Source of the DNA: Aquimarina rhabdastrellae
GTDB taxonomy: Bacteria; Bacteroidota; Bacteroidia; Flavobacteriales; Flavobacteriaceae
Assembly (NCBI GenBank): GCA_947387485.1
Contig: CANDNT010000002.1
Location: forward strand, 496,001-560,000
Direction: 5' to 3'
DNA: 64,000 bases
Shown: one piece after another, positions 1 through 64,000 of the stretch
Layout: each line of letters begins with the position of its first letter
How positions within the stretch are numbered: position 1 is the stretch's first letter
Notes under the pieces: model-generated
The model's input: only the letters and a program-made list of their open reading frames with translations
Told to the model about the DNA's origin: nothing
The model's database searches: none
Program-made: the position numbers and the translations under genes

Positions 1-434
1 TTTTGGTACTAAGAGGAATTAAGACATTACATGTGCGTATGCAAAGGCATTGTGAAAATGGTGAAGCAATAGCTAGATATTTAAGAAATCATCCTAAAGT
101 AGATAAAGTATACTGGCCAGGATTTGAAGATCATCCTAATCATCATATAGCAAAAGCACAAATGGATGGTTATGGTGGAATGATTTCTTTTTCGACTAAA
201 GAAGATTCTTTACAGGGAGCTGTAAATGTAGTTCAAAAACTGAAGATATTTACTTTGGCCGAATCTTTAGGAGGAGTAGAAAGTTTAGCAGGACATCCTG
301 CTAGCATGACTCATGCGTCTATACCTAAAGAAGAAAGAGAAAAAACAGGAATTAAAGATTCTTTAATTCGATTAAGTGTAGGGATTGAAGATATTAACGA
401 CTTAATAATTGATTTAGAACAAGCATTATCATAA
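1..434 (+). CDS. Cystathionine gamma-synthase/lyase family PLP enzyme, C-terminal part
   Basis: This is the last ~143 codons of a gene that begins before the window; the first complete codon is at position 3, and the apparent TTG start there is an artefact of the window edge. The protein matches the C-terminal domain of the Cys/Met-metabolism PLP-dependent family (cystathionine gamma-synthase, gamma-lyase, methionine gamma-lyase). Seen directly: the SLGGVESLAGHPASMTHAS segment (about residues 88-106 of the visible part), which contains the family Ser/Arg-proximal substrate loop, followed by an IRLSVGIEDINDLI segment near the C-terminus. These enzymes act in the cytoplasm in transsulfuration or methionine synthesis. 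The PLP lysine lies in the missing N-terminal part, so synthase and lyase cannot be separated here. Confidence 0.85.
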   Translation, partial: LVLRGIKTLHVRMQRHCENGEAIARYLRNHPKVDKVYWPGFEDHPNHHIAKAQMDGYGGMISFSTKEDSLQGAVNVVQKLKIFTLAESLGGVESLAGHPASMTHASIPKEEREKTGIKDSLIRLSVGIEDINDLIIDLEQALS

Positions 435-535
435 TTTTTTAAGAATTATTTTAGATGAAATTATGAAAATGAAAATAAAAAACGTTTTCGTAATGCAAAA
501 CTCATAAAAAATAAGGCTGAAAATTTTAAGATATA

Positions 536-543
536 TATATTTG
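536..543 (+). promoter_or_regulatory. Putative gdhA promoter (-7 box)
   Basis: TATATTTG fits the Bacteroidota -7 consensus TAnnTTTG and lies about 75 bp upstream of the chosen gdhA start. No convincing -33 TTG is present; CTG at 517-519 is the closest. Confidence 0.5.
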
Positions 544-618
544 TACAAAGTTTAAGATTTGCGAAATAAAGTTCGCAATACAGTTAAAAAAAAGAATTAC
601 AACATAACTTTAATACTA

Positions 619-1962
619 ATGAAAGAAAGTATAGAAAATTTCATTAATTCTGTAGCACAGCGAAATGCTAACGAGCCAGAATTTATGCAGGCAGTAAGAG
701 AAGTAGCAGAAACTGTGATACCTTTCATTGAAGAGAATGAAAAATATCAAAACGCGAAGCTTTTAGAGCGTATGGTAGAACCAGAGCGCGTATTTATGTT
801 TAGAGTGCCGTGGACAAATGATAAAGGAGAAATAGAAATAAATAGAGGTTATCGTGTACAGATGAATTCGGCAATTGGACCATATAAAGGAGGATTACGT
901 TTTCACCCATCTGTTAATTTAAGTATTTTAAAGTTTTTAGCGTTTGAACAAACGTTTAAAAACAGTTTAACTACACTACCTATGGGTGGTGGTAAGGGAG
1001 GATCAGACTTTAACCCAAAAGGAAAGTCAGATGCAGAAGTAATGCGTTTTTGTCAAAGTTTCATGACTGAATTATCTAAATATATCGGTGCTAATACAGA
1101 TGTTCCAGCAGGAGATATCGGTGTAGGAGGTCGTGAAATAGGATATTTATTTGGTCAATACAAGCGTTTAAGAGACGAGTTTACAGGAGTACTTACAGGT
1201 AAAGGTCTTGAGTATGGAGGTTCTTTAATTAGACCAGAAGCTACAGGGTACGGTAATGTATACTTCGCAGATAGCATGTTAAAAACACGCGGAGAAAGTT
1301 TTGAAGGAAAACGTGTTGTAGTATCTGGATCTGGAAATGTAGCTCAATTTGCGACAGAGAAAGTAATCGAATTAGGAGGAAAGGTAATTACTTTATCAGA
1401 CTCTTCAGGATATATTTATGACGAAGCTGGTATCGATGCAGAGAAGTTAGCTTATGTAATGGAGCTTAAAAATGTAAAGAGAGGACGTATTAAAGAGTAT
1501 GTATCTCAATACCCAGAAGCAACATATGTAGAAGGAGAAACACCTTGGACTGTAGCTTGTGATATCGCATTACCTTGTGCTACACAAAACGAATTACAAT
1601 TAGATGATGCAAAAGCATTAATCGCTAATGGATGTATTTGTGTAGGAGAAGGAGCTAATATGCCATGTACAGCAGATGCAGTAGAAGAGTTCTTAGAAGC
1701 TAAGATTTTATTCTCTCCAGGTAAAGCATCAAATGCAGGAGGAGTAGCTACATCTGGATTAGAGATGTCTCAAAACTCACTTCGTTATAGCTGGACAGCT
1801 GCAGAAGTTGATGGTAAGTTACGTGACATTATGAGTGATATTCACGAAAAATGTGTTGAATACGGAACAGAAGAAGATGGATTTATAAACTATGTAAAAG
1901 GAGCAAATATTGCAGGTTTTGTAAAAGTAGCAGATGCTATGCTTGCTCAAGGAGTAGTATAA
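619..1962 (+). CDS. gdhA: NADP-type glutamate dehydrogenase
   Basis: Glutamate dehydrogenase interconverts 2-oxoglutarate plus ammonium and glutamate in the cytoplasm. At 447 aa the protein has the usual length of the hexameric, mostly NADP-dependent class. The N-terminal dimerisation domain carries GPYKGGLRFHP (about 87-97) and PMGGGKGGSDF (121-131) with the substrate-binding and catalytic lysines. A Rossmann segment with SGSGNVAQFA follows near residue 235. I chose ATG 619 over the upstream TTG at 559, because the extension (about 20 residues, Lys/Asn rich) is not part of the family. The gene stands alone between a TAnnTTTG box and a clear terminator, so it is probably monocistronic. The cofactor assignment is inferred from family length and type. 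Confidence 0.95.
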   Translation: MKESIENFINSVAQRNANEPEFMQAVREVAETVIPFIEENEKYQNAKLLERMVEPERVFMFRVPWTNDKGEIEINRGYRVQMNSAIGPYKGGLRFHPSVNLSILKFLAFEQTFKNSLTTLPMGGGKGGSDFNPKGKSDAEVMRFCQSFMTELSKYIGANTDVPAGDIGVGGREIGYLFGQYKRLRDEFTGVLTGKGLEYGGSLIRPEATGYGNVYFADSMLKTRGESFEGKRVVVSGSGNVAQFATEKVIELGGKVITLSDSSGYIYDEAGIDAEKLAYVMELKNVKRGRIKEYVSQYPEATYVEGETPWTVACDIALPCATQNELQLDDAKALIANGCICVGEGANMPCTADAVEEFLEAKILFSPGKASNAGGVATSGLEMSQNSLRYSWTAAEVDGKLRDIMSDIHEKCVEYGTEEDGFINYVKGANIAGFVKVADAMLAQGVV

Positions 1963-1989
1963 ATTTAGAATCAGTTAATAAGTTTATAG

Positions 1990-2014
1990 GCCACTCTTTT
2001 GAGTGGCTTTTTTT
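1990..2014 (+). terminator. Rho-independent terminator after gdhA
   Basis: The stem GCCACTC / GAGTGGC with a TTTT loop is followed by a T7 tract. Confidence 0.9.
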
Positions 2015-2169
2015 ATGAAGAAAGATTATCAAATACGAATTTTCTATATAGAAAAAGAATAAGCATACTAATTGGTTATAATAATTAGTATTTTAGCGTG
2101 TTTTAAACATAGATAGAATCACACAGATAGAGTTTTAATAATAAAACTTTAGTAGAAAAACATAAATAT

Positions 2170-4452
2170 ATGAGAGCATTATATTGTTTGTTATTGCTTT
2201 TAATTCCGTTTACTGGAATAGCTCAAAATTTTAGTGGACAATGGAAAGGACATTATTCGTATTTTCAGATAAAAGATATGAGTGCTGGAGATAACCAGTT
2301 ATATATTGCTTCAGAAAATGCTTTATTTACTTATGATATAGATAGTAATCTTATCAATACATTTTCTACTGTAGAAGGACTATCAGGAGAACTTATTTCA
2401 GCAATTTTTCGAAGTGAAGCCTTTGAAGTTACTTTAATTGGTTATGAAAATGGATTAATTGAAATTATACAGGATAATGAAGATGATATTGTTACTTTAA
2501 TCGATATTAGAGATAAGCCTACAATTGCTCCTGATAGAAGAAAAATTAATCACTTTGTAGAAAAAGATGGACGTGTATTAGTGTCAACAGGGTTTGGTAT
2601 AGTAGAATTAAATCTTGATAAACTAGAGTTTGGAGACACCTATTTTATAGGAGCAGGAGGGACACAGATAGAAGTGGCTCAAGCAGCCTTTTTTGAAGGT
2701 AATATTTATGCGGCAACACGATCTAATGGATTAATAAGAGCTAGTGAAACTAATCCAAACTTGGTAGATTTTAATCAATGGACATTGGTTAGTGGAGGGA
2801 ATTTTAACGGAGTGCAATTATTTGGAAATCAATTGTACTTGCAACAAAATTCAAACTTAATAAGAAGATTACAAGGAAATTCATTAAATACAGTATTGAC
2901 ATTACCTACTACAATAAACTCAATGCGATCATCGGGAGAAGAATTAGTAGTAACGTCAGGTAATAATGTGCGATTATATGATACTTCACTACAACTTATA
3001 AGATCAATAGCTAATCCAGGGTTTGATAGTTTTTTACCCACAGTGGCTATAAGTATGGGAGAAGATGTTTTTATTGGAGCTAGTGACATAGGTGCAATAA
3101 AAATGACAATTGCAGATGGAAGAACTGAGTATACCAATATTACACCATCAGGACCTTTGGCAAATGATCCTTTTGCAGTACAGTTTGTAGATGATAATTT
3201 ATGGGTTACGTATGGTGAACATGATGTACTATTTAATCCATTTCCTTTAAAACGACAAGGGGTTAGTAGGTTACCTATAGGAGAAAGTTGGATAAATATT
3301 TCAAAAGATGATATTTTAGGAGCTACATCTCTGGTTCATATAGCCGTGAACCCTAATAATACAGAACAAGTTTTTATAAGTAGTTTTCAAGATGGTTTAC
3401 TAGAGTTAAATGAAAATAATGCAACAGCATTGTATAATTCTTCTAATAGTGGTTTTGAAACTTTGGTAACAGGAGATGAGGTGGTAAGATTGAATGGGGC
3501 AGCATTTAATAGCGATGGAAATTTATGGATTGTAAATTCAAGAATAAGAGATGGATTAAAATTATTTAACCCAGAAACAAAAGAGGTAACAGGGATTAAC
3601 ATTTCAGGAGCAGTATCTAATCCATCAGCCGATAATGGATTTAGTAAACTGGTGTTAGATAGAAGAGGGAATGTGTTTTTTGGATCATCATTAAATGGTG
3701 TTGTTGGATATAATCCAGAAAACGGAGCTGTACGTAAGATTGATGCAGGTAATGATTCTAGTTTTGCATTAGAAGATGTAAGAGCATTAGCTGTAGATCA
3801 AAATAATCAATTGTGGATAGGAACAAGAGGAGGCTTGCGTGTGTTTTTTAATACGCAAAGTGCTTTTGAACAATCAAATCCCACGAGTAGTAATATTGTT
3901 ATTCTGGATAATGGAGTACCGCAAGAATTACTTTTTGAACAATTTATTTCTGATATTGAAGTAGATGGTTCCAATAATAAATGGATTGCTACGGGGTCGT
4001 CTGGAGTGTTTTATTTATCTCCAGATGGACAAGAAACATTAGCACATTATACAACAGAGAATTCACCATTACCATCAAATACTGTTCAAGATATAACTAT
4101 TGACGGACAAACTGGGAAAGTATATTTTGCGACTACAAAAGGTTTAATCGAATTTAATGGATCTGCAACAGATCCTAATACATCTCTTGAAGCTGTATCT
4201 GCATATCCTAATCCAGTAAGACCAGGGTTTAGTGGTATGGTTACTATTCGAGGTTTGACATCAAGAGCAAATGTAAAAATCACAGACATAGAAGGAAACC
4301 TTGTATATGAAGAAGTGAGTAGTGGAGGAAGTATTCAATGGGATACGAGAGCTTTTGGGAAACACAAGGTAGCTTCAGGAGTATATTTGATTTTAATTAC
4401 AGCAGAAGATCAAGCAGAAACTAAAGTGTCAAAATTGATGATCGTACGATAA
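2170..4452 (+). CDS. porZ: PorZ-like two-propeller protein with T9SS sorting domain
   Basis: This secreted 760-aa protein has a signal peptide (cleavage after GIAQ, about residue 19). Many short beta-propeller-type repeats follow, with segments such as LWIVNSR, QLWIGTRGGLRV and KVYFATTKGLIEF. It ends in a type A T9SS C-terminal domain (YPNPVRPG at about residue 678, then IEGNLVYEE and ASGVYLILITA). The length, WKGHYSY near the mature N-terminus, the propellers, the CTD and the position directly before recO match flavobacterial PorZ, a T9SS cargo that is itself part of the surface attachment (A-LPS transfer) complex. Its stop codon abuts the recO ATG, so the two genes are co-transcribed. The PorZ assignment rests on architecture and context. 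The alternative is a generic two-component-type propeller protein. Confidence 0.75.
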   Translation: MRALYCLLLLLIPFTGIAQNFSGQWKGHYSYFQIKDMSAGDNQLYIASENALFTYDIDSNLINTFSTVEGLSGELISAIFRSEAFEVTLIGYENGLIEIIQDNEDDIVTLIDIRDKPTIAPDRRKINHFVEKDGRVLVSTGFGIVELNLDKLEFGDTYFIGAGGTQIEVAQAAFFEGNIYAATRSNGLIRASETNPNLVDFNQWTLVSGGNFNGVQLFGNQLYLQQNSNLIRRLQGNSLNTVLTLPTTINSMRSSGEELVVTSGNNVRLYDTSLQLIRSIANPGFDSFLPTVAISMGEDVFIGASDIGAIKMTIADGRTEYTNITPSGPLANDPFAVQFVDDNLWVTYGEHDVLFNPFPLKRQGVSRLPIGESWINISKDDILGATSLVHIAVNPNNTEQVFISSFQDGLLELNENNATALYNSSNSGFETLVTGDEVVRLNGAAFNSDGNLWIVNSRIRDGLKLFNPETKEVTGINISGAVSNPSADNGFSKLVLDRRGNVFFGSSLNGVVGYNPENGAVRKIDAGNDSSFALEDVRALAVDQNNQLWIGTRGGLRVFFNTQSAFEQSNPTSSNIVILDNGVPQELLFEQFISDIEVDGSNNKWIATGSSGVFYLSPDGQETLAHYTTENSPLPSNTVQDITIDGQTGKVYFATTKGLIEFNGSATDPNTSLEAVSAYPNPVRPGFSGMVTIRGLTSRANVKITDIEGNLVYEEVSSGGSIQWDTRAFGKHKVASGVYLILITAEDQAETKVSKLMIVR

Positions 4453-5166
4453 ATGACCATACAAACTCGAGCAATAGTATTGCATGCTTTACGGTATGGA
4501 GAAGCAGATCTCATTGTAAAATTATTTACACAAGCAGAAGGATTACGTTCGTATCATATAAGAGGAGTTTTAAAATCGAAAAGAGGAAAGTTAAAAGCAT
4601 CGTTTTTTCAACCTTTAACGATTTTGGAAATAGAAGCTGTACATAAAAATAAAGGTAATTTAGAACGTATTAAAGAAGCTAGAATAGCAATCCCATATAA
4701 AACATTGCATATTCAAATGATTAAAAGCTCTCTGGTACTTTTTTTGTCAGAAATACTTAAAAACGCTATTCAAGAAGAAGAAGAAAACCCAGCATTATAT
4801 CAATTCTTGGAAACTGCATTTTTATGGTTAGATACGCATGAAGAAATTGCTAATTTCCATATAGCATTTATGCTTAAACTTACACAATATCTAGGCTTTT
4901 ATCCAGATACTTCGACTGTAGCATTACCTAGTTTTAATTTACAAGAAGGATGTTTTGATTTAATAGGAGCAAATAACGTAGAAGGAATTCAAGTTGAATT
5001 TTTAAAAAAGTTTTTAGGTACGAATTTTGATGAAAGTATGAAACTGAAGTTAAACAAAGAGATAAGAAGTAACCTAATTAATACTCTTTTAACATATTTT
5101 GAGTTACATTTGCACGGCTTTAAAAAGCCAAAATCTCTTTCTATATTAAACGAAATTTACAATTAA
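4453..5166 (+). CDS. recO: DNA repair protein RecO
   Basis: RecO works with RecR and RecF to load RecA onto SSB-coated single-stranded DNA during gap repair. The 237-aa protein has the family N-terminal OB fold, with TRAIVLHALRYGEADLIVKL at residues 4-23, and the helical C-terminal domain. The Cys4 zinc site of some RecO proteins is not evident, which is common in Bacteroidota. The start codon immediately follows the porZ-like stop (zero spacing), implying translational coupling. The TonB receptor gene begins 13 bp downstream, so all three may share one transcript. Confidence 0.92.
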   Translation: MTIQTRAIVLHALRYGEADLIVKLFTQAEGLRSYHIRGVLKSKRGKLKASFFQPLTILEIEAVHKNKGNLERIKEARIAIPYKTLHIQMIKSSLVLFLSEILKNAIQEEEENPALYQFLETAFLWLDTHEEIANFHIAFMLKLTQYLGFYPDTSTVALPSFNLQEGCFDLIGANNVEGIQVEFLKKFLGTNFDESMKLKLNKEIRSNLINTLLTYFELHLHGFKKPKSLSILNEIYN

Positions 5167-5179
5167 GAAATCAGCTAGA

Positions 5180-7573
5180 ATGCGTTTATTTATTATTACA
5201 TTATTAATTTGCTTTGGGAGTATGCAAGCACAACAAATTAAAGTGCTTACAGAAGAATCTCAAGCACCAATTCCTAATGTAGCAATATTTAATAAAAGCA
5301 AGACAAAAAGTGTTATTACAGATTTTGATGGAAAAGCTGATATTTCGAATTTTAACAAAAATGAAATTCTTATTTTTAAGCATGTAGCACATGTTACTAA
5401 ACATATAAAGGTTTCAGACATTTATGAAGTTGTTATATTAGAAAGTGATGAAAATGCATTATCCGAGATTGTTATTTCTACTTCAAAATGGGCTCAAAAA
5501 GCAAAAGATATTTCTCAAAAAATAGTGAGCTTTTCTTCAGAAAATATAACATTTACTAATCCTCAAACTTCAGCAGATTTACTACAACAAAGTGGACAGG
5601 TCTATATACAAAAAAGTCAGCTAGGTGGAGGAAGCCCTATTATAAGAGGTTTCTCTACAAATAGACTGTTACTCACAGTAGATGGCGTTAGAATGAATAC
5701 AGCTATTTTTAGAGGAGGTAATGTACAAAATGTAATATCGATAGATCCTTTTACTATAGATCGTACAGAGGTTATTTTGGGACCAGGGTCAATAGTATAT
5801 GGTAGTGATGCTGTAGGAGGAGTAATGAATTTTTATACAAAGAAGCCTACTTTAGGGAAAATAGGAGCTCAAAAAATAGATGTAAATGCTCTAGTTAGAT
5901 ATGCAACTGCAAATGAAGAAAAGACTGGGCATGTAGATTTTAATATAGGGTTTGATAAATGGGCTTTCTTAACAAGTATAAGTTATACAGATTTTGAGGA
6001 TCTTAAAATGGGAAGTCATGGGCCAGAAGAATATTTACGTACAGCGTATGTAGAACGTATTAATGGAGAAGATGTAATAGTTCAAAATAAAGACCCAAAA
6101 AAACAGGTTTTTACAGGATATAATCAAACAAACTTAATGCAGAAAGTTCGTTTTTCTCCAAATGAAAAATGGAATTTTGACGCTAGTTTTATCTATACAA
6201 CTACATCAGATTACCCTAGATATGACCGTTTGACACAACGCAGAGATGGAGCATTAAGATTTGCAGAATGGTATTATGGTCCTCAAGAATGGTTAATGGG
6301 AAATCTACAGGCTTCGCATAAAGCTTTAAGAGGTATCTATGACGAAATGAAAATAACAGCGGCATATCAGCATTTTGAAGAAAGTCGTAATAGTAGACGT
6401 ATTAATAGAGAAATATTATCTGAAAATGTAGAAAAGGTCGATGCCTATTCATTCAATATTGATTTTGAAAAAGCTTTATGGGATAAAACAACGTTTTATT
6501 ATGGAGGAGAATATGTGATTAATGAGGTCGGATCTACTGGTAGAGATATTAATATCATAACAAATGAAAGTGAAGATGCAGCATCGAGATATCCAGATGG
6601 GGCTACTTGGCAATCTGCAGCTTTATATGCTAGTTTACAACATAAGTTTACAGAAAAATTAACATTACAAGCAGGAGCTAGATATAATCATGTGATTTTA
6701 TATTCTCAATTTGATGATCGCTTTTTTGATTTTCCTTTTGACGAAGCAAATTTGGATACAGGAGCGTTAACAGGTAATATAGGCTTAAGCTGGTTACCTA
6801 ATGATATACTGCAATGGAAATTTAATTTTTCTACTGCTTTCAGAGCTCCAAACGTTGATGATGTAGGTAAAATATTTGATTCAGAACCAGGATCAGTAGT
6901 AGTACCTAATCCAGATTTAAAGCATGAATATGCATACAACGGAGAGTTGGGGTTAAAGGTGAAAGTAACAAAAGGTATTTCTTTTGATTTTGCTACATAT
7001 TATACCTTATTAAATAATGCTTTAGTGAGAAGAGATTTCTCTTTAGACGGAGAAACAGAAATAGAATATCAAGGGGAACTAAGTAATGTACAAGCTATAC
7101 AGAATGCTGCACAATCAAAAATATTTGGGTTTGAATTTGGTACAAAAATAGATATAACCAATCAATTAAGATTTACTACTCAATATTCATATATAGGAGG
7201 TGAGGAAGAATTAGATAATGGAGAAGTAGCTCCAGCTAGGCATGTAGCACCTCAGTTTGGGAATTCACATTTAATTTTAACCAAAGACAAGTGGAAATTT
7301 GATGCGTATGCTATGTATAGTGGAGCGTTTAGTTTTGAAGATTTATCTCCTACAGAAAGAGGTAAAGATAATTTGTATGCTATAGATGATAATGGTAATC
7401 CATACTCACCTTCATGGTATACCTTAAACTTACGTAGTCAATATCAAATATCAAAAAGTTTACAAGCTACTGCAACATTAGAAAATATAACTGATCAGCG
7501 TTATAGAACATATTCTTCAGGAATTGCGGCTGCAGGAAGGAATTTGATAGTATCCTTAAAATATAGTTTGTAG
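5180..7573 (+). CDS. TonB-dependent receptor, haem/haemoglobin-receptor-like
   Basis: This 797-aa outer-membrane receptor has a signal peptide (to about residue 17, MQA/QQ) and a short carboxypeptidase-regulatory-like beta-sandwich (about 20-90). The plug domain (about 110-220) contains GGGSPIIRGFSTNRLLLTVDG and EVILGPGSIVYGSDAVGGV, and a 22-strand barrel type C-terminal part ends in an aromatic/Leu residue. FRAP at residues 554-557 followed by an NPDL box about 20 residues later resembles the FRAP/NPNL boxes of haem receptors. I therefore suggest haem or haemoprotein uptake, though some siderophore and vitamin receptors share these boxes. It follows recO closely and precedes a HAD phosphatase by 10 bp. 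Neither neighbour explains the substrate. Confidence 0.85.
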   Translation: MRLFIITLLICFGSMQAQQIKVLTEESQAPIPNVAIFNKSKTKSVITDFDGKADISNFNKNEILIFKHVAHVTKHIKVSDIYEVVILESDENALSEIVISTSKWAQKAKDISQKIVSFSSENITFTNPQTSADLLQQSGQVYIQKSQLGGGSPIIRGFSTNRLLLTVDGVRMNTAIFRGGNVQNVISIDPFTIDRTEVILGPGSIVYGSDAVGGVMNFYTKKPTLGKIGAQKIDVNALVRYATANEEKTGHVDFNIGFDKWAFLTSISYTDFEDLKMGSHGPEEYLRTAYVERINGEDVIVQNKDPKKQVFTGYNQTNLMQKVRFSPNEKWNFDASFIYTTTSDYPRYDRLTQRRDGALRFAEWYYGPQEWLMGNLQASHKALRGIYDEMKITAAYQHFEESRNSRRINREILSENVEKVDAYSFNIDFEKALWDKTTFYYGGEYVINEVGSTGRDINIITNESEDAASRYPDGATWQSAALYASLQHKFTEKLTLQAGARYNHVILYSQFDDRFFDFPFDEANLDTGALTGNIGLSWLPNDILQWKFNFSTAFRAPNVDDVGKIFDSEPGSVVVPNPDLKHEYAYNGELGLKVKVTKGISFDFATYYTLLNNALVRRDFSLDGETEIEYQGELSNVQAIQNAAQSKIFGFEFGTKIDITNQLRFTTQYSYIGGEEELDNGEVAPARHVAPQFGNSHLILTKDKWKFDAYAMYSGAFSFEDLSPTERGKDNLYAIDDNGNPYSPSWYTLNLRSQYQISKSLQATATLENITDQRYRTYSSGIAAAGRNLIVSLKYSL

Positions 7574-7583
7574 AATTAAAAAT

Positions 7584-8246
7584 ATGAATACCAAAAAACT
7601 ATACGTATTTGATATTGATGGAACTTTAACAGATAGTGTAAAGATGTATCATGAAGCAGTGATTAAAGCGTTAAATACTATTGGAATTCAAGAAATCGAT
7701 ACAAACTTTAATAACTATAAGCACCATACAGATCGATATGCATTACGGTATAATTATGAACGTAATTTTAATGAGAGTATGCCGCTTGAAAAAATTGATG
7801 CATTCGAATCAGCACTAATAGCATCTATTGACTGCACGAGGATGAAACCTATATTAGGAGCAAAAGAACTTTTGGACCAATTAAGAGCACAAAAAACACC
7901 TTTTTGCTTTGCTACGGGCTCGTTACCTAATCCAGCATTATTAAAACTAAGCGAATGTGATTTATGGTATGATAAGGCTTTATTAGCGACTTCAAAGACA
8001 CATGAAGATAGAGAAGGTTTTGTCTTGGAAGCTATAGATAAAGCAAAGAAATATTATAGAATAGACACTTTTGATAAGATTGTATCCATTGGCAATGGTG
8101 TGTGGGATTTACTTACTGCAAAAAATCTAAATATAGACTTTATCGGGATTGGTGAGAAAAACTATAAGTCATTAACGACTTTAGGAATGGAACAATGGTA
8201 TCCTGATTTGAAAAGCTTATTAAAAAGTGTTGAGTTTAATTATTAA
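7584..8246 (+). CDS. HAD-superfamily hydrolase, phosphoglycolate-phosphatase-like
   Basis: This is a cytoplasmic 220-aa HAD phosphatase. Motif I is VFDIDGTLTDS (nucleophile D10, acid/base D12). A helical cap (about 20-85) follows, then motif II in FATGS (about 112-116), a Lys in motif III and a motif IV-like VSIGNGVWDLLTAK segment near 170. In that segment the usual acidic DD/GD is replaced by GNGVWD, so the metal-binding acid is probably the Asp after VW. The substrate cannot be read from the sequence. The 3' end overlaps the convergent lipoprotein gene by 11 bp. Confidence 0.8.
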   Translation: MNTKKLYVFDIDGTLTDSVKMYHEAVIKALNTIGIQEIDTNFNNYKHHTDRYALRYNYERNFNESMPLEKIDAFESALIASIDCTRMKPILGAKELLDQLRAQKTPFCFATGSLPNPALLKLSECDLWYDKALLATSKTHEDREGFVLEAIDKAKKYYRIDTFDKIVSIGNGVWDLLTAKNLNIDFIGIGEKNYKSLTTLGMEQWYPDLKSLLKSVEFNY

Positions 8247-8778
8247 GCTCTCTTAAATCCTGACTGTCATTTAATAATTCATTTTTGATATTCTCAGGGA
8301 TAGCTAGAGATAACTCGTTAAGCTGTACAATAAGACTATTATAAGCAATAAGTAACCTACCGTTGTTATTAAGGATATTTTCTGAATTAGGGAATCTCTT
8401 GTCAATGAGATTTTGCAAGAGTCCAATTTCTGTATTTAAAACTAAGATACGAGACTCAATAGGCTTGATTTTTTGCTTTGGTCTCAAATGAGATTCAAAA
8501 TTTTGTAAAGCTTCAGAGACACTATCAAGTTGTCTTTTTATATAAAAAGGATTTGCCTTAGCAATATTGAGTATTTTCTTATGTAAATGCTGAAAATCAT
8601 CTGAATCGGCTAAATCTTTTTGAGCTTGAGCAGAAAGAGCATAAAGTTTAATATCACTTTTCTGTTGAGATAAACTATCAAGAGGAGTATATCCAGGAGG
8701 CGTAGCAACTACCTGAACCTTGTCTTTACAGCTTATTAAAATAGTACATAAAGCAATTAAATATAAATACGATTTCAT
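8236..8778 (-). CDS. Small lipoprotein of unknown function
   Basis: This is a predicted lipoprotein of about 180 aa. Its signal peptide ends in a lipobox with Cys17 (ILISC), and the mature part is mostly helical and charged with no family I recognise. I chose ATG 8778 rather than the ATG at 8796. A TAnnTTTG promoter box at 8810-8817 would leave almost no leader for the longer form, and the lipobox then sits at a normal distance. The gene converges with and overlaps the end of the HAD gene. Nothing in the sequence indicates a partner. Confidence 0.7.
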   Translation of the reverse strand: MKSYLYLIALCTILISCKDKVQVVATPPGYTPLDSLSQQKSDIKLYALSAQAQKDLADSDDFQHLHKKILNIAKANPFYIKRQLDSVSEALQNFESHLRPKQKIKPIESRILVLNTEIGLLQNLIDKRFPNSENILNNNGRLLIAYNSLIVQLNELSLAIPENIKNELLNDSQDLRELNN

Positions 8779-8809
8779 AAAAACAGAAAAAAGCAATAAT
8801 TAATAAGGC

Positions 8810-8817
8810 CAAAAGTA
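8810..8817 (-). promoter_or_regulatory. Putative promoter -7 box of the 8.2-8.8 kb lipoprotein
   Basis: TACTTTTG on the minus strand fits TAnnTTTG and lies 32 bp from the chosen start. It helps decide that start. Confidence 0.5.
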
Positions 8818-8903
8818 ATGTATTTTAAAATCAAACCAAAAGAAAACCTTAAGTACTCAAAGTACCTAAGGTTAACAATTTAATTTGAATTAATCATTTA
8901 AAA

Positions 8904-9935
8904 TTAATCTGCATAATACCATTGTCCATTAGTATATACAACTGGTCTCCATCCAGATGTAGAACTATAGTAATACCATTGATCATTATGACGATATACT
9001 CTTAAACCATTTACGGTATAATATTGTCCATTTTGATAAACAGGTTGATTAGTATCGTTACTAGGATACATTTGAGCAATTCCTTCTATATCGTCATTAG
9101 ATAAACCATTTCGTTGAGCTTGATATGTTTGTCCATTTTTCTTAGTGATAGTAGGAAGATCATTTTTAGAAAACGCATATGCTCCATACATCATGATAGA
9201 ACCAAAATCTAGAGTAGCAGTATATTCATCACCATCTCGACCACGTTGCTCATAAGTTTGAAAATTATGAGATCTCCCATTTTTGATATTGTCAAAATGA
9301 ATATTTAAATATTGATCTCGATCTACTCTACTTTGTTCGTGCCATAATCCTACAGCATGTCCTATTTCGTGAATTGTATTTCCAGTAGAACAGTTATTAG
9401 ATAAAGTGATAAACTGTAAACCACCAACCATTCCAACACTAGAAGAACATCCTTCACCAGAAACAAAACGAATGTAATTAGGTTGATTTGTACGTTCTAC
9501 AAATCTTAGATTTGTATTTGCCTCCCAATGGTTAATGGCAGAGGTAACTCGAGAAGAGTTAGGTAAATTAGCATCAATAGTATAATACACTGTATTATTA
9601 GGCCATCGACCAGAGGTTCTTCCTACACTTCGGTTTGAAGTAGGTTCCTGTCCAGGTAATAAGATTAAGTTTTCTATAGAAGAAAATACTTGATCTTTAG
9701 GTAAAATAATATCACCTTCATAGACATATTGATTGTCTATCTTTTCATAAGATACTTCAATACCATTATAGAATCCTTTTCCTAGAGATCCTTCGGCATT
9801 AGAAAAAGCAATTTCGGCACCTTTAAAAGAATCAATATTTAAATCTAAAGAAGATTCCTCATTTAAAGTTTCCTTATCAGAACATGAGGCAATAGCTAAT
9901 GCTGCTAACAGCATATAAAATCCATTTTTTTTCAT
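8904..9935 (-). CDS. Astacin-family (M12A) zinc metalloprotease lipoprotein
   Basis: This predicted surface or periplasmic metallopeptidase of 343 aa is a lipoprotein with Cys18 (AIASC). The astacin zinc signature is complete: HEIGHAVGLWHEQSR with H189, E190, H193 and H199, followed by VDRD and a Met-turn SIMMYGAYAFS (residues 246-256). The segment between the lipobox and about residue 105 probably acts as a propeptide-like region. After the catalytic domain comes an unusual tail (about 297-343) rich in Tyr/Trp, with three imperfect short repeats of the NGQYY / NDQWYYY / NGQWYY type, perhaps a binding or anchoring module. It is transcribed alone. Catalysis is well supported, but the substrate is unknown. 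Confidence 0.9.
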   Translation of the reverse strand: MKKNGFYMLLAALAIASCSDKETLNEESSLDLNIDSFKGAEIAFSNAEGSLGKGFYNGIEVSYEKIDNQYVYEGDIILPKDQVFSSIENLILLPGQEPTSNRSVGRTSGRWPNNTVYYTIDANLPNSSRVTSAINHWEANTNLRFVERTNQPNYIRFVSGEGCSSSVGMVGGLQFITLSNNCSTGNTIHEIGHAVGLWHEQSRVDRDQYLNIHFDNIKNGRSHNFQTYEQRGRDGDEYTATLDFGSIMMYGAYAFSKNDLPTITKKNGQTYQAQRNGLSNDDIEGIAQMYPSNDTNQPVYQNGQYYTVNGLRVYRHNDQWYYYSSTSGWRPVVYTNGQWYYAD

Positions 9936-10066
9936 TATGTAGTTTGTGTTTTAGTTAATGAGAGATTATAACTAGTAAAAAATGATATTATTGTATAGTG
10001 TAAAAGATGTTTTTTTAAGAAAATTTACCAAAGAAAAGAATCTTATACAGAATCAAAGATTTAGAG

Positions 10067-10074
10067 TATTTTTG
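10067..10074 (+). promoter_or_regulatory. Putative promoter -7 box
   Basis: TATTTTTG fits TAnnTTTG and lies 17 bp before the ATG at 10091. Confidence 0.5.
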
Positions 10075-10090
10075 TAGAAAAGCAGAGTAG

Positions 10091-10489
10091 ATGAAAAAGA
10101 GACCAGATCAAGTTGTCTATAATGAAGAAGAAGCACAATACGATTCCAAATTAAAAACGTATGCTACAAATGTAGGAGCACCTGTAATTAAAACAGAGGA
10201 TGTAACGACTTGGAAAAACACCAATATTAATAGAGTAAACCATCAATTTAAAACGCAGTTTGAGGCCATCAAAATGCAATACGAAAAGATGATGGAGCAA
10301 TATGAATACAATAATCTTATTTATAGCTCAAAGTTTAGTTTTGAACCTGTTGTTGGAGAAACGTATCATTTATATGAAAGTAAAGGTACTAGCGTTTTTT
10401 TGTCAATGATAGCTCCACATGAATGTAATTTTAAGCATATAGGTACTTTTACACTTAATAGTGATAAAATGTGGATGAAAAAATCATAA
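10091..10489 (+). CDS. DUF2452-like protein
   Basis: This is a small cytoplasmic protein (132 aa) with no signal peptide or membrane segment. The N-terminal VVYNEEEAQYDSKLKTYATN stretch, the following NVGAPVI, and a later helical MQYEKMMEQYEYN region match my memory of the DUF2452 family, which is common in Bacteroidota and has no assigned function. It has its own TAnnTTTG promoter and is followed 9 bp later by the promoter box of the downstream sigma factor gene, so it is probably transcribed alone. I cannot suggest a role from the sequence. Confidence 0.65.
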   Translation: MKKRPDQVVYNEEEAQYDSKLKTYATNVGAPVIKTEDVTTWKNTNINRVNHQFKTQFEAIKMQYEKMMEQYEYNNLIYSSKFSFEPVVGETYHLYESKGTSVFLSMIAPHECNFKHIGTFTLNSDKMWMKKS

Positions 10490-10497
10490 AAAAAAGA

Positions 10498-10505
10498 TAT
10501 TTTTG
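10498..10505 (+). promoter_or_regulatory. Putative promoter -7 box of the ECF sigma gene
   Basis: TATTTTTG fits TAnnTTTG and lies 68 bp upstream of ATG 10573. This suggests the sigma gene is read by the housekeeping polymerase. Confidence 0.45.
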
Positions 10506-10572
10506 AAAATCTAGTTAAGACTCTTTTCTAAATAACAGAACTAAGAAAGTAATACAAGAATCTCATTTTTTG

Positions 10573-11085
10573 ATGCCAGAAGAAAATAAATCAGTTTGTA
10601 AACAATCAAACTTTGAAATACTATTTGATACGCATGCAAGAACATTGCATAGCTTTGTGTATTACAAATGTGGAGATAAGCAACAAGCTGAAGATATAGT
10701 CCAAGAAGCTTTTATTAAATTATGGGATAATTGTGCAAAAGTGATCTATGAAAAAGCAAAGTCTTTTTTATATACAGTTGCAAATAATAAATTCCTTAAT
10801 GAAGTAGCACATCAAAAAGTAGTGTTGAAGTACCAATTAGATTCTACGAATAAAACTAATAAAGAAACGCCAGAATACCTTTTAGAAGAAAAGGAATTTA
10901 TGGACAAGCTACAACAAGCAATAGCGGATTTGCCAAGTAGACAACGTGAAGTTTTTTTGTTATCTAGAATGGAGAAGAAAACATACAAAGAAATTGCCGA
11001 AATAGTAGGAATATCGGTTAAAGCAGTTGAGAAAAGAATGCATAAGGCATTAGAAATTTTAAGAGAAAGAATAGGAAAAATATAA
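10573..11085 (+). CDS. ECF sigma factor, FecI-like
   Basis: This is an RNA polymerase sigma-70 factor of the extracytoplasmic function class (170 aa). Region 2 spans about 15-80 with AEDIVQEAFIKLWDN (39-53). Region 4 spans about 108-165 with LPSRQREVFLLSRMEKKTYKEIAEIVGIS split around residue 130 and the helix-turn-helix KAVEKRMHKAL. ATG 10573 is preferred over the TTG three bases upstream. The downstream FecR-like anti-sigma and STN-type TonB receptor make this a classical cell-surface signalling trio, in which substrate binding to the receptor releases the sigma factor. A generic name is safer than a symbol. Confidence 0.92.
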   Translation: MPEENKSVCKQSNFEILFDTHARTLHSFVYYKCGDKQQAEDIVQEAFIKLWDNCAKVIYEKAKSFLYTVANNKFLNEVAHQKVVLKYQLDSTNKTNKETPEYLLEEKEFMDKLQQAIADLPSRQREVFLLSRMEKKTYKEIAEIVGISVKAVEKRMHKALEILRERIGKI

Positions 11086-11179
11086 AAAAAGTAGGGTAGA
11101 GCAATTTAAGACTGTTCTATACATAGAATCAGGAAGGAATACTAAATAAAATAGTAGGAGAACCTTAAATGATAAAACC

Positions 11180-12088
11180 GTGAAAGAGAATTATTCAGAT
11201 GATACTTTTTTAGCAAGATGGCTATCTGGTAAACTTTCTTCTCAAGAAGAAGAAACGTTTAAAAATACATCAGATTTTGTAGCTTATAAAAAGATTATTG
11301 CTGCAATGGAGCATTTTGAAAGGCCTGAATTTGATCAAAAAGCGGTGTTTAACAATATAACAAAAGCAACAAGTAAAAAAATCAAAGTAAAACGATTAAT
11401 TCCGTATTGGACTTATGCAATAGCATCATTATTTGTGATAGCTATTGGAATAAATTTCTTTTTATCCTCTACAACAGCAGTAACAACAGGTTTTGGAGAA
11501 CAAGTAGCAGTAAATTTACCAGATGGTTCTTTGGTTAAATTAAATGCAAAATCTGCAATTGAATTCGATGAGAAATCTTGGGAAAATGAACGAAAAGTAA
11601 CATTAAATGGAGAGGCATTTTTTGAAGTAACAAAAGGATCGTCTTTTTCTGTGGTTACGGATCAAGGAACAGTGACTGTTCTAGGTACAAAATTCAATGT
11701 AAAATCAGAAGAGAAGTATTTTGAAGTACGTTGCCATGAAGGGAAAGTTAAAGTTAGTCCTTCTATAGAAAAGGAAGTATTGTTAGAAAGAGGTAATGGT
11801 GTAAGAATATTAGACAATAATGTAGAACAATTAGTCGTAACGACAGATCAACCTGATTGGATACTAGGAGAAAGTTCTTTTGATAATGTACCGTTAAAAT
11901 ATGTAATTGAAGCTCTAGAAAAACAATATCAAATTAATTTTGAGAAAGAAAATATTGATAGTGATGCTAGATATACGGGAAGTTTTACACACAAAAATTT
12001 GACATTAGCATTACAAACAGTTTTTGATCCTATGGAAATAAAATATACCTTTAAGAACAAAAATAAAGTTGTTCTTCTAAAGGGGTAA
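11180..12088 (+). CDS. FecR-family anti-sigma factor
   Basis: This 302-aa single-pass inner-membrane regulator has a cytoplasmic N-terminal anti-sigma segment (about 1-70, with LARWLSGKLSSQEE). A TM helix lies at about 75-95, followed by a periplasmic FecR domain (about 103-200, VNLPDGSLVKLNAKS) and the Bacteroidota DUF4974-type C-terminal domain (about 225-300) that talks to the receptor STN domain. The start is GTG at 11180: the frame has a stop at 11147 and no ATG between. A GGAG lies about 20 bp upstream, so the site is not a strong RBS. The gene's stop codon touches the receptor ATG, which indicates translational coupling. Confidence 0.9.
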   Translation: MKENYSDDTFLARWLSGKLSSQEEETFKNTSDFVAYKKIIAAMEHFERPEFDQKAVFNNITKATSKKIKVKRLIPYWTYAIASLFVIAIGINFFLSSTTAVTTGFGEQVAVNLPDGSLVKLNAKSAIEFDEKSWENERKVTLNGEAFFEVTKGSSFSVVTDQGTVTVLGTKFNVKSEEKYFEVRCHEGKVKVSPSIEKEVLLERGNGVRILDNNVEQLVVTTDQPDWILGESSFDNVPLKYVIEALEKQYQINFEKENIDSDARYTGSFTHKNLTLALQTVFDPMEIKYTFKNKNKVVLLKG

Positions 12089-14686
12089 ATGAAGCTGATA
12101 ATTTGTAATTTATGGTGTTTTCTAATGTTTTTTTGTGCTTTTGCACAGAAAGATATATCTTATAATAATAAAGAAATACCGCTTACTAAAGTTTTAAAAC
12201 GTATTGAAAAGCAATACAAAATTAAATTTTCTTACAATACAACTTCAATAGCAAAAGAACGCTTGAGTATTAAAGAAAGTGGTTCTTTAGAAGAAATTCT
12301 ACAAAAAATACAAAAGAAAACAGCCTTAGTTTTTGAGAAAATTAGTGAACGCTACTATATTTTAAAAAACGTTAAGGATCCTTACAAGATAGATATTTGT
12401 GGATATCTAGTAGATGAATTTACTGCTAAACCAATTGTACAGGCAACAGTAATTAATAGAAGTACAGGATTTAAAGTTGATGTAGACGCTAATGGGTTTT
12501 ATGAATTAAAAAATGTACATTCATTAGATCCTATAGAAATACAAAGTTTAGGATATGTTACTTCATTGGTAAAAGCTGAAGATTTAAAGCGAAATAAATG
12601 TAAAAAAATATGGGTTACACCCTTAAATGAAGATTTAGATGAAGTACTAATTACAGAGTACTTAACAACAGGTGTAACAAGAGAAGAAGGAGGAGGAATT
12701 AAAATTGTACCTAATAAATTAGGTATTTTACCAAGATTAGTTGAACCAGATCCATTACAAACTATACAGTTCTTACCAGGTATACAAAGTCCAACAGAAA
12801 CTGCTTCTGGGTTATATATAAGATCAGGAACTCCTGATCAAAATTTAATTTTATGGGATGGTATTAAAATGTACCATACGGGACATTTTTTTGGACTACT
12901 ATCCGCATTTAATCCGTATATAATTGAAGATGTAAAAGTTTCTAGAAGTGGAACAGAAGCCAAATATGGAGGGAGAGTATCTGGTGTAATTGATATTACT
13001 TCGGCAAACGAGATACCACAGCGATTTAGTGGTGGAGCAGGAATTAATATGACACATATTGATGCACACGCAAAAATTCCTGTAACAGAAAAATTTGGAT
13101 TAATATTTTCTGCAAGAAGAGCATTTACAGATATTTTTGAAACATTTACCTACAATCAGTATTCAAGAAGAGTATTTCAAAATACTAGAGTTATTTTAAA
13201 TAATGAAGTAGTAGATGAAAATGCATCCCAAACTAAAAACTTATTTTATTTTTCTGATGCTACGGTAAAAGGAATCTATGAACCTAATGAAAAAACCAAA
13301 TGGGAGTTTAGTAGTTTAAATACTCAAAATCATTTAAACTTTATAGAGCAAGTAGGAGATATTATAGATGGAGTTCAGGATGTTTTAGATATAGAAAATC
13401 AAGGGATTAGTTTAAGTAGAACACAAACCTTAAATGATGTATTTCAATATGATATAAAAGGTTATTTTTCTAATTATAGCTTAAGTTATAGAGGTATAAG
13501 TCGATTTTCTGAAACACAACAAAATACTACCTATAAAGATAATGAACTCTTAGATGTAGGAATAGGAATTAACGGAAATTGGAAAATAACGGATCATAAT
13601 AAGATTCTTATGGGATACGAATTTTCTTCTAACGATGTTTCTTTTTTATTAGGAAGAAGTACAGATGGAACAACAACACAAGGTGTAATAGAAGATAGAG
13701 CTATACAAAATTTAACACATGCATTATATGGAGAGTATCGTTATAATGAAAAAGAAGCGGTTAAATTAAGCTTTGGAGTAAGAGGGAATTATTTTTCAGA
13801 ACTAAATCGAGTATCTATAGAACCTAGATTAAAAATAGAATTTGATGTGGCACCTAAAACTACAGCTAGGTTTTCTGGTGAGCGAAAAGAACAAGTTATT
13901 AGTCAAGTATTAGAGTTTGAAACAAGAGATTTTGGGCTTGAAAACCAACTTTGGGTACTATCAGGAGAAGAATTAATACCAGTGCAAAAAGGACACCAGT
14001 TTGCAGGAGGAATTTTATATTCTGATCATGGATGGGATATTGATATAGAGTCTTATTATAAAAATACTAAAGGACTTACGTCTTTTACAAGAGGGTTTAA
14101 TATTACAGAGGATCAAGATGTTTTTGTGGGAAAAAGTGAAGCTGTAGGAATTGATTTTTTAATAAAGAAAAGAATTGAAGATTATAGGAGTTGGATAAGT
14201 TATTCTTATGCTCAGAACAGATTTACGTTTAACGAATTAAATGAAGGGAATTCTTTTCCTGGAAATTTTGATGTAAGGCATAGCTTTTCTTGGTCACATT
14301 CATATGTACTAAATAATTTTGAAGTTTCATTAGGATGGAATTTTAGAACAGGAATACCATATACTCCAGCTCTAGGTGTAGAAGAAGACAATGGGGAATC
14401 TATAATTAGGTATGGTGATATTAATAGCGCTAGATTAGCTACATATCATCGCTTGGATTTCTCATCATCATATAAATTTGATTTTAAAAAGAACAGTAAT
14501 TGGAAAGGTAAAATCGGAATTTCTGTTTTAAATATATATAACCGAAAAAACGAATTGAGTCGTACATATGAGGTTAACGAAATTATTGAAGGTAGTAGAA
14601 CTACTCAGCAAGAACTTCAAGTACGAGAAGTGAATATGAATTCGTTAGGAATTACTCCCAATCTTGTGCTACGAATAGAGTTTTAA
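12089..14686 (+). CDS. STN-domain TonB-dependent receptor (signal-transducing)
   Basis: This 865-aa outer-membrane transducer has a signal peptide (to about residue 19, CAFAQ) and an STN signalling domain (about 25-95, with IPLTKVLKRIEKQYKIKFSY). A carboxypeptidase-regulatory-like domain (about 105-180) precedes a plug (about 205-320, containing DPLQTIQFLPGIQ and SGLYIRSGTPDQNLILWDG) and the barrel. The STN domain contacts the periplasmic part of the upstream FecR, so substrate binding should activate the ECF sigma factor encoded first in the cluster. The substrate is unknown. The plug resembles Bacteroidota receptors often found without a SusD partner, and no SusD follows here. The downstream DM13 lipoprotein and small outer-membrane protein are likely functional partners. 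Confidence 0.88.
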   Translation: MKLIICNLWCFLMFFCAFAQKDISYNNKEIPLTKVLKRIEKQYKIKFSYNTTSIAKERLSIKESGSLEEILQKIQKKTALVFEKISERYYILKNVKDPYKIDICGYLVDEFTAKPIVQATVINRSTGFKVDVDANGFYELKNVHSLDPIEIQSLGYVTSLVKAEDLKRNKCKKIWVTPLNEDLDEVLITEYLTTGVTREEGGGIKIVPNKLGILPRLVEPDPLQTIQFLPGIQSPTETASGLYIRSGTPDQNLILWDGIKMYHTGHFFGLLSAFNPYIIEDVKVSRSGTEAKYGGRVSGVIDITSANEIPQRFSGGAGINMTHIDAHAKIPVTEKFGLIFSARRAFTDIFETFTYNQYSRRVFQNTRVILNNEVVDENASQTKNLFYFSDATVKGIYEPNEKTKWEFSSLNTQNHLNFIEQVGDIIDGVQDVLDIENQGISLSRTQTLNDVFQYDIKGYFSNYSLSYRGISRFSETQQNTTYKDNELLDVGIGINGNWKITDHNKILMGYEFSSNDVSFLLGRSTDGTTTQGVIEDRAIQNLTHALYGEYRYNEKEAVKLSFGVRGNYFSELNRVSIEPRLKIEFDVAPKTTARFSGERKEQVISQVLEFETRDFGLENQLWVLSGEELIPVQKGHQFAGGILYSDHGWDIDIESYYKNTKGLTSFTRGFNITEDQDVFVGKSEAVGIDFLIKKRIEDYRSWISYSYAQNRFTFNELNEGNSFPGNFDVRHSFSWSHSYVLNNFEVSLGWNFRTGIPYTPALGVEEDNGESIIRYGDINSARLATYHRLDFSSSYKFDFKKNSNWKGKIGISVLNIYNRKNELSRTYEVNEIIEGSRTTQQELQVREVNMNSLGITPNLVLRIEF

Positions 14687-14751
14687 AAAAACTTGTAAGG
14701 AATATTGTCTTGGTTCGACGCAACACTACAAAAGAACCAATTAATACAACT

Positions 14752-15444
14752 ATGAAAACAAAGAAACTTTATTTTCTATTTCTATTTGTAGTCAGCGTAT
14801 TGTATACTTCATGTATAGGAGAGGATATAATAGCAGATACAGTAGATCCAGAATTAAGAATTAATAATCCGTTACAATCTTTAGCAGTAAATGAAACTTA
14901 TCAATTTGAAGCTACATATCTTAATAATGTAGGACAAGAAGAAGAAGCGTCAGTTGAATGGTCAAGTTCTAATGAAGTGGTAGTAACTATTGATCGAGCA
15001 ACAGGATTAGCAACAGCATTACAAGAAGGAACTTCAATTATTACAGCTAGTATCATAAAAGATGGTGATGAAATTCTTGTGGAAAATACACTTGAAATAA
15101 CAGATGAAACTGTAGTTACTACAATGGAAAGATCAGGTAGTATTAGGGCAACAAGCGGATATTTATTGAGAGGAGATTTTACACTTGAAGAAATGACGGG
15201 GACTTCTAATTTAAGACTTTCATTTGATCAAAATTATGCTGCATCTACGAGCCTACCTGGATTATATGTTTACTTAACTAATAACCCTAATTCTATTAGT
15301 GGAGCATATGAGATAGGAGCTGTGACAACATTTAATGGAGCACATACTTATGAAATACCAGATGTAACACTTAATCAATATAATTATGTATTGTATTGGT
15401 GTAAACCTTTTTCAGTAAAAGTAGGAGACGGAACTATTAATTAA
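14752..15444 (+). CDS. Lipoprotein with Ig-like (BIG2) and DM13-like domain
   Basis: This is a predicted lipoprotein of 230 aa (Cys21, LYTSC). Residues about 32-125 look like a bacterial Ig-like BIG2 domain (VEWSSSNEVVVTIDRATG, then ATALQEGTSIITAS). Residues about 133-230 resemble the DM13 domain: GLYVYLTNNPNS, then YVLYWCKPFSVKVG, with the conserved single Cys after Trp that is thought to serve redox or electron transfer. I used ATG 14752, not the TTG at 14710, because the lipobox then sits normally. It lies 65 bp after the TonB receptor and 10 bp before the outer-membrane protein, so one operon is likely. The DM13 call is from memory of the motif. Confidence 0.75.
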   Translation: MKTKKLYFLFLFVVSVLYTSCIGEDIIADTVDPELRINNPLQSLAVNETYQFEATYLNNVGQEEEASVEWSSSNEVVVTIDRATGLATALQEGTSIITASIIKDGDEILVENTLEITDETVVTTMERSGSIRATSGYLLRGDFTLEEMTGTSNLRLSFDQNYAASTSLPGLYVYLTNNPNSISGAYEIGAVTTFNGAHTYEIPDVTLNQYNYVLYWCKPFSVKVGDGTIN

Positions 15445-15454
15445 TAAAAGACAA

Positions 15455-16318
15455 ATGAATAAAAATATTTTTTTTACAGCAATAGCCATTTTATTGATTA
15501 GTAATATAGCTCAAGGACAATGGACGAAGAAAAAAGGAAAAGGATACTATAAGCTCTCTGCATGGTCATTAACTTCAGATCAACACTATACAGATACAGG
15601 AGCTATTGATCCTAATGCTACTAGAGGATATTTTAACTTAAATTTTTATGGAGAATATGGTATTACAGATAGATTTGATGTTATCGCGTATATCCCATTT
15701 TTTTCTAGAACATACCAAAATGAGCAGGTTTCAGGAACAACAGGACAGGTATTACAAGAAGGAGAAGATTTAAACGGAATAGGCGATAGTGATATAGCAG
15801 TTCGATACGGAATTTTAAATACAGGAAAACTAGCATTATCAGGAACATTAAAATTTGGTTTGCCAATTGGAGATGATGCAGGAGGTAGTGATGGAAGTTT
15901 TCAAACTGGAGATGGAGAGTTTAATCAATTAGCTCAGTTAGATTTAGGAATTCCGTTTAAGATTAAAGATTTAAATGCATACGGAAAAACATATCTAGGA
16001 TATAATAATAGAACGCAAGGTTTTTCAGACGAGTTACATTTTGGAGCAGAAGCAGGAATAAGCTTTTTAAAAAGCAAGTTATGGGTGATAGGGCGATTAA
16101 ATGCAGTACAATCGTTACAGAATGGTGATCTTTCGGCTCAAAATACACAAGGAAGTATTTTTGCTAATAATATAGAGTATACTAGTGTGGCAGGAGAATT
16201 AGCGTACTATCTAACTAAGAAGTTAGGAGTATCGTTTACATTTGCATCAACTATTGATGGAAGAATTATCTATGCAAGTCCAACATACTCTGGAGGAATT
16301 TTTCTCGATATAAAATAA
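15455..16318 (+). CDS. Outer-membrane beta-barrel protein, transporter-like
   Basis: This 287-aa protein has a signal peptide (cleavage after AQGQ, about residue 22) and many alternating amphipathic strands, e.g. GYYKLSAWSL, YFNLNFYGEYGITDRFDVIAYIPF, LSGTLKFGLPIG and a final GGIFLDIK. The pattern matches small porin-like or MetA-type outer-membrane proteins. I cannot assign a substrate. It closes the ECF/FecR/TonB/DM13 cluster and is followed by a strong bidirectional terminator, which suggests that the five genes form one regulon unit. Confidence 0.7.
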   Translation: MNKNIFFTAIAILLISNIAQGQWTKKKGKGYYKLSAWSLTSDQHYTDTGAIDPNATRGYFNLNFYGEYGITDRFDVIAYIPFFSRTYQNEQVSGTTGQVLQEGEDLNGIGDSDIAVRYGILNTGKLALSGTLKFGLPIGDDAGGSDGSFQTGDGEFNQLAQLDLGIPFKIKDLNAYGKTYLGYNNRTQGFSDELHFGAEAGISFLKSKLWVIGRLNAVQSLQNGDLSAQNTQGSIFANNIEYTSVAGELAYYLTKKLGVSFTFASTIDGRIIYASPTYSGGIFLDIK

Positions 16319-16358
16319 AAAAAATGCGACTTGATTTTTTCAAGTCGCATTTTTTTTA
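16316..16358. terminator. Bidirectional terminator
   Basis: AATGCGACTTGA pairs with TCAAGTCGCATT across a T-rich loop, flanked by an A-run on the left and a T-run on the right. It can serve both converging genes, and its right edge touches the stop codon of the minus-strand gene. Confidence 0.9.
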
Positions 16359-17072
16359 TCCGTTTAAACTATCATAATATTGAATGAGTTGAACGAAATC
16401 TTTATCATTTTTAAATTTTAATTTCTTTTCTTTTATAAAAGCTTTTAATTTTTTAGTGTGTTTAGGAAAAGAATTTAAGATTTTACTTCTCTTAGAATTC
16501 ATCAAAACAAGATTATTATCAAGTAATACATAATAACTAATTTGATTAGTTAATTTACCGGGAATATCTTGCTCATAAGATGTTTTTGCAGGTTTTGGAT
16601 CATGAAATTTTTGATAATATCTTTTATATAACGCTATCGTTTCAGAGGTATGTAACTGTTGTAAATAACCTTCAAGTAATACTCCTTCATGATCTTTATA
16701 AGATTTTAAATAAAACTTATTTGAATGATATTCAGCATGAGAATCTGGAGCTTTTGTGAAATCTAATATTTCTTCATCAGCAAGATTATATTTTACTTCA
16801 AAAATATCACGATATAAATTATATCTTAAGTATACATTTTGAGAAGCTTTAGTTAAATCGCTAATGATTTTTCCCTTTGAAAAAGAATCATCAAGGTATA
16901 CAGATCCTTTTACTTCTTCAATAGGTATAGGTGTATGGTTAGCAGTATAAATAATAGTAGTACTATTACTTGTATTCAAAAGTTTCGATTTAGTAGGAAT
17001 AACTTGACTATTCATATTTGAGATTATTCCTAATGATAATAATGAGAAAAAGAATAAAAATTTAAAATTCAT
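16356..17072 (-). CDS. Secreted protein of unknown function
   Basis: This is a 238-aa protein with a clear signal peptide (hydrophobic 4-17, cleavage near NSQ at 21-23). No domain is recognisable. The mature part has a predicted beta-rich centre (VKGSVYLDDSFSKGKI, VYLRYNLYRDIFEVKYN) and a Lys-rich helical C-terminus (about 205-238). The layout resembles uncharacterised Flavobacteriaceae exported proteins that sit on the periplasmic side or in the outer membrane without a barrel. It is transcribed alone, with 123 bp separating it from the peroxidase gene upstream. Confidence 0.6.
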   Translation of the reverse strand: MNFKFLFFFSLLSLGIISNMNSQVIPTKSKLLNTSNSTTIIYTANHTPIPIEEVKGSVYLDDSFSKGKIISDLTKASQNVYLRYNLYRDIFEVKYNLADEEILDFTKAPDSHAEYHSNKFYLKSYKDHEGVLLEGYLQQLHTSETIALYKRYYQKFHDPKPAKTSYEQDIPGKLTNQISYYVLLDNNLVLMNSKRSKILNSFPKHTKKLKAFIKEKKLKFKNDKDFVQLIQYYDSLNG

Positions 17073-17195
17073 GATTAACCATTTTTTAATTGATTTTTAA
17101 TGTAAAGAAATGAGACAAGGATCATTCCATAAAGTGTTATGCAAAATATAATTTTATTTAAGATTTTAAAAAAAAGCAAGCAATTATATGAGATA

Positions 17196-19010
17196 TTAAT
17201 AGTTATCATCAAGACTTTTCATAAAAGCGATCAAATCATTAGTTTCTTGTGTAGTTAAATTAAGTTTATCGCTAGGAAGCGTTTGCAAAGGTTGATCAAT
17301 ACCTATTCCAGAACCACCACCTCTGTTGTAGAAATCTATCACTTCTTCTAGCGTGTTATATACACCATTATGCATATATGGGGCTGTCTTGTTAATATTA
17401 CGTATAGTTGAGGTCTTAAAAAAGTGTTTACGTTCGGGAGTTTTAAAAACATAGTATCGCCCTAAGTCATCACTAATTTTTGCATTAATGATATCATTGT
17501 ATTGCGGTACACCTATAAGTTCCATTTCAGATTCTTTATAATCAGGAGGAACAGTACCGTTAAAAAGAGGTGCAAAATGGCAAGTAGCACATTTAGCTTT
17601 TCCAGTAAACAAGTTGAATCCATTAATTTCATTTTGTGTCAATGAGTTTTCCAAATTGTTGATATTTCGATCAAATTTAGAATTAAAAGGCGATAGACTT
17701 TTTATATAACTACTTATAGCATTTCTAATGATATGATTAGATATGGTATGTCCTGAGTATGCTTGGGCAAATGTTTTGCGATAATCAGGATCATTTTTAA
17801 CGACAGTTTCTAATGTTTTTAAATCAGAATGAAATTCATTTTCATTGGTAATAACTCCTATGATTTGCCCTTCTAAGTTTCCAGCACGTTTATCATAAAA
17901 AAAACCTTTTTGTAATGCTGCATATAGCAATGTAGGACTGTTACGAGTTACTTTAGGCGAAATTTTCTTACCATCTGTAAAAGCTTTATCTGCATGATGA
18001 CAACTAGCACAACTTAGGGTATTGTTATGAGAAAGACGATTGTCATTAAACAATAGTTTGCCTAAAGCAATTTTTTCCTTGGTTAATTTACCTAAGTTAG
18101 GATCTGAAAAATAATTAATATTAAAAGTTTGATCAGAAAACAAAGAAGGAGCATCGTTTTTGATTGCTAATTCAAAAGGAAAACTAATATCCCAATCGGT
18201 AACAGTAGCATTCCATAATAACATTTGTTTATGTGTATGCTGTTTAATAAAGTGATAACGATCAAATGCATTAAAATCTCCTTTTAAATAGTCTACTGTT
18301 TTTGTAATCTCGTCTTTCCAGTTTTGATAAAGTTGAGCATTTTTAAAACTAGTTTCAAAAAAAGATAAATACTGTTGTAAGCTTCTATATACTTCGGCAG
18401 ATTCTTTTATAGAATTTTCTAATACAGGCGAATCGAATCCAGTGATACCAGTTAAGGCTACTCGATGTATAGCTTTTCGGAACAACCACAAAAAGTGATA
18501 TTTTTTTAAATGACTAAAAAGAGCATTCTTTTTAATTAATTTTAAACGTTGTAAAGTCAATGAAACATTTTTTAGTACAGCAGAAGTATCAATGTTTTTG
18601 GCAAAAAGCTCTTCTTCTATTACCTGAAAACCACTGGGATTTTTGATTTTGATATCGGTAATAGATTCTTCTTCAATTTTTAAAATATTAGGTTGATTGA
18701 GGTAACCATAATTTTCTACATCAATAGCAGCTAGAATAGGCTCAAGTCTCTTAAAATGTAGTCGTGAATGTGTATAGTATTTTTTTGCGTGCTTAATATG
18801 AGAAGAAATACTATCGAGATAAGATATACATTGAGTAATATCAGTTATAAACTGCACTTGTATTTCTTCTTGAAATGGTAATTGACTTAAGGATTTTTCT
18901 GTTGTTTTTTCTGAATTACAATTAGTAAATAATAGTCCTATGATAAAGAGGCTTATTGAAAAATAAGCCCCTTTATTAATTTTATAATTTGATGGAAAAA
19001 AAATATTCAT
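17196..19010 (-). CDS. Di-haem cytochrome c peroxidase-type lipoprotein with helical N-terminal domain
   Basis: This 604-aa lipoprotein (Cys31, LLFTNC) has two c-type haem sites, CASCHH (C334, C337, H338) and CATCHF (C474, C477, H478). Around them lie sequences typical of the CcpA/MauG family (IALGKLLFNDNRLSHNNTLS before the first haem, APYMHNGVYNTLEEVIDFYNRG near 560). Ordinary bacterial peroxidases have about 330 aa. Here an extra, mostly helical domain (about 45-285) precedes the haem domain, possibly imelysin-like or a partner-binding module. It presumably reduces H2O2 in the periplasm or oxidises another substrate. It lies 3 bp after the PhoX-like gene, so the two are co-transcribed. Confidence 0.85.
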   Translation of the reverse strand: MNIFFPSNYKINKGAYFSISLFIIGLLFTNCNSEKTTEKSLSQLPFQEEIQVQFITDITQCISYLDSISSHIKHAKKYYTHSRLHFKRLEPILAAIDVENYGYLNQPNILKIEEESITDIKIKNPSGFQVIEEELFAKNIDTSAVLKNVSLTLQRLKLIKKNALFSHLKKYHFLWLFRKAIHRVALTGITGFDSPVLENSIKESAEVYRSLQQYLSFFETSFKNAQLYQNWKDEITKTVDYLKGDFNAFDRYHFIKQHTHKQMLLWNATVTDWDISFPFELAIKNDAPSLFSDQTFNINYFSDPNLGKLTKEKIALGKLLFNDNRLSHNNTLSCASCHHADKAFTDGKKISPKVTRNSPTLLYAALQKGFFYDKRAGNLEGQIIGVITNENEFHSDLKTLETVVKNDPDYRKTFAQAYSGHTISNHIIRNAISSYIKSLSPFNSKFDRNINNLENSLTQNEINGFNLFTGKAKCATCHFAPLFNGTVPPDYKESEMELIGVPQYNDIINAKISDDLGRYYVFKTPERKHFFKTSTIRNINKTAPYMHNGVYNTLEEVIDFYNRGGGSGIGIDQPLQTLPSDKLNLTTQETNDLIAFMKSLDDNY

Positions 19011-19013
19011 AAA

Positions 19014-20474
19014 TTATCTATCTAAACCTTTTACGATATACATCATACTTCCTTCTTTACGACTATTTGCAACATCAGGATTTGCATTAGGATCAGTAAA
19101 TGGTGTTCCATCGGCTTTTTCCCAACCATGATTTTGAGTAATCATCAAAAATGTTTTATCAACACCGATAGTTTCAGAGATATCTATCATACCTGTGATT
19201 TCCCAAATTTTATCAAGTCTACCATACCCTTCGGTTGCAGCTTTTTCTTGATCACATTCTAAAACAGCTTTTAAATCACCAGTATTTAGATTGTATTGAT
19301 ACAATCTAGGATAATGATTTGCTTCAGGTTTAAAATCATCGATACCATTTGGATCTTCTTGAATGTAGGCATAGTTTTCTGTAACCAATATATTATCAGG
19401 GCTGTGAAATGCTATTGCTTTACCATTAGGTTTATCCCCATCGAGAACACACGTAATAGTTCCAATACCAGTAGGATCATTAGGGTTTAAAGTTACCTTA
19501 TATATCCTTCCAGATCGAGATCCTTTCCCGATTAAACCAGGTTTGTCTCTTCCTGTAACACAGAAATAAACTTCTCGATTATGAGCAGCAGAGCCTCTTC
19601 GCCAATCAATATCTTCAAGTCTAGAGAATCCCATAACACCTTTAGCTTTAGTTTCGGCATCAAGAAGATCTATATCTCTTTCTTCTAATTCTACAAATTC
19701 AACAGCATAAGATGTACTCTCTTCCATATCCATTTCATAAGTAACACCAGGAGCAGTAACTTTAAGACCATATAATTTTCCATTTTGCAAATCACCACGA
19801 TTACCAACATACATACCTAATTGACCAGAAGGAATATCATTATCACTATGGTCATCACCTATAAATACGACAGTTTTATCTGGATAAGCATCTTTACCTA
19901 TTGCGACTGCATTCTCTGTAGACCATTGCCCCATAGCAGTTAACATTTCTGGAACAGCCGCAGCAGATGTATGTTTAAAAGGATCTGTTACAAAAACACC
20001 TTTAGAGCTTCCTCCCCATTCACCACCAGAAAGATATAAAGGACCAAAACCGTGTTCTTGAGGAGTAATTAAAGATCCAGAACATTGAGCTGTTTGAGCA
20101 GTTGCCGTAGCATTAAGAATATGATCTCCACTTATGGGTTTAAAAGTTTCATCTAGTGTAATACGAGCGATAGCATAATCGGCTTCTATATTATTAATGA
20201 GTGTAAAAGTTCCATCTTCGTTACGTAGTAACCCAGCCCCATCAGCCATAGAACCGTATGTGAAATCAGGGATATAAGTATCTTCAGATGATAATAAAGT
20301 GTAAATTTCTAAATCGTTAAAACCAGGTAGCTTTTTCATTAAAACAGGAGAAATAGAATGTTGTTTTAACTCGATAGCATCTCCTATCGGAGGATTTGTA
20401 GAATTATCATCATTTTTACATGAGATAAGTATTGCAGCTATAATAAAAGCAGCAAAGCTGAATTTTTTTTTCAT
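19014..20474 (-). CDS. PhoX-like (DUF839) lipoprotein
   Basis: This is a 486-aa lipoprotein (Cys19, AILISC) with a six-bladed-propeller look. SMADGAGLLRNEDGTFTLINN at about 75-95, LEDIDWRRG and NREVYFCVTGRD near 290-310, SGRIYKV and a C-terminal MYIVKGL are reminiscent of the PhoX/DUF839 alkaline phosphatase family. In true PhoX a Ca/Fe cluster is held by a Cys and several acids; I could not place all ligands, so activity is uncertain. It precedes the di-haem peroxidase gene by 3 bp, which is an unusual pairing. A TAnnTTTG promoter lies at 20494-20501. Confidence 0.6.
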   Translation of the reverse strand: MKKKFSFAAFIIAAILISCKNDDNSTNPPIGDAIELKQHSISPVLMKKLPGFNDLEIYTLLSSEDTYIPDFTYGSMADGAGLLRNEDGTFTLINNIEADYAIARITLDETFKPISGDHILNATATAQTAQCSGSLITPQEHGFGPLYLSGGEWGGSSKGVFVTDPFKHTSAAAVPEMLTAMGQWSTENAVAIGKDAYPDKTVVFIGDDHSDNDIPSGQLGMYVGNRGDLQNGKLYGLKVTAPGVTYEMDMEESTSYAVEFVELEERDIDLLDAETKAKGVMGFSRLEDIDWRRGSAAHNREVYFCVTGRDKPGLIGKGSRSGRIYKVTLNPNDPTGIGTITCVLDGDKPNGKAIAFHSPDNILVTENYAYIQEDPNGIDDFKPEANHYPRLYQYNLNTGDLKAVLECDQEKAATEGYGRLDKIWEITGMIDISETIGVDKTFLMITQNHGWEKADGTPFTDPNANPDVANSRKEGSMMYIVKGLDR

Positions 20475-20493
20475 GATAGAGTGAGTTTTTTTG

Positions 20494-20515
20494 CAAATGT
20501 ATTATAGTGATCACT
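20494..20515 (-). promoter_or_regulatory. Promoter with palindromic site upstream of the PhoX/peroxidase operon
   Basis: TACATTTG on the minus strand (20494-20501) fits TAnnTTTG, 20 bp before the ATG. The perfect palindrome AGTGATCACT at 20506-20515 lies just upstream and could be an operator. Confidence 0.45.
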
Positions 20516-20591
20516 CCATTTGTTTTATCCAGATATTGTATATTCTTTAAACTAATATCACCCTAATGTTTAGTGTGTAAACTTAATGTTA

Positions 20592-21395
20592 CTAGTTTTT
20601 TTCTATTAATTTGATAATCAGAGTGTCTGGTAAGGACTGCTTAACCATTATGGTTTTACTGTAAAATGATGGCTTTATTTTTAAAACGGTACTGTTTTGT
20701 TGATTTGAATTAGAAAATATTAAAAAATTAAGAGAGTCTTTGTTTAAATGAAAATGATTAGCTAAATCTTTATTTGTATGAATATAGAAGCTTGAATCTT
20801 TAATGACTTTTTGATTTTGAAGAATAGCTATATCAAAGGTCGAAGGTTGTATAATCCACGGAAGTTGAAGATGGAAAGATGCTATTTGGTAATATGCAGC
20901 CAATAATAGAATAAAAGAAATAAGAAGAGCAATGGGCTTAGTAGGTTTGTTTTGAGGTGCTAATTTAACTCTTCTAATATAGGTGTGATTTTCTTTTTGA
21001 GGAGGCATATCAATGTTTTCCTCAATGGGAGTATTTTCTTTTATATAGAGAAAGTGAGGCCTTGGTTTAAAATCAATAAGCCAAGCAATCAAATTGAGAT
21101 TATTCTTATTAGTATTGACTGTTTTTTCCTTTAAAAAATTCTGTATAGGTTTAAATTTATCAATGTCAAAGTTTTTAATAACTGAGATCGGATCTTCGTC
21201 TGGTTTGAAACGAAAGAAGGCTTGTAAGATATAATCATCAAAAGTATCATTTCTTCTTCCATAGAGGTCTTCACAGGCATCCTTCAAACTTCTAGGAGTA
21301 GGGGTTGCTAAATAATGATGTAAAGCTCCTCCAGAAGTTCTTTTATAGAACGCCAAAATTTCTTTTCGATAAGTTTCTATAGTTCGTAAACTCAT
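20592..21395 (-). CDS. One-TM protein of unknown function
   Basis: This is a 267-aa protein without a signal peptide. Residues 1-150 look cytoplasmic (charged, with YRKEILAFYKRT and DYILQAFFRFKPDEDP). A Pro/Lys-rich linker is followed by one TM helix at about 153-172 and then about 95 residues outside. The layout is like a transmembrane regulator, but no DNA-binding or sensor domain is recognisable. It faces away from the small lipoprotein / histidine kinase genes, and its start is 20 bp from a set of phased direct repeats at 21415-21458, which suggests regulation. Confidence 0.6.
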   Translation of the reverse strand: MSLRTIETYRKEILAFYKRTSGGALHHYLATPTPRSLKDACEDLYGRRNDTFDDYILQAFFRFKPDEDPISVIKNFDIDKFKPIQNFLKEKTVNTNKNNLNLIAWLIDFKPRPHFLYIKENTPIEENIDMPPQKENHTYIRRVKLAPQNKPTKPIALLISFILLLAAYYQIASFHLQLPWIIQPSTFDIAILQNQKVIKDSSFYIHTNKDLANHFHLNKDSLNFLIFSNSNQQNSTVLKIKPSFYSKTIMVKQSLPDTLIIKLIEKN

Positions 21396-21414
21396 AAAAC
21401 AATCACTCTTTATT

Positions 21415-21458
21415 AGAATTTTTCAGAATTCTCGGAATTAAGCGGAATCTTCGGAATC
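21415..21458. repeat. Five phased RGAATY direct repeats
   Basis: AGAATT at 21415, AGAATT at 21425, GGAATT at 21434, GGAATC at 21444 and GGAATC at 21453. The spacing alternates between 10 and 9 bp, about one helical turn. This could be an operator array for the flanking genes. Confidence 0.6.
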
Positions 21459-21552
21459 CTTTGTAAATGAAAAGATTACTGCTGTGTAGATTTGCATTAA
21501 TAACTAGTTTCTGTTACACGTTGCTAACATAAGAATTGTACGATACTTGATT

Positions 21553-21568
21553 TTACGGAAAACCGTAA
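21553..21568. repeat. Inverted repeat TTACGG-AAAA-CCGTAA
   Basis: A perfect 6-bp inverted repeat with an AAAA loop. The same inverted repeat in opposite orientation (TTACGG-TTTT-CCGTAA) lies in the terminator at 56530-56561. Confidence 0.6.
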
Positions 21569-21632
21569 TACGACTGTTAAAAGGTTTGTTCGGGAAGGAA
21601 CATTAACTATCGTATTTCATTTTCCTACTTCC

Positions 21633-21732
21633 CAAAATTTCAATCAAACAGGTGGTTTACCGGCATCGCATGTTGCAAAAAAAGCTGAGAAATAAAATTC
21701 TCAGAAGGCCACCGCTATGTCAAAATTTTAAG
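21633..21732 (+). ncRNA. Candidate structured 5' leader of the small lipoprotein gene
   Basis: The stretch can fold into nested stems: AAAATTT near 21635 with AAAATTTT near 21724, GGTGG near 21651 with CCACC near 21708, and a hairpin CTGAGAA / TTCTCAG at 21684-21704. It ends about 10 bp before the ATG. No known riboswitch class is recognised, so this is a fold proposal by eye only. Confidence 0.3.
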
Positions 21733-21741
21733 AAGATCAAA

Positions 21742-21921
21742 ATGAAAAGAGTATTTATATTACTATTAATTATAGGTGGAATTAACTTAACTGCATGTGA
21801 AAAAAGTGCAATACAAGAAGAAGTTTCTTTAGAAGAACTACAAGCTACAGAAGGAGATCATAGTGAAACAGTAGAAGAGAGAGAAGTAGAAGAGGAAGCA
21901 GAAGGGGAAGAAAGTAATTAA
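21742..21921 (+). CDS. Tiny acidic lipoprotein
   Basis: This is a 59-aa lipoprotein with Cys19 (INLTAC) and a very acidic mature tail of about 40 residues (runs of Glu with a few Val, EETVEEREVEEEAEGEE-like). I start at ATG 21742 rather than the ATG/TTG at 21652, because the longer form adds a Lys/Arg-rich, unlikely extension and would bury the signal peptide. The upstream segment can fold, and a strong terminator follows. It lies 88 bp before the TPR histidine kinase gene, so a link to that sensor is conceivable. The function is unknown. Confidence 0.65.
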   Translation: MKRVFILLLIIGGINLTACEKSAIQEEVSLEELQATEGDHSETVEEREVEEEAEGEESN

Positions 21922-21946
21922 AGAAGTTATTGATATTTAATTGTAG

Positions 21947-21973
21947 AAAAGACGCTATCTCATAGCGTCTTTT
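21947..21973 (+). terminator. Rho-independent terminator
   Basis: AAAAGACGCTAT pairs with ATAGCGTCTTTT across a 3-nt loop, between the tiny lipoprotein and the histidine kinase gene. Confidence 0.9.
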
Positions 21974-22009
21974 CTTATTTTTAGGAAATAACTGAACCTC
22001 CCCTAGATT

Positions 22010-23944
22010 ATGTATAAATATATCTATAGTATCATTGTTATTTTGATATGTCTGTCATGCGATAATGAGAAAACTGGTAATGCAAAGCATAAAAAAAATC
22101 CTTCGTATCAATATTATTTGAAGAGTTATGATAAAAAGAGATTGAGAAAGCAACGATTAAAATTAATAAATAAAGCTTTTAATCTAGATGAAGAAAAGGA
22201 TAGTATTTGGTTAAAGATTTTGGCAAGAAAATCTAAACTACATTATTCTTTAAAGCAATATGACAGCTCTGAATTTTATGATAGGTTACTGTTACAAGAA
22301 AGTAAACGTTTAAAAGATTGTACTCATCAAGGGATAGCATATTTTAATATAGCCGATGCTTTTAAAAGAAAAGGAATATCAGATAGTGCATTCAAATATT
22401 ACAATCAATCAAGGGTGAATTATATTAAAGCTAATGATAGTTTTGAAGTAGGTAAAAAACTATTAACAATGGCAAGTATTCAAGAACGATTTGGAGACTA
22501 TCATGGCAGTCAAGAAAGAGTAGTAGAAGGTTTAAGGTATTTAAAAAATAGTGAAAACCAGGAATATTTAGCAAAACTATATAATACTGCGGGTACAAAT
22601 TATCGAAAGTTAGGAATACTTAAAAAAGCTATTAAGGCATATGAAGATGCAATAAAAACAGCTAAAGATACAGTAGATGTTATAAAATTCAAGAATAACC
22701 TAGCAGCAACTCAAATAGATAATAAAGCATATCAAAAAGCGATTAATATTCTACAAGAGATTAAAAAGGATTTAACACTGATAAAAATTGATGATAAAGA
22801 AAGATTTAGAATTAATGAAAATCTTTTATATGCTTTATGGAAACAACATCCGCAAATTAGTAATGTTAAAGATCTTGAAGAAATTTTAGAAAATCGAAAA
22901 AAAGAAAATGATTATCGAGGTATGATTTCTAGTTATACAAGATTAGCTGAGTGTTATTTGTATTATAATGAAAATGCTAACGCAAAGCAATATATAGAAG
23001 AAGGAATAGAAACGGCTAAATATACATCGAATCCAAGAGGAGAATTAGATTTACTAAACTTAAAAAGGAAAGTATACCCTAAAGATATAAAGGTCTTAAG
23101 TAGGATTATCTTTTTAGGAGATAGTTTAGGAGAAGAAGAAAGAGCTATAAAAAATCATTTTGCATTAATCAAACATTACAGTAAAGAAGCCGAAGACTTA
23201 TATAGAAACGAAAGAAAAAAGAATGAACAATTAGAAGCAGATCAAGTAAAGAATAATTTAAGAAAGAAAGTTTCGATTTTAACTATTGTGCTGATCATAA
23301 TCTTGGCTTTACTTATTATACTTTACCTCTACAAAAATCACCAAATAGCTAGGAGAACAATTGCATATACTACCGAAAAAAGAATCTCAAAAAGACTTCA
23401 TGATGAATTGGCTAATGATGTTTATAATGTGATGATTTCTTTACAAAAGCAAATCTTGGATAAGACAAACGATCCCAAAGAAGAACTATTAGATCGAATG
23501 GAAAGCATTTATAAACGAACAAGAGATATATCTAAAGAGAATAATGCCATAGACACAGGTGTAAATTATATAGCAGAAATAAAAGAAATGTTAAGTAATT
23601 ATGCTACAACTCATACTAATGTAATCGTAAAAGGGATAGAAAAACCTGAGTGGAATAAAATTGAAGCACATAAAAAAATTATAGCGTATAGGATTCTACA
23701 AGAATTAATGGTGAATATGAAGAAACATAGCAATGCAGAATTAGTGGTGATAACTTTTGATGTAATAGCAGGTTATGTGAAAATTAGATATGTTGATAAT
23801 GGAGAAGGATGTGATTTTTTTGTGTTAAAAAACGGAAATGGATGGCAAAATGTGGAAAACCGTATTGAAAGCATAAAAGGAAAAATTACTTTTGATTCAG
23901 AACCTAGGAAAGGAATGAAAATAGAAATTACTTTTCCTGTATAA
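22010..23944 (+). CDS. TPR-containing lipoprotein-like sensor histidine kinase
   Basis: This 644-aa kinase has a signal sequence with Cys17 (ICLSC), so the N-terminus may be lipidated or simply exported. TPR repeats fill about 60-390. A TM helix at about 420-440 is followed by a cytoplasmic dimerisation segment with the phosphate-accepting His in RLHDELAND (H464). A HATPase domain with N box (LMVNMKKH, about 567-574), G1 (DNGEG) and G2 (GNGWQNVENR) completes it. The HDEL-type box places it in the HisKA_3/NarL-like family. The gene ends 12 bp before the response regulator gene, and the pair is probably co-transcribed. The signal is presumably sensed by the TPR region. Lipidation together with a later TM segment would be unusual. 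Confidence 0.85.
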   Translation: MYKYIYSIIVILICLSCDNEKTGNAKHKKNPSYQYYLKSYDKKRLRKQRLKLINKAFNLDEEKDSIWLKILARKSKLHYSLKQYDSSEFYDRLLLQESKRLKDCTHQGIAYFNIADAFKRKGISDSAFKYYNQSRVNYIKANDSFEVGKKLLTMASIQERFGDYHGSQERVVEGLRYLKNSENQEYLAKLYNTAGTNYRKLGILKKAIKAYEDAIKTAKDTVDVIKFKNNLAATQIDNKAYQKAINILQEIKKDLTLIKIDDKERFRINENLLYALWKQHPQISNVKDLEEILENRKKENDYRGMISSYTRLAECYLYYNENANAKQYIEEGIETAKYTSNPRGELDLLNLKRKVYPKDIKVLSRIIFLGDSLGEEERAIKNHFALIKHYSKEAEDLYRNERKKNEQLEADQVKNNLRKKVSILTIVLIIILALLIILYLYKNHQIARRTIAYTTEKRISKRLHDELANDVYNVMISLQKQILDKTNDPKEELLDRMESIYKRTRDISKENNAIDTGVNYIAEIKEMLSNYATTHTNVIVKGIEKPEWNKIEAHKKIIAYRILQELMVNMKKHSNAELVVITFDVIAGYVKIRYVDNGEGCDFFVLKNGNGWQNVENRIESIKGKITFDSEPRKGMKIEITFPV

Positions 23945-23956
23945 TCTTAAGTAGCT

Positions 23957-24625
23957 ATGTTTAAAAAAATATTAATTGCAGAAGACATTGATAGTATCAA
24001 TGAAGGAAATAAGAATTTTTTTGAAACACAATTAAAGGACTCTAAAATAGAAGAAGTCCAATATTGCGATGATGCTTATATAAAAATTCAAAAAGCAATT
24101 TTAGAAGAAGATCCCTATGATCTATTGATTACAGATTTATCCTTTAAAAAAGATTACAGAGAAGAAAAGCTAAGATCAGGTACAGAGCTGATAACAAAGA
24201 TCAGAGAAAAGTATTTTGATATTAAGATTATAGCTTATTCTATTGAAGATAGAACCTCAAAAATTCGTCAGTTATTTAATGAACATAATATAGATGGATA
24301 TGTTTGTAAAGGGCGTAATGGATTAAAAGATTTAATTTACTGTATTCAAGAAGTTGCAAAAGATGAAAAATACCTATCTCCAGAGGTACAACATGCTTTG
24401 ACTGGTAAAAGTATTACCGAATTAGAAGATTATGATATTTCTTTGGTAAAACATTTATCAGATGGAATGACTCAAGAACAAATAGGAGCATTTTTTAAAG
24501 CAAATAATATAAAACCGTATAGTAAGAGTTCAATAGAAAAGCGATTAAATAAACTCAAAATAACATTTAAAGCTAAAAACGTTATTCATTTAGTAGCTAT
24601 AATTAAAGATTTAGGATTGATTTAA
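23957..24625 (+). CDS. NarL/LuxR-type response regulator
   Basis: This is a 222-aa two-domain regulator. The receiver domain (1-125) has the acidic pair E9/D10, phospho-acceptor D60 (LLITDLSF) and conserved K118 (VCKGR). The C-terminal domain (about 150-222) is LuxR-like, with LSDGMTQEQIGAFF, SKSSIEKRLNKLK and AKNVIHLVAI. It is partner to the adjacent TPR kinase by spacing and family. Targets are unknown. The nearby phased repeats and the UpxY leader are candidates only by location. Confidence 0.88.
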   Translation: MFKKILIAEDIDSINEGNKNFFETQLKDSKIEEVQYCDDAYIKIQKAILEEDPYDLLITDLSFKKDYREEKLRSGTELITKIREKYFDIKIIAYSIEDRTSKIRQLFNEHNIDGYVCKGRNGLKDLIYCIQEVAKDEKYLSPEVQHALTGKSITELEDYDISLVKHLSDGMTQEQIGAFFKANNIKPYSKSSIEKRLNKLKITFKAKNVIHLVAIIKDLGLI

Positions 24626-24965
24626 AGTTAAAATTGTATTAGGATTATAATTTGTTTTTATACAAGTAAAATAAAATTATAGATAATTTGTATCTCAAAA
24701 ATATTTATACAGTAATGTAATTACGGCTAAACAGTAGGGTGTTATTAATCAGTATATTATTTACGTTTTTTTAACAGCTTGCCCGATACTTGAAAGAAAA
24801 AAAACTGTATACTTGTAACCGTAGATTTCGGCTACCTTTTACTCAAAAAAGCAATCACAACACCCCCACCTAAAAAGAGTAGCTAATTCAAAAAACATAT
24901 TTAAAGAAATGTCCTCATGTGAGTGAGGGAAGCGAAGCTTTGCCTAATTTTTAACTGTTATCATA
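24626..24965. other. Long leader/intergenic region before the UpxY-like gene
   Basis: 340 bp without a gene. It includes a promoter-like CTTG ... TATACTTG arrangement around 24787-24817 (the -7 box deviates at one position), a GTAG / CTAC inverted repeat near 24822-24836, and two adjacent hairpin-like elements (CCTCA / TGAGG and AAGC / GCTT) at about 24911-24941 just before the start. Such leaders are typical of UpxY targets. Confidence 0.45.
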
Positions 24966-25487
24966 ATGAATTGTAGTATCGGTTGGCACGTGCTATATGT
25001 AAAGTCACGTTGCGAAAAAAAAGTATTAGAGTCTTTAAAAGAGAAATCATTAGAAGGTTTTCTACCTTTAGTGAAGACGGTAAGGAAATGGAGTGACCGT
25101 AAAAAGATTGTCCATAAACCATTATTTCCATCTTATGTATTTGTTAATGTAAATTCTTCATTAGAATTTCATAAAGCATTATCTGTTTCTGGAGCCTGTG
25201 CATATATTCGTTTTGGTAGAGAATATGCCAAGGTAACAGAAAGTGAAATAAATCGAATTAAATTTTTGGTAGGTAGTCAAGATATAACAGATATCGAAAC
25301 CAATTCAGAATTACCAAAAGTAGGAGAAACAAAAACTATCTTATGCGGTGCATTAACTGGACTCGAATGCGAAGTACTTAATGTGAATAATGCAAATAAA
25401 ATTATAGTTAGAATAAATTCTCTTCAACAAAATATTACAGCAACCCTTCCATCATATTATTTTGAGGAAACTCTTATGGCTGTATAA
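24966..25487 (+). CDS. UpxY/NusG-like transcription antiterminator
   Basis: This 173-aa NusG paralogue has the N-terminal NGN domain (about 5-105: WHVLYVKSRCEKKV, then RKWSDRKKIVHKPLFPSYVFV) and a KOW-like C-terminal domain (about 120-173). In Bacteroidota these UpxY-type factors bind their own leader RNA/DNA and let polymerase read through long operons, usually for capsule or natural-product synthesis. No glycosyltransferase or synthase genes follow, only a phosphopantetheinyl transferase 101 bp downstream, so it may be an orphan or serve a target elsewhere. The long structured leader upstream fits autoregulation. Confidence 0.85.
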   Translation: MNCSIGWHVLYVKSRCEKKVLESLKEKSLEGFLPLVKTVRKWSDRKKIVHKPLFPSYVFVNVNSSLEFHKALSVSGACAYIRFGREYAKVTESEINRIKFLVGSQDITDIETNSELPKVGETKTILCGALTGLECEVLNVNNANKIIVRINSLQQNITATLPSYYFEETLMAV

Positions 25488-25588
25488 ACATTTCTTTTAT
25501 CTCATACAACGTGACTTCTAAATTTCATGTAATAACTTTTCTTCAATTTGAAAAATAATAGTATATAAGTACTATTAAAAGTTGTATA

Positions 25589-26230
25589 GTGATTTATATT
25601 TTTTACTGCAAAATAGCTCAAGATCAACATGAGTTGCTCTTAAAAACCTTTTTACCACAATTTTCGATAGCATTTCAAGAAAAAATAATGAAATATCGAA
25701 GATGGCAAGATGCGCAATTGTCATTATTAGGGAGAGTTTTGCTTAAAAAAGGATTAAATCAAATAGGAAAACAATATGACGAAAGTAAATTAAAAGTTAC
25801 AGCCTATAATAAACCTTATTTTGAGAATGATGATTTAGAATTTAATATATCTCATTCTGGAGAAATAGTTGTTTGTGCAATAAGCAAAAATGGAGCAATA
25901 GGTATTGATATAGAAGAATGTAATAATATAGATATACATGATTTTAAATCTCAAATGACCAGTAATGAATGGAATACAATAAATCAATCAAAAGATATTG
26001 TAAGAGCGTTTTATAAGTATTGGACAGAGAAAGAAGCTGTAATAAAGGCACATGGTAATGGACTATCCATTCCATTAAAATCTTTTGAAGTAAATAATGC
26101 CCATACTAAGATAGTCCATGAGGATTTTTGGTTAAAAAAAATAGATATCGAAAGTAACTATTATTGTACGATATCCTTTAAAGAGAGGGATATTGAAATA
26201 AATGAAATAGAAGAAAAACTTTTTTTATAA
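25589..26230 (+). CDS. 4'-phosphopantetheinyl transferase, Sfp-type
   Basis: This 213-aa enzyme transfers 4'-phosphopantetheine from CoA to a Ser of carrier proteins in fatty acid, polyketide or nonribosomal peptide synthesis. The ACPS superfamily signature is present: ISHSG (87-91), GIDIEE with metal ligands D107 and E109, and YWTEKEAVIKAHG (144-156). The start is GTG 25589, because no in-frame ATG gives a complete N-terminal strand. It sits between an orphan UpxY factor and a GH3 gene. No carrier protein or synthase is in the window, so it may serve an unlinked pathway such as polyene-type pigments of flavobacteria (inference). Confidence 0.88.
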   Translation: MIYIFYCKIAQDQHELLLKTFLPQFSIAFQEKIMKYRRWQDAQLSLLGRVLLKKGLNQIGKQYDESKLKVTAYNKPYFENDDLEFNISHSGEIVVCAISKNGAIGIDIEECNNIDIHDFKSQMTSNEWNTINQSKDIVRAFYKYWTEKEAVIKAHGNGLSIPLKSFEVNNAHTKIVHEDFWLKKIDIESNYYCTISFKERDIEINEIEEKLFL

Positions 26231-26553
26231 ATAGAATTAAGTTTTGACATGTAGAGGTGATAATTTAAATTATTACCTCTATTTTTTTGTAGTTTTACGA
26301 CGCTTAGAGAAATAGTATTAGTTGATTTTTTTAGTAAAGTGAGTAGAGTCTTATGAAGGGTGAAAAATCAATTTCAAAAAGTATTGAATTCAAAATAGGT
26401 AATATAATTGCAAGCCATCTAGATAATGAATAAATGGTAGTATGTAAAAATGAAAGATAATTACCTAACTACACTTTTTTATAAAAGTACTTGAATTTGA
26501 TATTAGTGAAGCAAAACAATAGAAACAAAATTAACAAATATTCAGAATCAAAA
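26231..26553. other. Intergenic region
   Basis: 323 bp containing a terminator (26251-26290). Beyond that I see no RNA or strong promoter; a 26-codon ORF at 26353 was not considered real. Confidence 0.5.
26251..26290 (+). terminator. Terminator after the PPTase gene
   Basis: AGAGGTGATAATTT pairs with AAATTATTACCTCT (one mismatch) and is followed by a T-run. Confidence 0.75.
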
Positions 26554-27651
26554 ATGAATAGAATAGCGTTATTGCTAGTATTACTAGTGTTTAGTATGAT
26601 TAAATCTTATTCTCAATCTATAACCAAAGATAGTTTGGATATTAAGATAGGGCAGATGATAATGATTGGTATAGGTAGTGCTAAACAAATTACCAATGAA
26701 AATCCATTTTTTAAAGCAGTAAAAGAAGAGAAGCTAGGAGGAGTATTACTTTATGAAAAAAATATAGCTAAAAAAGATTCTCCTAAAAAGTTAAGAAACC
26801 TAATTAAAAAGCTAAAATCGGCTTCAAAAACACCACTATTAGTTAGTATAGACGAAGAAGGAGGAAAGGTAAATAGATTAAAGAAAAAGTATGGGTTTCC
26901 TAAAACAGTATCAGCAAAATATTTAGGGAAAGTAAATGATATTGATTCAACAAAGTTTTATAGTGATTTAATAGCTCACAACTTATTAGATTTAGGTATT
27001 AATGTAAACTATGCTCCAGTGGTAGATTTACATAACGATACAAATCCTCCCTTAGGAAAAAATGAACGTTGTTTTTCTACAGATCCTCAAGAAGTCATTA
27101 CTCATGCAAGAGAAGTTATAAAAAGTCATCGTTATTTTAATATTAAAACAGTTTTAAAGCATTTTCCAGGTCATGGAAATTCAACAAAGGATTCACATTA
27201 TAATGTTACAGATGTAAGCCGTTATTGGAAAGAAAAAGAAGTATTTCCTTATATCAAATTACTTTATGAAGGAAATGTAGATGCAATTATGACAGCACAT
27301 ATCATTAATGATAAACTAGATGAATCAAAAATACCAGCAACATTGTCTAAAAAGATTCTAACGGGATACTTAAGAAATCAAATAGGATTTGATGGGGTTA
27401 TCTTTTCAGATGATATGCAAATGAAAGCTATAAGTGATCATTTTGGTTTTGAAAAAGCAATCAAGATGTCAATACTTGCAGGAGTTGATATTTTAATGTT
27501 TTCGAATCATATCCCGACCAAAGACAAAAAAATGATTCTTCCAGAGAATATTATTAAAGTGATCAAAAAAATGATAGAAAATAAAGAAATTTCAGAAGAG
27601 AGAATTTCAGAATCATACAAACGTATAATGAAATTTAAGGAAAACCTTTGA
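26554..27651 (+). CDS. GH3-family glycoside hydrolase, beta-N-acetylhexosaminidase-like
   Basis: This is a secreted 365-aa enzyme with a signal peptide (to about YSQ, residue 21). It is a single (alpha/beta)8 GH3 domain without the C-terminal domains of beta-glucosidases, as in NagZ. Motifs seen: SIDEEGGKVNRL (98-109), KHFPGHG (202-208), the acid/base loop DSH (213-215 region) and the nucleophile loop FSDDMQM (284-290). It probably cleaves GlcNAc-containing glycans in the periplasm or outside. Cytoplasmic NagZ recycles peptidoglycan, but the signal peptide argues for an exported role. ATG 26554 is chosen because upstream codons would add a non-signal extension. A strong hairpin follows 150 bp later. 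Confidence 0.85.
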   Translation: MNRIALLLVLLVFSMIKSYSQSITKDSLDIKIGQMIMIGIGSAKQITNENPFFKAVKEEKLGGVLLYEKNIAKKDSPKKLRNLIKKLKSASKTPLLVSIDEEGGKVNRLKKKYGFPKTVSAKYLGKVNDIDSTKFYSDLIAHNLLDLGINVNYAPVVDLHNDTNPPLGKNERCFSTDPQEVITHAREVIKSHRYFNIKTVLKHFPGHGNSTKDSHYNVTDVSRYWKEKEVFPYIKLLYEGNVDAIMTAHIINDKLDESKIPATLSKKILTGYLRNQIGFDGVIFSDDMQMKAISDHFGFEKAIKMSILAGVDILMFSNHIPTKDKKMILPENIIKVIKKMIENKEISEERISESYKRIMKFKENL

Positions 27652-27805
27652 GAAAAAATTTAACTTCTAAGTATAAAATCGTTCTTTGTGATAGAAAAAC
27701 TACTTATCTAAATAAACGAATAAGAAATATTTTAAAAAAGTGATCAATATTAAATAGTTATTATCAAAAATAACTTGAATTATAAGAGGTATAAAATTAA
27801 TGGCA

Positions 27806-27845
27806 CACCAATAAGCGTTTTAAACGCTTATTGGTGTTTTTTTAT
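27806..27845 (+). terminator. Strong terminator after GH3
   Basis: A perfect 12-bp stem CACCAATAAGCG / CGCTTATTGGTG with a TTTTAAA loop and a T9 tract on the right. It also lies just beyond the minus-strand peptide gene, but its T-tract serves the plus strand. Confidence 0.9.
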
Positions 27846-27857
27846 ATATTATTCAGT

Positions 27858-28016
27858 TTATCCTGGAAAGTTTGAACATCCACCAGGTAAATGACAACAC
27901 CAGTCTGTTGAAGGATCTGCACTAAGTGTACATTCATTAATAGTAAAACCTCCTTGAATGTTTTTTTGTTGTTGTTTAGTGATTACTTGACCGAAATTTG
28001 AAATGTTTTTTAACAT
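27858..28016 (-). CDS. Double-glycine-leader, Cys-rich precursor peptide
   Basis: This is a 52-aa peptide gene too short for usual ORF callers. Residues 1-23 form a leader with polar, Gln/Lys-rich helical character and end in IQGG (20-23), the recognition and cleavage type of C39 peptidases and of Bacteroidota natural-product precursors. The core (24-52) starts with FTINEC and contains four Cys (C29, C40, C41, C47), a Trp, two Pro and several Ser/Thr, so disulfides or thioether cross-links are possible. It lies 234 bp downstream of the TPR-CHAT gene on the same strand, with an A-rich leader before its ATG. No transporter or modification enzyme is nearby. A bacteriocin-like or signalling role is inferred from the leader only. 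Confidence 0.65.
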   Translation of the reverse strand: MLKNISNFGQVITKQQQKNIQGGFTINECTLSADPSTDWCCHLPGGCSNFPG

Positions 28017-28250
28017 AATTTTTATGAATTTTTATAGAATTATTAATGGATGTTTAAAGACTCCCATTGTTAAGTCTGTTCTTCGCGAAAGAATATTTTT
28101 ACTTAAATAGTTACTATATAATGAAAATCGAAATGTGTAAATGAGATTACTTATTTGAAGTAATCTAGAGTATAAAAAATGGTATGAGATTGAGTTTTTT
28201 AACATATTAGACTAACGATTTTACATAGTGTGTCAATCGCAGTTTTCCTG
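28017..28250. other. Region between the peptide gene and the CHAT gene
   Basis: 234 bp. It contains an inverted repeat AGATTACTT / AAGTAATCT (28144-28166), a near-palindrome TTCTTCGCGAAAGAA (28079-28093) and a copy of the two-part motif AATCGC-n8-TGTTACCCT (28235-28257). No TAnnTTTG promoter for the peptide was found on the minus strand. Confidence 0.45.
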
Positions 28251-28257
28251 TTACCCT
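28235..28257. promoter_or_regulatory. Two-part motif, copy 1 (upstream of the peptide gene)
   Basis: AATCGC (28235-28240), 8 bp, TGTTACCCT (28249-28257). It overlaps the stop codon of the CHAT gene. A second copy lies at 31411-31431. On the minus strand it reads AGGGTAACA ... GCGATT, with an AAC like many ECF -35 elements. Confidence 0.4.
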
Positions 28258-30989
28258 AAAAAGAATATTTTTTTTCTAAAAATAAATAGTAGTAGTAATA
28301 TTAAAACAAAAAGTATTGATATGTAGGCGTTTGTAAGAGGCGAGGAAGAGGTGTGAATTTTATCGTGTTGCCCTATCAAAACAAAAGAAGCCCAATAATA
28401 TGGTGAAGCTTCAGATAAAGAATGAGTTTTTAAATAATTGATTTTAGCCTCATGCAAAGAAGATACTCTAGATTTTCCAAGTTTTAGATTAGCATAAAAA
28501 TCGGTCATTAAAGCTGCTGTTGTTTTATCATTAACATCCCATAAAGATGCAATAACAGCATTAGTTCCTGAATAGAAAAAACCTCTAACCAAATTAAAAA
28601 TACCTTCGCCGTTAATCGTAGTGCCAAGAGAAGAGTTACAGGCACTTAATACTACTAACTCTGCTTGATTGGGGATAGTATAAAGATCCTGTAAATTTAG
28701 TTTTGTATCATAAAAAGCAATCCATGGATTTTGAGAAACATTAGCATGAGTCGCTAGATGTATGATCCTAGCATTGTTACTATTGTTTCTGAAGTTCACC
28801 GATGTACTTTGATCTTGAAGAAACGTTTGACCAGTAAAGATTTTTTGTATAGTAGAAACTTCGTCTCTAGACGAAGATAAAGAAGTTAGATTATCATACT
28901 TGAAAATTTCTGGAGCAAACCCTATAAAATCATTTGTTGGGACCCTATTTAATGTTGCATTATGTCTTAGAAAAGACATCGAATAAGCATAACTTACCAT
29001 AGATTCTTTAATGAGATAATGCTCAGAAATAGGCTGTGTAAGTAAAGACTCAAAAGGAATGCTTTGCAAATAACCATCAGGAATTATAGTAAGATGATTG
29101 TTAAGAATCTTTGATCGTATTTGATCTGGAAATAATAGTGTATAAAGTTGATAAGAAATATGGGTAAACATATCAATATCAGATTGCGTTTCAAAAGGAG
29201 CAGAAATCAATCGATGATATTGTGCTATAAGTTGTTCAATCTCCTTAATTTCGGGAATTTCAAATAGAACAGTCTCTTTAGAAGTTACTAAAATACCATA
29301 CAAAGCATTAAACGAAGTAGGGTTTTTATCGATATTCCAGATGTAAGAAAGAACAACATTGTTATTAGCTAACTGTGATTGAATATCATCTAGAGAAAAC
29401 AACGTACTTTTTGATTTATATTTAAAATACTCAGGAAAAGATAATTGTAAAGAATCATTAAATTGACGATAGGTCAATTTAAGGTCAAATAATTCATTAG
29501 TAAAATGCTCTTTTACAGTAGTATTTTTTTCTTTGTTAATTTGATTCTCTAAACGAAGGATTTTATGTTTTAACTGTTGTTCTTTAAATAGCAATGGGGA
29601 TGGTAATTTGGCTTTTTCTGCATTTTCAAGAATACTTTGCGTTAATAATACTGCTTTGTTTTTTTCAATAAAGTAAAATGCAAGACCAGGATTATTCATA
29701 AGTTGGGCACATAGTGTCGCTTTGCTATAAATAGAAGGGGCTTTACTTTGCCAAAACAATTTTGATTGCTCATCACTACTTTCACTCAATAGCATATCAA
29801 TTAGATAATCTGCAACTTTAAGATGATGTAACGCTTTTTTTATAAACGAAATATTATGTTGCTGTTGATATAACTTTATGAGTGCTGTGGTTTTAATATT
29901 TAGTGAAAATAATGTCGAAAATTTATCATCAAACTTAAAAAGTTGTTGCTCAGAAAGAGGCTTAGTAACCAATGAATCTAAAGAAGTGTTTAATGATAAA
30001 GAACGTTCTGTATGCTGTAATGTTTTTAAAAATTGTTTCTTTAAAAGATAATATTCTGCTATAAAATTATGCGTTTTAGCTTTAAGCGATTTTGATGGAC
30101 TATAAGCTAAACTCTTTTCTAAAAAAGATAACGCGCTATCATTTTTAATTTCATTATAAAGATTTCCTAAGTTGCTATATGCTATAGAAATAGCGCTAGA
30201 ATCTTTATGGGCTAAAGCAATATTTAGATATTTGAATTGATATGCTTTGGATTTTTTAAAATCAAAGGTTTCTGGATTATTGTAATACGAGGCAAATGCA
30301 TTGTATAAACTGTAATAATCATATCGGCTCAATGATATTTTTTCAGAAAGTAATAAGGCTCTATTAAGAATGTTAATCTTAGATTGGAGGGCTTCATGAG
30401 TATTAATACGCTCATAGACATTGGCTAGATTTAAATACCTGTTAAATAACCATTTGGGTTTGTTTAAATGTTCTAAAATAAAAGTGCTTTTTTGATAATA
30501 ATGAATAGCTTTATAATAATCACTTAAAGAAACATAATGTGCTCCAATTGCAGCATATGATAAAGCCGTTTTAGGGAGGTTAGCTTCAGAATTTAAATCA
30601 ATTATTTTTTGATAATACTTTTGTGCATTATCGTGAGAGCGAAGTTTAGAATATGATTTAGCAATATTGTATAAAGCATCGATATATTTTTTATCGACGA
30701 GTTTAATTTTATTGTAGATGTCAATTTCGATTAAAGCATAATGAATAGCTTTAGTATAAGCTTTCTTTTTATAAAGATGTACAGCATGATTATGAGCTAT
30801 ATCTATTGCTGCTAGATATTCATTTTGTTTTATAGAAGAAGTTATAAGACTATCAACGGCGACAGTATTAAGTAATTTTGATTGTTGAGGTAGAAAAGAA
30901 GAAGTGTTAAAATAAATTTGGCTATACATAAGGTTAGTACAACACAATATATATAGCCAAATAGGTAAAATTAATTTTATTAATGTCAT
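28251..30989 (-). CDS. Periplasmic TPR-CHAT (caspase-like) protease
   Basis: This 912-aa protein has a signal peptide (to about MYSQ, residue 24). About ten TPR-type helical repeats fill 50-430, and a linker with coiled-coil tendency (about 470-520) follows. The C-terminal CHAT domain (about 600-870) has the catalytic dyad His748 (HLATHAN) and Cys784 (VLSACNSS). A TM helix (about 888-907) and a basic tail end the protein. The catalytic domain should therefore face the periplasm. CHAT is related to caspases and separase, and TPR-CHAT proteins often act as stimulus-activated proteases. It overlaps the upstream lipoprotein stop by 4 bp (ATGA). A divergent sigma/anti-sigma pair lies next to this unit. 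Confidence 0.85.
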   Translation of the reverse strand: MTLIKLILPIWLYILCCTNLMYSQIYFNTSSFLPQQSKLLNTVAVDSLITSSIKQNEYLAAIDIAHNHAVHLYKKKAYTKAIHYALIEIDIYNKIKLVDKKYIDALYNIAKSYSKLRSHDNAQKYYQKIIDLNSEANLPKTALSYAAIGAHYVSLSDYYKAIHYYQKSTFILEHLNKPKWLFNRYLNLANVYERINTHEALQSKINILNRALLLSEKISLSRYDYYSLYNAFASYYNNPETFDFKKSKAYQFKYLNIALAHKDSSAISIAYSNLGNLYNEIKNDSALSFLEKSLAYSPSKSLKAKTHNFIAEYYLLKKQFLKTLQHTERSLSLNTSLDSLVTKPLSEQQLFKFDDKFSTLFSLNIKTTALIKLYQQQHNISFIKKALHHLKVADYLIDMLLSESSDEQSKLFWQSKAPSIYSKATLCAQLMNNPGLAFYFIEKNKAVLLTQSILENAEKAKLPSPLLFKEQQLKHKILRLENQINKEKNTTVKEHFTNELFDLKLTYRQFNDSLQLSFPEYFKYKSKSTLFSLDDIQSQLANNNVVLSYIWNIDKNPTSFNALYGILVTSKETVLFEIPEIKEIEQLIAQYHRLISAPFETQSDIDMFTHISYQLYTLLFPDQIRSKILNNHLTIIPDGYLQSIPFESLLTQPISEHYLIKESMVSYAYSMSFLRHNATLNRVPTNDFIGFAPEIFKYDNLTSLSSSRDEVSTIQKIFTGQTFLQDQSTSVNFRNNSNNARIIHLATHANVSQNPWIAFYDTKLNLQDLYTIPNQAELVVLSACNSSLGTTINGEGIFNLVRGFFYSGTNAVIASLWDVNDKTTAALMTDFYANLKLGKSRVSSLHEAKINYLKTHSLSEASPYYWASFVLIGQHDKIHTSSSPLTNAYISILFVLILLLLFIFRKKIFFLG

Positions 30990-31369
30990 AATGATCTACA
31001 AGTAGCACCTTGGACGAATCTTTCTACATCATCGTCTTCTTCTTCTGGATCAATCGGAATATCTGTATCTTTTTGAGGCATTACAGACCAGGTTTCAAAA
31101 TCTGGATAACGATCCTCATCACATATTTCCCAAAAGACTAAGAAGTTTAAATTAATATAACGATCTCGTATTCTTTGTTTTTCCTGTTCGCTTAATCCAT
31201 TACGATATTGTACCAGTAAAACTTCATAAGAAGAATGCCTGTTTTTTTGTTGTAATTCAGTTTCTAATGATACAAGTTCTTGATCAATAGAAGCCTCATT
31301 ATCACAACTTATCGACAAAATTAAACATGCTGTAAAAATAAGGGGTTTTAAAAATTTAAAGGTATTCAT
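30986..31369 (-). CDS. Small lipoprotein upstream of the CHAT protease
   Basis: This is a 127-aa lipoprotein with Cys22 (LSISC). The mature part is charged, with helical QLVSLETELQQKNR (about 30-43) and SEQEKQRIRDRYIN (59-72). An Asp/Glu-rich stretch and a C-terminal Cys (ATCRS) end it. No known family is recognised. Its TGA overlaps the CHAT start codon, so it is translationally coupled to the protease and a likely partner, inhibitor or sensor of it. No TAnnTTTG box lies upstream on its strand; the two-part motif at 31411-31431 is 42 bp from its ATG. Confidence 0.7.
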   Translation of the reverse strand: MNTFKFLKPLIFTACLILSISCDNEASIDQELVSLETELQQKNRHSSYEVLLVQYRNGLSEQEKQRIRDRYINLNFLVFWEICDEDRYPDFETWSVMPQKDTDIPIDPEEEDDDVERFVQGATCRSL

Positions 31370-31410
31370 AAAGCTGTTTTTTAATATAAATTAAGTGTAA
31401 AAGCGTTCAT

Positions 31411-31431
31411 AATCGCCAATTTTGTTACCCT
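31411..31431. promoter_or_regulatory. Two-part motif, copy 2 (divergent region)
   Basis: AATCGC (31411-31416), 6 bp, TGTTACCCT (31423-31431). It overlaps the TTTG -33 element of the divergent sigma gene promoter, so a protein bound here could control both directions. Confidence 0.4.
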
Positions 31432-31454
31432 GTGAAGATAAAAAGTTACTTTTG
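31421..31454 (+). promoter_or_regulatory. Promoter of the sigma/anti-sigma operon
   Basis: TTTG (31421-31424) and TACTTTTG (31447-31454) are 22 bp apart, within the range of Bacteroidota -33/-7 promoters. The start codon is 21 bp downstream. Confidence 0.65.
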
Positions 31455-31475
31455 TAAATAGAATAATACAAGTAA

Positions 31476-32039
31476 ATGAAAGACAACTCCTATTACTTAG
31501 AAGCTCTAATAAATCGAGATTCAAGAAAGATTAAAAAATTGTATGAAGAGTGTTTTCCTAAAGTTGAGCGGTTTCTTTTGATGAATAAAGGAACTTCTTA
31601 TGATGCTGAAGATATTTTTCAGAAAGCTTTATTGCAAATTACAGTAAGATATCAAAAAGAAAGATTTGTGATTAAAAGTAGTTTTGAAGGATATCTCTTT
31701 ACAGTATGTAGGAATTTATGGCGTAGAGAATTGAATGCCAATAAAAAATGGGTAACAGATAATGAGGTTATAGCACTTAATGAAGAAGAGTTTGATCTTG
31801 CAACGGCTTTGGTAGAGCAAAAACGTTGGGAATTATTTGCAGAGGCATTAGAGGTGATTTCAGAAAATTGTAAGAAAGTTTTAAAAATGTTCTTTAATCG
31901 AATTCCCTATGCTAGAATGGTAGAAGAATTAGGATATAATTCAGAAACAGTAGCAAGACAAAGAGTGTTTAAATGTAAAGCCAAATTAACACAACTAATC
32001 AAAAAAGATAAACGATACGAATCGTTAAAAGAACTATGA
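31476..32039 (+). CDS. ECF-type RNA polymerase sigma factor
   Basis: This 187-aa sigma-70 family protein has region 2 at about 20-95 (YDAEDIFQKALLQI, then FEGYLFTVCRNLWRREL). Its region 4 (about 120-180) has an HTH with MVEELGYNSETVARQRVFKCKAKL. It overlaps the next gene by 4 bp (ATGA), which encodes a one-TM TPR protein. This is the usual layout of a sigma and its anti-sigma. It is divergent from the lipoprotein/CHAT unit across 106 bp, which makes those genes plausible targets. Its own promoter looks housekeeping-type. Confidence 0.88.
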   Translation: MKDNSYYLEALINRDSRKIKKLYEECFPKVERFLLMNKGTSYDAEDIFQKALLQITVRYQKERFVIKSSFEGYLFTVCRNLWRRELNANKKWVTDNEVIALNEEEFDLATALVEQKRWELFAEALEVISENCKKVLKMFFNRIPYARMVEELGYNSETVARQRVFKCKAKLTQLIKKDKRYESLKEL

Positions 32040-32830
32040 GTGTAGAGGATGATATTTTAATAGAAAGATTTTTAAATGGTACGCTAACAGAAGAAGAAAA
32101 GAATACTGTTTTAAACCGAATGGCAATTGATGAAGCGTTTAAAGAGAAGGTACTTTTTGAAAAAGAACTTTTAGAAACATTAAATGAAGAAAAATGGAAT
32201 AGTGCCAAAGACTCAGATTTGAACGAGATTAAAGCGTATGCTAAAAAATTTCAAGGAGAAGATGTAATTGCTTTAAAAAGGGTTTTAAAAGATGTAAATG
32301 AAGAATATCAGACATCTCGTAAAAAAGGAAATAATATACGATATCTATATGCAGCAATAATTGTTACATTCATAATCATAGGAGCATTGATGACGCAACA
32401 ATTAAACAGTAGCTCTCCTCAAGAATTATACGTAGAATATTTAGACCTAAAAGAATTACCGTCCTTAGTATCTAGAGGAAGTGAAAGTGATTTAACAAAA
32501 GGACAACAACAATTTGAAGCTGGGGCATATGAAAGTGCATTAATTTTATTACAAAAAGCAATGCAAACACAAACACAACAAAAAGGAATAATATATACTT
32601 ATATAGGAATTTCTCAACTAGAACTAAAACAATACGATGAAGCTGAGAAAACATTTGATCAATTAAGCGCAAGTAATCTTATAGATGCATCTAAAGGGTA
32701 TTGGTATAACGCCTTAGTCTATTTAAAGCAAGAAAAATTAGAAAAGACAAAAGACGCATTACAAAATATTGTTAAGAAAAAATTATATAATCACAAAAAA
32801 GCCAGTCAGCTACTTAAAGCATTAGAATAA
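32036..32830 (+). CDS. One-TM TPR protein, putative anti-sigma factor
   Basis: This is a 264-aa inner-membrane protein. The cytoplasmic part (1-100) has an ILIERFLNGTLTEEEKNTVL stretch at 7-26, like zinc-free anti-sigma N-termini of Bacteroidota. A TM helix lies at about 103-119. The periplasmic part has two or three TPRs (about 150-260: GQQQFEAGAYESALILLQKA, QLELKQYDEAEKTFDQL). It is co-translated with the sigma gene. The TPR half may contact the periplasmic TPR-CHAT protease, which could cleave or sense it. That is an inference from shared repeat type and location. A terminator follows. Confidence 0.75.
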   Translation: MSVEDDILIERFLNGTLTEEEKNTVLNRMAIDEAFKEKVLFEKELLETLNEEKWNSAKDSDLNEIKAYAKKFQGEDVIALKRVLKDVNEEYQTSRKKGNNIRYLYAAIIVTFIIIGALMTQQLNSSSPQELYVEYLDLKELPSLVSRGSESDLTKGQQQFEAGAYESALILLQKAMQTQTQQKGIIYTYIGISQLELKQYDEAEKTFDQLSASNLIDASKGYWYNALVYLKQEKLEKTKDALQNIVKKKLYNHKKASQLLKALE

Positions 32831-33163
32831 TAGCAAGAGCCTATGTGATTTACATAGGCTTTTTTTATGAATAGAATTGAACAAAAGGCTTAAAATAAAA
32901 GTTGGACAAAGAATTATAAAGTAGTAAATTTATATAACTGTGTAGTTTATTAATGTATAGGGTTTTATGAGTGGTTTTTAACTACCATAATTGATGATAG
33001 AGAAATTAAACAAACAGTTTCTTCTCTAATTGAAATAATAGTAAGATATCAAAAGCATTTCCTTAATGAGTAGGATACTATAGTATGTAAACTAATTGGT
33101 TACATATATAAAGTTATGCTTTTTAGTAAGGCTAAAATTTTAACTTTCAAATACCTAATCAAA
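32831..33163. other. Intergenic region before the G8-domain gene
   Basis: 333 bp with a terminator at the left end (32838-32867). The rest is AT-rich with no TAnnTTTG box or clear RNA seen. The ATG at 33116 is in frame with the next gene but was not chosen. Confidence 0.45.
32838..32867 (+). terminator. Terminator after the TPR anti-sigma gene
   Basis: AGCCTATGT pairs with ACATAGGCT around GATTT, followed by T7. It is nearly identical to the terminator at 37781-37808. Confidence 0.9.
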
Positions 33164-36100
33164 ATGAAAATCAAACTATTTATTTTAATGGTCTTTTTGA
33201 CAGATCTGACCTTTTCTAATATCCCCATTCTTAAAAATAATGGGTTATTAAGTTATAATGGAAATGAAACACAAGAAGAGATTATTCTTGAATTGATACA
33301 AGAGCAACAACTTCTTAAACTTACTGTATTAAGTGACAACAATCAGACATATAATACAACTTATGATATTAATGCTGTTAAGCAATTTCGCTTTGTTAAT
33401 AAACAGCATATGGATGTGATCACTATAGACGAAGAATTGTCGATTCCTACAGAGACGATACACTATGATGATCGCATAGGAAACATTAGAGAAATGGAGG
33501 CAATGCTCAATTTAGTAACCTATATTGATGTAACGCACAAAACTGTCAATAATGGGTTTTGGGATGATCCTAATACATGGGGAAATGGATTAGTTCCAGC
33601 TACAGGAGCAAGAGTATTGATTGCAAAAGAACATACAGTAACGATAAGGCAAGATGAAAAAAATGCGTTTAAAACAGTAAGAGTTGATGGTGTTTTAAAG
33701 TTTGATGAAGATAAACATACAGTGTTTAGAGTCAATACTATGGTAGTTGATATGGGTGGACACTTGATTATAGGAAATAAAACACATCCTATAGCAGAAA
33801 ATGCATCAGCTAGAATTATTTTTTCTAAGCTTACAGATTTTGAAATAAATAATCAAGAAAGTCCAGATTATGATCCACATCGCTTAGGGTTAGGGTTAAT
33901 TAGTCATGGTGTAACTTCGATATATGGGACACGAAAAACAGGATTTACAACCTGTAATGAAATAACAGCAGGAGCATCTTTCGTGGTCGTAGATAAGTTA
34001 CCTCAAGATTGGAATGTAGGAGACAAGATAGCAATTGCAGGTGTAACATATGATGGTAAGGGAGATGAATCAAGGCTTATCGCTAGTTTAAATTATGCGA
34101 GTAATACTATTACTTTTGATAAACCCTTAGAAAAAGAACATAAAACCTTAATCCATACCAAAGCAGATTTACAATTAAAAATACACATCATCAATTTAAC
34201 CAGAAATGTGACATTTGAAACCTCAGATAAATTGAGTCAACGTACTATTAAAAAAGGAATTGACTTTAATGGGAGAGGGCATATCATGTTTATGCATACA
34301 AATGATGCAGCTATACATTATGTAGCATTTAAACATTTAGGGCGTACCGATAAGCAAAATAAAATGATTGGGGTTAAATATGATGAGAATGGTAATATAG
34401 AGGCTCCAGCATTTAACCCTGTAGCGCGATATCCAGTTCATTTTCATAGAGCAGGAAGTCAAAATCCAGGAATTGTAGAGGGGTGTGCAGTAGAAGATTC
34501 TCCAGGATGGGGATATGTCAACCATTCTTCATATGTTCATATAAAAAACAATGTGTTATATAATGTAAGAGGAGCAGGTTTTGTTTCAGAAGCAGGAAAT
34601 GAAAAAGGAAGTTTTATCAATAATATAGCAATAAGAACGATCGGTAATGGAAGAGAAAACTTAACTGCCTCTTCAAAATTCACAGCAAATTTTCAACGTA
34701 ACATCAATAATTTTGGATCAGCAGGAGATGGTTTTTGGTTTCATTCATCAGATCTAGAAATAGATAATAATGTAGCATCAGGTTTTACCGGAAGCGGAAT
34801 GCATATATGGGATCAAGGTATAGATGGGGTAGACCATAAATCAAATGGATTACTCACTGCATTTCATATAAATAATACAACTTCATATGGAGGTCATACA
34901 GCTTTAAATATATCTTTTGTAGAAGCTCCAATTCATACAGGAATAGATGCAAGACATATGATTAAGAATGTTTTAGGTTGGAATGTTAGTAGAGGAATAC
35001 GACGTAAATATTCTAAACATATCAATTTTGTAAATACAACTTTATTGAATGATATTAATAAGCCGTACGGAGATGCGACAAGTACGCATAGCAATGGAAG
35101 GCATAACCTTTTTTTCAATCCATATATAGAAGGGTTTGTAAGAGGAATGGATTTTGAACATAGAGAAGAAACCGCAGGTGTTTATGGAGGATATATCAAT
35201 ACTGCGGTGAATTGTTATATTAATATTAGACATTCAAGATCTCAAAATGTAATTTATAAAGATATAAGCTTTGGTACGTTAACACCAGAAGCTTTGGCTA
35301 CCATTGATACAAGTTCGCTAGGTTTTGATGGTAATCAATATAATTATTTAGGATTTCTAGCAGTACCAGGTAAAGTTGATGAAGGTTTTGTTGATCCAGA
35401 ACCCCAAACCAAAGATGGTAAATTGTCTCAAATGTATATTGTAAATGGAACATCAATTAAAAGAGCATTATTAAAAGAACAACAACATCCAGATTATATT
35501 CCGTGGACAAATCAAAGCGATCCTATAGCTTGGCAAAACCAGACAAACAGACAATTATTTGAATCTTTAAATCCAGAAGCTCAAAAAGGAGTGGTTTCAG
35601 GAGAATTTTATGAACTTAATGAAGTAGAAGAACCTAATAGTTCTCGATATAAAGGAATTAAATTAAAAGGAGCTTCTAATGAAGAACTACCTTACCTTCC
35701 TGTGCTAATTGATTCTATTCAAGATATTGAAATTCCTAAAGGAGAAAGCTTAAGTTTTAACCTTTCAGAAGTTTTTATTAATCCTAATATACAGCATTTT
35801 GTGAATTCAGTTAGCAATAACACCATACCTATGAATGTGAGTACAACGATTAATAATAATATACTAACAATACAAGGTTTAAAAGAAGGAGCCTCAGTAA
35901 TTACATTACAATCATATTCAGATGTTTTTCAAAAGACGTTAAATAATACATTTAAAGTAACGGTGACAAAAGAGGTTGAAGCACCTTTTGTAGAAGAAGA
36001 TAATGTGATAACAGCATATAATACACCGATTTTAATAGATGTGTTAGCAAACGATTCAGCATCTATTACAGCAATAGTAGGGGTTACTGAAGCATTAAAT

Positions 36101-37753
36101 GGAACCTTAGAAATTGTATCAGGAAATAAATTAAAGTATACACCACATGCAGATTTTTCGGGAAATGATGAGGGAATATATACTGTTGAAAATCAATTTG
36201 GAGGAGAAAATACAGCTAAAGTAACTATAGTAGTTAAGCCTATGGTTTATGATTTTGAAATTGAAGTATTAGAAGGAACAACTATTACATATGATTTAGA
36301 GCATTCTATAGACATGACGACAATGGCTAATTATGGAGATGTAGTAATAAAAGAAAATACAAAATTAGAATATACACAGTCAAATGATCAACATGAAGGA
36401 TTAGACCAATTTACGTATACAATTAACGGAGAAACAGGTGTAGTAAATGTAAATATCATTAAAGTAAATCAATCAGACTCGCAAGAAGTTGAACTTTTAG
36501 GAGATGGATTTGAATCCGATGATTTATTGACAGAAGGGTGGGAACATATACAAGATACAGGAAGTTTAGTTGACATAAAAGGACATCATTCATTTGCCTA
36601 TTCTGGAGATCACAGTTTAAGAGTTCGAAAAAAAGGAAAAGTAGAGAATGCCGTGTCGACAAAAGGATATAAAAACATAAAAGTTTCTTTTGCTAGAAAA
36701 ACAGATGAAGGTTGGAATCTTTATGAACAAGGTGCAATAAGATATCAATGGACTGTTGATCAAACTAATTGGAATGTTTTTCATACAGATAATAGTTATC
36801 ATGAAAATTATGAGGTTTTTGATTATAAATTACCAGAAGAAGCATCGGATAACGAAAATTTTATTTTTGGAATTCATGCTGATGCAAAAAAAAACGCACA
36901 ACGTTCTTATATAGATATTGTAAGAGTCACAGGAATGCCAATTGATTCTAATGATTCAAGAAAACCTATCATGTACATAGAAAATAACATGAATGGGCAT
37001 TTAAATTTAAACTTTGCTAGTTGTGATAGCGAGTACAAAACCATAGCTATTCAAAATATAGGTACAAAACCTTTGTTATTAAACAATATAGATATGAATT
37101 TAAATGAAGGATTTGAACTGATAAATCATCAATTAACAAAAACGATATTACCTGGAGCGTTTTTTAATTTAGAAATTAAAAGTAATCCTAACGCTATACA
37201 TAATACTGGAGTGCTAACTTTTGATACTAATGATATAAATCAATCATCAATGACTATAGTATTTAATAATATCATGTCATTAGCTATTGAACAAAATGAA
37301 AATATACTATCAACAGCAAAGATAATAGGTGCAAATTATCAATGGTATCAATTGATCAACGGAGAGCCAATAGCTATTAATGGAGCAAATAGTAATGTAT
37401 TAGCAATAACAGCGTCAGGAGAATATATAGTGAAAGCGATTTTTGAAAATGGTTGTGAGATAAATTCAGATGAAACAATGGCTTTATTTGAAGAGCTTTC
37501 AAAAAACACAATGAGGAATAAGAATTTTAATATTTTTCCTAACCCTACATATTCAAATGTAACGATTATGACTAAAAAAGAATCAATACAGAGTATTGAA
37601 CTTTATGATTTATACGGAAAAAAAATATGGAGTAAAGATCATATAAATCAAACAAGAATGGTTCTTCCGTTAAATCAACAACAAAAAGGACTGTATTTCT
37701 TGAAAATGAATACAGCTAGTCAAACCTATGTAAAGAAAGTTATAAAACTATAA
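33164..37753 (+). CDS. Giant G8-domain, parallel beta-helix T9SS surface protein
   Basis: This is a secreted protein of 1529 aa with a signal peptide (about 1-18). A G8 domain lies at about 130-250 (NGFWDDPNTWGNGLVPATG, VRVDGVLKFDED, VDMGGHLIIGN). A right-handed beta-helix region spans about 370-700 (e.g. GCAVEDSPGWGYVNHSSYVH). Ig/cadherin-like modules follow at about 830-1080 (VLANDSASITAIVGV) and a jelly-roll-like part near 1110-1240. A type A T9SS sorting domain (FPNPTYSN, then KGLYFLKMN) ends it. The G8 plus beta-helix order resembles CEMIP/TMEM2, linked to hyaluronan breakdown, so a polysaccharide-degrading or adhesive role is possible but unproven. ATG 33164 gives the best signal peptide. 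Confidence 0.85.
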   Translation: MKIKLFILMVFLTDLTFSNIPILKNNGLLSYNGNETQEEIILELIQEQQLLKLTVLSDNNQTYNTTYDINAVKQFRFVNKQHMDVITIDEELSIPTETIHYDDRIGNIREMEAMLNLVTYIDVTHKTVNNGFWDDPNTWGNGLVPATGARVLIAKEHTVTIRQDEKNAFKTVRVDGVLKFDEDKHTVFRVNTMVVDMGGHLIIGNKTHPIAENASARIIFSKLTDFEINNQESPDYDPHRLGLGLISHGVTSIYGTRKTGFTTCNEITAGASFVVVDKLPQDWNVGDKIAIAGVTYDGKGDESRLIASLNYASNTITFDKPLEKEHKTLIHTKADLQLKIHIINLTRNVTFETSDKLSQRTIKKGIDFNGRGHIMFMHTNDAAIHYVAFKHLGRTDKQNKMIGVKYDENGNIEAPAFNPVARYPVHFHRAGSQNPGIVEGCAVEDSPGWGYVNHSSYVHIKNNVLYNVRGAGFVSEAGNEKGSFINNIAIRTIGNGRENLTASSKFTANFQRNINNFGSAGDGFWFHSSDLEIDNNVASGFTGSGMHIWDQGIDGVDHKSNGLLTAFHINNTTSYGGHTALNISFVEAPIHTGIDARHMIKNVLGWNVSRGIRRKYSKHINFVNTTLLNDINKPYGDATSTHSNGRHNLFFNPYIEGFVRGMDFEHREETAGVYGGYINTAVNCYINIRHSRSQNVIYKDISFGTLTPEALATIDTSSLGFDGNQYNYLGFLAVPGKVDEGFVDPEPQTKDGKLSQMYIVNGTSIKRALLKEQQHPDYIPWTNQSDPIAWQNQTNRQLFESLNPEAQKGVVSGEFYELNEVEEPNSSRYKGIKLKGASNEELPYLPVLIDSIQDIEIPKGESLSFNLSEVFINPNIQHFVNSVSNNTIPMNVSTTINNNILTIQGLKEGASVITLQSYSDVFQKTLNNTFKVTVTKEVEAPFVEEDNVITAYNTPILIDVLANDSASITAIVGVTEALNGTLEIVSGNKLKYTPHADFSGNDEGIYTVENQFGGENTAKVTIVVKPMVYDFEIEVLEGTTITYDLEHSIDMTTMANYGDVVIKENTKLEYTQSNDQHEGLDQFTYTINGETGVVNVNIIKVNQSDSQEVELLGDGFESDDLLTEGWEHIQDTGSLVDIKGHHSFAYSGDHSLRVRKKGKVENAVSTKGYKNIKVSFARKTDEGWNLYEQGAIRYQWTVDQTNWNVFHTDNSYHENYEVFDYKLPEEASDNENFIFGIHADAKKNAQRSYIDIVRVTGMPIDSNDSRKPIMYIENNMNGHLNLNFASCDSEYKTIAIQNIGTKPLLLNNIDMNLNEGFELINHQLTKTILPGAFFNLEIKSNPNAIHNTGVLTFDTNDINQSSMTIVFNNIMSLAIEQNENILSTAKIIGANYQWYQLINGEPIAINGANSNVLAITASGEYIVKAIFENGCEINSDETMALFEELSKNTMRNKNFNIFPNPTYSNVTIMTKKESIQSIELYDLYGKKIWSKDHINQTRMVLPLNQQQKGLYFLKMNTASQTYVKKVIKL

Positions 37754-37780
37754 AGTTTGAAAATAATATAATATAGACAA

Positions 37781-37808
37781 AGCCTATGTAATTTACATAG
37801 GCTTTTTT
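37781..37808 (+). terminator. Terminator after the G8 protein gene
   Basis: AGCCTATGTA pairs with TACATAGGCT around ATT, followed by a T-run. The same hairpin ends the TPR gene at 32838-32867. Confidence 0.9.
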
Positions 37809-37837
37809 ATAAAAAAACGAGTAGAATTCTTAATGTA

Positions 37838-40138
37838 TTACAATTGAATTCGTTTCATTGTTATAACAGCATCATTTACCATAAAAGCTTTAGGTTGCAT
37901 AGCATCTGTTCTGGGGATAAGGTTAAAAAATGAATGCTTTTGTAAATCATAAGATATTTCTTTAAAAGTCAAATCCAGATTGTCATTTTCTTTTATACTT
38001 AAAGCAATGATGAGGTCTTTATTTGTATCAGAGAGAGTATAATTTAAAAGTGTACCTCTCTTTTTCTGTATAAGGAATTTGTCATTTTCATTATTAATAA
38101 TAGCGCCATTAACCGAAAGCGATTTTAACGAAATTGGAGTGTTTGTATAAAGTTTAAATGTGTTTATAGGACGATGTAAGTTTACCTCTAGAGTTAGATA
38201 GCGCATACCATCGATACTAAGATCATTTATAACACGATATTGAGCGGAAGTAAGTTTTGGGTAAGCTGTAGCAGGAACATAAGAAGCATAAGATAAATAA
38301 TGCGATCTTTTTAACTCTTTAGGGATAGGTAATGGTGTCTTTCCTAGTTTTTGTTGAGTATAAGTATCTAATACCTTATCTGCAGTAACCCAATAAGCTT
38401 TTTGCTGATCAGTATCATATACATAGTTTAAACTATTAGGTTTTTTTTGATCTTTATTAAAGCTACTATTAAAAGAGGCTAGTAGTAGAAGAGCTACCGA
38501 TAGACATAAAGAAATAGTAGATGAGACTCTAAGTTTTTGTTTAAAAATAAAAACAGGAAATAGAAGTCCAAAGAGCAATACAATAAGAAGTGCATTTATA
38601 GGTAAGAATTTTAAACCTAGACCTACAGGAAGCATTTGTAAAAAAGGAATACAAATATATACTGTTGGAATGGCCAAAAGAGCGCAAATGATTGTACTTA
38701 TTTCAATTTTTAAATTAAAGATGAATATAAGCGCTATGGTAACTAAAATTGCATATACTGGTATAATCATAAAAGCAAAACCTTCCCAAGTATAAAGAAT
38801 AATTAAATTAAGAATTAACCAAAAAACTATTGGAGCAATAAACAGATCCAAAGTCTTTTGTTTTTGAACGAAGGGATGGTAGACTTTAGTTAAGAGAAAT
38901 ACATTAAAAAATGCAAACATTAAAATATAGAAATAACCATTATAAGTAAAACCATGAGTGATTTCTTGATAATCTGGATGGATAGTAATTGATAATTCCC
39001 AGAGACCAAAAGATAGAGTAGGACATAAGATTAATGCTATTAAAAAAGGAATAAACCCTGTAAAGATACCTTTAACAGACAAGTATTGTTTTTTGATACC
39101 TAAGAGTAGTAGAACGATAAAAGATAAAACTGCAAAAATAAGCATAGGAGCTATCCATGAAAATGGATATTGAATGATTTTTATCCACGGAAAATTGACA
39201 AATACATGATCCATATCACTATCTAAGTTATCGAGATCTATAAAGGCAAAATGAGATAATATGGTCATTAAATTATCTCCTTGATGTAGTAAAGTTTGCC
39301 TATCTATTCGATCATAATTATCCTGCATGGTATGATAGTCAAAGTGATCATCTATAAAAGCAAAATTAAATCCGTTAATGTTGAGGTCTTCTTTAAAAAC
39401 AGTAAGATCGGTATCATTAGGTAAGGTTTTGTAAATACTATACAGTAGTGAGTTTGTAATAGGATAATTAGGAGATGCTTTGATATATTCAGAAAGTAAC
39501 TTTTCATTTTTTCCATTAGTTTCTATAAACATATAAGCAGGGCCACCACTACCACGACCTTCAAAATTAAGCACCAAACCTATATCTTTTGCCCATTCGT
39601 GATCCGCTACAAAAGCATTAGCCCCTAATAATCCTAATTCTTCGGCATCAGAGAAAAGAATGATGATGTCATTATCAGGTATTTTTTTTTGAGCTAAAAA
39701 TGCACGAATACCTTCTAGAATAGTAACAATTCCCGAACCTGCATCGCTTGCACCAGGAGCAGATGCTAGAACAGAATCATAATGAGCTGCAAGTAATAAA
39801 GATTTCCCCTTTTTTTTACCTTCAATTTTTGCAATAACATTAGTTATAGTTGTAGCATCAACATTGTAATGTAATCTAGCACTTTCTGCTTTTTGAATTT
39901 GTGGTGATAGTCCAAGAGCTTTCAATTCGTTAAATAAATAGTCACGGACTTCATCATGAGCTTCAGTACCGACATGATGAGGTTTTTCTGAAATTACTTT
40001 CAAATGACGAAGCGCATTTGCCAAAGAATAGCTAGTAGTGTCTGTATCGACAGTAGTATCAATAGTAGGTTTTTGAGAATAAAAGCTCCAAAAAATTGTA
40101 GTCAATAAAATAACAATAGGAAGTATTTTTTTTATCAT
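37838..40138 (-). CDS. Membrane-anchored M28 family metallopeptidase
   Basis: This is a 766-aa aminopeptidase-type protein. A signal-anchor lies at about 4-20. The M28 domain (about 45-300) has zinc ligands in LAAHYDSV (about 117-124), GASDAGSG, SDAEELG and a later His/Asp in DDHFDYHT. Eight or more TM helices fill about 325-560, and a soluble beta-rich C-terminal domain (about 590-766) follows. The M28 domain followed by a multi-TM part resembles eukaryotic ER aminopeptidase (FXNA/ERMP1) and bacterial homologues. It probably cleaves N-terminal residues from peptides in the periplasm. It is transcribed alone and separated from the AraC gene by 80 bp. Confidence 0.85.
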   Translation of the reverse strand: MIKKILPIVILLTTIFWSFYSQKPTIDTTVDTDTTSYSLANALRHLKVISEKPHHVGTEAHDEVRDYLFNELKALGLSPQIQKAESARLHYNVDATTITNVIAKIEGKKKGKSLLLAAHYDSVLASAPGASDAGSGIVTILEGIRAFLAQKKIPDNDIIILFSDAEELGLLGANAFVADHEWAKDIGLVLNFEGRGSGGPAYMFIETNGKNEKLLSEYIKASPNYPITNSLLYSIYKTLPNDTDLTVFKEDLNINGFNFAFIDDHFDYHTMQDNYDRIDRQTLLHQGDNLMTILSHFAFIDLDNLDSDMDHVFVNFPWIKIIQYPFSWIAPMLIFAVLSFIVLLLLGIKKQYLSVKGIFTGFIPFLIALILCPTLSFGLWELSITIHPDYQEITHGFTYNGYFYILMFAFFNVFLLTKVYHPFVQKQKTLDLFIAPIVFWLILNLIILYTWEGFAFMIIPVYAILVTIALIFIFNLKIEISTIICALLAIPTVYICIPFLQMLPVGLGLKFLPINALLIVLLFGLLFPVFIFKQKLRVSSTISLCLSVALLLLASFNSSFNKDQKKPNSLNYVYDTDQQKAYWVTADKVLDTYTQQKLGKTPLPIPKELKRSHYLSYASYVPATAYPKLTSAQYRVINDLSIDGMRYLTLEVNLHRPINTFKLYTNTPISLKSLSVNGAIINNENDKFLIQKKRGTLLNYTLSDTNKDLIIALSIKENDNLDLTFKEISYDLQKHSFFNLIPRTDAMQPKAFMVNDAVITMKRIQL

Positions 40139-40218
40139 CTAATTACGAATAAGTATAGTTTTATTATACAAAAGTGCTAGATAACGTATAAAATCTATTG
40201 TAAAATATTGCACAAGCG

Positions 40219-41004
40219 TTATACTACAAGAAGTGCTTGTTGAAAATCAAGAGGATTTACACCTGTAAAACGTTTAAAGTATTTATAAAAGTGAGGTGTG
40301 TCATAGAATCCTGATGCTATAGCGACATCAAGAATAGGATAACCTTGTTTTAGCATAGACTTGCTAGTTTCGATTTTTTTTAAAAGGACAAAATTATTAG
40401 GTGTTAAGCCTGTTTCTTGTTTAAATAAACGAATGAACTTATACTTGCTTATACCAAATTGAGTAGCTGTTTTTTCTAAAGAAAAAGTTTCAAAAGAAGA
40501 AGTATTGATAAAATCTTGAAATAAACGTTGAGTACTTTTAGAAATAGGTTTTGCTTTGGCATATCTAGAAACTAGAAATTGCAAAGCAGTAGTTAATCTT
40601 TTTTCGAAAGCAATAAGGTTAGCTCTAAAGTTATGACATAAATAAAAGAGTTCGTTAAAAAGCTTTTGGTCATAAATAATTTTATCTTCAAAAAACACTT
40701 TTTGATGATTGTTTAAAGAAGCAAGCATATCTGGACAAACATAATAGGTGAAAAAAGAGTTCCCAGAAATAGCATTACAAGGAGTAGCGTGAACCTCATT
40801 AGGATTAGTAATGGATATAGTACCCATAGGAGCTTGTAGAAGCTTATCGTGTAATTTAGTATTAAAAGTAGCGTTTATGATCAATGAAATATTGAAAGTC
40901 TCATGTGTATGAAAAGGAAAATCTATAGTATGTGCATTTGCATGAAATAGTTCTAGATTATCAAGCACTTCAAGTTTATAATATTGGTTGGTAGAGGTAT
41001 TCAA
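40219..41004 (-). CDS. AraC-family transcriptional regulator
   Basis: This 261-aa protein has an N-terminal cupin-like effector domain (about 10-95: FHANAHTIDFPFHTHETFNISLI in two halves) and a C-terminal AraC double HTH (about 163-258: EKTATQFGISKYKFIRLFKQ and AIASGFYDTPHFYKYFKRFTG). The ligand is unknown. The TAnnTTTG box at 41035-41042 is its promoter. The M28 peptidase gene downstream (80 bp) is a possible target or a bystander. Confidence 0.9.
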   Translation of the reverse strand: MNTSTNQYYKLEVLDNLELFHANAHTIDFPFHTHETFNISLIINATFNTKLHDKLLQAPMGTISITNPNEVHATPCNAISGNSFFTYYVCPDMLASLNNHQKVFFEDKIIYDQKLFNELFYLCHNFRANLIAFEKRLTTALQFLVSRYAKAKPISKSTQRLFQDFINTSSFETFSLEKTATQFGISKYKFIRLFKQETGLTPNNFVLLKKIETSKSMLKQGYPILDVAIASGFYDTPHFYKYFKRFTGVNPLDFQQALLVV

Positions 41005-41034
41005 TTAAATCAATGGTGTTATAGCATATTATAT

Positions 41035-41042
41035 CAAATGTA
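41035..41042 (-). promoter_or_regulatory. Promoter -7 box of the AraC gene
   Basis: TACATTTG on the minus strand fits TAnnTTTG, 31 bp upstream of the ATG. Confidence 0.5.
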
Positions 41043-41055
41043 TGAAAATAAAAAA

Positions 41056-41085
41056 AGCGATAATCATTTGATTATCGCTTTTTTG
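41056..41085 (-). terminator. Terminator of the tRNA-Asn array
   Basis: AGCGATAATC pairs with GATTATCGCT around ATTT with A/T runs on both sides. Read from the minus strand it ends the tRNA transcript just after the last tRNA. Confidence 0.85.
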
Positions 41086-41159
41086 CTCCTCCTCTTGGGC
41101 TCGAACCAAGGACCCTCTGATTAACAGTCAGATGCTCTAACCAACTGAGCTAAGGAGGA
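41086..41159 (-). tRNA. tRNA-Asn(GTT), copy 4 in transcription order
   Basis: 74 nt. The 7-bp acceptor stem TCCTCCT / AGGAGGA, the D-arm with AGCTCAGTTGG, the anticodon loop CTGTTAATC with anticodon GTT, the T-arm GGTTCGAGCC and discriminator G are all visible. Confidence 0.95.
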
Positions 41160-41229
41160 ATGTTCTATTGAACAATTCTATATGTTGATTTCGGAAATTA
41201 TCGGCTTCCGAGTTGCCTTTGTTTTTTTG

Positions 41230-41303
41230 CTCCTCCTCTTGGGCTCGAACCAAGGACCCTCTGATTAACAGTCAGATGCTCTAACCAACTGAGCTAAGGA
41301 GGA
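41230..41303 (-). tRNA. tRNA-Asn(GTT), copy 3
   Basis: Sequence identical to the other three copies; anticodon GTT. Confidence 0.95.
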
Positions 41304-41373
41304 ATGTTCTATTGAACAATTCTATATGTTGATTTCGGAAATTATCGGCTTCCGAGTTGCCTTTGCTTTTTTG

Positions 41374-41447
41374 CTCCTCCTCTTGGGCTCGAACCAAGGA
41401 CCCTCTGATTAACAGTCAGATGCTCTAACCAACTGAGCTAAGGAGGA
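41374..41447 (-). tRNA. tRNA-Asn(GTT), copy 2
   Basis: Sequence identical to the other copies; anticodon GTT. Confidence 0.95.
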
Positions 41448-41517
41448 ATGTTCTATTGAACAATTCTATATGTTGATTTCGGAAATTATCGGCTTCCGAG
41501 TTGCCTTTGTTTTTTTG

Positions 41518-41591
41518 CTCCTCCTCTTGGGCTCGAACCAAGGACCCTCTGATTAACAGTCAGATGCTCTAACCAACTGAGCTAAGGAGGA
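41518..41591 (-). tRNA. tRNA-Asn(GTT), copy 1 (promoter-proximal)
   Basis: Sequence identical to the other copies. It is the first to be transcribed from the promoter at 41634-41641. Confidence 0.95.
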
Positions 41592-41633
41592 AGGCTGTTG
41601 CACTTTAAAGCGGTATCAGCTTTTTTGCGGTTG

Positions 41634-41641
41634 CAAATATA
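41634..41641 (-). promoter_or_regulatory. Promoter -7 box of the tRNA-Asn array
   Basis: TATATTTG on the minus strand fits TAnnTTTG, 43 bp from the first tRNA. A TTTTTTG lies 23 bp further upstream as a -33 candidate. Confidence 0.65.
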
Positions 41642-41694
41642 AGACTATTTTTAGATTATGCTAGCAAAAAACCAGATTTTTTTTAATTTTTTTT

Positions 41695-43029
41695 CTATTT
41701 GAAGAACCAGCGATACACGTCATTTCCGTTTGCATACAATAATAAAGATATAAGTAAAACAAAACCAACTATTTGTGCATACTCCATAAATTTGTCGTTA
41801 GGTTTTCTTCCAGAAATAATTTCGTATAATAAAAACATTACATGACCTCCATCAAGTGCAGGAATTGGTAAAATGTTCATAAAAGCAAGAATAATTGAGA
41901 TAAATGCTGTGGTTCCCCAGAAAGCTTTCCAATCCCAAGTGTCAGGAAATAATCCACCAATTGCAGCAAATCCTCCTACTTGAGAAGCTCCTTTTTTAGT
42001 GAACACATATTTAAATTGAGAAACATAATCTCTCAAAGTCCAATATCCAAGAGAAATCCCTTTAGAAATACTTTCTCCAAAACTATAATCTATATGTCTC
42101 GATTTAATAGCTTCTTTGTCTGTAGATACCATTAATACACCAAGCTTATTGTCTTTAGATAAAGTAAGTTCAATGTCTTTTACTACACCATTACGTTCAT
42201 AAGTAATTACAGCAACACTGTCGTTCTTTCTTTTATTATGTAAAGCATATGTAAAATCAGATTGGTATTGAATAGGATAACCACCTATTTTTAAAATCTT
42301 ATCAGTTTTTAATATTCCAGCTTTATAAGCAGCACCTTCAGGATTTATAGTATCCAATCTAAAAGGATATCTAGGACTCATTGCAGGATAATGTCCAGAA
42401 GCAAAAATTTGCTTACCTATATCCTCTGGTAAAGTAATCGTTTCTTGAGTACCATCTTTATGTTTTACGGTAACCTTTTCTATAGAACGCATCATTAAGT
42501 GATGCCCTATATCAGTATCATCAAATAATGATTCTCCATCTACGGTTACAATTTGATCCCCTTGACGGAAACCGTAATCTTCTAAAGTTTTGCTTACTCC
42601 AAAACCGTATTTGATATCATCACCTTTGGCATAATTTTGACCCCAAGCAAAAACGATACAGATATATATTAAAACACCAAGAATGATATTTACAGTAACA
42701 CCACCAATCATAATGATTAGACGTTGCCATGCAGGCTTAGATCTAAACTCCCATGGTTGAGGTGGTTTTGCTAATTGCTCTTTATCCATGCTTTCGTCAA
42801 TCATTCCGGCTATTTTTACATAACCTCCTAATGGTAACCAACCTATACCATAAACAGTTTCTCCTATTTTCTTTTTGAATAAAGAATACTTAACATCAAA
42901 GAATAAATAGAACTTTTCAACCCTTGTCTTAAAAAGTTTGGCAGGAATAAAATGACCTAACTCGTGTAAAATAATTAAGAAAGATAAACTTAATAGCAAC
43001 TGTACTGCTTTTACAAAAAATGGACTCAT
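41695..43029 (-). CDS. rseP: RIP metalloprotease RseP (site-2 protease)
   Basis: This 444-aa intramembrane zinc protease has the first TM with HELGH (H22, E23, H26). Two PDZ domains (about 125-215 and 215-300) follow, and the third-ligand motif NILPIPALDGGH lies near residue 395 in a later TM helix. RseP cleaves membrane-bound anti-sigma factors and remnant signal peptides. In this genome, FecR-type and TPR-type anti-sigmas such as those in this window are plausible substrates (inference). It is transcribed alone from the TAnnTTTG box at 43056-43063. Confidence 0.95.
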   Translation of the reverse strand: MSPFFVKAVQLLLSLSFLIILHELGHFIPAKLFKTRVEKFYLFFDVKYSLFKKKIGETVYGIGWLPLGGYVKIAGMIDESMDKEQLAKPPQPWEFRSKPAWQRLIIMIGGVTVNIILGVLIYICIVFAWGQNYAKGDDIKYGFGVSKTLEDYGFRQGDQIVTVDGESLFDDTDIGHHLMMRSIEKVTVKHKDGTQETITLPEDIGKQIFASGHYPAMSPRYPFRLDTINPEGAAYKAGILKTDKILKIGGYPIQYQSDFTYALHNKRKNDSVAVITYERNGVVKDIELTLSKDNKLGVLMVSTDKEAIKSRHIDYSFGESISKGISLGYWTLRDYVSQFKYVFTKKGASQVGGFAAIGGLFPDTWDWKAFWGTTAFISIILAFMNILPIPALDGGHVMFLLYEIISGRKPNDKFMEYAQIVGFVLLISLLLYANGNDVYRWFFK

Positions 43030-43055
43030 GTATTTTTTTTCAAATTTAAATCACG

Positions 43056-43063
43056 CAAAAGTA
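43056..43063 (-). promoter_or_regulatory. Promoter -7 box of rseP
   Basis: TACTTTTG on the minus strand fits TAnnTTTG, 27 bp from the ATG. Confidence 0.55.
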
Positions 43064-43161
43064 ACCTTTTAAGGCTGTATTAAAAAGTAATAAAGTGATA
43101 GTTGTTTATATTTAATATTTTTTTAGCTAAAAAAAAGAATGCAAATCAACGGGATAAGCCG

Positions 43162-43169
43162 TAATTTTG
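43162..43169 (+). promoter_or_regulatory. Promoter -7 box of the SCO gene
   Basis: TAATTTTG fits TAnnTTTG. It lies downstream of the in-frame ATG 43139 and so supports the later start at 43193. Confidence 0.55.
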
Positions 43170-43192
43170 CAGCCATTTTAAATAGCAAATCT

Positions 43193-43876
43193 ATGCTTCA
43201 GTTTTTTTCTAAATACAAATTCTTTGCCATTGTTTTATTTGTATTATCTGCCATCATTATAAGTATTATCTACTCTGTTCTTAAACCTAATAAAGTATTA
43301 CCTGTTTATGAACCCTATATGGTAAATCAAAAATTAGTAGACACAACAGTACAACACATTAGGAAATTTCATACCATAGCAGATTTTGAATTGATTAATC
43401 AAAACGGAAAAACGATTACTCAAAAAGATTATGCAGATAAAATTTATGTAGCAGATTTTTTCTTTACTACATGTCAGACAATCTGTCCTATTATGACAGG
43501 GCATATGGTTGAGATTCAAGAGAAATTAAAGAACGATAATGAAGTACTTTTACTTTCACATTCTGTAACTCCAGAAATAGATACTGTTGCACAATTAAAA
43601 AAATATGCGATACAAAAAGGAGTAAATGATAAAAAATGGAATCTAGTTACAGGTGATAAAAAGCAAATTTATGATTTAGCTAGAAAATCATACCTGGCAG
43701 CCGAGTCAGAAGGTGATGGCGGACCTTATGATATGGTACATACAGAGAATTTTGTATTAGTAGATCCTAGTAGGCGAATTAGAGGTTTTTATGATGGAAC
43801 TAATCCAGATGAAATTGATCATTTATTAGAAGATATTAAAATACTTAAAGAAGAGCTTAAGAAAAAGCAAGAATAA
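43193..43876 (+). CDS. SCO1/SenC-family copper/thioredoxin-fold protein
   Basis: This 227-aa protein has an N-terminal TM anchor (about 9-29) and a periplasmic thioredoxin fold. The copper/redox motif is TTCQTICPIM with C94 and C98, plus the conserved H183 (MVHTENF). SCO proteins assemble the CuA site of cytochrome oxidase or act as thiol reductases. Start 43193 is preferred because a TAnnTTTG box (43162-43169) lies inside the longer ORF. It is followed by feoA with a separate promoter. Confidence 0.92.
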   Translation: MLQFFSKYKFFAIVLFVLSAIIISIIYSVLKPNKVLPVYEPYMVNQKLVDTTVQHIRKFHTIADFELINQNGKTITQKDYADKIYVADFFFTTCQTICPIMTGHMVEIQEKLKNDNEVLLLSHSVTPEIDTVAQLKKYAIQKGVNDKKWNLVTGDKKQIYDLARKSYLAAESEGDGGPYDMVHTENFVLVDPSRRIRGFYDGTNPDEIDHLLEDIKILKEELKKKQE

Positions 43877-43931
43877 TAACACTTTAAATTTACTAATAAG
43901 TTAAAATTTAACATTAAGATAATATTTTAGC

Positions 43932-43939
43932 TATTTTTG
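43932..43939 (+). promoter_or_regulatory. Promoter -7 box of the feo operon
   Basis: TATTTTTG fits TAnnTTTG, 27 bp before the TTG start of feoA. Confidence 0.55.
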
Positions 43940-43965
43940 CTTTTTGTTTAATTAATCTAAATAAG

Positions 43966-44193
43966 TTGAAGAGTACATTAGCTGCATTAGAAATAGGAAA
44001 AAAAGGAATTATTAAAGAAATAGCCTTGGATCAAGTTCCTTTAAAACTAATTGAAATGGGATGTTTGCCTGGTAGTGAAGTAGAATTATTAAGAATAGCA
44101 CCTTTTAATGGGCCTATGTATCTTAATATAGAAGGAAATCATCTTGCTATGCGAAAAGAAACAGCAACTTATATTGAAGTTGAATTGATATAA
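43966..44193 (+). CDS. feoA: FeoA, ferrous iron transport accessory protein
   Basis: This is a 75-aa SH3-like cytoplasmic protein that assists FeoB. Family features: STLAALEIGKKGIIKEI at the start, LKLIEMGCLPGSEVELLRIAP (about 26-46) and a final MRKETATYIEVE. The start is TTG 43966. The promoter box just upstream leaves no room for an earlier codon, and no in-frame ATG would keep the conserved N-terminus. feoB follows after 22 bp. Confidence 0.92.
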   Translation: MKSTLAALEIGKKGIIKEIALDQVPLKLIEMGCLPGSEVELLRIAPFNGPMYLNIEGNHLAMRKETATYIEVELI

Positions 44194-44215
44194 ACAATTT
44201 AGTTATCTCCCCCAT

Positions 44216-46297
44216 ATGACAAAGAACCTTAAAGTTGCTTTAGTAGGAAATCCTAATACAGGAAAAACATCTCTTTTTAATATTTTAACTGGATTGAATC
44301 AACAAGTTGGTAACTATCCAGGAATAACAGTAGAAAAAAAAGAAGGTAGTTGTAAATTAACAAATGAGCAAAAGGCAAAAATCATAGATTTACCAGGAAC
44401 TTATAGCCTTAATGCTTCTTCTGTAGATGAAAATGTAGCTGTAGAAGTACTAAGTAATCCTAATCATTCCTCATATCCAGATCTTGCTGTTGTTGTTTGC
44501 GAAGTAGAAAATCTCAAAAGAAATCTATTATTATTCACTCAAGTAAAAGATTTGCAAATCCCTACTATTTTGGTGATCAATATGACAGATCAAATGTCAA
44601 AAAGAGGGATAACTATAGATGTTCCTGTTCTGGAAGAAGCACTACAAACTAAAATAGTTTTAACAAGTACTCGCAAGAAAACGGGGATAGAAGAACTAAA
44701 AAAAGCAATCTTAGATTATAAAAAAGTCGATACAGAGAAAAGTATTGATATCACAACTATTGATCCAGTTTATTTTAAAGAAATACAAGAAGCTTTCCCA
44801 GAACAAACTATATATAGATCATGGTTGATGCTTACTCAAGAATTTGGGATGAGAAATGTAGTTGCTAATACTATTTTTAAAGAAAAAGATCGTAATAGTC
44901 ATAAAAAGTTACAGCATAAAGAGACTATTAAGCGTTATCAATTTATTAATAATGCGCTTAAAAAAGCTTTTACAATTAATAAAGAAAAAGCAACAGGTTT
45001 AAGAGCAAAACTAGATCATATATTAACACATAAAGTAGGCGGTTACATCATCTTTTTATTGATTTTGTTGTTAATTTTTCAAGCGATATACGATTGGTCA
45101 TCATATCCAATGGATTGGATAGACGAGACCTTTGCAAATTTGAGCGAGTGGACAAAAGGAGCGTTACCAGATGGTGTTTTTACGAGCTTAATAGCAGAAG
45201 GAATTATACCTGGAATAGGAGGAGTAGTAATTTTTATACCACAAATAGCATTTTTATTCTTATTTATCTCGATTTTAGAAGAAAGCGGTTATATGAGTAG
45301 AGTGGTCTTTTTGATGGATAAAATCATGAGACGCTTTGGGCTGAGCGGTAAAAGTGTCGTACCATTAATATCAGGAACTGCATGTGCTATCCCAGCTGTA
45401 ATGGCTGCACGTAATATAGAAAATTGGAAAGAACGATTAATAACTATATTGATCGTACCGTTTACAACTTGTTCTGCAAGACTACCAGTGTATTTAATAC
45501 TAATAGCATTAATTATTCCAGAAGGTACAATTTTTGGGGTTTTTGGATTGCAAAGTATGACCTTAATGGGGTTATACTTATTGGGATTTGTCACCGCAAT
45601 AGCAGCTTCGTGGTTATTAAACAAAATACTTAAAATTGAGAATAGAAGCACATTTGTAGTTGAGATGCCAGATTATAAAATGCCACTGCCAAGAAATGTG
45701 ATAGTGACTGTGATCGAAAAAACAAAAGCATTTGTGTTAGGAGCAGGTAAGATCATTTTGGCAATTTCTATCATATTATGGGTATTGGCAAGTTATGGAC
45801 CTGGAGAAAAATTTGATAAGGCAGAAGAAATTGTAACGACTGCATATCAAAACCAAGTCTCACAAGAAGAGCTGCAAGAAAAAATAGCATCATATCAATT
45901 AGAGCATTCTTATATCGGTTATATGGGTAAGACGATAGAGCCAGCAGTGAAACCTTTGGGATATGATTGGAAAATAGGGATAGCATTAATCAGTTCTTTT
46001 GCAGCTAGAGAAGTTTTTGTAGGTACATTGGCAACTATCTATAGTGTAGGTAGTGAAGATGAAGAAAAAATAAAAGATCGCATGGCTTCAGAAGTGTATG
46101 CTTCTGGCCAACCAGTATTCACATTTGCAAGTGGTATGTCCTTACTTTTATTTTATGCATTTGCCATGCAATGTATGAGTACTATAGCCATAGTTAAACG
46201 AGAAACAAATAGTTGGAAATGGGCAACATTTCAGTTGGTATTTATGAGTGGGTTGGCATATATAGCCGCATTAATTGCATTTCAGTTTTTAAAATAG
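44216..46297 (+). CDS. feoB: FeoB, ferrous iron transporter
   Basis: This 693-aa inner-membrane Fe(II) transporter has an N-terminal G domain: G1 GNPNTGKTS (11-19), G3 DLPGTYS (about 59-65) and G4 NMTD (about 122-125). A helical regulatory region and two gate domains with about eight TM helices follow. The gates include the Cys-containing CAIPAVMAARNI and the core segments FTTCSARLPVYLI and AAREVFVGTL. It is part of feoA-feoB-46.3 kb protein-46.9 kb mini-protein, all closely spaced. The Cys-bearing SGTACAIP gate is intact. Confidence 0.96.
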   Translation: MTKNLKVALVGNPNTGKTSLFNILTGLNQQVGNYPGITVEKKEGSCKLTNEQKAKIIDLPGTYSLNASSVDENVAVEVLSNPNHSSYPDLAVVVCEVENLKRNLLLFTQVKDLQIPTILVINMTDQMSKRGITIDVPVLEEALQTKIVLTSTRKKTGIEELKKAILDYKKVDTEKSIDITTIDPVYFKEIQEAFPEQTIYRSWLMLTQEFGMRNVVANTIFKEKDRNSHKKLQHKETIKRYQFINNALKKAFTINKEKATGLRAKLDHILTHKVGGYIIFLLILLLIFQAIYDWSSYPMDWIDETFANLSEWTKGALPDGVFTSLIAEGIIPGIGGVVIFIPQIAFLFLFISILEESGYMSRVVFLMDKIMRRFGLSGKSVVPLISGTACAIPAVMAARNIENWKERLITILIVPFTTCSARLPVYLILIALIIPEGTIFGVFGLQSMTLMGLYLLGFVTAIAASWLLNKILKIENRSTFVVEMPDYKMPLPRNVIVTVIEKTKAFVLGAGKIILAISIILWVLASYGPGEKFDKAEEIVTTAYQNQVSQEELQEKIASYQLEHSYIGYMGKTIEPAVKPLGYDWKIGIALISSFAAREVFVGTLATIYSVGSEDEEKIKDRMASEVYASGQPVFTFASGMSLLLFYAFAMQCMSTIAIVKRETNSWKWATFQLVFMSGLAYIAALIAFQFLK

Positions 46298-46307
46298 AGA
46301 AGATAAG

Positions 46308-46874
46308 ATGAGAATATTTTTTAATATAGTTTTATTCGTTGTTTTAAGTCATACTGCTTTTTCTCAAGAAGATAAAGCTATTATACTTAAAGGGCCTACC
46401 GACTGGAGGTATGAAAAAATAGCTTTTCCACTGGACTTTGCTCCAGATATTAACTATAAAGGATTTGAAGAATTACGCTTTGCGCCAGAAATGTTTAACA
46501 AAGGTAAAGCATATTATTTTACATATGTTTTTGTCATAGTATTAGAAGACAAAAAAACGATTACAACTGAAGAAATAGACGACTTTTTAACCCAATACTA
46601 TAAAGGTTTATGCAAAGTTGTAGCGGATTCCAAAAAAATGACAGTGGATCTAAGTAAGATTAATGTAGAAACAACGAAGCATGAAGATCAGATTCATGCC
46701 CAGATACAATTCTTAGATACGTTTACAGACGGAGAAAAAATTGCTTTACAAATGGAAATTGATATCGTTAAGAAGAATAGTGATCTCGTATTAGTTTCGT
46801 TAGTATCCCCTAAAACCAAACAAAGTGAAGTATGGCATAAACTACACCAAATAAAAGAAAGCATAAAACTTTGA
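46308..46874 (+). CDS. Secreted protein of unknown function in the feo operon
   Basis: This is a 188-aa protein with a signal peptide (to about TAFSQ, residue 20). The mature part has alternating strands (WRYEKIAFPLDFAPD, YYFTYVFVIVLE, HAQIQFLDTF) and no recognised motif. It begins 10 bp after feoB and ends 2 bp before the Cys-rich mini-protein gene, so it is co-expressed with the iron transporter. The function in iron handling is only inferred from location. Confidence 0.65.
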   Translation: MRIFFNIVLFVVLSHTAFSQEDKAIILKGPTDWRYEKIAFPLDFAPDINYKGFEELRFAPEMFNKGKAYYFTYVFVIVLEDKKTITTEEIDDFLTQYYKGLCKVVADSKKMTVDLSKINVETTKHEDQIHAQIQFLDTFTDGEKIALQMEIDIVKKNSDLVLVSLVSPKTKQSEVWHKLHQIKESIKL

Positions 46875-46876
46875 TT

Positions 46877-47017
46877 ATGGAGATACAAGAGATTCTAGTA
46901 GGTATTGTGTTTATATGGGCAGTTGGTTTCTTGATAAAGAAATTTTTCTTTCCTATAAGAAGAACCAAAAAGAAATCACAAATCTCATGCGGAAGTGATA
47001 ATTGTGGTTGCCATTAA
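46877..47017 (+). CDS. FeoB-associated Cys-rich membrane mini-protein
   Basis: This 46-aa protein is too short for most gene finders. A TM helix (about 5-20) is followed by a basic stretch (IRRTKKK) and a C-terminal tail with C38, C43, C45 and H46 (SCGSDNCGCH). This is the layout of the FeoB-associated Cys-rich membrane protein family. It is thought to help FeoB, perhaps by metal binding, though its role is not established. It follows the preceding gene by 2 bp at the end of the feo operon. Confidence 0.85.
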   Translation: MEIQEILVGIVFIWAVGFLIKKFFFPIRRTKKKSQISCGSDNCGCH

Positions 47018-47029
47018 AACACAAGTACT

Positions 47030-47959
47030 TTATGATGTAGATTTAAGTTTAAATAATTTTAAAGGTTTACTACTAATTAAGAAAACCCCTATAAAAATTA
47101 AAATACAGCATAAAAGCTTATTAAAAGTAATATCTCCTTTATAACTAGATTCACTAGAAAGATAAGTGATTAAAGCAACCAGGAACATAGCAATTACAGG
47201 TTGTACATAAATATAGCTTCCCGATACAGAAGGTTTAACATATTGCAAGGCAAACATATTGAGTAAATAAGCCAAAAAAGTTGGTCCTACTATTACATAA
47301 AATAAGGCAATCCAATCTGTAGATGCATATATAGCAAAATCCGTTGAAAGTAATTTTTGAATGCCAAAAGGGAACATAAATATAAAACCATAAAAGAATA
47401 CCCAACAGATAACAGTAATAGGCTTATAACGTTGCATTAATGGCTTAACTAATACTAGATAAAAAGAATAAGAAAGCGCATTAATAAAAACAAAAACATT
47501 TCCTAATAAAGAACCAGAACCCAATCCAGAGTTTCCTAAATAAATTAATAAAACAGCTCCTAAAGCCCCTAGAGAGACTCCAGTAATACGTTGTGGAGTT
47601 AAAGGTTCTTTCAAGATAAAATAACTAATGATTACTGTAAAAATAGGAATGGCTGTTACAATTATAGAAGCATCTACAGGAGAGGTCAAACTTAAACCAT
47701 TCATAGAGAATAGCTGATTCATACAAACACCTAGTAACCCACATAGTGCTAAAAGACCATGTTCTCTTTTTGCAACAGTTTCTTTGATAAAAAGCTTAAG
47801 TATAAAAAATAAGATTCCAGCCCCCGCAATTCGTAAAAAAACAAGTGCAGAAGCCTGAATGCGATCTGGCATCAATCCTTTTGCTATAAGGTAGTTAGCG
47901 CCGTAAATAATGTTTACACTTAATAAAGCAGTATGTGCTTTGAGGGAATTTGACATCAT
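47030..47959 (-). CDS. EamA/DMT-family transporter
   Basis: This 309-aa inner-membrane protein has ten predicted TM helices in two EamA repeats (about 8-140 and 150-295). Typical features are LKEPLTPQRITGVSLGALGAVL at the end of the first repeat and SYIYVQPVIAMFLVAL in the second. DMT transporters export metabolites or amino acids; the substrate is unknown. The start may be Met1 or Met2 (MMSNS). It converges with the feo operon. Confidence 0.88.
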   Translation of the reverse strand: MMSNSLKAHTALLSVNIIYGANYLIAKGLMPDRIQASALVFLRIAGAGILFFILKLFIKETVAKREHGLLALCGLLGVCMNQLFSMNGLSLTSPVDASIIVTAIPIFTVIISYFILKEPLTPQRITGVSLGALGAVLLIYLGNSGLGSGSLLGNVFVFINALSYSFYLVLVKPLMQRYKPITVICWVFFYGFIFMFPFGIQKLLSTDFAIYASTDWIALFYVIVGPTFLAYLLNMFALQYVKPSVSGSYIYVQPVIAMFLVALITYLSSESSYKGDITFNKLLCCILIFIGVFLISSKPLKLFKLKSTS

Positions 47960-48005
47960 TGGGCAAAGATGCTAAAATCTAGTGAAAAGATAGACTAGCT
48001 AACAT

Positions 48006-48422
48006 TTATTTAACGATCAGCTCAAGAGTATATGAATCGGGATCAATTTGTTGACCAGAAATAGGGTAAGGATTAATGTTATAAGCCAAAATTTCTTGAG
48101 TATCGTCCTTAAGAATTGACTTTTCATTTTTAGGATGTATACCCTGTGCCCCAAAAGTCAATATCAATTCTTTAAGAAGTTCTTCTTTTTTATAAATAGC
48201 TATTTTAACTTTGGCTTGACCAGCCCAAACGCAATTTACTTTTTTAGGACATCTTGAGTCCTCAATAACTTCTAGTAATTTAATTTGATGTTTACCTATC
48301 TCAAATGATGTTTGCATAGGGAGTTTGGTAACTATTACAGGAGGTTTTGCTGCTGGATTTTGCTCTTGTGCGTAGAGCGAAAGCGAACATAAGAATAAAA
48401 GTAAATAACAAAAAGTCTTCAT
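48006..48422 (-). CDS. Small secreted protein with CPxxxxCVWAG motif
   Basis: This is a 138-aa exported protein with a signal peptide (to about LYAQ, residue 19). The mature part has a motif DSRCPKKVNCVWAGQAKV (about 56-73) with two Cys, seen in several uncharacterised bacterial exported proteins, and a beta-strand-rich C-terminus. No function is known. It has no evident operon partner: the upstream neighbour begins 87 bp away on the same strand. Confidence 0.65.
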   Translation of the reverse strand: MKTFCYLLLFLCSLSLYAQEQNPAAKPPVIVTKLPMQTSFEIGKHQIKLLEVIEDSRCPKKVNCVWAGQAKVKIAIYKKEELLKELILTFGAQGIHPKNEKSILKDDTQEILAYNINPYPISGQQIDPDSYTLELIVK

Positions 48423-48508
48423 GATTAGGTGCGATTAAATATTTATCATGTTAAAGATAAAGAAAATAGCATGCCAAAAATGAAAATGACCCGAATTACA
48501 GTAGGAGA

Positions 48509-49246
48509 TTACATACCCCTTTCTTTTTGGATTTGCTCGTAAGCTTTTTGTACTGTTCTAAATTTCTCTTCAGCACCTTTTACATATGCATCACCTAGAT
48601 GTTGTACTTTATCGGGATGATATTTTTTAGCCATATTTCTAAACGCCTTTTTTACTTCGGCATTAGAGGCAGATTTGTCTATTTCTAAGATTTTATAAGC
48701 ATTATCGGCAGACTTAAAAAACATAGCTTTAATACTTTCAAAATCATGACGACCTATTCTTAAAAAACCAGACATAAGTTCAATCTCTCTAGCTTCGGCT
48801 TCACTTACCACACCATCTGCATTTGCAATACCAAATAAAAAGTGAATGATTTGTAGGCGAGAAGGATATCGAGTACGTTGAGATAGGTAGAAACAAATAC
48901 GTTGAGCAGAAACCTCTCTTTTCTTTATAACCTCATTAAAAGTTTTAAAAATGGCATTAGCATGATCTTTACCATAAGAAGAAACAAAATATTGACGCAC
49001 ATAAATGAGTTCGGTTTGGTTTACATGCCCATCTGCCTTAATAACAATAGAAGCTAATGACAATAAATTTAACTCAAAATCACCAGGACTTACTTCTTTA
49101 CGAGTTTTAAATGCAGAATTAATAGACGATGATTTATTTGATGAGGCGCCATCAAATAAACTACCTAGTATAAATCCTAATAAAGCACCAGGATATCTAA
49201 AAAAAATAAAACCTAAAACAGCACCTGCCCATTTAACCATAAACAT
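48509..49246 (-). CDS. TerB/DnaJ-domain membrane protein, DjlA-like
   Basis: This is a 245-aa protein. An N-terminal glycine-rich TM segment (about 5-30, GAVLGFIFFRYPGALLGFILG in two halves) precedes a TerB-like helical domain (about 55-165, LASIVIKADGHVNQTELIYV). The C-terminal J domain (about 180-245) has the HPD motif in KKYHPDKV. The order TM-TerB-J matches DjlA, a membrane-bound co-chaperone of DnaK. An alternative start at the third codon (Met3) is equally possible. Confidence 0.88.
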   Translation of the reverse strand: MFMVKWAGAVLGFIFFRYPGALLGFILGSLFDGASSNKSSSINSAFKTRKEVSPGDFELNLLSLASIVIKADGHVNQTELIYVRQYFVSSYGKDHANAIFKTFNEVIKKREVSAQRICFYLSQRTRYPSRLQIIHFLFGIANADGVVSEAEAREIELMSGFLRIGRHDFESIKAMFFKSADNAYKILEIDKSASNAEVKKAFRNMAKKYHPDKVQHLGDAYVKGAEEKFRTVQKAYEQIQKERGM

Positions 49247-49396
49247 TTTTTTAATTAAATATACAATTTAAAGAACTACTAGAACCTTGCCATAGTATAA
49301 TATGTCTTAAAATAAGCAGTCAATGTTACAAGAAAAGTATCTTTAATAAACAATTAATGACGACTTGGCAGACTCATCTAACTGGTATATAATTTG

Positions 49397-49404
49397 TATC
49401 TTTG
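49397..49404 (+). promoter_or_regulatory. Promoter -7 box of the bacilliredoxin gene
   Basis: TATCTTTG fits TAnnTTTG, 37 bp upstream of the ATG. Confidence 0.55.
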
Positions 49405-49441
49405 AAATAGTACAAATTATAATAAAATAAAAGAACAATAT

Positions 49442-49852
49442 ATGTATCCAGCAGACTTAGTAAAACCAATGAGAGAAGACCTTACAAATATTGGTTTTGA
49501 AGAATTACATACACCAGATGCAGTGGATGAAGCAATAGCGAAAAATGGGACTACTTTGGTAGTTGTAAATTCAGTATGTGGATGTGCTGCAGCTAATGCA
49601 AGACCAGGTGCAAAAATGTCTTTGGACAATGATAAAAAACCTGACTACCTGGTAACAGTATTTGCAGGTGTAGATAGAGAAGCAGTAGACAAAGCAAGAG
49701 GGTTTATGATCCCTTTCCCACCATCATCACCATCAATGGCATTGTTCAAAGATGGAGAGTTAGTGCATATGCTTGAGCGTCACCATATTGAAGGGCGTCC
49801 GGCAGAGATGATTGCAGAGAATTTAAGAGATGCATACAACGATCATTGCTAG
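49442..49852 (+). CDS. BrxA/BrxB-family bacilliredoxin
   Basis: This is a 136-aa thioredoxin-fold protein with the family CGC motif (C46-G47-C48, VCGCAAANARPG). In Firmicutes it reduces bacillithiolated proteins; several Bacteroidota also make bacillithiol, so the role may be similar. The TVFAGVDREAVDKARGF, MALFKDGELVHMLERH and PAEMIAENL segments are typical of YphP/YqiW. It is monocistronic, with its own promoter and terminator. Confidence 0.92.
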   Translation: MYPADLVKPMREDLTNIGFEELHTPDAVDEAIAKNGTTLVVVNSVCGCAAANARPGAKMSLDNDKKPDYLVTVFAGVDREAVDKARGFMIPFPPSSPSMALFKDGELVHMLERHHIEGRPAEMIAENLRDAYNDHC

Positions 49853-49876
49853 TAAAAAAACATACTAAATTACCTT

Positions 49877-49910
49877 AAAAACCGTTTGATATACAAACGG
49901 TTTTTATTTT
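49877..49910 (+). terminator. Terminator after the bacilliredoxin gene
   Basis: AAAAACCGTTTG pairs with CAAACGGTTTTT around ATATA, followed by a further T-rich stretch. Confidence 0.9.
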
Positions 49911-50004
49911 TCTTAAAAAGATTGGTTTACACAAAATAAATTTAGACATTGCACCCCTTAATTTAAAGTAATTCTAAATTTAGAATAGCGTAAACGTCAA
50001 GAAG

Positions 50005-50742
50005 ATGATTAAGAAAATTATATCTTACCCTCTTACAGTTATTTTTTATCTGTGTTTTGGACTCACTTTAGTAGTTTTTCATCCATTACAATGGTTAGGA
50101 CTTAAATTAGGAGGAGCAAATAGTCATAGAAAAGTTGTAAATTACATGAACTTTTTCTTGTTGAGAAGTTTACATGTTTTAGGAACTTCTATACAATTTA
50201 AAAATACACACAAATTACCTCAAAATAGGCCATTCATCATAGCGGCTAATCATCAAAGTATGTATGACATACCTTTGATCTCATGGTTTTTGAGACAGTA
50301 TAAACCCAAGTTTATCTCTAAAATTGAATTAGGAAAAGGAATACCAAGTGTATCTTTTAATTTAAAATATGGAGGGTCGGTATTGATCGATCGTAAAAAT
50401 CCAAAACAATCATTACCAGCGTTAAGCAAATTTGGGAAATCATTAATTAAAAATACATACTCTGGAGTTATTTTTCCAGAAGGAACACGAAGCAGAAATG
50501 GAAACCCTAAAAAGTTTGCACATACAGGGTTAAAAATTTTATTTAAAAACGCTCCCGAAGCATTGGTAGTACCTGTGTCGATTAACAATAGTTGGAAATT
50601 AGTTAGGTTTGGAAGCTTTCCTATGGAAGTTGGGGTTAAACTTTCGTTAGAAGTGCAGGAGCCTATAGAAATAAACTCAGTAAACACAGCAGAATTGCTA
50701 GAAATCGTCGAAGACCGAGTTGTGTCGGGAATCGATAATTAA
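50005..50742 (+). CDS. plsC: 1-acyl-sn-glycerol-3-phosphate acyltransferase
   Basis: This 245-aa membrane enzyme acylates lysophosphatidic acid in phospholipid synthesis. An N-terminal TM segment (about 8-25) is followed by the catalytic NHQSMYD (H83, D88) motif, the substrate motif FPEGTRSR (about 157-164) and VPVSINNSW near 190. It is 12 bp upstream of an acyl-ACP desaturase gene, which suggests coupled control of membrane lipid composition. Confidence 0.9.
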   Translation: MIKKIISYPLTVIFYLCFGLTLVVFHPLQWLGLKLGGANSHRKVVNYMNFFLLRSLHVLGTSIQFKNTHKLPQNRPFIIAANHQSMYDIPLISWFLRQYKPKFISKIELGKGIPSVSFNLKYGGSVLIDRKNPKQSLPALSKFGKSLIKNTYSGVIFPEGTRSRNGNPKKFAHTGLKILFKNAPEALVVPVSINNSWKLVRFGSFPMEVGVKLSLEVQEPIEINSVNTAELLEIVEDRVVSGIDN

Positions 50743-50754
50743 AACCCTTTAATT

Positions 50755-51759
50755 ATGGCTTTAGATAATATTAGGCTAGAAGTAATGCAATTACTGGAAA
50801 AAAAGGTAGATACTTTTGTAGAAAAGTTCTTGATTCCAGTAGATAAAATTTGGCAACCAACAGATTTCTTACCCGATTCTCAAAATGAAGATACATTTTT
50901 TGATGAAGTAAAAGAACTAAGAGAGTTAGCCAAAGATTTACCATATGACTTCTGGGTAGTTCTTGTAGGAGATACTATTACAGAAGAAGCATTACCTACA
51001 TACGAATCGTGGTTAATGGATGTACAAGGTGTTAACCAACATGAAGACGGAAAAGACAATGGATGGGCAAAATGGGTGCGCTATTGGACTGGAGAAGAAA
51101 ATCGCCATGGAGATGTATTGAATAAATATTTATACCTATCTGGGCGAGTGAATATGATAGAAGTAGAACGTACTACACATCACTTAATTAATGATGGGTT
51201 TGATATAGGTACAGATCAAGATCCATACAAGAATTTTGTATATACAAGTTTTCAAGAATTAGCTACCTATGTATCGCATAACAGAGTAGCTAAAATGGCG
51301 AAGCAATATTCAAATAAAGCATTATCAAAAATGTGTAAGATTATTGCAGGAGACGAGATGCGTCACCATAATGCTTATAGTGAATTTGTAAAGAATATCT
51401 TTGAGGTTGATCCAAGTCAAATGATGCTTGCATTTTGCGATATGATGAAACGTAAAATCACAATGCCAGCACATTTCTTAAGAGAATCAGGAGAGTCTAT
51501 CGGTACAGCATTTGAAGAATTCTCTTATGCGGCACAACGTATAGGCGTTTATACTTCTCAAGATTATATCGATATCATGAAAAAATTAATTGATAAATGG
51601 GAGATCGATAAGCTTACAGAACTTACAGATGAAGCAGAGCGTGCACGTGATTACCTGATGAAGTTGCCGGCAAGAATGCAACGTATTAATGATCGATTGG
51701 TAATTCCAGATGAAATTTATAAGTTCAAATGGGTAAATGAACCATCACTGGTAAGATAA
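50755..51759 (+). CDS. Acyl-ACP desaturase
   Basis: This 334-aa soluble di-iron desaturase of the stearoyl-ACP type introduces a double bond into acyl-ACP. Iron-ligand motifs are EENRHGD (about 118-124) and DEMRHH (about 202-207), with a first-helix Glu in DTITEEALPTYES (about 74-86). The bacterial members are best known from actinobacteria and marine Bacteroidota. Placement right after plsC and 16 bp before an HD-domain gene suggests an operon that adjusts membrane unsaturation. Confidence 0.92.
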   Translation: MALDNIRLEVMQLLEKKVDTFVEKFLIPVDKIWQPTDFLPDSQNEDTFFDEVKELRELAKDLPYDFWVVLVGDTITEEALPTYESWLMDVQGVNQHEDGKDNGWAKWVRYWTGEENRHGDVLNKYLYLSGRVNMIEVERTTHHLINDGFDIGTDQDPYKNFVYTSFQELATYVSHNRVAKMAKQYSNKALSKMCKIIAGDEMRHHNAYSEFVKNIFEVDPSQMMLAFCDMMKRKITMPAHFLRESGESIGTAFEEFSYAAQRIGVYTSQDYIDIMKKLIDKWEIDKLTELTDEAERARDYLMKLPARMQRINDRLVIPDEIYKFKWVNEPSLVR

Positions 51760-51775
51760 AACAAAACCATTATAG

Positions 51776-52429
51776 ATGACCGAAAACGAAATCATCGAAA
51801 AAACGATTTCATTTGTTAAAGAGACCCTTAAAGATGCCGAAGGCGGACATGATTGGTTTCATATCGAAAGAGTTTTTAAAAATACACAGTTAATAGCAGC
51901 GAGCGAATCAGTTGATTCGCTTGTTGTATTTCTAGGAGCATTACTCCATGATATAGCAGATTCTAAGTTTCACAATGGAGATGAAACAGTAGGACCTAAA
52001 GTAGCAAGGGCATTTATGGAGCAACTAGAGGTTAAAAAAGAAATAGTTGACCATGTAGTTTTAATTATAGAACATATTTCTTTTAAAGGAGGAAATAATA
52101 AACAACTATTTAAATCCCCAGAACTAGATGTAGTGCAAGATGCCGACCGTCTAGATGCAATAGGAGCAATAGGTATTGCTAGATGTTTTAATTATGGAGG
52201 ATTTAAAAATAGAGCATTATATGATCCAGCTATAGCACCTAAATTGGATATGACCAAAGAAGAATATAAAGCTTCGACAGCACCAACGATTAATCATTTT
52301 TATGAAAAATTACTGTTGCTTAAAGATCGTATGAATACCACTACAGGGAAAAAGATTGCAGAAGAAAGACATGCGTTTATGGAAACTTTTTTAAAGCAGT
52401 TTTATGCCGAGTGGAATGGTGAAGTTTAA
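51776..52429 (+). CDS. HD-domain phosphohydrolase
   Basis: This 217-aa cytoplasmic HD-superfamily protein has H21 in GGHDWFHIERV (about 18-28), the HD pair in ALLHDIADSKFH (about 56-67) and a later Asp in VVQDADRLDAIGAIG (about 118-132). It belongs to the YedJ/YpgQ-type phosphohydrolases that act on nucleotides or phosphorylated small molecules. The substrate is unknown. Its stop codon overlaps the convergent radical SAM gene by 4 bp. Confidence 0.88.
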   Translation: MTENEIIEKTISFVKETLKDAEGGHDWFHIERVFKNTQLIAASESVDSLVVFLGALLHDIADSKFHNGDETVGPKVARAFMEQLEVKKEIVDHVVLIIEHISFKGGNNKQLFKSPELDVVQDADRLDAIGAIGIARCFNYGGFKNRALYDPAIAPKLDMTKEEYKASTAPTINHFYEKLLLLKDRMNTTTGKKIAEERHAFMETFLKQFYAEWNGEV

Positions 52430-53499
52430 AATAGCCGTAATTGATCATCTTTGTGATATTGATGTAAACTACAATTAAGTTCAATTTTTTCAGCTTTAGG
52501 AAGATATTTTTTTCTGGCAATTTGAAATTGCTGTTTAATTTGATCAGCAATAGAACCAGAACCAATCATACGAGTGCCATAGTGACTATCATTGAGTTGA
52601 CCATTATGGCACTCGGCTATTTGGTGAAGTATTTTGTCTTTGCGATCAGGATAGGTATGAGATAACCACTTAGAAAAAATTTCGCCCAGCGAACCATTAA
52701 GTCGCACAACAGTATAACCTACTTGTGTGGCACCACATGCAGCTACTTTTTTTACTAATGGGATAATTTCATGACTATTGATAGACGGAATAATAGGCGC
52801 AACCATAACATTAGTTGGAATTCCGTTTGCATTTAATTTTTTGACAGTTTCAAAACGCTTAGCGATACTTGCAGTTCTAGGTTCAAGAATCCTTCGTGTC
52901 TCTTCGTGTAAAGAAGTGATCGATATGTATACAGATACTAGACGATCTTGAGCCAATGCTTTTAAAATATCAATATCTCGTTGAATCAGCGCGTTTTTGG
53001 TAATAATACCTACAGGATGTTTATATTTCAAAAATAACTCTAAGAGTCGTCTAGTAATTTTTAATTTCTTTTCAATAGGTTGATAGCAATCGGTGTTTCC
53101 AGAAAGCACAATAGGGTGAGCTTCCCATTTTTTATGTGCTAATTTTTTAGCTAATAACTCAGGAGCATTTCGCTTAACTAAAATTTTTTTCTCAAAATCC
53201 AAACCAGCATCATACCCCCAATATTCGTGTGAATTTCTAGCATAGCAATAAATACACCCATGCTCACATCCTTGATAAGGATTTACAGAATAGCTCATCC
53301 CTACATCAGGACTGTTTACTTTATTGACGATACTTTTAGGAAAAACATCAATAAAAGAAGTTTGATGTTGCTCAACTTGTTCTCCTTCCAAAGCACAAAA
53401 ATTTAAGAAATCATCACGCATTTCGTGTTTCAGTGCAGAAAAACGATTATGAGTGTGATGTTGAGCACCTCTACCTTTTATATATGAATCCGATTTCAA
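52426..53499 (-). CDS. Radical SAM protein, PA0069/SplB-like
   Basis: This is a 357-aa iron-sulfur protein. The [4Fe-4S] motif CEHGCIYC has C78, C82 and C85. It is preceded by SYSVNPYQG and followed by SHEYWGYDAG and VLSGNTDCYQP, typical of the PA0069 family related to spore photoproduct lyase. The reaction is unknown for bacterial members outside Firmicutes; DNA or tRNA repair has been proposed. It is monocistronic from the TAnnTTTG box at 53522-53529. Confidence 0.85.
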   Translation of the reverse strand: MKSDSYIKGRGAQHHTHNRFSALKHEMRDDFLNFCALEGEQVEQHQTSFIDVFPKSIVNKVNSPDVGMSYSVNPYQGCEHGCIYCYARNSHEYWGYDAGLDFEKKILVKRNAPELLAKKLAHKKWEAHPIVLSGNTDCYQPIEKKLKITRRLLELFLKYKHPVGIITKNALIQRDIDILKALAQDRLVSVYISITSLHEETRRILEPRTASIAKRFETVKKLNANGIPTNVMVAPIIPSINSHEIIPLVKKVAACGATQVGYTVVRLNGSLGEIFSKWLSHTYPDRKDKILHQIAECHNGQLNDSHYGTRMIGSGSIADQIKQQFQIARKKYLPKAEKIELNCSLHQYHKDDQLRLF

Positions 53500-53521
53500 A
53501 AGTCAATATTAAAATGAATTA

Positions 53522-53529
53522 CAAAAATA
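53522..53529 (-). promoter_or_regulatory. Promoter -7 box of the radical SAM gene
   Basis: TATTTTTG on the minus strand fits TAnnTTTG, 23 bp from the ATG. Confidence 0.5.
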
Positions 53530-53690
53530 GGAAATAATCCAATTTAATTTGGATAAAATCCATAAAAAAGATTTGCAAACGTGTATTGGAGAATTGAACT
53601 AGATAAAAATTGCCTACCTTTAAGGCTAATAGAATGTCATCTAACTGCTAGAATAATTGAGATGACTAAGAATGATTAGATCTTAAAACC

Positions 53691-54767
53691 ATGAAAAAAA
53701 TAATAATCGGAATCCTAAGTTTAGGAATCTTTTTCAGTTGCAAACAACAATCACAAGAAATATCAGAAAAAACAGAAACAGTTGTTCAAAAAACAGAGGT
53801 AAAAACACCTAAAGATAATTTTGGAATTGTAATTCATGGAGGAGCAGGAACAATCTTGAAAAAGAATATGACTCCAGAGAAAGAAGCTGCTTATAGAGCA
53901 AAATTAGAAGAAGCTATAAAAGTGGGGCATACAATATTAAATAATGGAGGAACAAGTATAGAAGCAGTACAAAAGACAATCAACATATTAGAAGACTCTC
54001 CATTATTTAATGCAGGAAAAGGAGCTGTATTTACTCATCATGAAACAAATGAATTAGATGCATCTATTATGGATGGAAAAACCTTGAATGCAGGGGCAGT
54101 AGCTGGAGTTACAACAGTAAAAAACCCAATTAATTTGGCTTTTGAAGTGATGGAAAATTCGCCTCATGTATTATTATCAGGAAAAGGAGCCGAAACATTT
54201 GCCAAAGAAAGAGAGATAACACTAGTAGATCCGTCGTATTTCTTTACAGAAAGAAGAATGAATACGTTGAAAAAAGTAAAAGAAAAAGAACTACAGAAAG
54301 AAGGTGAAAAAACAGCAGCATTTTATGATGCAGATATCAAAGATGCAAAATTTGGAACTGTAGGTTGTGTGGCTTTGGATAAAAACGGAAACTTAGCAGC
54401 AGGAACTTCTACAGGAGGAATGACCAATAAAAAATGGAATAGAATAGGAGATTCTCCGATTATAGGAGCAGGAACTTATGCTAAAAATGCTACATGTGCG
54501 GTATCAAGTACAGGATGGGGAGAGTATTTTATTAGAGCAATGGTTGCACACGATATTTCTGCAATGATGGAGTACAAAGGAGTAAGCCTAGAAGAAGCTG
54601 CAAAAGAAGTAATTCAAGAAAAAGTACCTGCATTAGGAGGTAATGGAGGTATCGTTGCAATTGATCATGAAGGAAATATTGCTATGGAATTTAATACTGC
54701 TGGAATGTATCGTGCGCATATGGATGCCAATGGGAAATTGAATGTGGCTATTTATAAAGAGAATTAA
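53691..54767 (+). CDS. Isoaspartyl peptidase/L-asparaginase (Ntn hydrolase) lipoprotein
   Basis: This 358-aa lipoprotein (Cys17, IFFSC) matures by self-cleavage before the nucleophile Thr223 (KFGTVGCVALD). It has HGGAGTI (49-55), NAGKGAVF (107-114), ELDASIMDG (121-129) and the GTSTGGMTNK loop after the cleavage site. It hydrolyses isoaspartyl-peptides or asparagine in the periplasm. It precedes the split 5'-nucleotidase genes by 52 bp and may be co-transcribed with them. Confidence 0.92.
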   Translation: MKKIIIGILSLGIFFSCKQQSQEISEKTETVVQKTEVKTPKDNFGIVIHGGAGTILKKNMTPEKEAAYRAKLEEAIKVGHTILNNGGTSIEAVQKTINILEDSPLFNAGKGAVFTHHETNELDASIMDGKTLNAGAVAGVTTVKNPINLAFEVMENSPHVLLSGKGAETFAKEREITLVDPSYFFTERRMNTLKKVKEKELQKEGEKTAAFYDADIKDAKFGTVGCVALDKNGNLAAGTSTGGMTNKKWNRIGDSPIIGAGTYAKNATCAVSSTGWGEYFIRAMVAHDISAMMEYKGVSLEEAAKEVIQEKVPALGGNGGIVAIDHEGNIAMEFNTAGMYRAHMDANGKLNVAIYKEN

Positions 54768-54819
54768 AAAGCATACCTTGCAAGCAATAAAAACAAGTTA
54801 ACTCAAAAGCATATATTCA

Positions 54820-55587
54820 GTGAAAAAACGAATCACAATGCTAATGCTATGTGTCATAGCGTTTCAGTTTTTTTCGTGTAAAAACGAAAATTTCAAAGTA
54901 GAGAAAGTAACAGGAGTACAAAAACCAATTGATTCTACGATCGTAGGAGATGCTACAATTGACGAATTTGTAAAACCTTTTCGTGAAAACTTAAATAAAC
55001 AATTAGATACACCATTATGTTTTTCGGCATATGAGTTTTCAAAAGACGATGGCGTTTTAGAAAGTTCGATGGGAAATTTAATGGCAGATATAAGTCTAGC
55101 ACAAACTCAGGAATTATTTAAAAAGAAGTTTGATAAGGAGATAGATATGGTGATGATGAATTTTGGAGGAGTGCGATCTACTATTGCTAAAGGAGATGTT
55201 TCTGCTCGTAACGCTTTTGAGGTAATGCCTTTTGAAAATGAATTGGTAGTAGCTGAGTTGAGTTATGAAAAAATGCAAGAATTGATTGCGTATTTTATAA
55301 AAGGGCAAACGGCTCATCCTACTTCAAATTTGAAATTGGTGATTGATAAAGAGCAAGCAAAAGCAGTAAATGTAGCCGTAAATGGTAAAAAAGTTGAAGA
55401 AGGAAAGACTTACTTGGTATTAACTACAGATTACTTGCAAGAAGGAGGAGATAAGATGTATTTCTTTACTAATCCAGTTAAGCTATATAAAACGGGATAT
55501 AAATTAAGAAATGCCTTGATCGATAATTTCAAGAAAGTAGATACATTAAACGGAGTATTAGATAATAGAGTGAGTTATGCAAAATAG
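54820..55587 (+). CDS. 5'-nucleotidase C-terminal-domain lipoprotein
   Basis: This 255-aa lipoprotein (Cys20, FQFFSC) consists only of the substrate-binding C-terminal domain of UshA-type 5'-nucleotidases: ESSMGNLMADI (about 78-88), MMNFGGVRSTIAKGDVS (about 112-128), FEVMPFENELVV (about 135-146) and LTTDYLQEGGDKMYFF (about 206-221). The catalytic half is encoded in the next gene, with an 11-bp overlap. The start is GTG 54820. The split, with the C-terminal domain first, implies that the two exported subunits form one enzyme or a complex. Confidence 0.85.
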   Translation: MKKRITMLMLCVIAFQFFSCKNENFKVEKVTGVQKPIDSTIVGDATIDEFVKPFRENLNKQLDTPLCFSAYEFSKDDGVLESSMGNLMADISLAQTQELFKKKFDKEIDMVMMNFGGVRSTIAKGDVSARNAFEVMPFENELVVAELSYEKMQELIAYFIKGQTAHPTSNLKLVIDKEQAKAVNVAVNGKKVEEGKTYLVLTTDYLQEGGDKMYFFTNPVKLYKTGYKLRNALIDNFKKVDTLNGVLDNRVSYAK

Positions 55588-56494
55588 AAGAGAATTTATA
55601 CAACAATCTGCAGCTGCGGCTGCTTTTGTAGGATTAGGAGGATTGAGTTTACAATCGTGTAATCGTGTAGAGACAAAACGCATTACTATTTTACATACGA
55701 ATGATGTGCACAGTCAAATTGATCCGTTACCAGTATCAAACAAACGCTATCCTGGATTAGGAGGGTTTGCTAGAAGAGCTTCGGTTATACATCAAGTGCG
55801 CCAGCAAAACCCTAATACTTTATTGCTAGATGCTGGAGATATTTTTCAGGGAACTCCATATTTTAATTATTATGGTGGAGAGTTGGAATTTAAATTAATG
55901 TCCAAACTAGAATATGATATAGCTACTTTAGGAAACCATGATTTTGATAATGGTATAGAAGGTTTTTTGGCACAATTACCACATGCTACTTTTGATTTTG
56001 TATCTGCCAATTATGATTTTAAAAATACAGCTTTAGACGGATTGGTAAAACCGTATAAGGTGATTGTAAAAGACGGAATTAAAATTGGTGTTTTTGGATT
56101 AGGAGTTGCACTAGAAGGATTAGTAAAGAAAGATTTATATAAAGAAACTAAATACTTAGATCCTATAGAAATAGCACAGCAAACTACAAAAACACTAAAA
56201 GAACAAGAACAATGTGATTTGGTTATATGTCTTTCTCATATAGGATATGAATATAAAAACAACCCAGAAATAGTATCTGATATAAAATTAGCCAAAGCGA
56301 CTCAAGATATCGATTTAATTATAGGAGGACATACCCATACTTTATTACCAAAACCTACAGTAATGCAAAATGCAGCAGGAAAAGAAGTATTGATTAATCA
56401 ATGTGGAAAAAGTGGAGTATATATGGGGCAGGTAGATTTTTATTTTAATAATGACGGAAGCAAAACTGCCGAAGGAAGATCTATTTTGGTGTAA
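55577..56494 (+). CDS. 5'-nucleotidase-type metallophosphatase domain, Tat-exported
   Basis: This 305-aa protein is the catalytic domain of a UshA-type nucleotidase: LHTNDVHSQ (39-47), LLDAGDIFQGTPYFN (about 85-99), TLGNHDFDNG (about 115-124) and GGHTHTLLPKP (about 251-261) carry the two-metal ligands. The N-terminus has a twin-arginine-type motif (NRREFIQQ, 3-10), a hydrophobic stretch and a Cys in LQSC, so it may be a Tat-exported lipoprotein. It needs the partner domain encoded just upstream for substrate binding. Confidence 0.87.
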   Translation: MQNRREFIQQSAAAAAFVGLGGLSLQSCNRVETKRITILHTNDVHSQIDPLPVSNKRYPGLGGFARRASVIHQVRQQNPNTLLLDAGDIFQGTPYFNYYGGELEFKLMSKLEYDIATLGNHDFDNGIEGFLAQLPHATFDFVSANYDFKNTALDGLVKPYKVIVKDGIKIGVFGLGVALEGLVKKDLYKETKYLDPIEIAQQTTKTLKEQEQCDLVICLSHIGYEYKNNPEIVSDIKLAKATQDIDLIIGGHTHTLLPKPTVMQNAAGKEVLINQCGKSGVYMGQVDFYFNNDGSKTAEGRSILV

Positions 56495-56529
56495 AAAACA
56501 AGTGATTTTATTTTAAGAGAAAAATAACA

Positions 56530-56561
56530 AATCCTTTACGGTTTTCCGTAAGGGATTTTTT
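56530..56561 (+). terminator. Terminator after the nucleotidase genes
   Basis: The stem CCTTTACGG / CCGTAAGGG (one mismatch in the centre) with a TTTT loop is followed by ATTTTTT. Confidence 0.85.
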
Positions 56562-56647
56562 AATGTTTGTGTATGAGATGATGATATAATTACTGCAAAG
56601 ACTGAAATATGTGGTTTTACCGTATATATGTAATGGTTTTTTGGTGG

Positions 56648-56655
56648 TATTTTTG
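56648..56655 (+). promoter_or_regulatory. Promoter -7 box of the HExxH lipoprotein
   Basis: TATTTTTG fits TAnnTTTG, 19 bp before the ATG. It may drive the lipoprotein array as well. Confidence 0.5.
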
Positions 56656-56674
56656 AAGCTTCAAAATTTAAAAT

Positions 56675-58447
56675 ATGATCAAAAAACAATGTATTAAAGG
56701 TATAGTAATGGCTATACTATTAACAAGTGTTATTGCTTGTGAGAGAGAAGAAGTAACACAAGAAACAGTTACAGAAACAAGTATAAGTAAAAATGTACAA
56801 TTAGAAATAGCATCAAAGGATAAGAGTATAATAGCTATTCAATATGTTTCAAAATCAATAGGCAAGGAAATCACAAAAGATCAAGAAGGCAATCCATCTT
56901 TTTTAGAAACAACATTTGGTATTGTAGAATTATCTAATGTAATAGAAAGTAAATTTCCGCAGGGAGGAATCTCTTATACATTTCCTTTACAGCCATATGA
57001 GCCTGAAGGAAATACTTTATATAACTTAATAGTAAGTATAAATAAAGAAGGAGAACAATCTAGTGCAGTGATGCGTTATGAGATGACTCCAGAATTTGCA
57101 GACAAATACTATAGAGGCATAAAACCTATAAAGAACTTTTCGGGAAAAATACAACGTTACGAATTGGACTTTGTTTTACAAAGAAATAATGATTTAGCAC
57201 CTTGTCTAGAAGAGTTAATAGAAGACTTAGAAGATACTAATAATGACCCAGATGATAATATTTCTGGTGGAGGATCTAATGGAGATGTGATAAATGGAGG
57301 CGGAATAGATGCTGGAGAAGATACTGCAGGAGATGGAGGGTTTGCTAATTGTGTTATTCATGTAGAAGTAGAATGCCCATCAACAGATAGGCCTATACCA
57401 CCTAGATTTGATAAGGGAGGATGTGAAGTGGTTACTTATGTGATTAATTGTGTAAATAATGATTCAAAATCTGGAAATAGAAACTTATGCGAAGAGACAG
57501 ATGAGGTGATTGTAATTAATCCATTAAATGCAATAACTGCTATCAGGTTAAATTTACAGATACGTACAGGAACTCCAGAAGAACAATGGTTATCTAATCC
57601 AGATAATTATGAAGAAGCAATCGAATTATATATTATAGGAGAAACAAATAATTGGAATACGGCTTCAAAAGAGCAAATAAACGAACTTATAGATTTTGAA
57701 TCTACATACGAGAATATAGATGTAGAAATAGAGGATGTATGTCAAAAATTAATTGTGACTAGAGCTTATAAAAATAACTCAGTAATTTCTGATGCTATTT
57801 TAAGAGCATTTGATAGAGAAAATGATACAGGATATAATATCAAATACAGAATAGTTAATCTTCCTGTAGACAGTAATGGAGAATCACCTAATGCAGGAAC
57901 CTCTTCCTTTCCGTTATGTATTGATGGAGCCTGTGAAATAGAAGTAGCCATCGATAGAAATTATATTAATACCGCAACAGATATCTCTATAGCCAGAACC
58001 ATAATACATGAAAGTATACATGCGGTATTATTGTATTTATTACATTCTGGTGAAATAAATTTAGAATCTGGAGATATAGGTACAGAAGCTCTTTATAGAG
58101 AGTATTTTGTATATTTAATTAGATTACAAGATCCTTTAGCAGAAGAGGGAACTCCTCAATTTGATGCAGAACAACATCGTTATATGGTACGTTTAATAAA
58201 TGAGATAGCTGAAGCTTTAGCTGCATATGGAGAAGAAACAGGTAATGATTTTTCACAAGAATTATATGACCAATTGAGTTGGGGAGAATTAACGAGTCTG
58301 CCTCATTTTAATGCAGAAGTCCCAGAAGTGAGTGAAAGAAACAAAATTAAAGCAGTAATTTTAGCAGAGGCAAAAAACCAAGCACAAAATATAAATGGAC
58401 AAACAGCAAGCCCACAAGGACAACCATCTTCATCATCTTGTAATTAA
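56675..58447 (+). CDS. Lipoprotein with HExxH metalloprotease-like motif
   Basis: This is a 590-aa lipoprotein (Cys22, SVIAC). Residues 35-175 look like a beta-rich domain. A Cys- and Gly-rich linker (about 185-265, with several Gly-Gly-Gly-Asp stretches) follows. A C-terminal domain contains TIIHESIHAVLLYLLHSG (H445, E446, H449), a zincin-type helix without a clear third ligand; a Glu/His further on in TEALYREYF could serve. I do not recognise a named family. The last 53 bp overlap the start of the first array lipoprotein in another frame. The C-terminus (SSSSCN) is encoded by the same DNA that gives HLHHLVIK in the array genes, so the end of this gene may have been altered by recombination. 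Confidence 0.65.
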   Translation: MIKKQCIKGIVMAILLTSVIACEREEVTQETVTETSISKNVQLEIASKDKSIIAIQYVSKSIGKEITKDQEGNPSFLETTFGIVELSNVIESKFPQGGISYTFPLQPYEPEGNTLYNLIVSINKEGEQSSAVMRYEMTPEFADKYYRGIKPIKNFSGKIQRYELDFVLQRNNDLAPCLEELIEDLEDTNNDPDDNISGGGSNGDVINGGGIDAGEDTAGDGGFANCVIHVEVECPSTDRPIPPRFDKGGCEVVTYVINCVNNDSKSGNRNLCEETDEVIVINPLNAITAIRLNLQIRTGTPEEQWLSNPDNYEEAIELYIIGETNNWNTASKEQINELIDFESTYENIDVEIEDVCQKLIVTRAYKNNSVISDAILRAFDRENDTGYNIKYRIVNLPVDSNGESPNAGTSSFPLCIDGACEIEVAIDRNYINTATDISIARTIIHESIHAVLLYLLHSGEINLESGDIGTEALYREYFVYLIRLQDPLAEEGTPQFDAEQHRYMVRLINEIAEALAAYGEETGNDFSQELYDQLSWGELTSLPHFNAEVPEVSERNKIKAVILAEAKNQAQNINGQTASPQGQPSSSSCN

Positions 58448-58964
58448 GATAGTACTAGTGTTATTGATAGGAGGAATATTGCAATCATGTAAATCTTATG
58501 TTCAATACAGGCCTACAAAAAAAGATCAAAGGAAGATTATGGGAAATTGGTTGACAACTAGGAAAAAAATAGCAAAAGCACATGATCAAGAAGATACATT
58601 GTATATAGCTTTAATTCATCACGATAGTATTCAGTACTATTTAGAACATAGAAGAAGGTTTCCAACAACAATAGAAGAAAAAGATTCGTTGTTTTTTTAT
58701 GATAATTTTTTTAATAAGACCTTGATACCATATAAAAAGTACAATCCAAGCAAGAAAAAAGAGAAGAAAAAAGGTATTGTTATTGTAGATAAAGAAGAGT
58801 TTTTTTCTAACGAAAAAGTCAATAAAATAACATATCCGTTATTTAGTCAAGATGGTAAAACAGCTATTTTATATGGTTCAGGAATTAGAGGGATGTCTGC
58901 TATAAGGAGTTATAGAAAGAAAAACAAAAAATGGATTTCTGAAAAGATTTTCATTTTTTATTAA
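58395..58964 (+). CDS. Array lipoprotein A1
   Basis: This 189-aa lipoprotein (Cys32, GGILQSC) is the first of six tandem paralogues. Shared features are a signal peptide, then CKSY, KKDQ and NWLT after the lipobox, and a C-terminal YPLFSQDGK-AILYGS motif. The A subtype has HDSIQYYLEHRRRFPTTIEE and a Lys-rich KKYNPSKKKEKKKG stretch. The start at 58395 overlaps the preceding gene by 53 bp. The signal peptide has an unusual N-terminal (DNHLHHLVIK) part that the B2 copy shares. The function is unknown. An immunity-like or surface role is only a guess from tandem duplication. Confidence 0.75.
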   Translation: MDKQQAHKDNHLHHLVIKIVLVLLIGGILQSCKSYVQYRPTKKDQRKIMGNWLTTRKKIAKAHDQEDTLYIALIHHDSIQYYLEHRRRFPTTIEEKDSLFFYDNFFNKTLIPYKKYNPSKKKEKKKGIVIVDKEEFFSNEKVNKITYPLFSQDGKTAILYGSGIRGMSAIRSYRKKNKKWISEKIFIFY

Positions 58965-59012
58965 AAAAACAAAAACAGTTTAATGATGTAGTGGTTTAAG
59001 AGAGAGTAAGAT

Positions 59013-59534
59013 ATGATCAAATATCATAAAGTAGCTTCTTTTTTATTTATAGCAATCCCAGTGTTATTGATAGGAGGAATATTGCAATCATGTAAATCTT
59101 ATGATAATTATAGACCAACGAAAAAGGATCAAAAAGCAATAATTGAAAATTGGTTGACAATAAGAAAGAAGGTTTCTGAAACACATGGGAGAAATAATGT
59201 TTTGTCTATATATATGATAAATAGCGATAAAATTAAGTATCTATTAGAGAGTAGAAAAAAATATCCCGTAAAACTTAAAAAAGAAGACTCACTATATTTT
59301 TATGAGCATTTTTTTAAGAATCCAATTGCTATTCGTAGAACTGGTAAACGTAAAAAAAGAGAAATTAAAATAGATGGGAAAAAAATAGATAGCATGTCAT
59401 ATCCTTTATTTAGTCAAGATGGAAAAGAAGCTATTTTATATAGTTCGATGGTGTCAGGCGTGTCAACAATAGCTATACTTAGAAAGGACGATAATAAGAA
59501 ATGGAAAATAAAAAATATCTTTTCTTTTTTTTAG
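59013..59534 (+). CDS. Array lipoprotein B1
   Basis: This 173-aa lipoprotein (Cys27, GGILQSC) is of subtype B: after the lipobox YDNYRPTKKDQKAIIENWLT, and near the end DSMSYPLFSQDGKEAILY. The middle part (about 60-115) differs from subtype A and from the other B copies, and it is shorter than in A. It lies 48 bp after A1. ATG 59013 gives a well-formed signal peptide. The function is unknown. Confidence 0.75.
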   Translation: MIKYHKVASFLFIAIPVLLIGGILQSCKSYDNYRPTKKDQKAIIENWLTIRKKVSETHGRNNVLSIYMINSDKIKYLLESRKKYPVKLKKEDSLYFYEHFFKNPIAIRRTGKRKKREIKIDGKKIDSMSYPLFSQDGKEAILYSSMVSGVSTIAILRKDDNKKWKIKNIFSFF

Positions 59535-59538
59535 AAAA

Positions 59539-60111
59539 ATGATTGAATTACACAGTAAGAAAAACCATCTTCATCATCTTGTAATTAAGATATTGCTAGT
59601 GTTATTGATAGTAGGAATATTACAATCATGTAAATCTTATGATAATTATAGACCAACGAAAAAGGATCAAAAAGCAATAATTGAAAATTGGTTGACAATA
59701 AGAAAGAAGGTATCTAAAAATCATGAACGAAATGATACTTTATATATGACTTTTATAACCAATGATAAAATTAGATATATTTTGGAGCAAAGAAAAAGAG
59801 TACCAGGAAGATTATCTAAAGATGATTCTTTACGGTTTTATAATCACTTTTTTAATAATTCAATGAATACTAACGATCACTATAGAGTTCGAAGAAATAA
59901 GAGAAAGAGACAAGGAATTGTGGTTTTAGAAGAAAAAGAAATAATATCAAATAAAAAAATAGATAGCATGTCATATCCTTTATTTAGTAAAGACGGAAAA
60001 GAAGCTATTTTATATGGTAGTACAGTTACTAAAACCATATCCCAAATAGCAATATTTAAAAAAAGAGAAGATGGCAAATGGATAATGGTAGATGTTTTTC
60101 CATTTTATTAA
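59539..60111 (+). CDS. Array lipoprotein B2
   Basis: This is a 190-aa lipoprotein (Cys31, VGILQSC). The first half after the lipobox is nearly identical to B1. The middle has its own KDDSLRFYNHFFNNSMN segment, and the end is DSMSYPLFSKDGKEAILYGS with EDGKWIMVDVFPFY shared with B3. The N-terminus (NHLHHLVIK) matches A1 rather than B1, so this copy is a mosaic. It starts 4 bp after B1. Confidence 0.75.
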   Translation: MIELHSKKNHLHHLVIKILLVLLIVGILQSCKSYDNYRPTKKDQKAIIENWLTIRKKVSKNHERNDTLYMTFITNDKIRYILEQRKRVPGRLSKDDSLRFYNHFFNNSMNTNDHYRVRRNKRKRQGIVVLEEKEIISNKKIDSMSYPLFSKDGKEAILYGSTVTKTISQIAIFKKREDGKWIMVDVFPFY

Positions 60112-60161
60112 TAATGCAGAAAATATGATTTATGATATTTTATATTAAGAAAAAATATAAA

Positions 60162-60725
60162 ATGATCAAGCATTATAATGTGGATTCTTTTTTATTTAAA
60201 GCAATATTAGTGTTATTAGCAGGAGGAATATTGCAATCATGTAAATCTTATGATAAATATCAACCAACTAGAAAAGATCAAAAGGAAATTATGAAAAATT
60301 GGTTGACAACTAGGAAAAAAGTTGCAAAAGCACATGATCAAGAAGATACATTGTATATAGCTTTAATTCATCACGATAGTATTCAGTACTATTTAGAATA
60401 TAGAAGAAGGTTTCCAACAACAATAGAAGAAAAAGATTCGTTGTTTTTTTATGATAATTTTTTTAATAAAACCTTGATACCATATAAAAAGTACAATCCA
60501 AGCAAGAAAAAGGAAAAGAAAAAAGGTGTTGTGATTATAAGGGAAAAAGAGTTTTTTTTTAATAAGAATGCCAATAAGGTATCATATCCGTTGTTTAGTC
60601 AAGATGGTAAAAAAGCTATTTTATATGGTTCAGGAATTAGAAATGGAGCTCATATAATGATTTATAAAAGAGAGTGCAAGAAATGGATTACGGAAAGAGT
60701 TTTTACTTTTTTATTAAAAAAGTAA
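60162..60725 (+). CDS. Array lipoprotein A2
   Basis: This is a 187-aa lipoprotein (Cys27, GGILQSC). It is very close to A1 over the centre (HDSIQYYLEYRRRFPTTIEE, KKYNPSKKKEKKKG), but with a different region after KKG and a different C-terminus. I start at ATG 60162 because the 5' end then aligns with A3 and B1 (MIK...). The upstream ATG at 60132 is in a repeated spacer and adds a Lys/Tyr-rich extension. Confidence 0.75.
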   Translation: MIKHYNVDSFLFKAILVLLAGGILQSCKSYDKYQPTRKDQKEIMKNWLTTRKKVAKAHDQEDTLYIALIHHDSIQYYLEYRRRFPTTIEEKDSLFFYDNFFNKTLIPYKKYNPSKKKEKKKGVVIIREKEFFFNKNANKVSYPLFSQDGKKAILYGSGIRNGAHIMIYKRECKKWITERVFTFLLKK

Positions 60726-60765
60726 AAACAGTTTAATGATGTAGCGAATTAAGAGAGAGTAAGAT

Positions 60766-61326
60766 ATGATCAAATATCATAAAGTAACTTCTTTTTTATT
60801 TATAGCAATCCCAGTGTTATTGATAGGAGGAATATTGCAGTCATGTAAATCTTATGATGATTATAGACCAACGAAAAAGGATCAAAAAGCAATAATTGAA
60901 AATTGGTTAACAACAAGATATAAGGTGTTGAAAAATGTTGAGAATAAGGATACTTTAAAAATATTGTTTATTGAAAAAACAAAAATTAAAGAGATTTTAG
61001 AGAAAAGAAAAGGATCTCCAGTTTCTTTAAAAGAGAGAGATTCTATTTTTTATTATGAAAAGTTTTTCAATGGTAAACCGAAAATTAAAAAAAATAAGAT
61101 AAATAAAAATGAATTTAAGAAAAAAGGAATAGTTCTTTTAAAAGAATTAAAAGAAAAGCATAATAAAATAAAGATTGATAGCATGTCATATCCTTTATTT
61201 AGTCAAAATGGAAAAGAAGCTATTCTATATGGAAGTTCAATTTCAAAAATTATATCTCAGATAATAACATTTAAAAAAAGAGAAGATGGTAAATGGATGA
61301 TGATAGATGTTTTTTCATTTTATTAA
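60766..61326 (+). CDS. Array lipoprotein B3
   Basis: This is a 186-aa lipoprotein (Cys27, GGILQSC). The signal peptide and spacer are like B1 (MIKYHKVTSF), and the C-terminus is like B2 (FKKREDGKWMMIDVFSFY). The centre (about 60-140) is Lys-rich and the most diverged of the set. It follows A2 with the same 40-bp spacer that separates A1 and B1, so it marks a duplicated A-B unit. Confidence 0.75.
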   Translation: MIKYHKVTSFLFIAIPVLLIGGILQSCKSYDDYRPTKKDQKAIIENWLTTRYKVLKNVENKDTLKILFIEKTKIKEILEKRKGSPVSLKERDSIFYYEKFFNGKPKIKKNKINKNEFKKKGIVLLKELKEKHNKIKIDSMSYPLFSQNGKEAILYGSSISKIISQIITFKKREDGKWMMIDVFSFY

Positions 61327-61376
61327 TAATTTTGGAAAGGTGATATATGGTATTTTATGTTAAGAAAAAATATAAA

Positions 61377-61931
61377 ATGATCAAGCCTTATAATGTAGCT
61401 TCTTTTTTACTTAAAGTAATATTAGTGTTATTAACAGGAGGAATATTACAATCATGTAAATCTTATGTTCAATACAAGCCAATAAAAAAAGATCAAAGAG
61501 ATATTTTAAAAAATTGGTTAATTACTAGAAAGAATATTTCTGTTAAAGATGAACAAGAAGATACATTGTATATAACTTTAGTTGATACTGATAGTATTCA
61601 ATACTATTTAGACCATAGAAAGAGGTTTCCAGCAACAATAGAAGAAAAAGATTCGTTGTTTTTTTATGATAATTTTTTTAATAAGACCTTGATATCATAT
61701 AAAAAGTACAATCCAAATAAGAGAAAAGAGAAGAAGAGAGGTATTGTTATTGTAGATAAAGAAGAGTTTTTTTCTAACAAAAAAGTTAATAAGATATCAT
61801 ATCCGTTGTTTAGTCAGGATGGTAAAAAAGCTATTTTATATGGTATGACTATTCATGCAGTCTCTGTTATAATAAGTTATGAAAAAGAAAACAAAAAATG
61901 GACTCCAAAAAGAGTTTTTACTTTCTTTTAA
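61377..61931 (+). CDS. Array lipoprotein A3
   Basis: This is a 184-aa lipoprotein (Cys27, GGILQSC) of subtype A. The region after KKG (IVIVDKEEFFSNKKVNKISY) matches A1 rather than A2. The start is ATG 61377 by alignment with A2; the ATG at 61347 lies in the repeated spacer. The last gene of the array is followed by a terminator. Confidence 0.75.
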   Translation: MIKPYNVASFLLKVILVLLTGGILQSCKSYVQYKPIKKDQRDILKNWLITRKNISVKDEQEDTLYITLVDTDSIQYYLDHRKRFPATIEEKDSLFFYDNFFNKTLISYKKYNPNKRKEKKRGIVIVDKEEFFSNKKVNKISYPLFSQDGKKAILYGMTIHAVSVIISYEKENKKWTPKRVFTFF

Positions 61932-62313
61932 GAGTAGTATACTAAATAATTTACAAAAAAGAGAAACCATAACGGTTTCTCTTTTTTTATGAATTTATAT
62001 ATGTTTTTTGGCCATATCATTTCTTATTTGAAAGTACCTTATAGAAAAATACAGAAATAACAATTTTAATGCGATAGTTTTAATTGAGTAATGGTATTAT
62101 ATCAAAAAGTCTAAATACGTTCTATAAAAGAATTCTATCTAAAAACAATAATGCTTTTATAACACTTAAAATTGAACTAGTTTTGTAAGACAGATACCCC
62201 ATCATACTTATTTAACAAAATAAACCCTATTGCTATAGTATAAAACTATTTATAGTAGATAGGGACGTATAGGTATATAGTAAATAAACAACATCATTCA
62301 AAAACAAAAAAGC
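61932..62313. other. Intergenic region after the lipoprotein array
   Basis: 382 bp. A terminator (61958-61989) lies at its left end. The rest is AT-rich without a recognisable promoter box, RNA or repeat. Confidence 0.5.
61958..61989 (+). terminator. Terminator of the lipoprotein array
   Basis: AGAGAAACC pairs with GGTTTCTCT around ATAAC and is followed by T7. Confidence 0.9.
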
Positions 62314-64000
62314 ATGTACAGTCGTAAGCTTATCGGTTTAGTATTGTTAGTAGCAATGCTCTTCTCTTGTGGGAAAAAAGAAGAAAATAATACAGCAGCA
62401 TACAATGCTTCAGCATTAGAAAAATATCACGAATATGTGTCCGATGTCTCAGTAGGGCGTATTTCTGTGTTAGACGAAGTGTTTGTTGTCTTGCAAAATC
62501 CAGTTGCGGGTTGGAATGATCAACAAGAATTACCAAGTGATATTTTAAAAGTAAATCCCAAAGTAAAAGGAAAAGTAATCGCCTTAAACAATCGTACGAT
62601 TGCTTTTAGACCAGACGAGAAATTTAAAGAAGAAACGACTTATACTTTTACACTCGATTTAAGTCAGTTAGTATCAGAAATTCCATCAGAGTTTGAAGAA
62701 TTTATTTTTGGAGTAGAAACCATCAAACAACAGTTTTCTATTATTACTAATAACTTACAATCATACAGCAAAGATTGGCAATACATAACGGGGACCTTAT
62801 CAGCAAGCGATCAATTGGATATAGAAGCTGCTCAAAAACTGATTAAAGCGAGACAAAAAGGAAACGATATCGCAATTAAATTTGATCAAAACATTCAGAG
62901 ATCACGACAATTTGAATTTACTATAGATAGCATACAACGTTTTGAAGAAGACTCAGAAGTAGAAGTTTCGTGGTCAGGAAAATCTTTTGATATCGATAGT
63001 GAAGGAAAAGAAACAGTAGTAATTCCAGGAAAAAATAACTTTTCGGTATTAGATATATCGGTATCCAATATGGACCAACAATATATCAATATCAACTTTA
63101 CAGATCCTTTAAAGAAAAAACAAAACTTTGATGGATTAGTAACTATATCTGGAGCTAACCGATTAAAATATACAGTAGAAGGAAATAACCTAAAAGTATA
63201 TCCGAGAGGAGAACTAAAAGGAACGCTAGAAGTAACTATATTTCAAGGAATAAAGAGTGTAGATAATTATAAATTAAAAAACACTTATACAGAACAAGTT
63301 TCCTTTGAACAGATTAAACCAGAAGTTAGGTTGTTACAAAGTGGAGTAATACTTCCAGATTCAAAGAATTTAAAATTCAATTTTGAAGCAGTTAATCTTA
63401 AAGCGGTAGAATTAGTAGTCATGAAAATTTATCAAGATAATGTACTACAATTTTTGCAAACCAATAATCTAAAAGACGGAGGAAATATTAGAGCAGTAGC
63501 GAGACCAGTTGCTAGAAAATTAATAAACCTTCAAGAAAATAAAGGATTAAATCTAAGTAAATGGAATGCTTTTGCTGTAGATCTAAAAGAGTTAATAACT
63601 CCAGATCCAGGTGCTATTTATAGAATAGAATTGAAATATAAAAAAGCCTATTCACTGTACAAATGTGATGATACCGAAGCGACCAAAGAAACATTAAGTG
63701 TAGAAGAACTTGCAACGAATTTTGACGAAGAAGAAGAATCGAGTTATTGGGACTCGGCACAATATTATTACGAAGATTATTACTACGATTGGAATGATAG
63801 AGATAATCCATGTACATCATCATATTATACTAATAAAAAAATAAGTGCAAACATACTGGCAACCAATTTGGGAGTTGTGGTTAAAAAAGGATTAAATCAT
63901 ACATATAGTTTTGCGGTAAGTGATATTGTAACGACGACGCCCAAAGCAGGTGCAACAGTAAAAATATACAATTACCAACAGCAAGAAGTAGGGATGAGTA
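62314..64000 (+). CDS. Alpha-2-macroglobulin-like lipoprotein, N-terminal part
   Basis: This is an open reading frame of 562 codons that runs off the window. The product is a lipoprotein (Cys19, AMLFSC). The following region has N-terminal MG-like beta-sandwich domains (e.g. VLDEVFVVLQNPVAGW, NNRTIAFRPDEKFKEETTYTFTL, LKVYPRGELKGTLEVTIF), then a Tyr/Asp/Glu-rich insert (about 455-505) and an ILATNLGVVVKKG segment. The layout matches bacterial alpha-2-macroglobulin (YfhM-type) proteins of Bacteroidota, periplasmic protease traps. The thioester region and receptor-like C-terminus are outside the window. It is not an array member: the sequence and spacing differ. Confidence 0.8.
   Translation, partial: MYSRKLIGLVLLVAMLFSCGKKEENNTAAYNASALEKYHEYVSDVSVGRISVLDEVFVVLQNPVAGWNDQQELPSDILKVNPKVKGKVIALNNRTIAFRPDEKFKEETTYTFTLDLSQLVSEIPSEFEEFIFGVETIKQQFSIITNNLQSYSKDWQYITGTLSASDQLDIEAAQKLIKARQKGNDIAIKFDQNIQRSRQFEFTIDSIQRFEEDSEVEVSWSGKSFDIDSEGKETVVIPGKNNFSVLDISVSNMDQQYININFTDPLKKKQNFDGLVTISGANRLKYTVEGNNLKVYPRGELKGTLEVTIFQGIKSVDNYKLKNTYTEQVSFEQIKPEVRLLQSGVILPDSKNLKFNFEAVNLKAVELVVMKIYQDNVLQFLQTNNLKDGGNIRAVARPVARKLINLQENKGLNLSKWNAFAVDLKELITPDPGAIYRIELKYKKAYSLYKCDDTEATKETLSVEELATNFDEEEESSYWDSAQYYYEDYYYDWNDRDNPCTSSYYTNKKISANILATNLGVVVKKGLNHTYSFAVSDIVTTTPKAGATVKIYNYQQQEVGMS

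Follow-up and report, generated by a model that had tools for sequence, protein, structure and literature searches.

DdvA of Myxococcus xanthus, which we take from their titles to be the protein in PDB entries 8rot and 8rw5, is a single chain in which a sigma-binding part, a transmembrane (TM) segment and a TPR-CHAT part are fused. Csx29, the TPR-CHAT protein of Craspase, is to our knowledge without signal peptide and membrane anchor, and we know of no substrates of periplasmic CHAT proteases. Stand-alone subtilisin propeptide inhibitors are represented by the POIA1 type (I9 family). In the part of PMC10028731 that was available, Craspase (type III-E CRISPR) is described as a set of Csx29, Csx30 and CASP-sigma in which the TPR-CHAT protein is coupled to a sigma inhibitor, with sigma motifs within the locus, while the available part of PMC12288465 has DdvS in control of an anti-phage island in Myxococcus.

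Within the window (the whole 64-kb stretch of DNA that was analysed), the five ORFs reported in a first-pass annotation, together with the features assigned to them, were all confirmed and are given below with the associated elements.

27805..27837, plus strand: strong palindromic terminator-like stem of 15 bp, then a T run, between the GH3 and peptide genes
27858..28016, minus strand: ORF for a GG-leader Cys-rich peptide (cargo) of 52 aa, with leader end IQGG and four core Cys
28038..28094, minus strand: H-type pseudoknot RNA leader (covariation; model match E 3e-10)
28077-28073 and 28062-28058, minus strand: pseudoknot helix P1, AGACT/AGTCT, letters checked
28068-28064 and 28049-28045, minus strand: pseudoknot helix P2, AATGG/CCATT, letters checked
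28231..28256, minus strand: promoter-like motif GGGTAACA-N13-TGACA before the peptide, with the CHAT stop codon inside the motif
28251..30989, minus strand: predicted TPR-CHAT protease of 912 aa, with signal peptide, C-terminal TM and H748/C784
30986..31369, minus strand: lipoprotein of 127 aa, a stand-alone subtilisin-type prodomain by prodomain HMM
31405..31430, minus strand: promoter-like motif GGGTAACA-N13-TGAAC, preceding the lipoprotein-CHAT unit
31447..31454, plus strand: flavobacterial housekeeping-type TAnnTTTG box, 29 nt 5' of the sigma gene
31476..32039, plus strand: ECF-like sigma factor (Sigma70_r2, TIGR02937)
32036..32830, plus strand: one-TM protein with TPR C-terminus, putative anti-sigma (TPR match, TM-like stretch)

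The lipoprotein and CHAT genes overlap by 4 bp, as do the genes of the sigma factor and the TPR protein. Four terminator-like sites were counted in the region against 1.1 expected, one of them being the stem at 27805-27837, which is possibly bidirectional.

Compared with Craspase, which is activated by Cas7-11 and RNA, the CHAT protein found here has a signal peptide and a TM segment, a TM-TPR protein takes the place of the putative anti-sigma, and the locus also encodes a prodomain lipoprotein and peptides. DdvA is one fused protein, whereas here the putative anti-sigma and the TPR-CHAT protein are encoded by separate genes with cargo attached. The GG leader end and Cys-rich core are the same as in the peptides exported by C39 PCAT systems (class II bacteriocin/microcin type), and an exporter is likewise present in the window's genome, or in cis in relatives; the locus differs from such systems in its pseudoknot leader, in the linked TPR-CHAT protein and prodomain lipoprotein, and in its presumed control by a sigma factor. 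Unlike inhibitors of the POIA1 type, the lipoprotein is lipid-anchored and paired with a caspase-fold cysteine protease, and its fold match is not specific. The module is probably a variant along Craspase/DdvA lines that is a member of neither, being periplasmic and carrying a prodomain lipoprotein and exported cargo. No description of it was found in the literature, in a search that was thin on subscription journals, nor in the parts of PMC8939145 and PMC7247131 that were available. The earlier statement that no such system had been described is correct only in part, Craspase and DdvA being functional relatives. We favour the reading, at a probability of roughly 0.55, that the module is a self-contained envelope-signalling unit with exchangeable exported cargo.

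Recurrence of the module and its putative signalling proteins

To establish how often these genes occur together, 80 regions were taken from the listed CHAT matches (58 of the closer type, the window's own and 21 more distant) and a further 77 named loci from the best 80 of 330 related loci. Removal of exact duplicates gave 157 distinct CHAT proteins. The counts below use the 135 of these with E <1e-70 (the window's included) and leave out the other 22, which are more distant. A divergent sigma gene was found at 126 of the 135 and was accompanied by the one-TM TPR gene at 121 (109 of 120 without later tandem CHAT copies), which exceeds chance and bears out the co-occurrence suggested by the first-pass annotation. 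The nine CHAT genes without a sigma gene include two later tandem copies and two that start less than 400 nt from the end of the locus. Sigma factor, TPR protein, lipoprotein, CHAT protein and peptide are a recurring gene module in Aquimarina and relatives. The genome of the window holds five CHAT genes of the same type, the window's included, and up to 15 matches were seen in one Aquimarina genome among the matches listed. Up to four tandem CHAT genes lie behind one sigma/TPR pair in L107:3827-15477, L203 and L135. It should also be noted that five of the 22 distant CHAT loci (L148, L158, L159, L160 and L161, with CHAT proteins of about 1050 aa) have a GG peptide preceded by the same pseudoknot some 1.6 kb downstream.

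The CHAT domain of the window's protein was matched by Pfam PF12770 (E 7e-52; 177 bits against a cut-off of 24), with TPR also matched. The catalytic dyad H748/C784 is kept in 135/135 aligned CHAT proteins, the window's included. An N-terminal hydrophobic stretch is present in 127 of them and a C-terminal TM-like stretch in all 135, in contrast to the TPR-CHAT protein of Craspase. The domain is predicted to face the periplasm, held by the C-terminal helix. The predicted structure (mean pLDDT 86) matched the Craspase TPR-CHAT protein best, then separase, with the transmembrane anti-sigma factor DdvA matched too; these alignments were long with a high rmsd of 7-15 Å, as expected because TPR solenoids bend.

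The sigma factor was found to exceed the cut-off of TIGR02937 sigma70-ECF (53.9 bits against 42.9, the match spanning 19-173), and Pfam gave Sigma70_r2 (region 2) only. A TM-like stretch is present in 127 of 129 distinct relatives of the TPR protein. For its putative anti-sigma role no database model gave confirmation, the best NCBIfam antisigma model scoring 12.7 bits against a cut-off of 100, and a comparison with PDB sequences gave weak TPR matches only.

It could be argued that the locus is a sensor for envelope or phage defence resembling DdvS-DdvA or Craspase, in which TPR-CHAT activation frees the sigma factor and the cargo represents interchangeable effectors. This appears unlikely, as PADLOC assigned only a TPR-repeat model to the CHAT protein (E 1e-6) and matched the TPR protein weakly to a 2TM-effector (E 0.006), the CHAT domain is predicted to face the periplasm, and plain lipoproteins and exporters are found among the cargo.

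Prodomain lipoprotein and promoter-like motif

The lipoprotein was considered as an orphan family, for which Pfam and NCBIfam gave nothing usable, but this was rejected when a prodomain HMM matched. Built without short-form seeds, this HMM picked out the lipoprotein of the window (E 0.0022) from 16,493 ORFs, all of which come from CHAT regions. Of the 37 short ORFs that it matched, 36 are followed by a CHAT gene within 300 nt, and after iteration it matches 72 of the 91 short lipoproteins preceding CHAT genes. On this sequence homology the lipoprotein is a stand-alone subtilisin-type (I9-like) prodomain. A Foldseek search with the lipoprotein model gave nothing under E 0.001.

In one CHAT clade an S8 protease was found in place of the prodomain lipoprotein, with only two changes between the S8 and non-S8 states on the CHAT tree. 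With the outgroup used, the S8 loci form a nested clade which includes one non-S8 locus (L232), with path supports of 57-99. An ancestral S8 gene that was later lost was not retained as an explanation, since with this outgroup the nesting makes a gain of S8 at least as likely.

The sigma-lipoprotein stretch could be obtained from 102 of the 135 loci, and the 95 stretches under 400 nt were used for a motif count. The motif GGGTAACA was found in 49/95 in the CHAT direction and in 0/95 in the other direction, with 0.12 expected from controls; the remaining 46 are without the exact motif, which counts against the favoured reading. S8 loci also hold it in this stretch (10 of 20). In the interval from -80 to +150 relative to the CHAT stop it was present in 63 of 110 non-S8 loci compared to 1 of 25 S8 loci, the 47 non-S8 loci without it again counting against that reading. 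The two copies of the window share GGGTAACA-N13-TGA, a pattern derived from both window sites and their counterparts in genome G008, and a search of the 5-Mb genome gave three full matches, namely the two window sites and C4:77035, and none reversed. The bare 8-mer occurs three times in the window, the third copy being inside the sigma gene, against 0.93 expected, so that the claim for the motif rests on its conservation and not on the window alone.

A shared motif before the lipoprotein-CHAT unit and the peptide is what would be expected if one sigma factor drives both, and we infer that it is the promoter of this module's sigma. The proposal of the first-pass annotation that the sigma factor induces lipoprotein, CHAT protein and peptide is thereby upheld in part, in that one promoter-like motif, presumably recognised by the sigma factor, precedes both units. 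A standard sigma-70 promoter was tried and rejected (32 counts against 31.5 in shuffles).

Aside from this motif, TAnnTTTG, reported in the available part of PMC9723704 as a housekeeping-type promoter box of flavobacteria, was looked for in 87 intergenic stretches and was found in 43 of them in the sigma direction and in 23 in the CHAT direction, with 8.4 expected. Given such boxes before the sigma gene, the sigma/TPR gene pair is probably not driven by its own GGGTAACA motif.

Putatively exported cargo and its pseudoknot leader

The first-pass annotation had named the lack of the peptide beside CHAT genes of relatives as a refuting condition, and GG peptides were found there. Counts cover the 130 of 135 loci having at least 2.5 kb 3' of CHAT, and GG-leader Cys-rich peptides were detected within 2.5 kb behind CHAT in 44 of the 105 non-S8 loci (71 peptides) and in none of the 25 S8 loci, compared to none in the controls (20 stretches of 20 kb, all from Aquimarina genomes; 400 kb). 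The association with locus type gave a Fisher p of 1e-5, which overstates the independent evidence because there are only two S8/non-S8 state changes on the tree. No GG peptide was detected in this range in the other 61 non-S8 loci, which counts against the favoured reading, and elsewhere the cargo slot holds other, non-GG cargo including plain lipoproteins and exporters. At least 25 state changes in GG presence were counted on the CHAT tree against two for S8, and the cargo therefore turns over fast.

The window peptide has a match of 67% identity in G008. Among the 147 distinct GG peptides from all fetched regions, the cores average 5.1 Cys, with an even count in 127, and the leaders hold one Cys in total; Cys makes up 11.8% of the cores compared to 0.74% of ORFs of more than 300 aa. 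The peptides are diversified and also occur in tandem. They are also found far from CHAT genes, and several such islands are present in the window's genome.

One C39 exporter gene was found in this genome (a 739-aa frame at C4:247191), which from its sequence is read as a PCAT, with an HlyD-like gene beside it, and there are three C39-like-VKOR genes. A GG leader and a C39 exporter, as expected of PCAT substrates, are thus found together in this genome. With these genes present and GG islands lying away from CHAT, export in trans is plausible. Processing of the peptide leader by the CHAT protease, as had been suggested, is not borne out: the GG site fits C39 exporters, and a GG-leader peptidase role for CHAT was rejected as not needed, the exporter gene being present in the genome. 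Among the 105 non-S8 loci, a C39-like-VKOR-thioredoxin gene lies within 2.5 kb behind CHAT in 22 (domains checked in three), while within 10 kb a PCAT was found in 22, in 15 of them with C39-like-VKOR too, and HlyD in 14. In L092:4876-6468, L186:12604-14214 and L266:7577-9175 the C39-like domain is fused to VKOR and thioredoxin and the gene adjoins GG peptides or a PCAT gene. The encoded protein resembles an enzyme that forms disulfides under guidance from GG leaders.

The final processing of lantibiotics is carried out by extracellular proteases such as NisP, and the module could likewise be a cassette for bacteriocin-type competition, with antibacterial Cys-rich peptides and with the lipoprotein and CHAT serving either to protect the producer or to complete the peptide in the periplasm. 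The GG leaders, the mostly even Cys numbers, the diversified and tandem peptides and the PCAT/HlyD genes in cis in some relatives are consistent with this, and two-step maturation, by a C39-type transporter first and an extracellular protease second, has precedent in the available part of PMC10885120. We nevertheless consider it somewhat improbable, as the S8-partnered CHAT copies are without peptides (0/25), peptides are also found without CHAT, and none of the five peptides scanned reached the cut-off of NCBIfam bacteriocin or lanthipeptide models. The window peptide scored 11.9 bits with NF047798 leader_Chryseo, below the cut-off of 23.5.

Upstream of many peptides a stretch resembling TTCTYTCGCGAAGAATAGACAC-loop-GAGTGTCTTTAAATGTTCA was detected, with the topology of a pseudoknot in which P2 joins the P1 loop to the 3' tail. 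The pattern matched 68 of 147 upstream stretches, of which 64 distinct ones were kept and 63 used, the odd element L095:10657 being left out. As the pattern by which rows were chosen was based on P1, only P2 represents an unbiased test, and in the 63 sequences 91.5% of P2 is paired, while five of its six pairs vary on both sides. The covariation score over both helices was 0.334, compared to 0.147 +/- 0.010 for shuffled and at most 0.117 for slid alignments. For 91 distinct rows found by a model, whose alignment was fitted to the structure, P2 is 94.4% paired and the score 0.574 against 0.241. About 20-30 nt separate the pseudoknot from the start codon, a short and nearly constant distance that suggests a role in translational control. 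Searches of Rfam 15 with two copies, that of the window and the one with the best score, which is in L199, gave no match at the gathering score, and assignment to a known RNA family was rejected on this result.

A leader HMM was built from 23 leaders behind CHAT genes. In the window's genome the pseudoknot model gave two matches with E <0.01, both behind CHAT, in the window itself and at a paralog on C4 (E 3e-12), the next being at E 0.11; the best in the 400 kb of controls was at E 0.068. The GG islands of this genome that lie away from CHAT are without pseudoknot at the threshold used, a point against the favoured reading. The pseudoknot lies within 3 kb behind CHAT in 54 of 105 non-S8 loci and 0 of 25 S8 loci, one S8 locus (L215) having a copy elsewhere. 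A GG peptide follows 15-29 nt 3' in 100 of 132 distinct contexts by script count, and by eye another 20 precede peptides of 52-90 aa, so that small exported-type peptides follow in 120; of the others, eight precede lipoprotein-like proteins of 171-439 aa, two precede PCAT and two are without an ORF in the allowed range. These contexts include L082:9386-9441, L199:7951-8007 and 130 more, and further copies were found at G027:C31:10536-10592 and G020:C1:2323743-2323799.

All 18 chosen Aquimarina genomes have at least one pseudoknot match at E 0.01, and several have copies away from the listed CHAT genes. With stricter filters, a phylum-wide sample gave the pseudoknot in 4 of 148 genomes, the window's own included, all of the same family. 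Exclusive association with CHAT loci, true in the window's genome and false in other Aquimarina genomes, was thus rejected. Since pseudoknot and GG peptides are also found far from CHAT, neither depends on it, which counts against the favoured reading. As the pseudoknot also precedes certain lipoprotein and PCAT genes and GG-peptide islands that lie apart from CHAT genes, it may serve the exported-peptide genes of Flavobacteriaceae in general.

Many copies of the pseudoknot have a palindromic TTCTYTCGCGAAGAA immediately on their 5' side (window 28079-28094, minus strand; L093:4723-4779; L186:14260-14316), and CGCGAAGAA was present in 21 of the 147 upstream stretches. Within a tandem, some of the later peptides are without the palindrome. 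It is a candidate operator or extra hairpin.

It was also considered that the GG peptides are mobile cargo inserted behind CHAT by chance, with only the motif shared. The at least 25 changes in GG presence and the use of the same slot by non-GG cargo would agree with such hitch-hiking. We regard it as very unlikely in view of the absence of GG peptides from the 400 kb of controls, the 63 of 110 loci in which a promoter-like site lies on or close to the CHAT stop, and the conservation of the peptide's 5' leader with G008.

Proposed signalling scheme and neighbouring genes

In the preferred reading, that of an envelope-signalling unit, a housekeeping sigma would transcribe the ECF sigma and the membrane-bound TPR anti-sigma, which would restrain the sigma factor until an envelope signal, sensed through the periplasmic TPR part, releases it. 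The sigma factor may then recognise GGGTAACA-N13-TGAAC for transcription of the prodomain lipoprotein and TPR-CHAT, and may also transcribe the cargo that follows CHAT, in the window a single Cys-rich GG peptide; the conservation of the motif supports both steps. Translation of the cargo could be gated by the pseudoknot. The genome's sole C39 exporter and the HlyD-like protein encoded next to it would cleave the peptide at GG and export it in trans, with a C39-like-VKOR-thioredoxin protein forming the disulfides of the peptide. The lipid-anchored prodomain would be the most likely partner of CHAT, as substrate, inhibitor or activator, and by analogy with Craspase CHAT may also act back on the anti-sigma. 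The 23 of 87 stretches with TAnnTTTG boxes in the CHAT direction count against this scheme.

The prodomain nature of the lipoprotein, the S8 variant, the exchangeable cargo and the pseudoknot go beyond the first-pass annotation. In marine Flavobacteriaceae, caspase-fold proteases, putative sigma/anti-sigma control and diverse exported Cys-rich peptides are joined in one repeated unit, whose exchangeable cargo sits behind a second copy of the promoter-like motif. Prodomain, anti-sigma and peptide represent testable partners for periplasmic CHAT proteases, and genome-wide searches for such peptide genes can start from the pseudoknot leader.

Adjoining the module, a 1545-aa secreted protein with G8, CEMIP beta-helix, Ig-like and Por secretion-tail domains is encoded at 33116-37753 of the window. 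A NusG-like gene followed by a phosphopantetheinyl transferase-like gene, as judged from the translations alone, was found at 24966-26230. Six tandem lipoprotein-like genes (173-197 aa, alike in sequence) at 58395-61931 are probably a duplication array.
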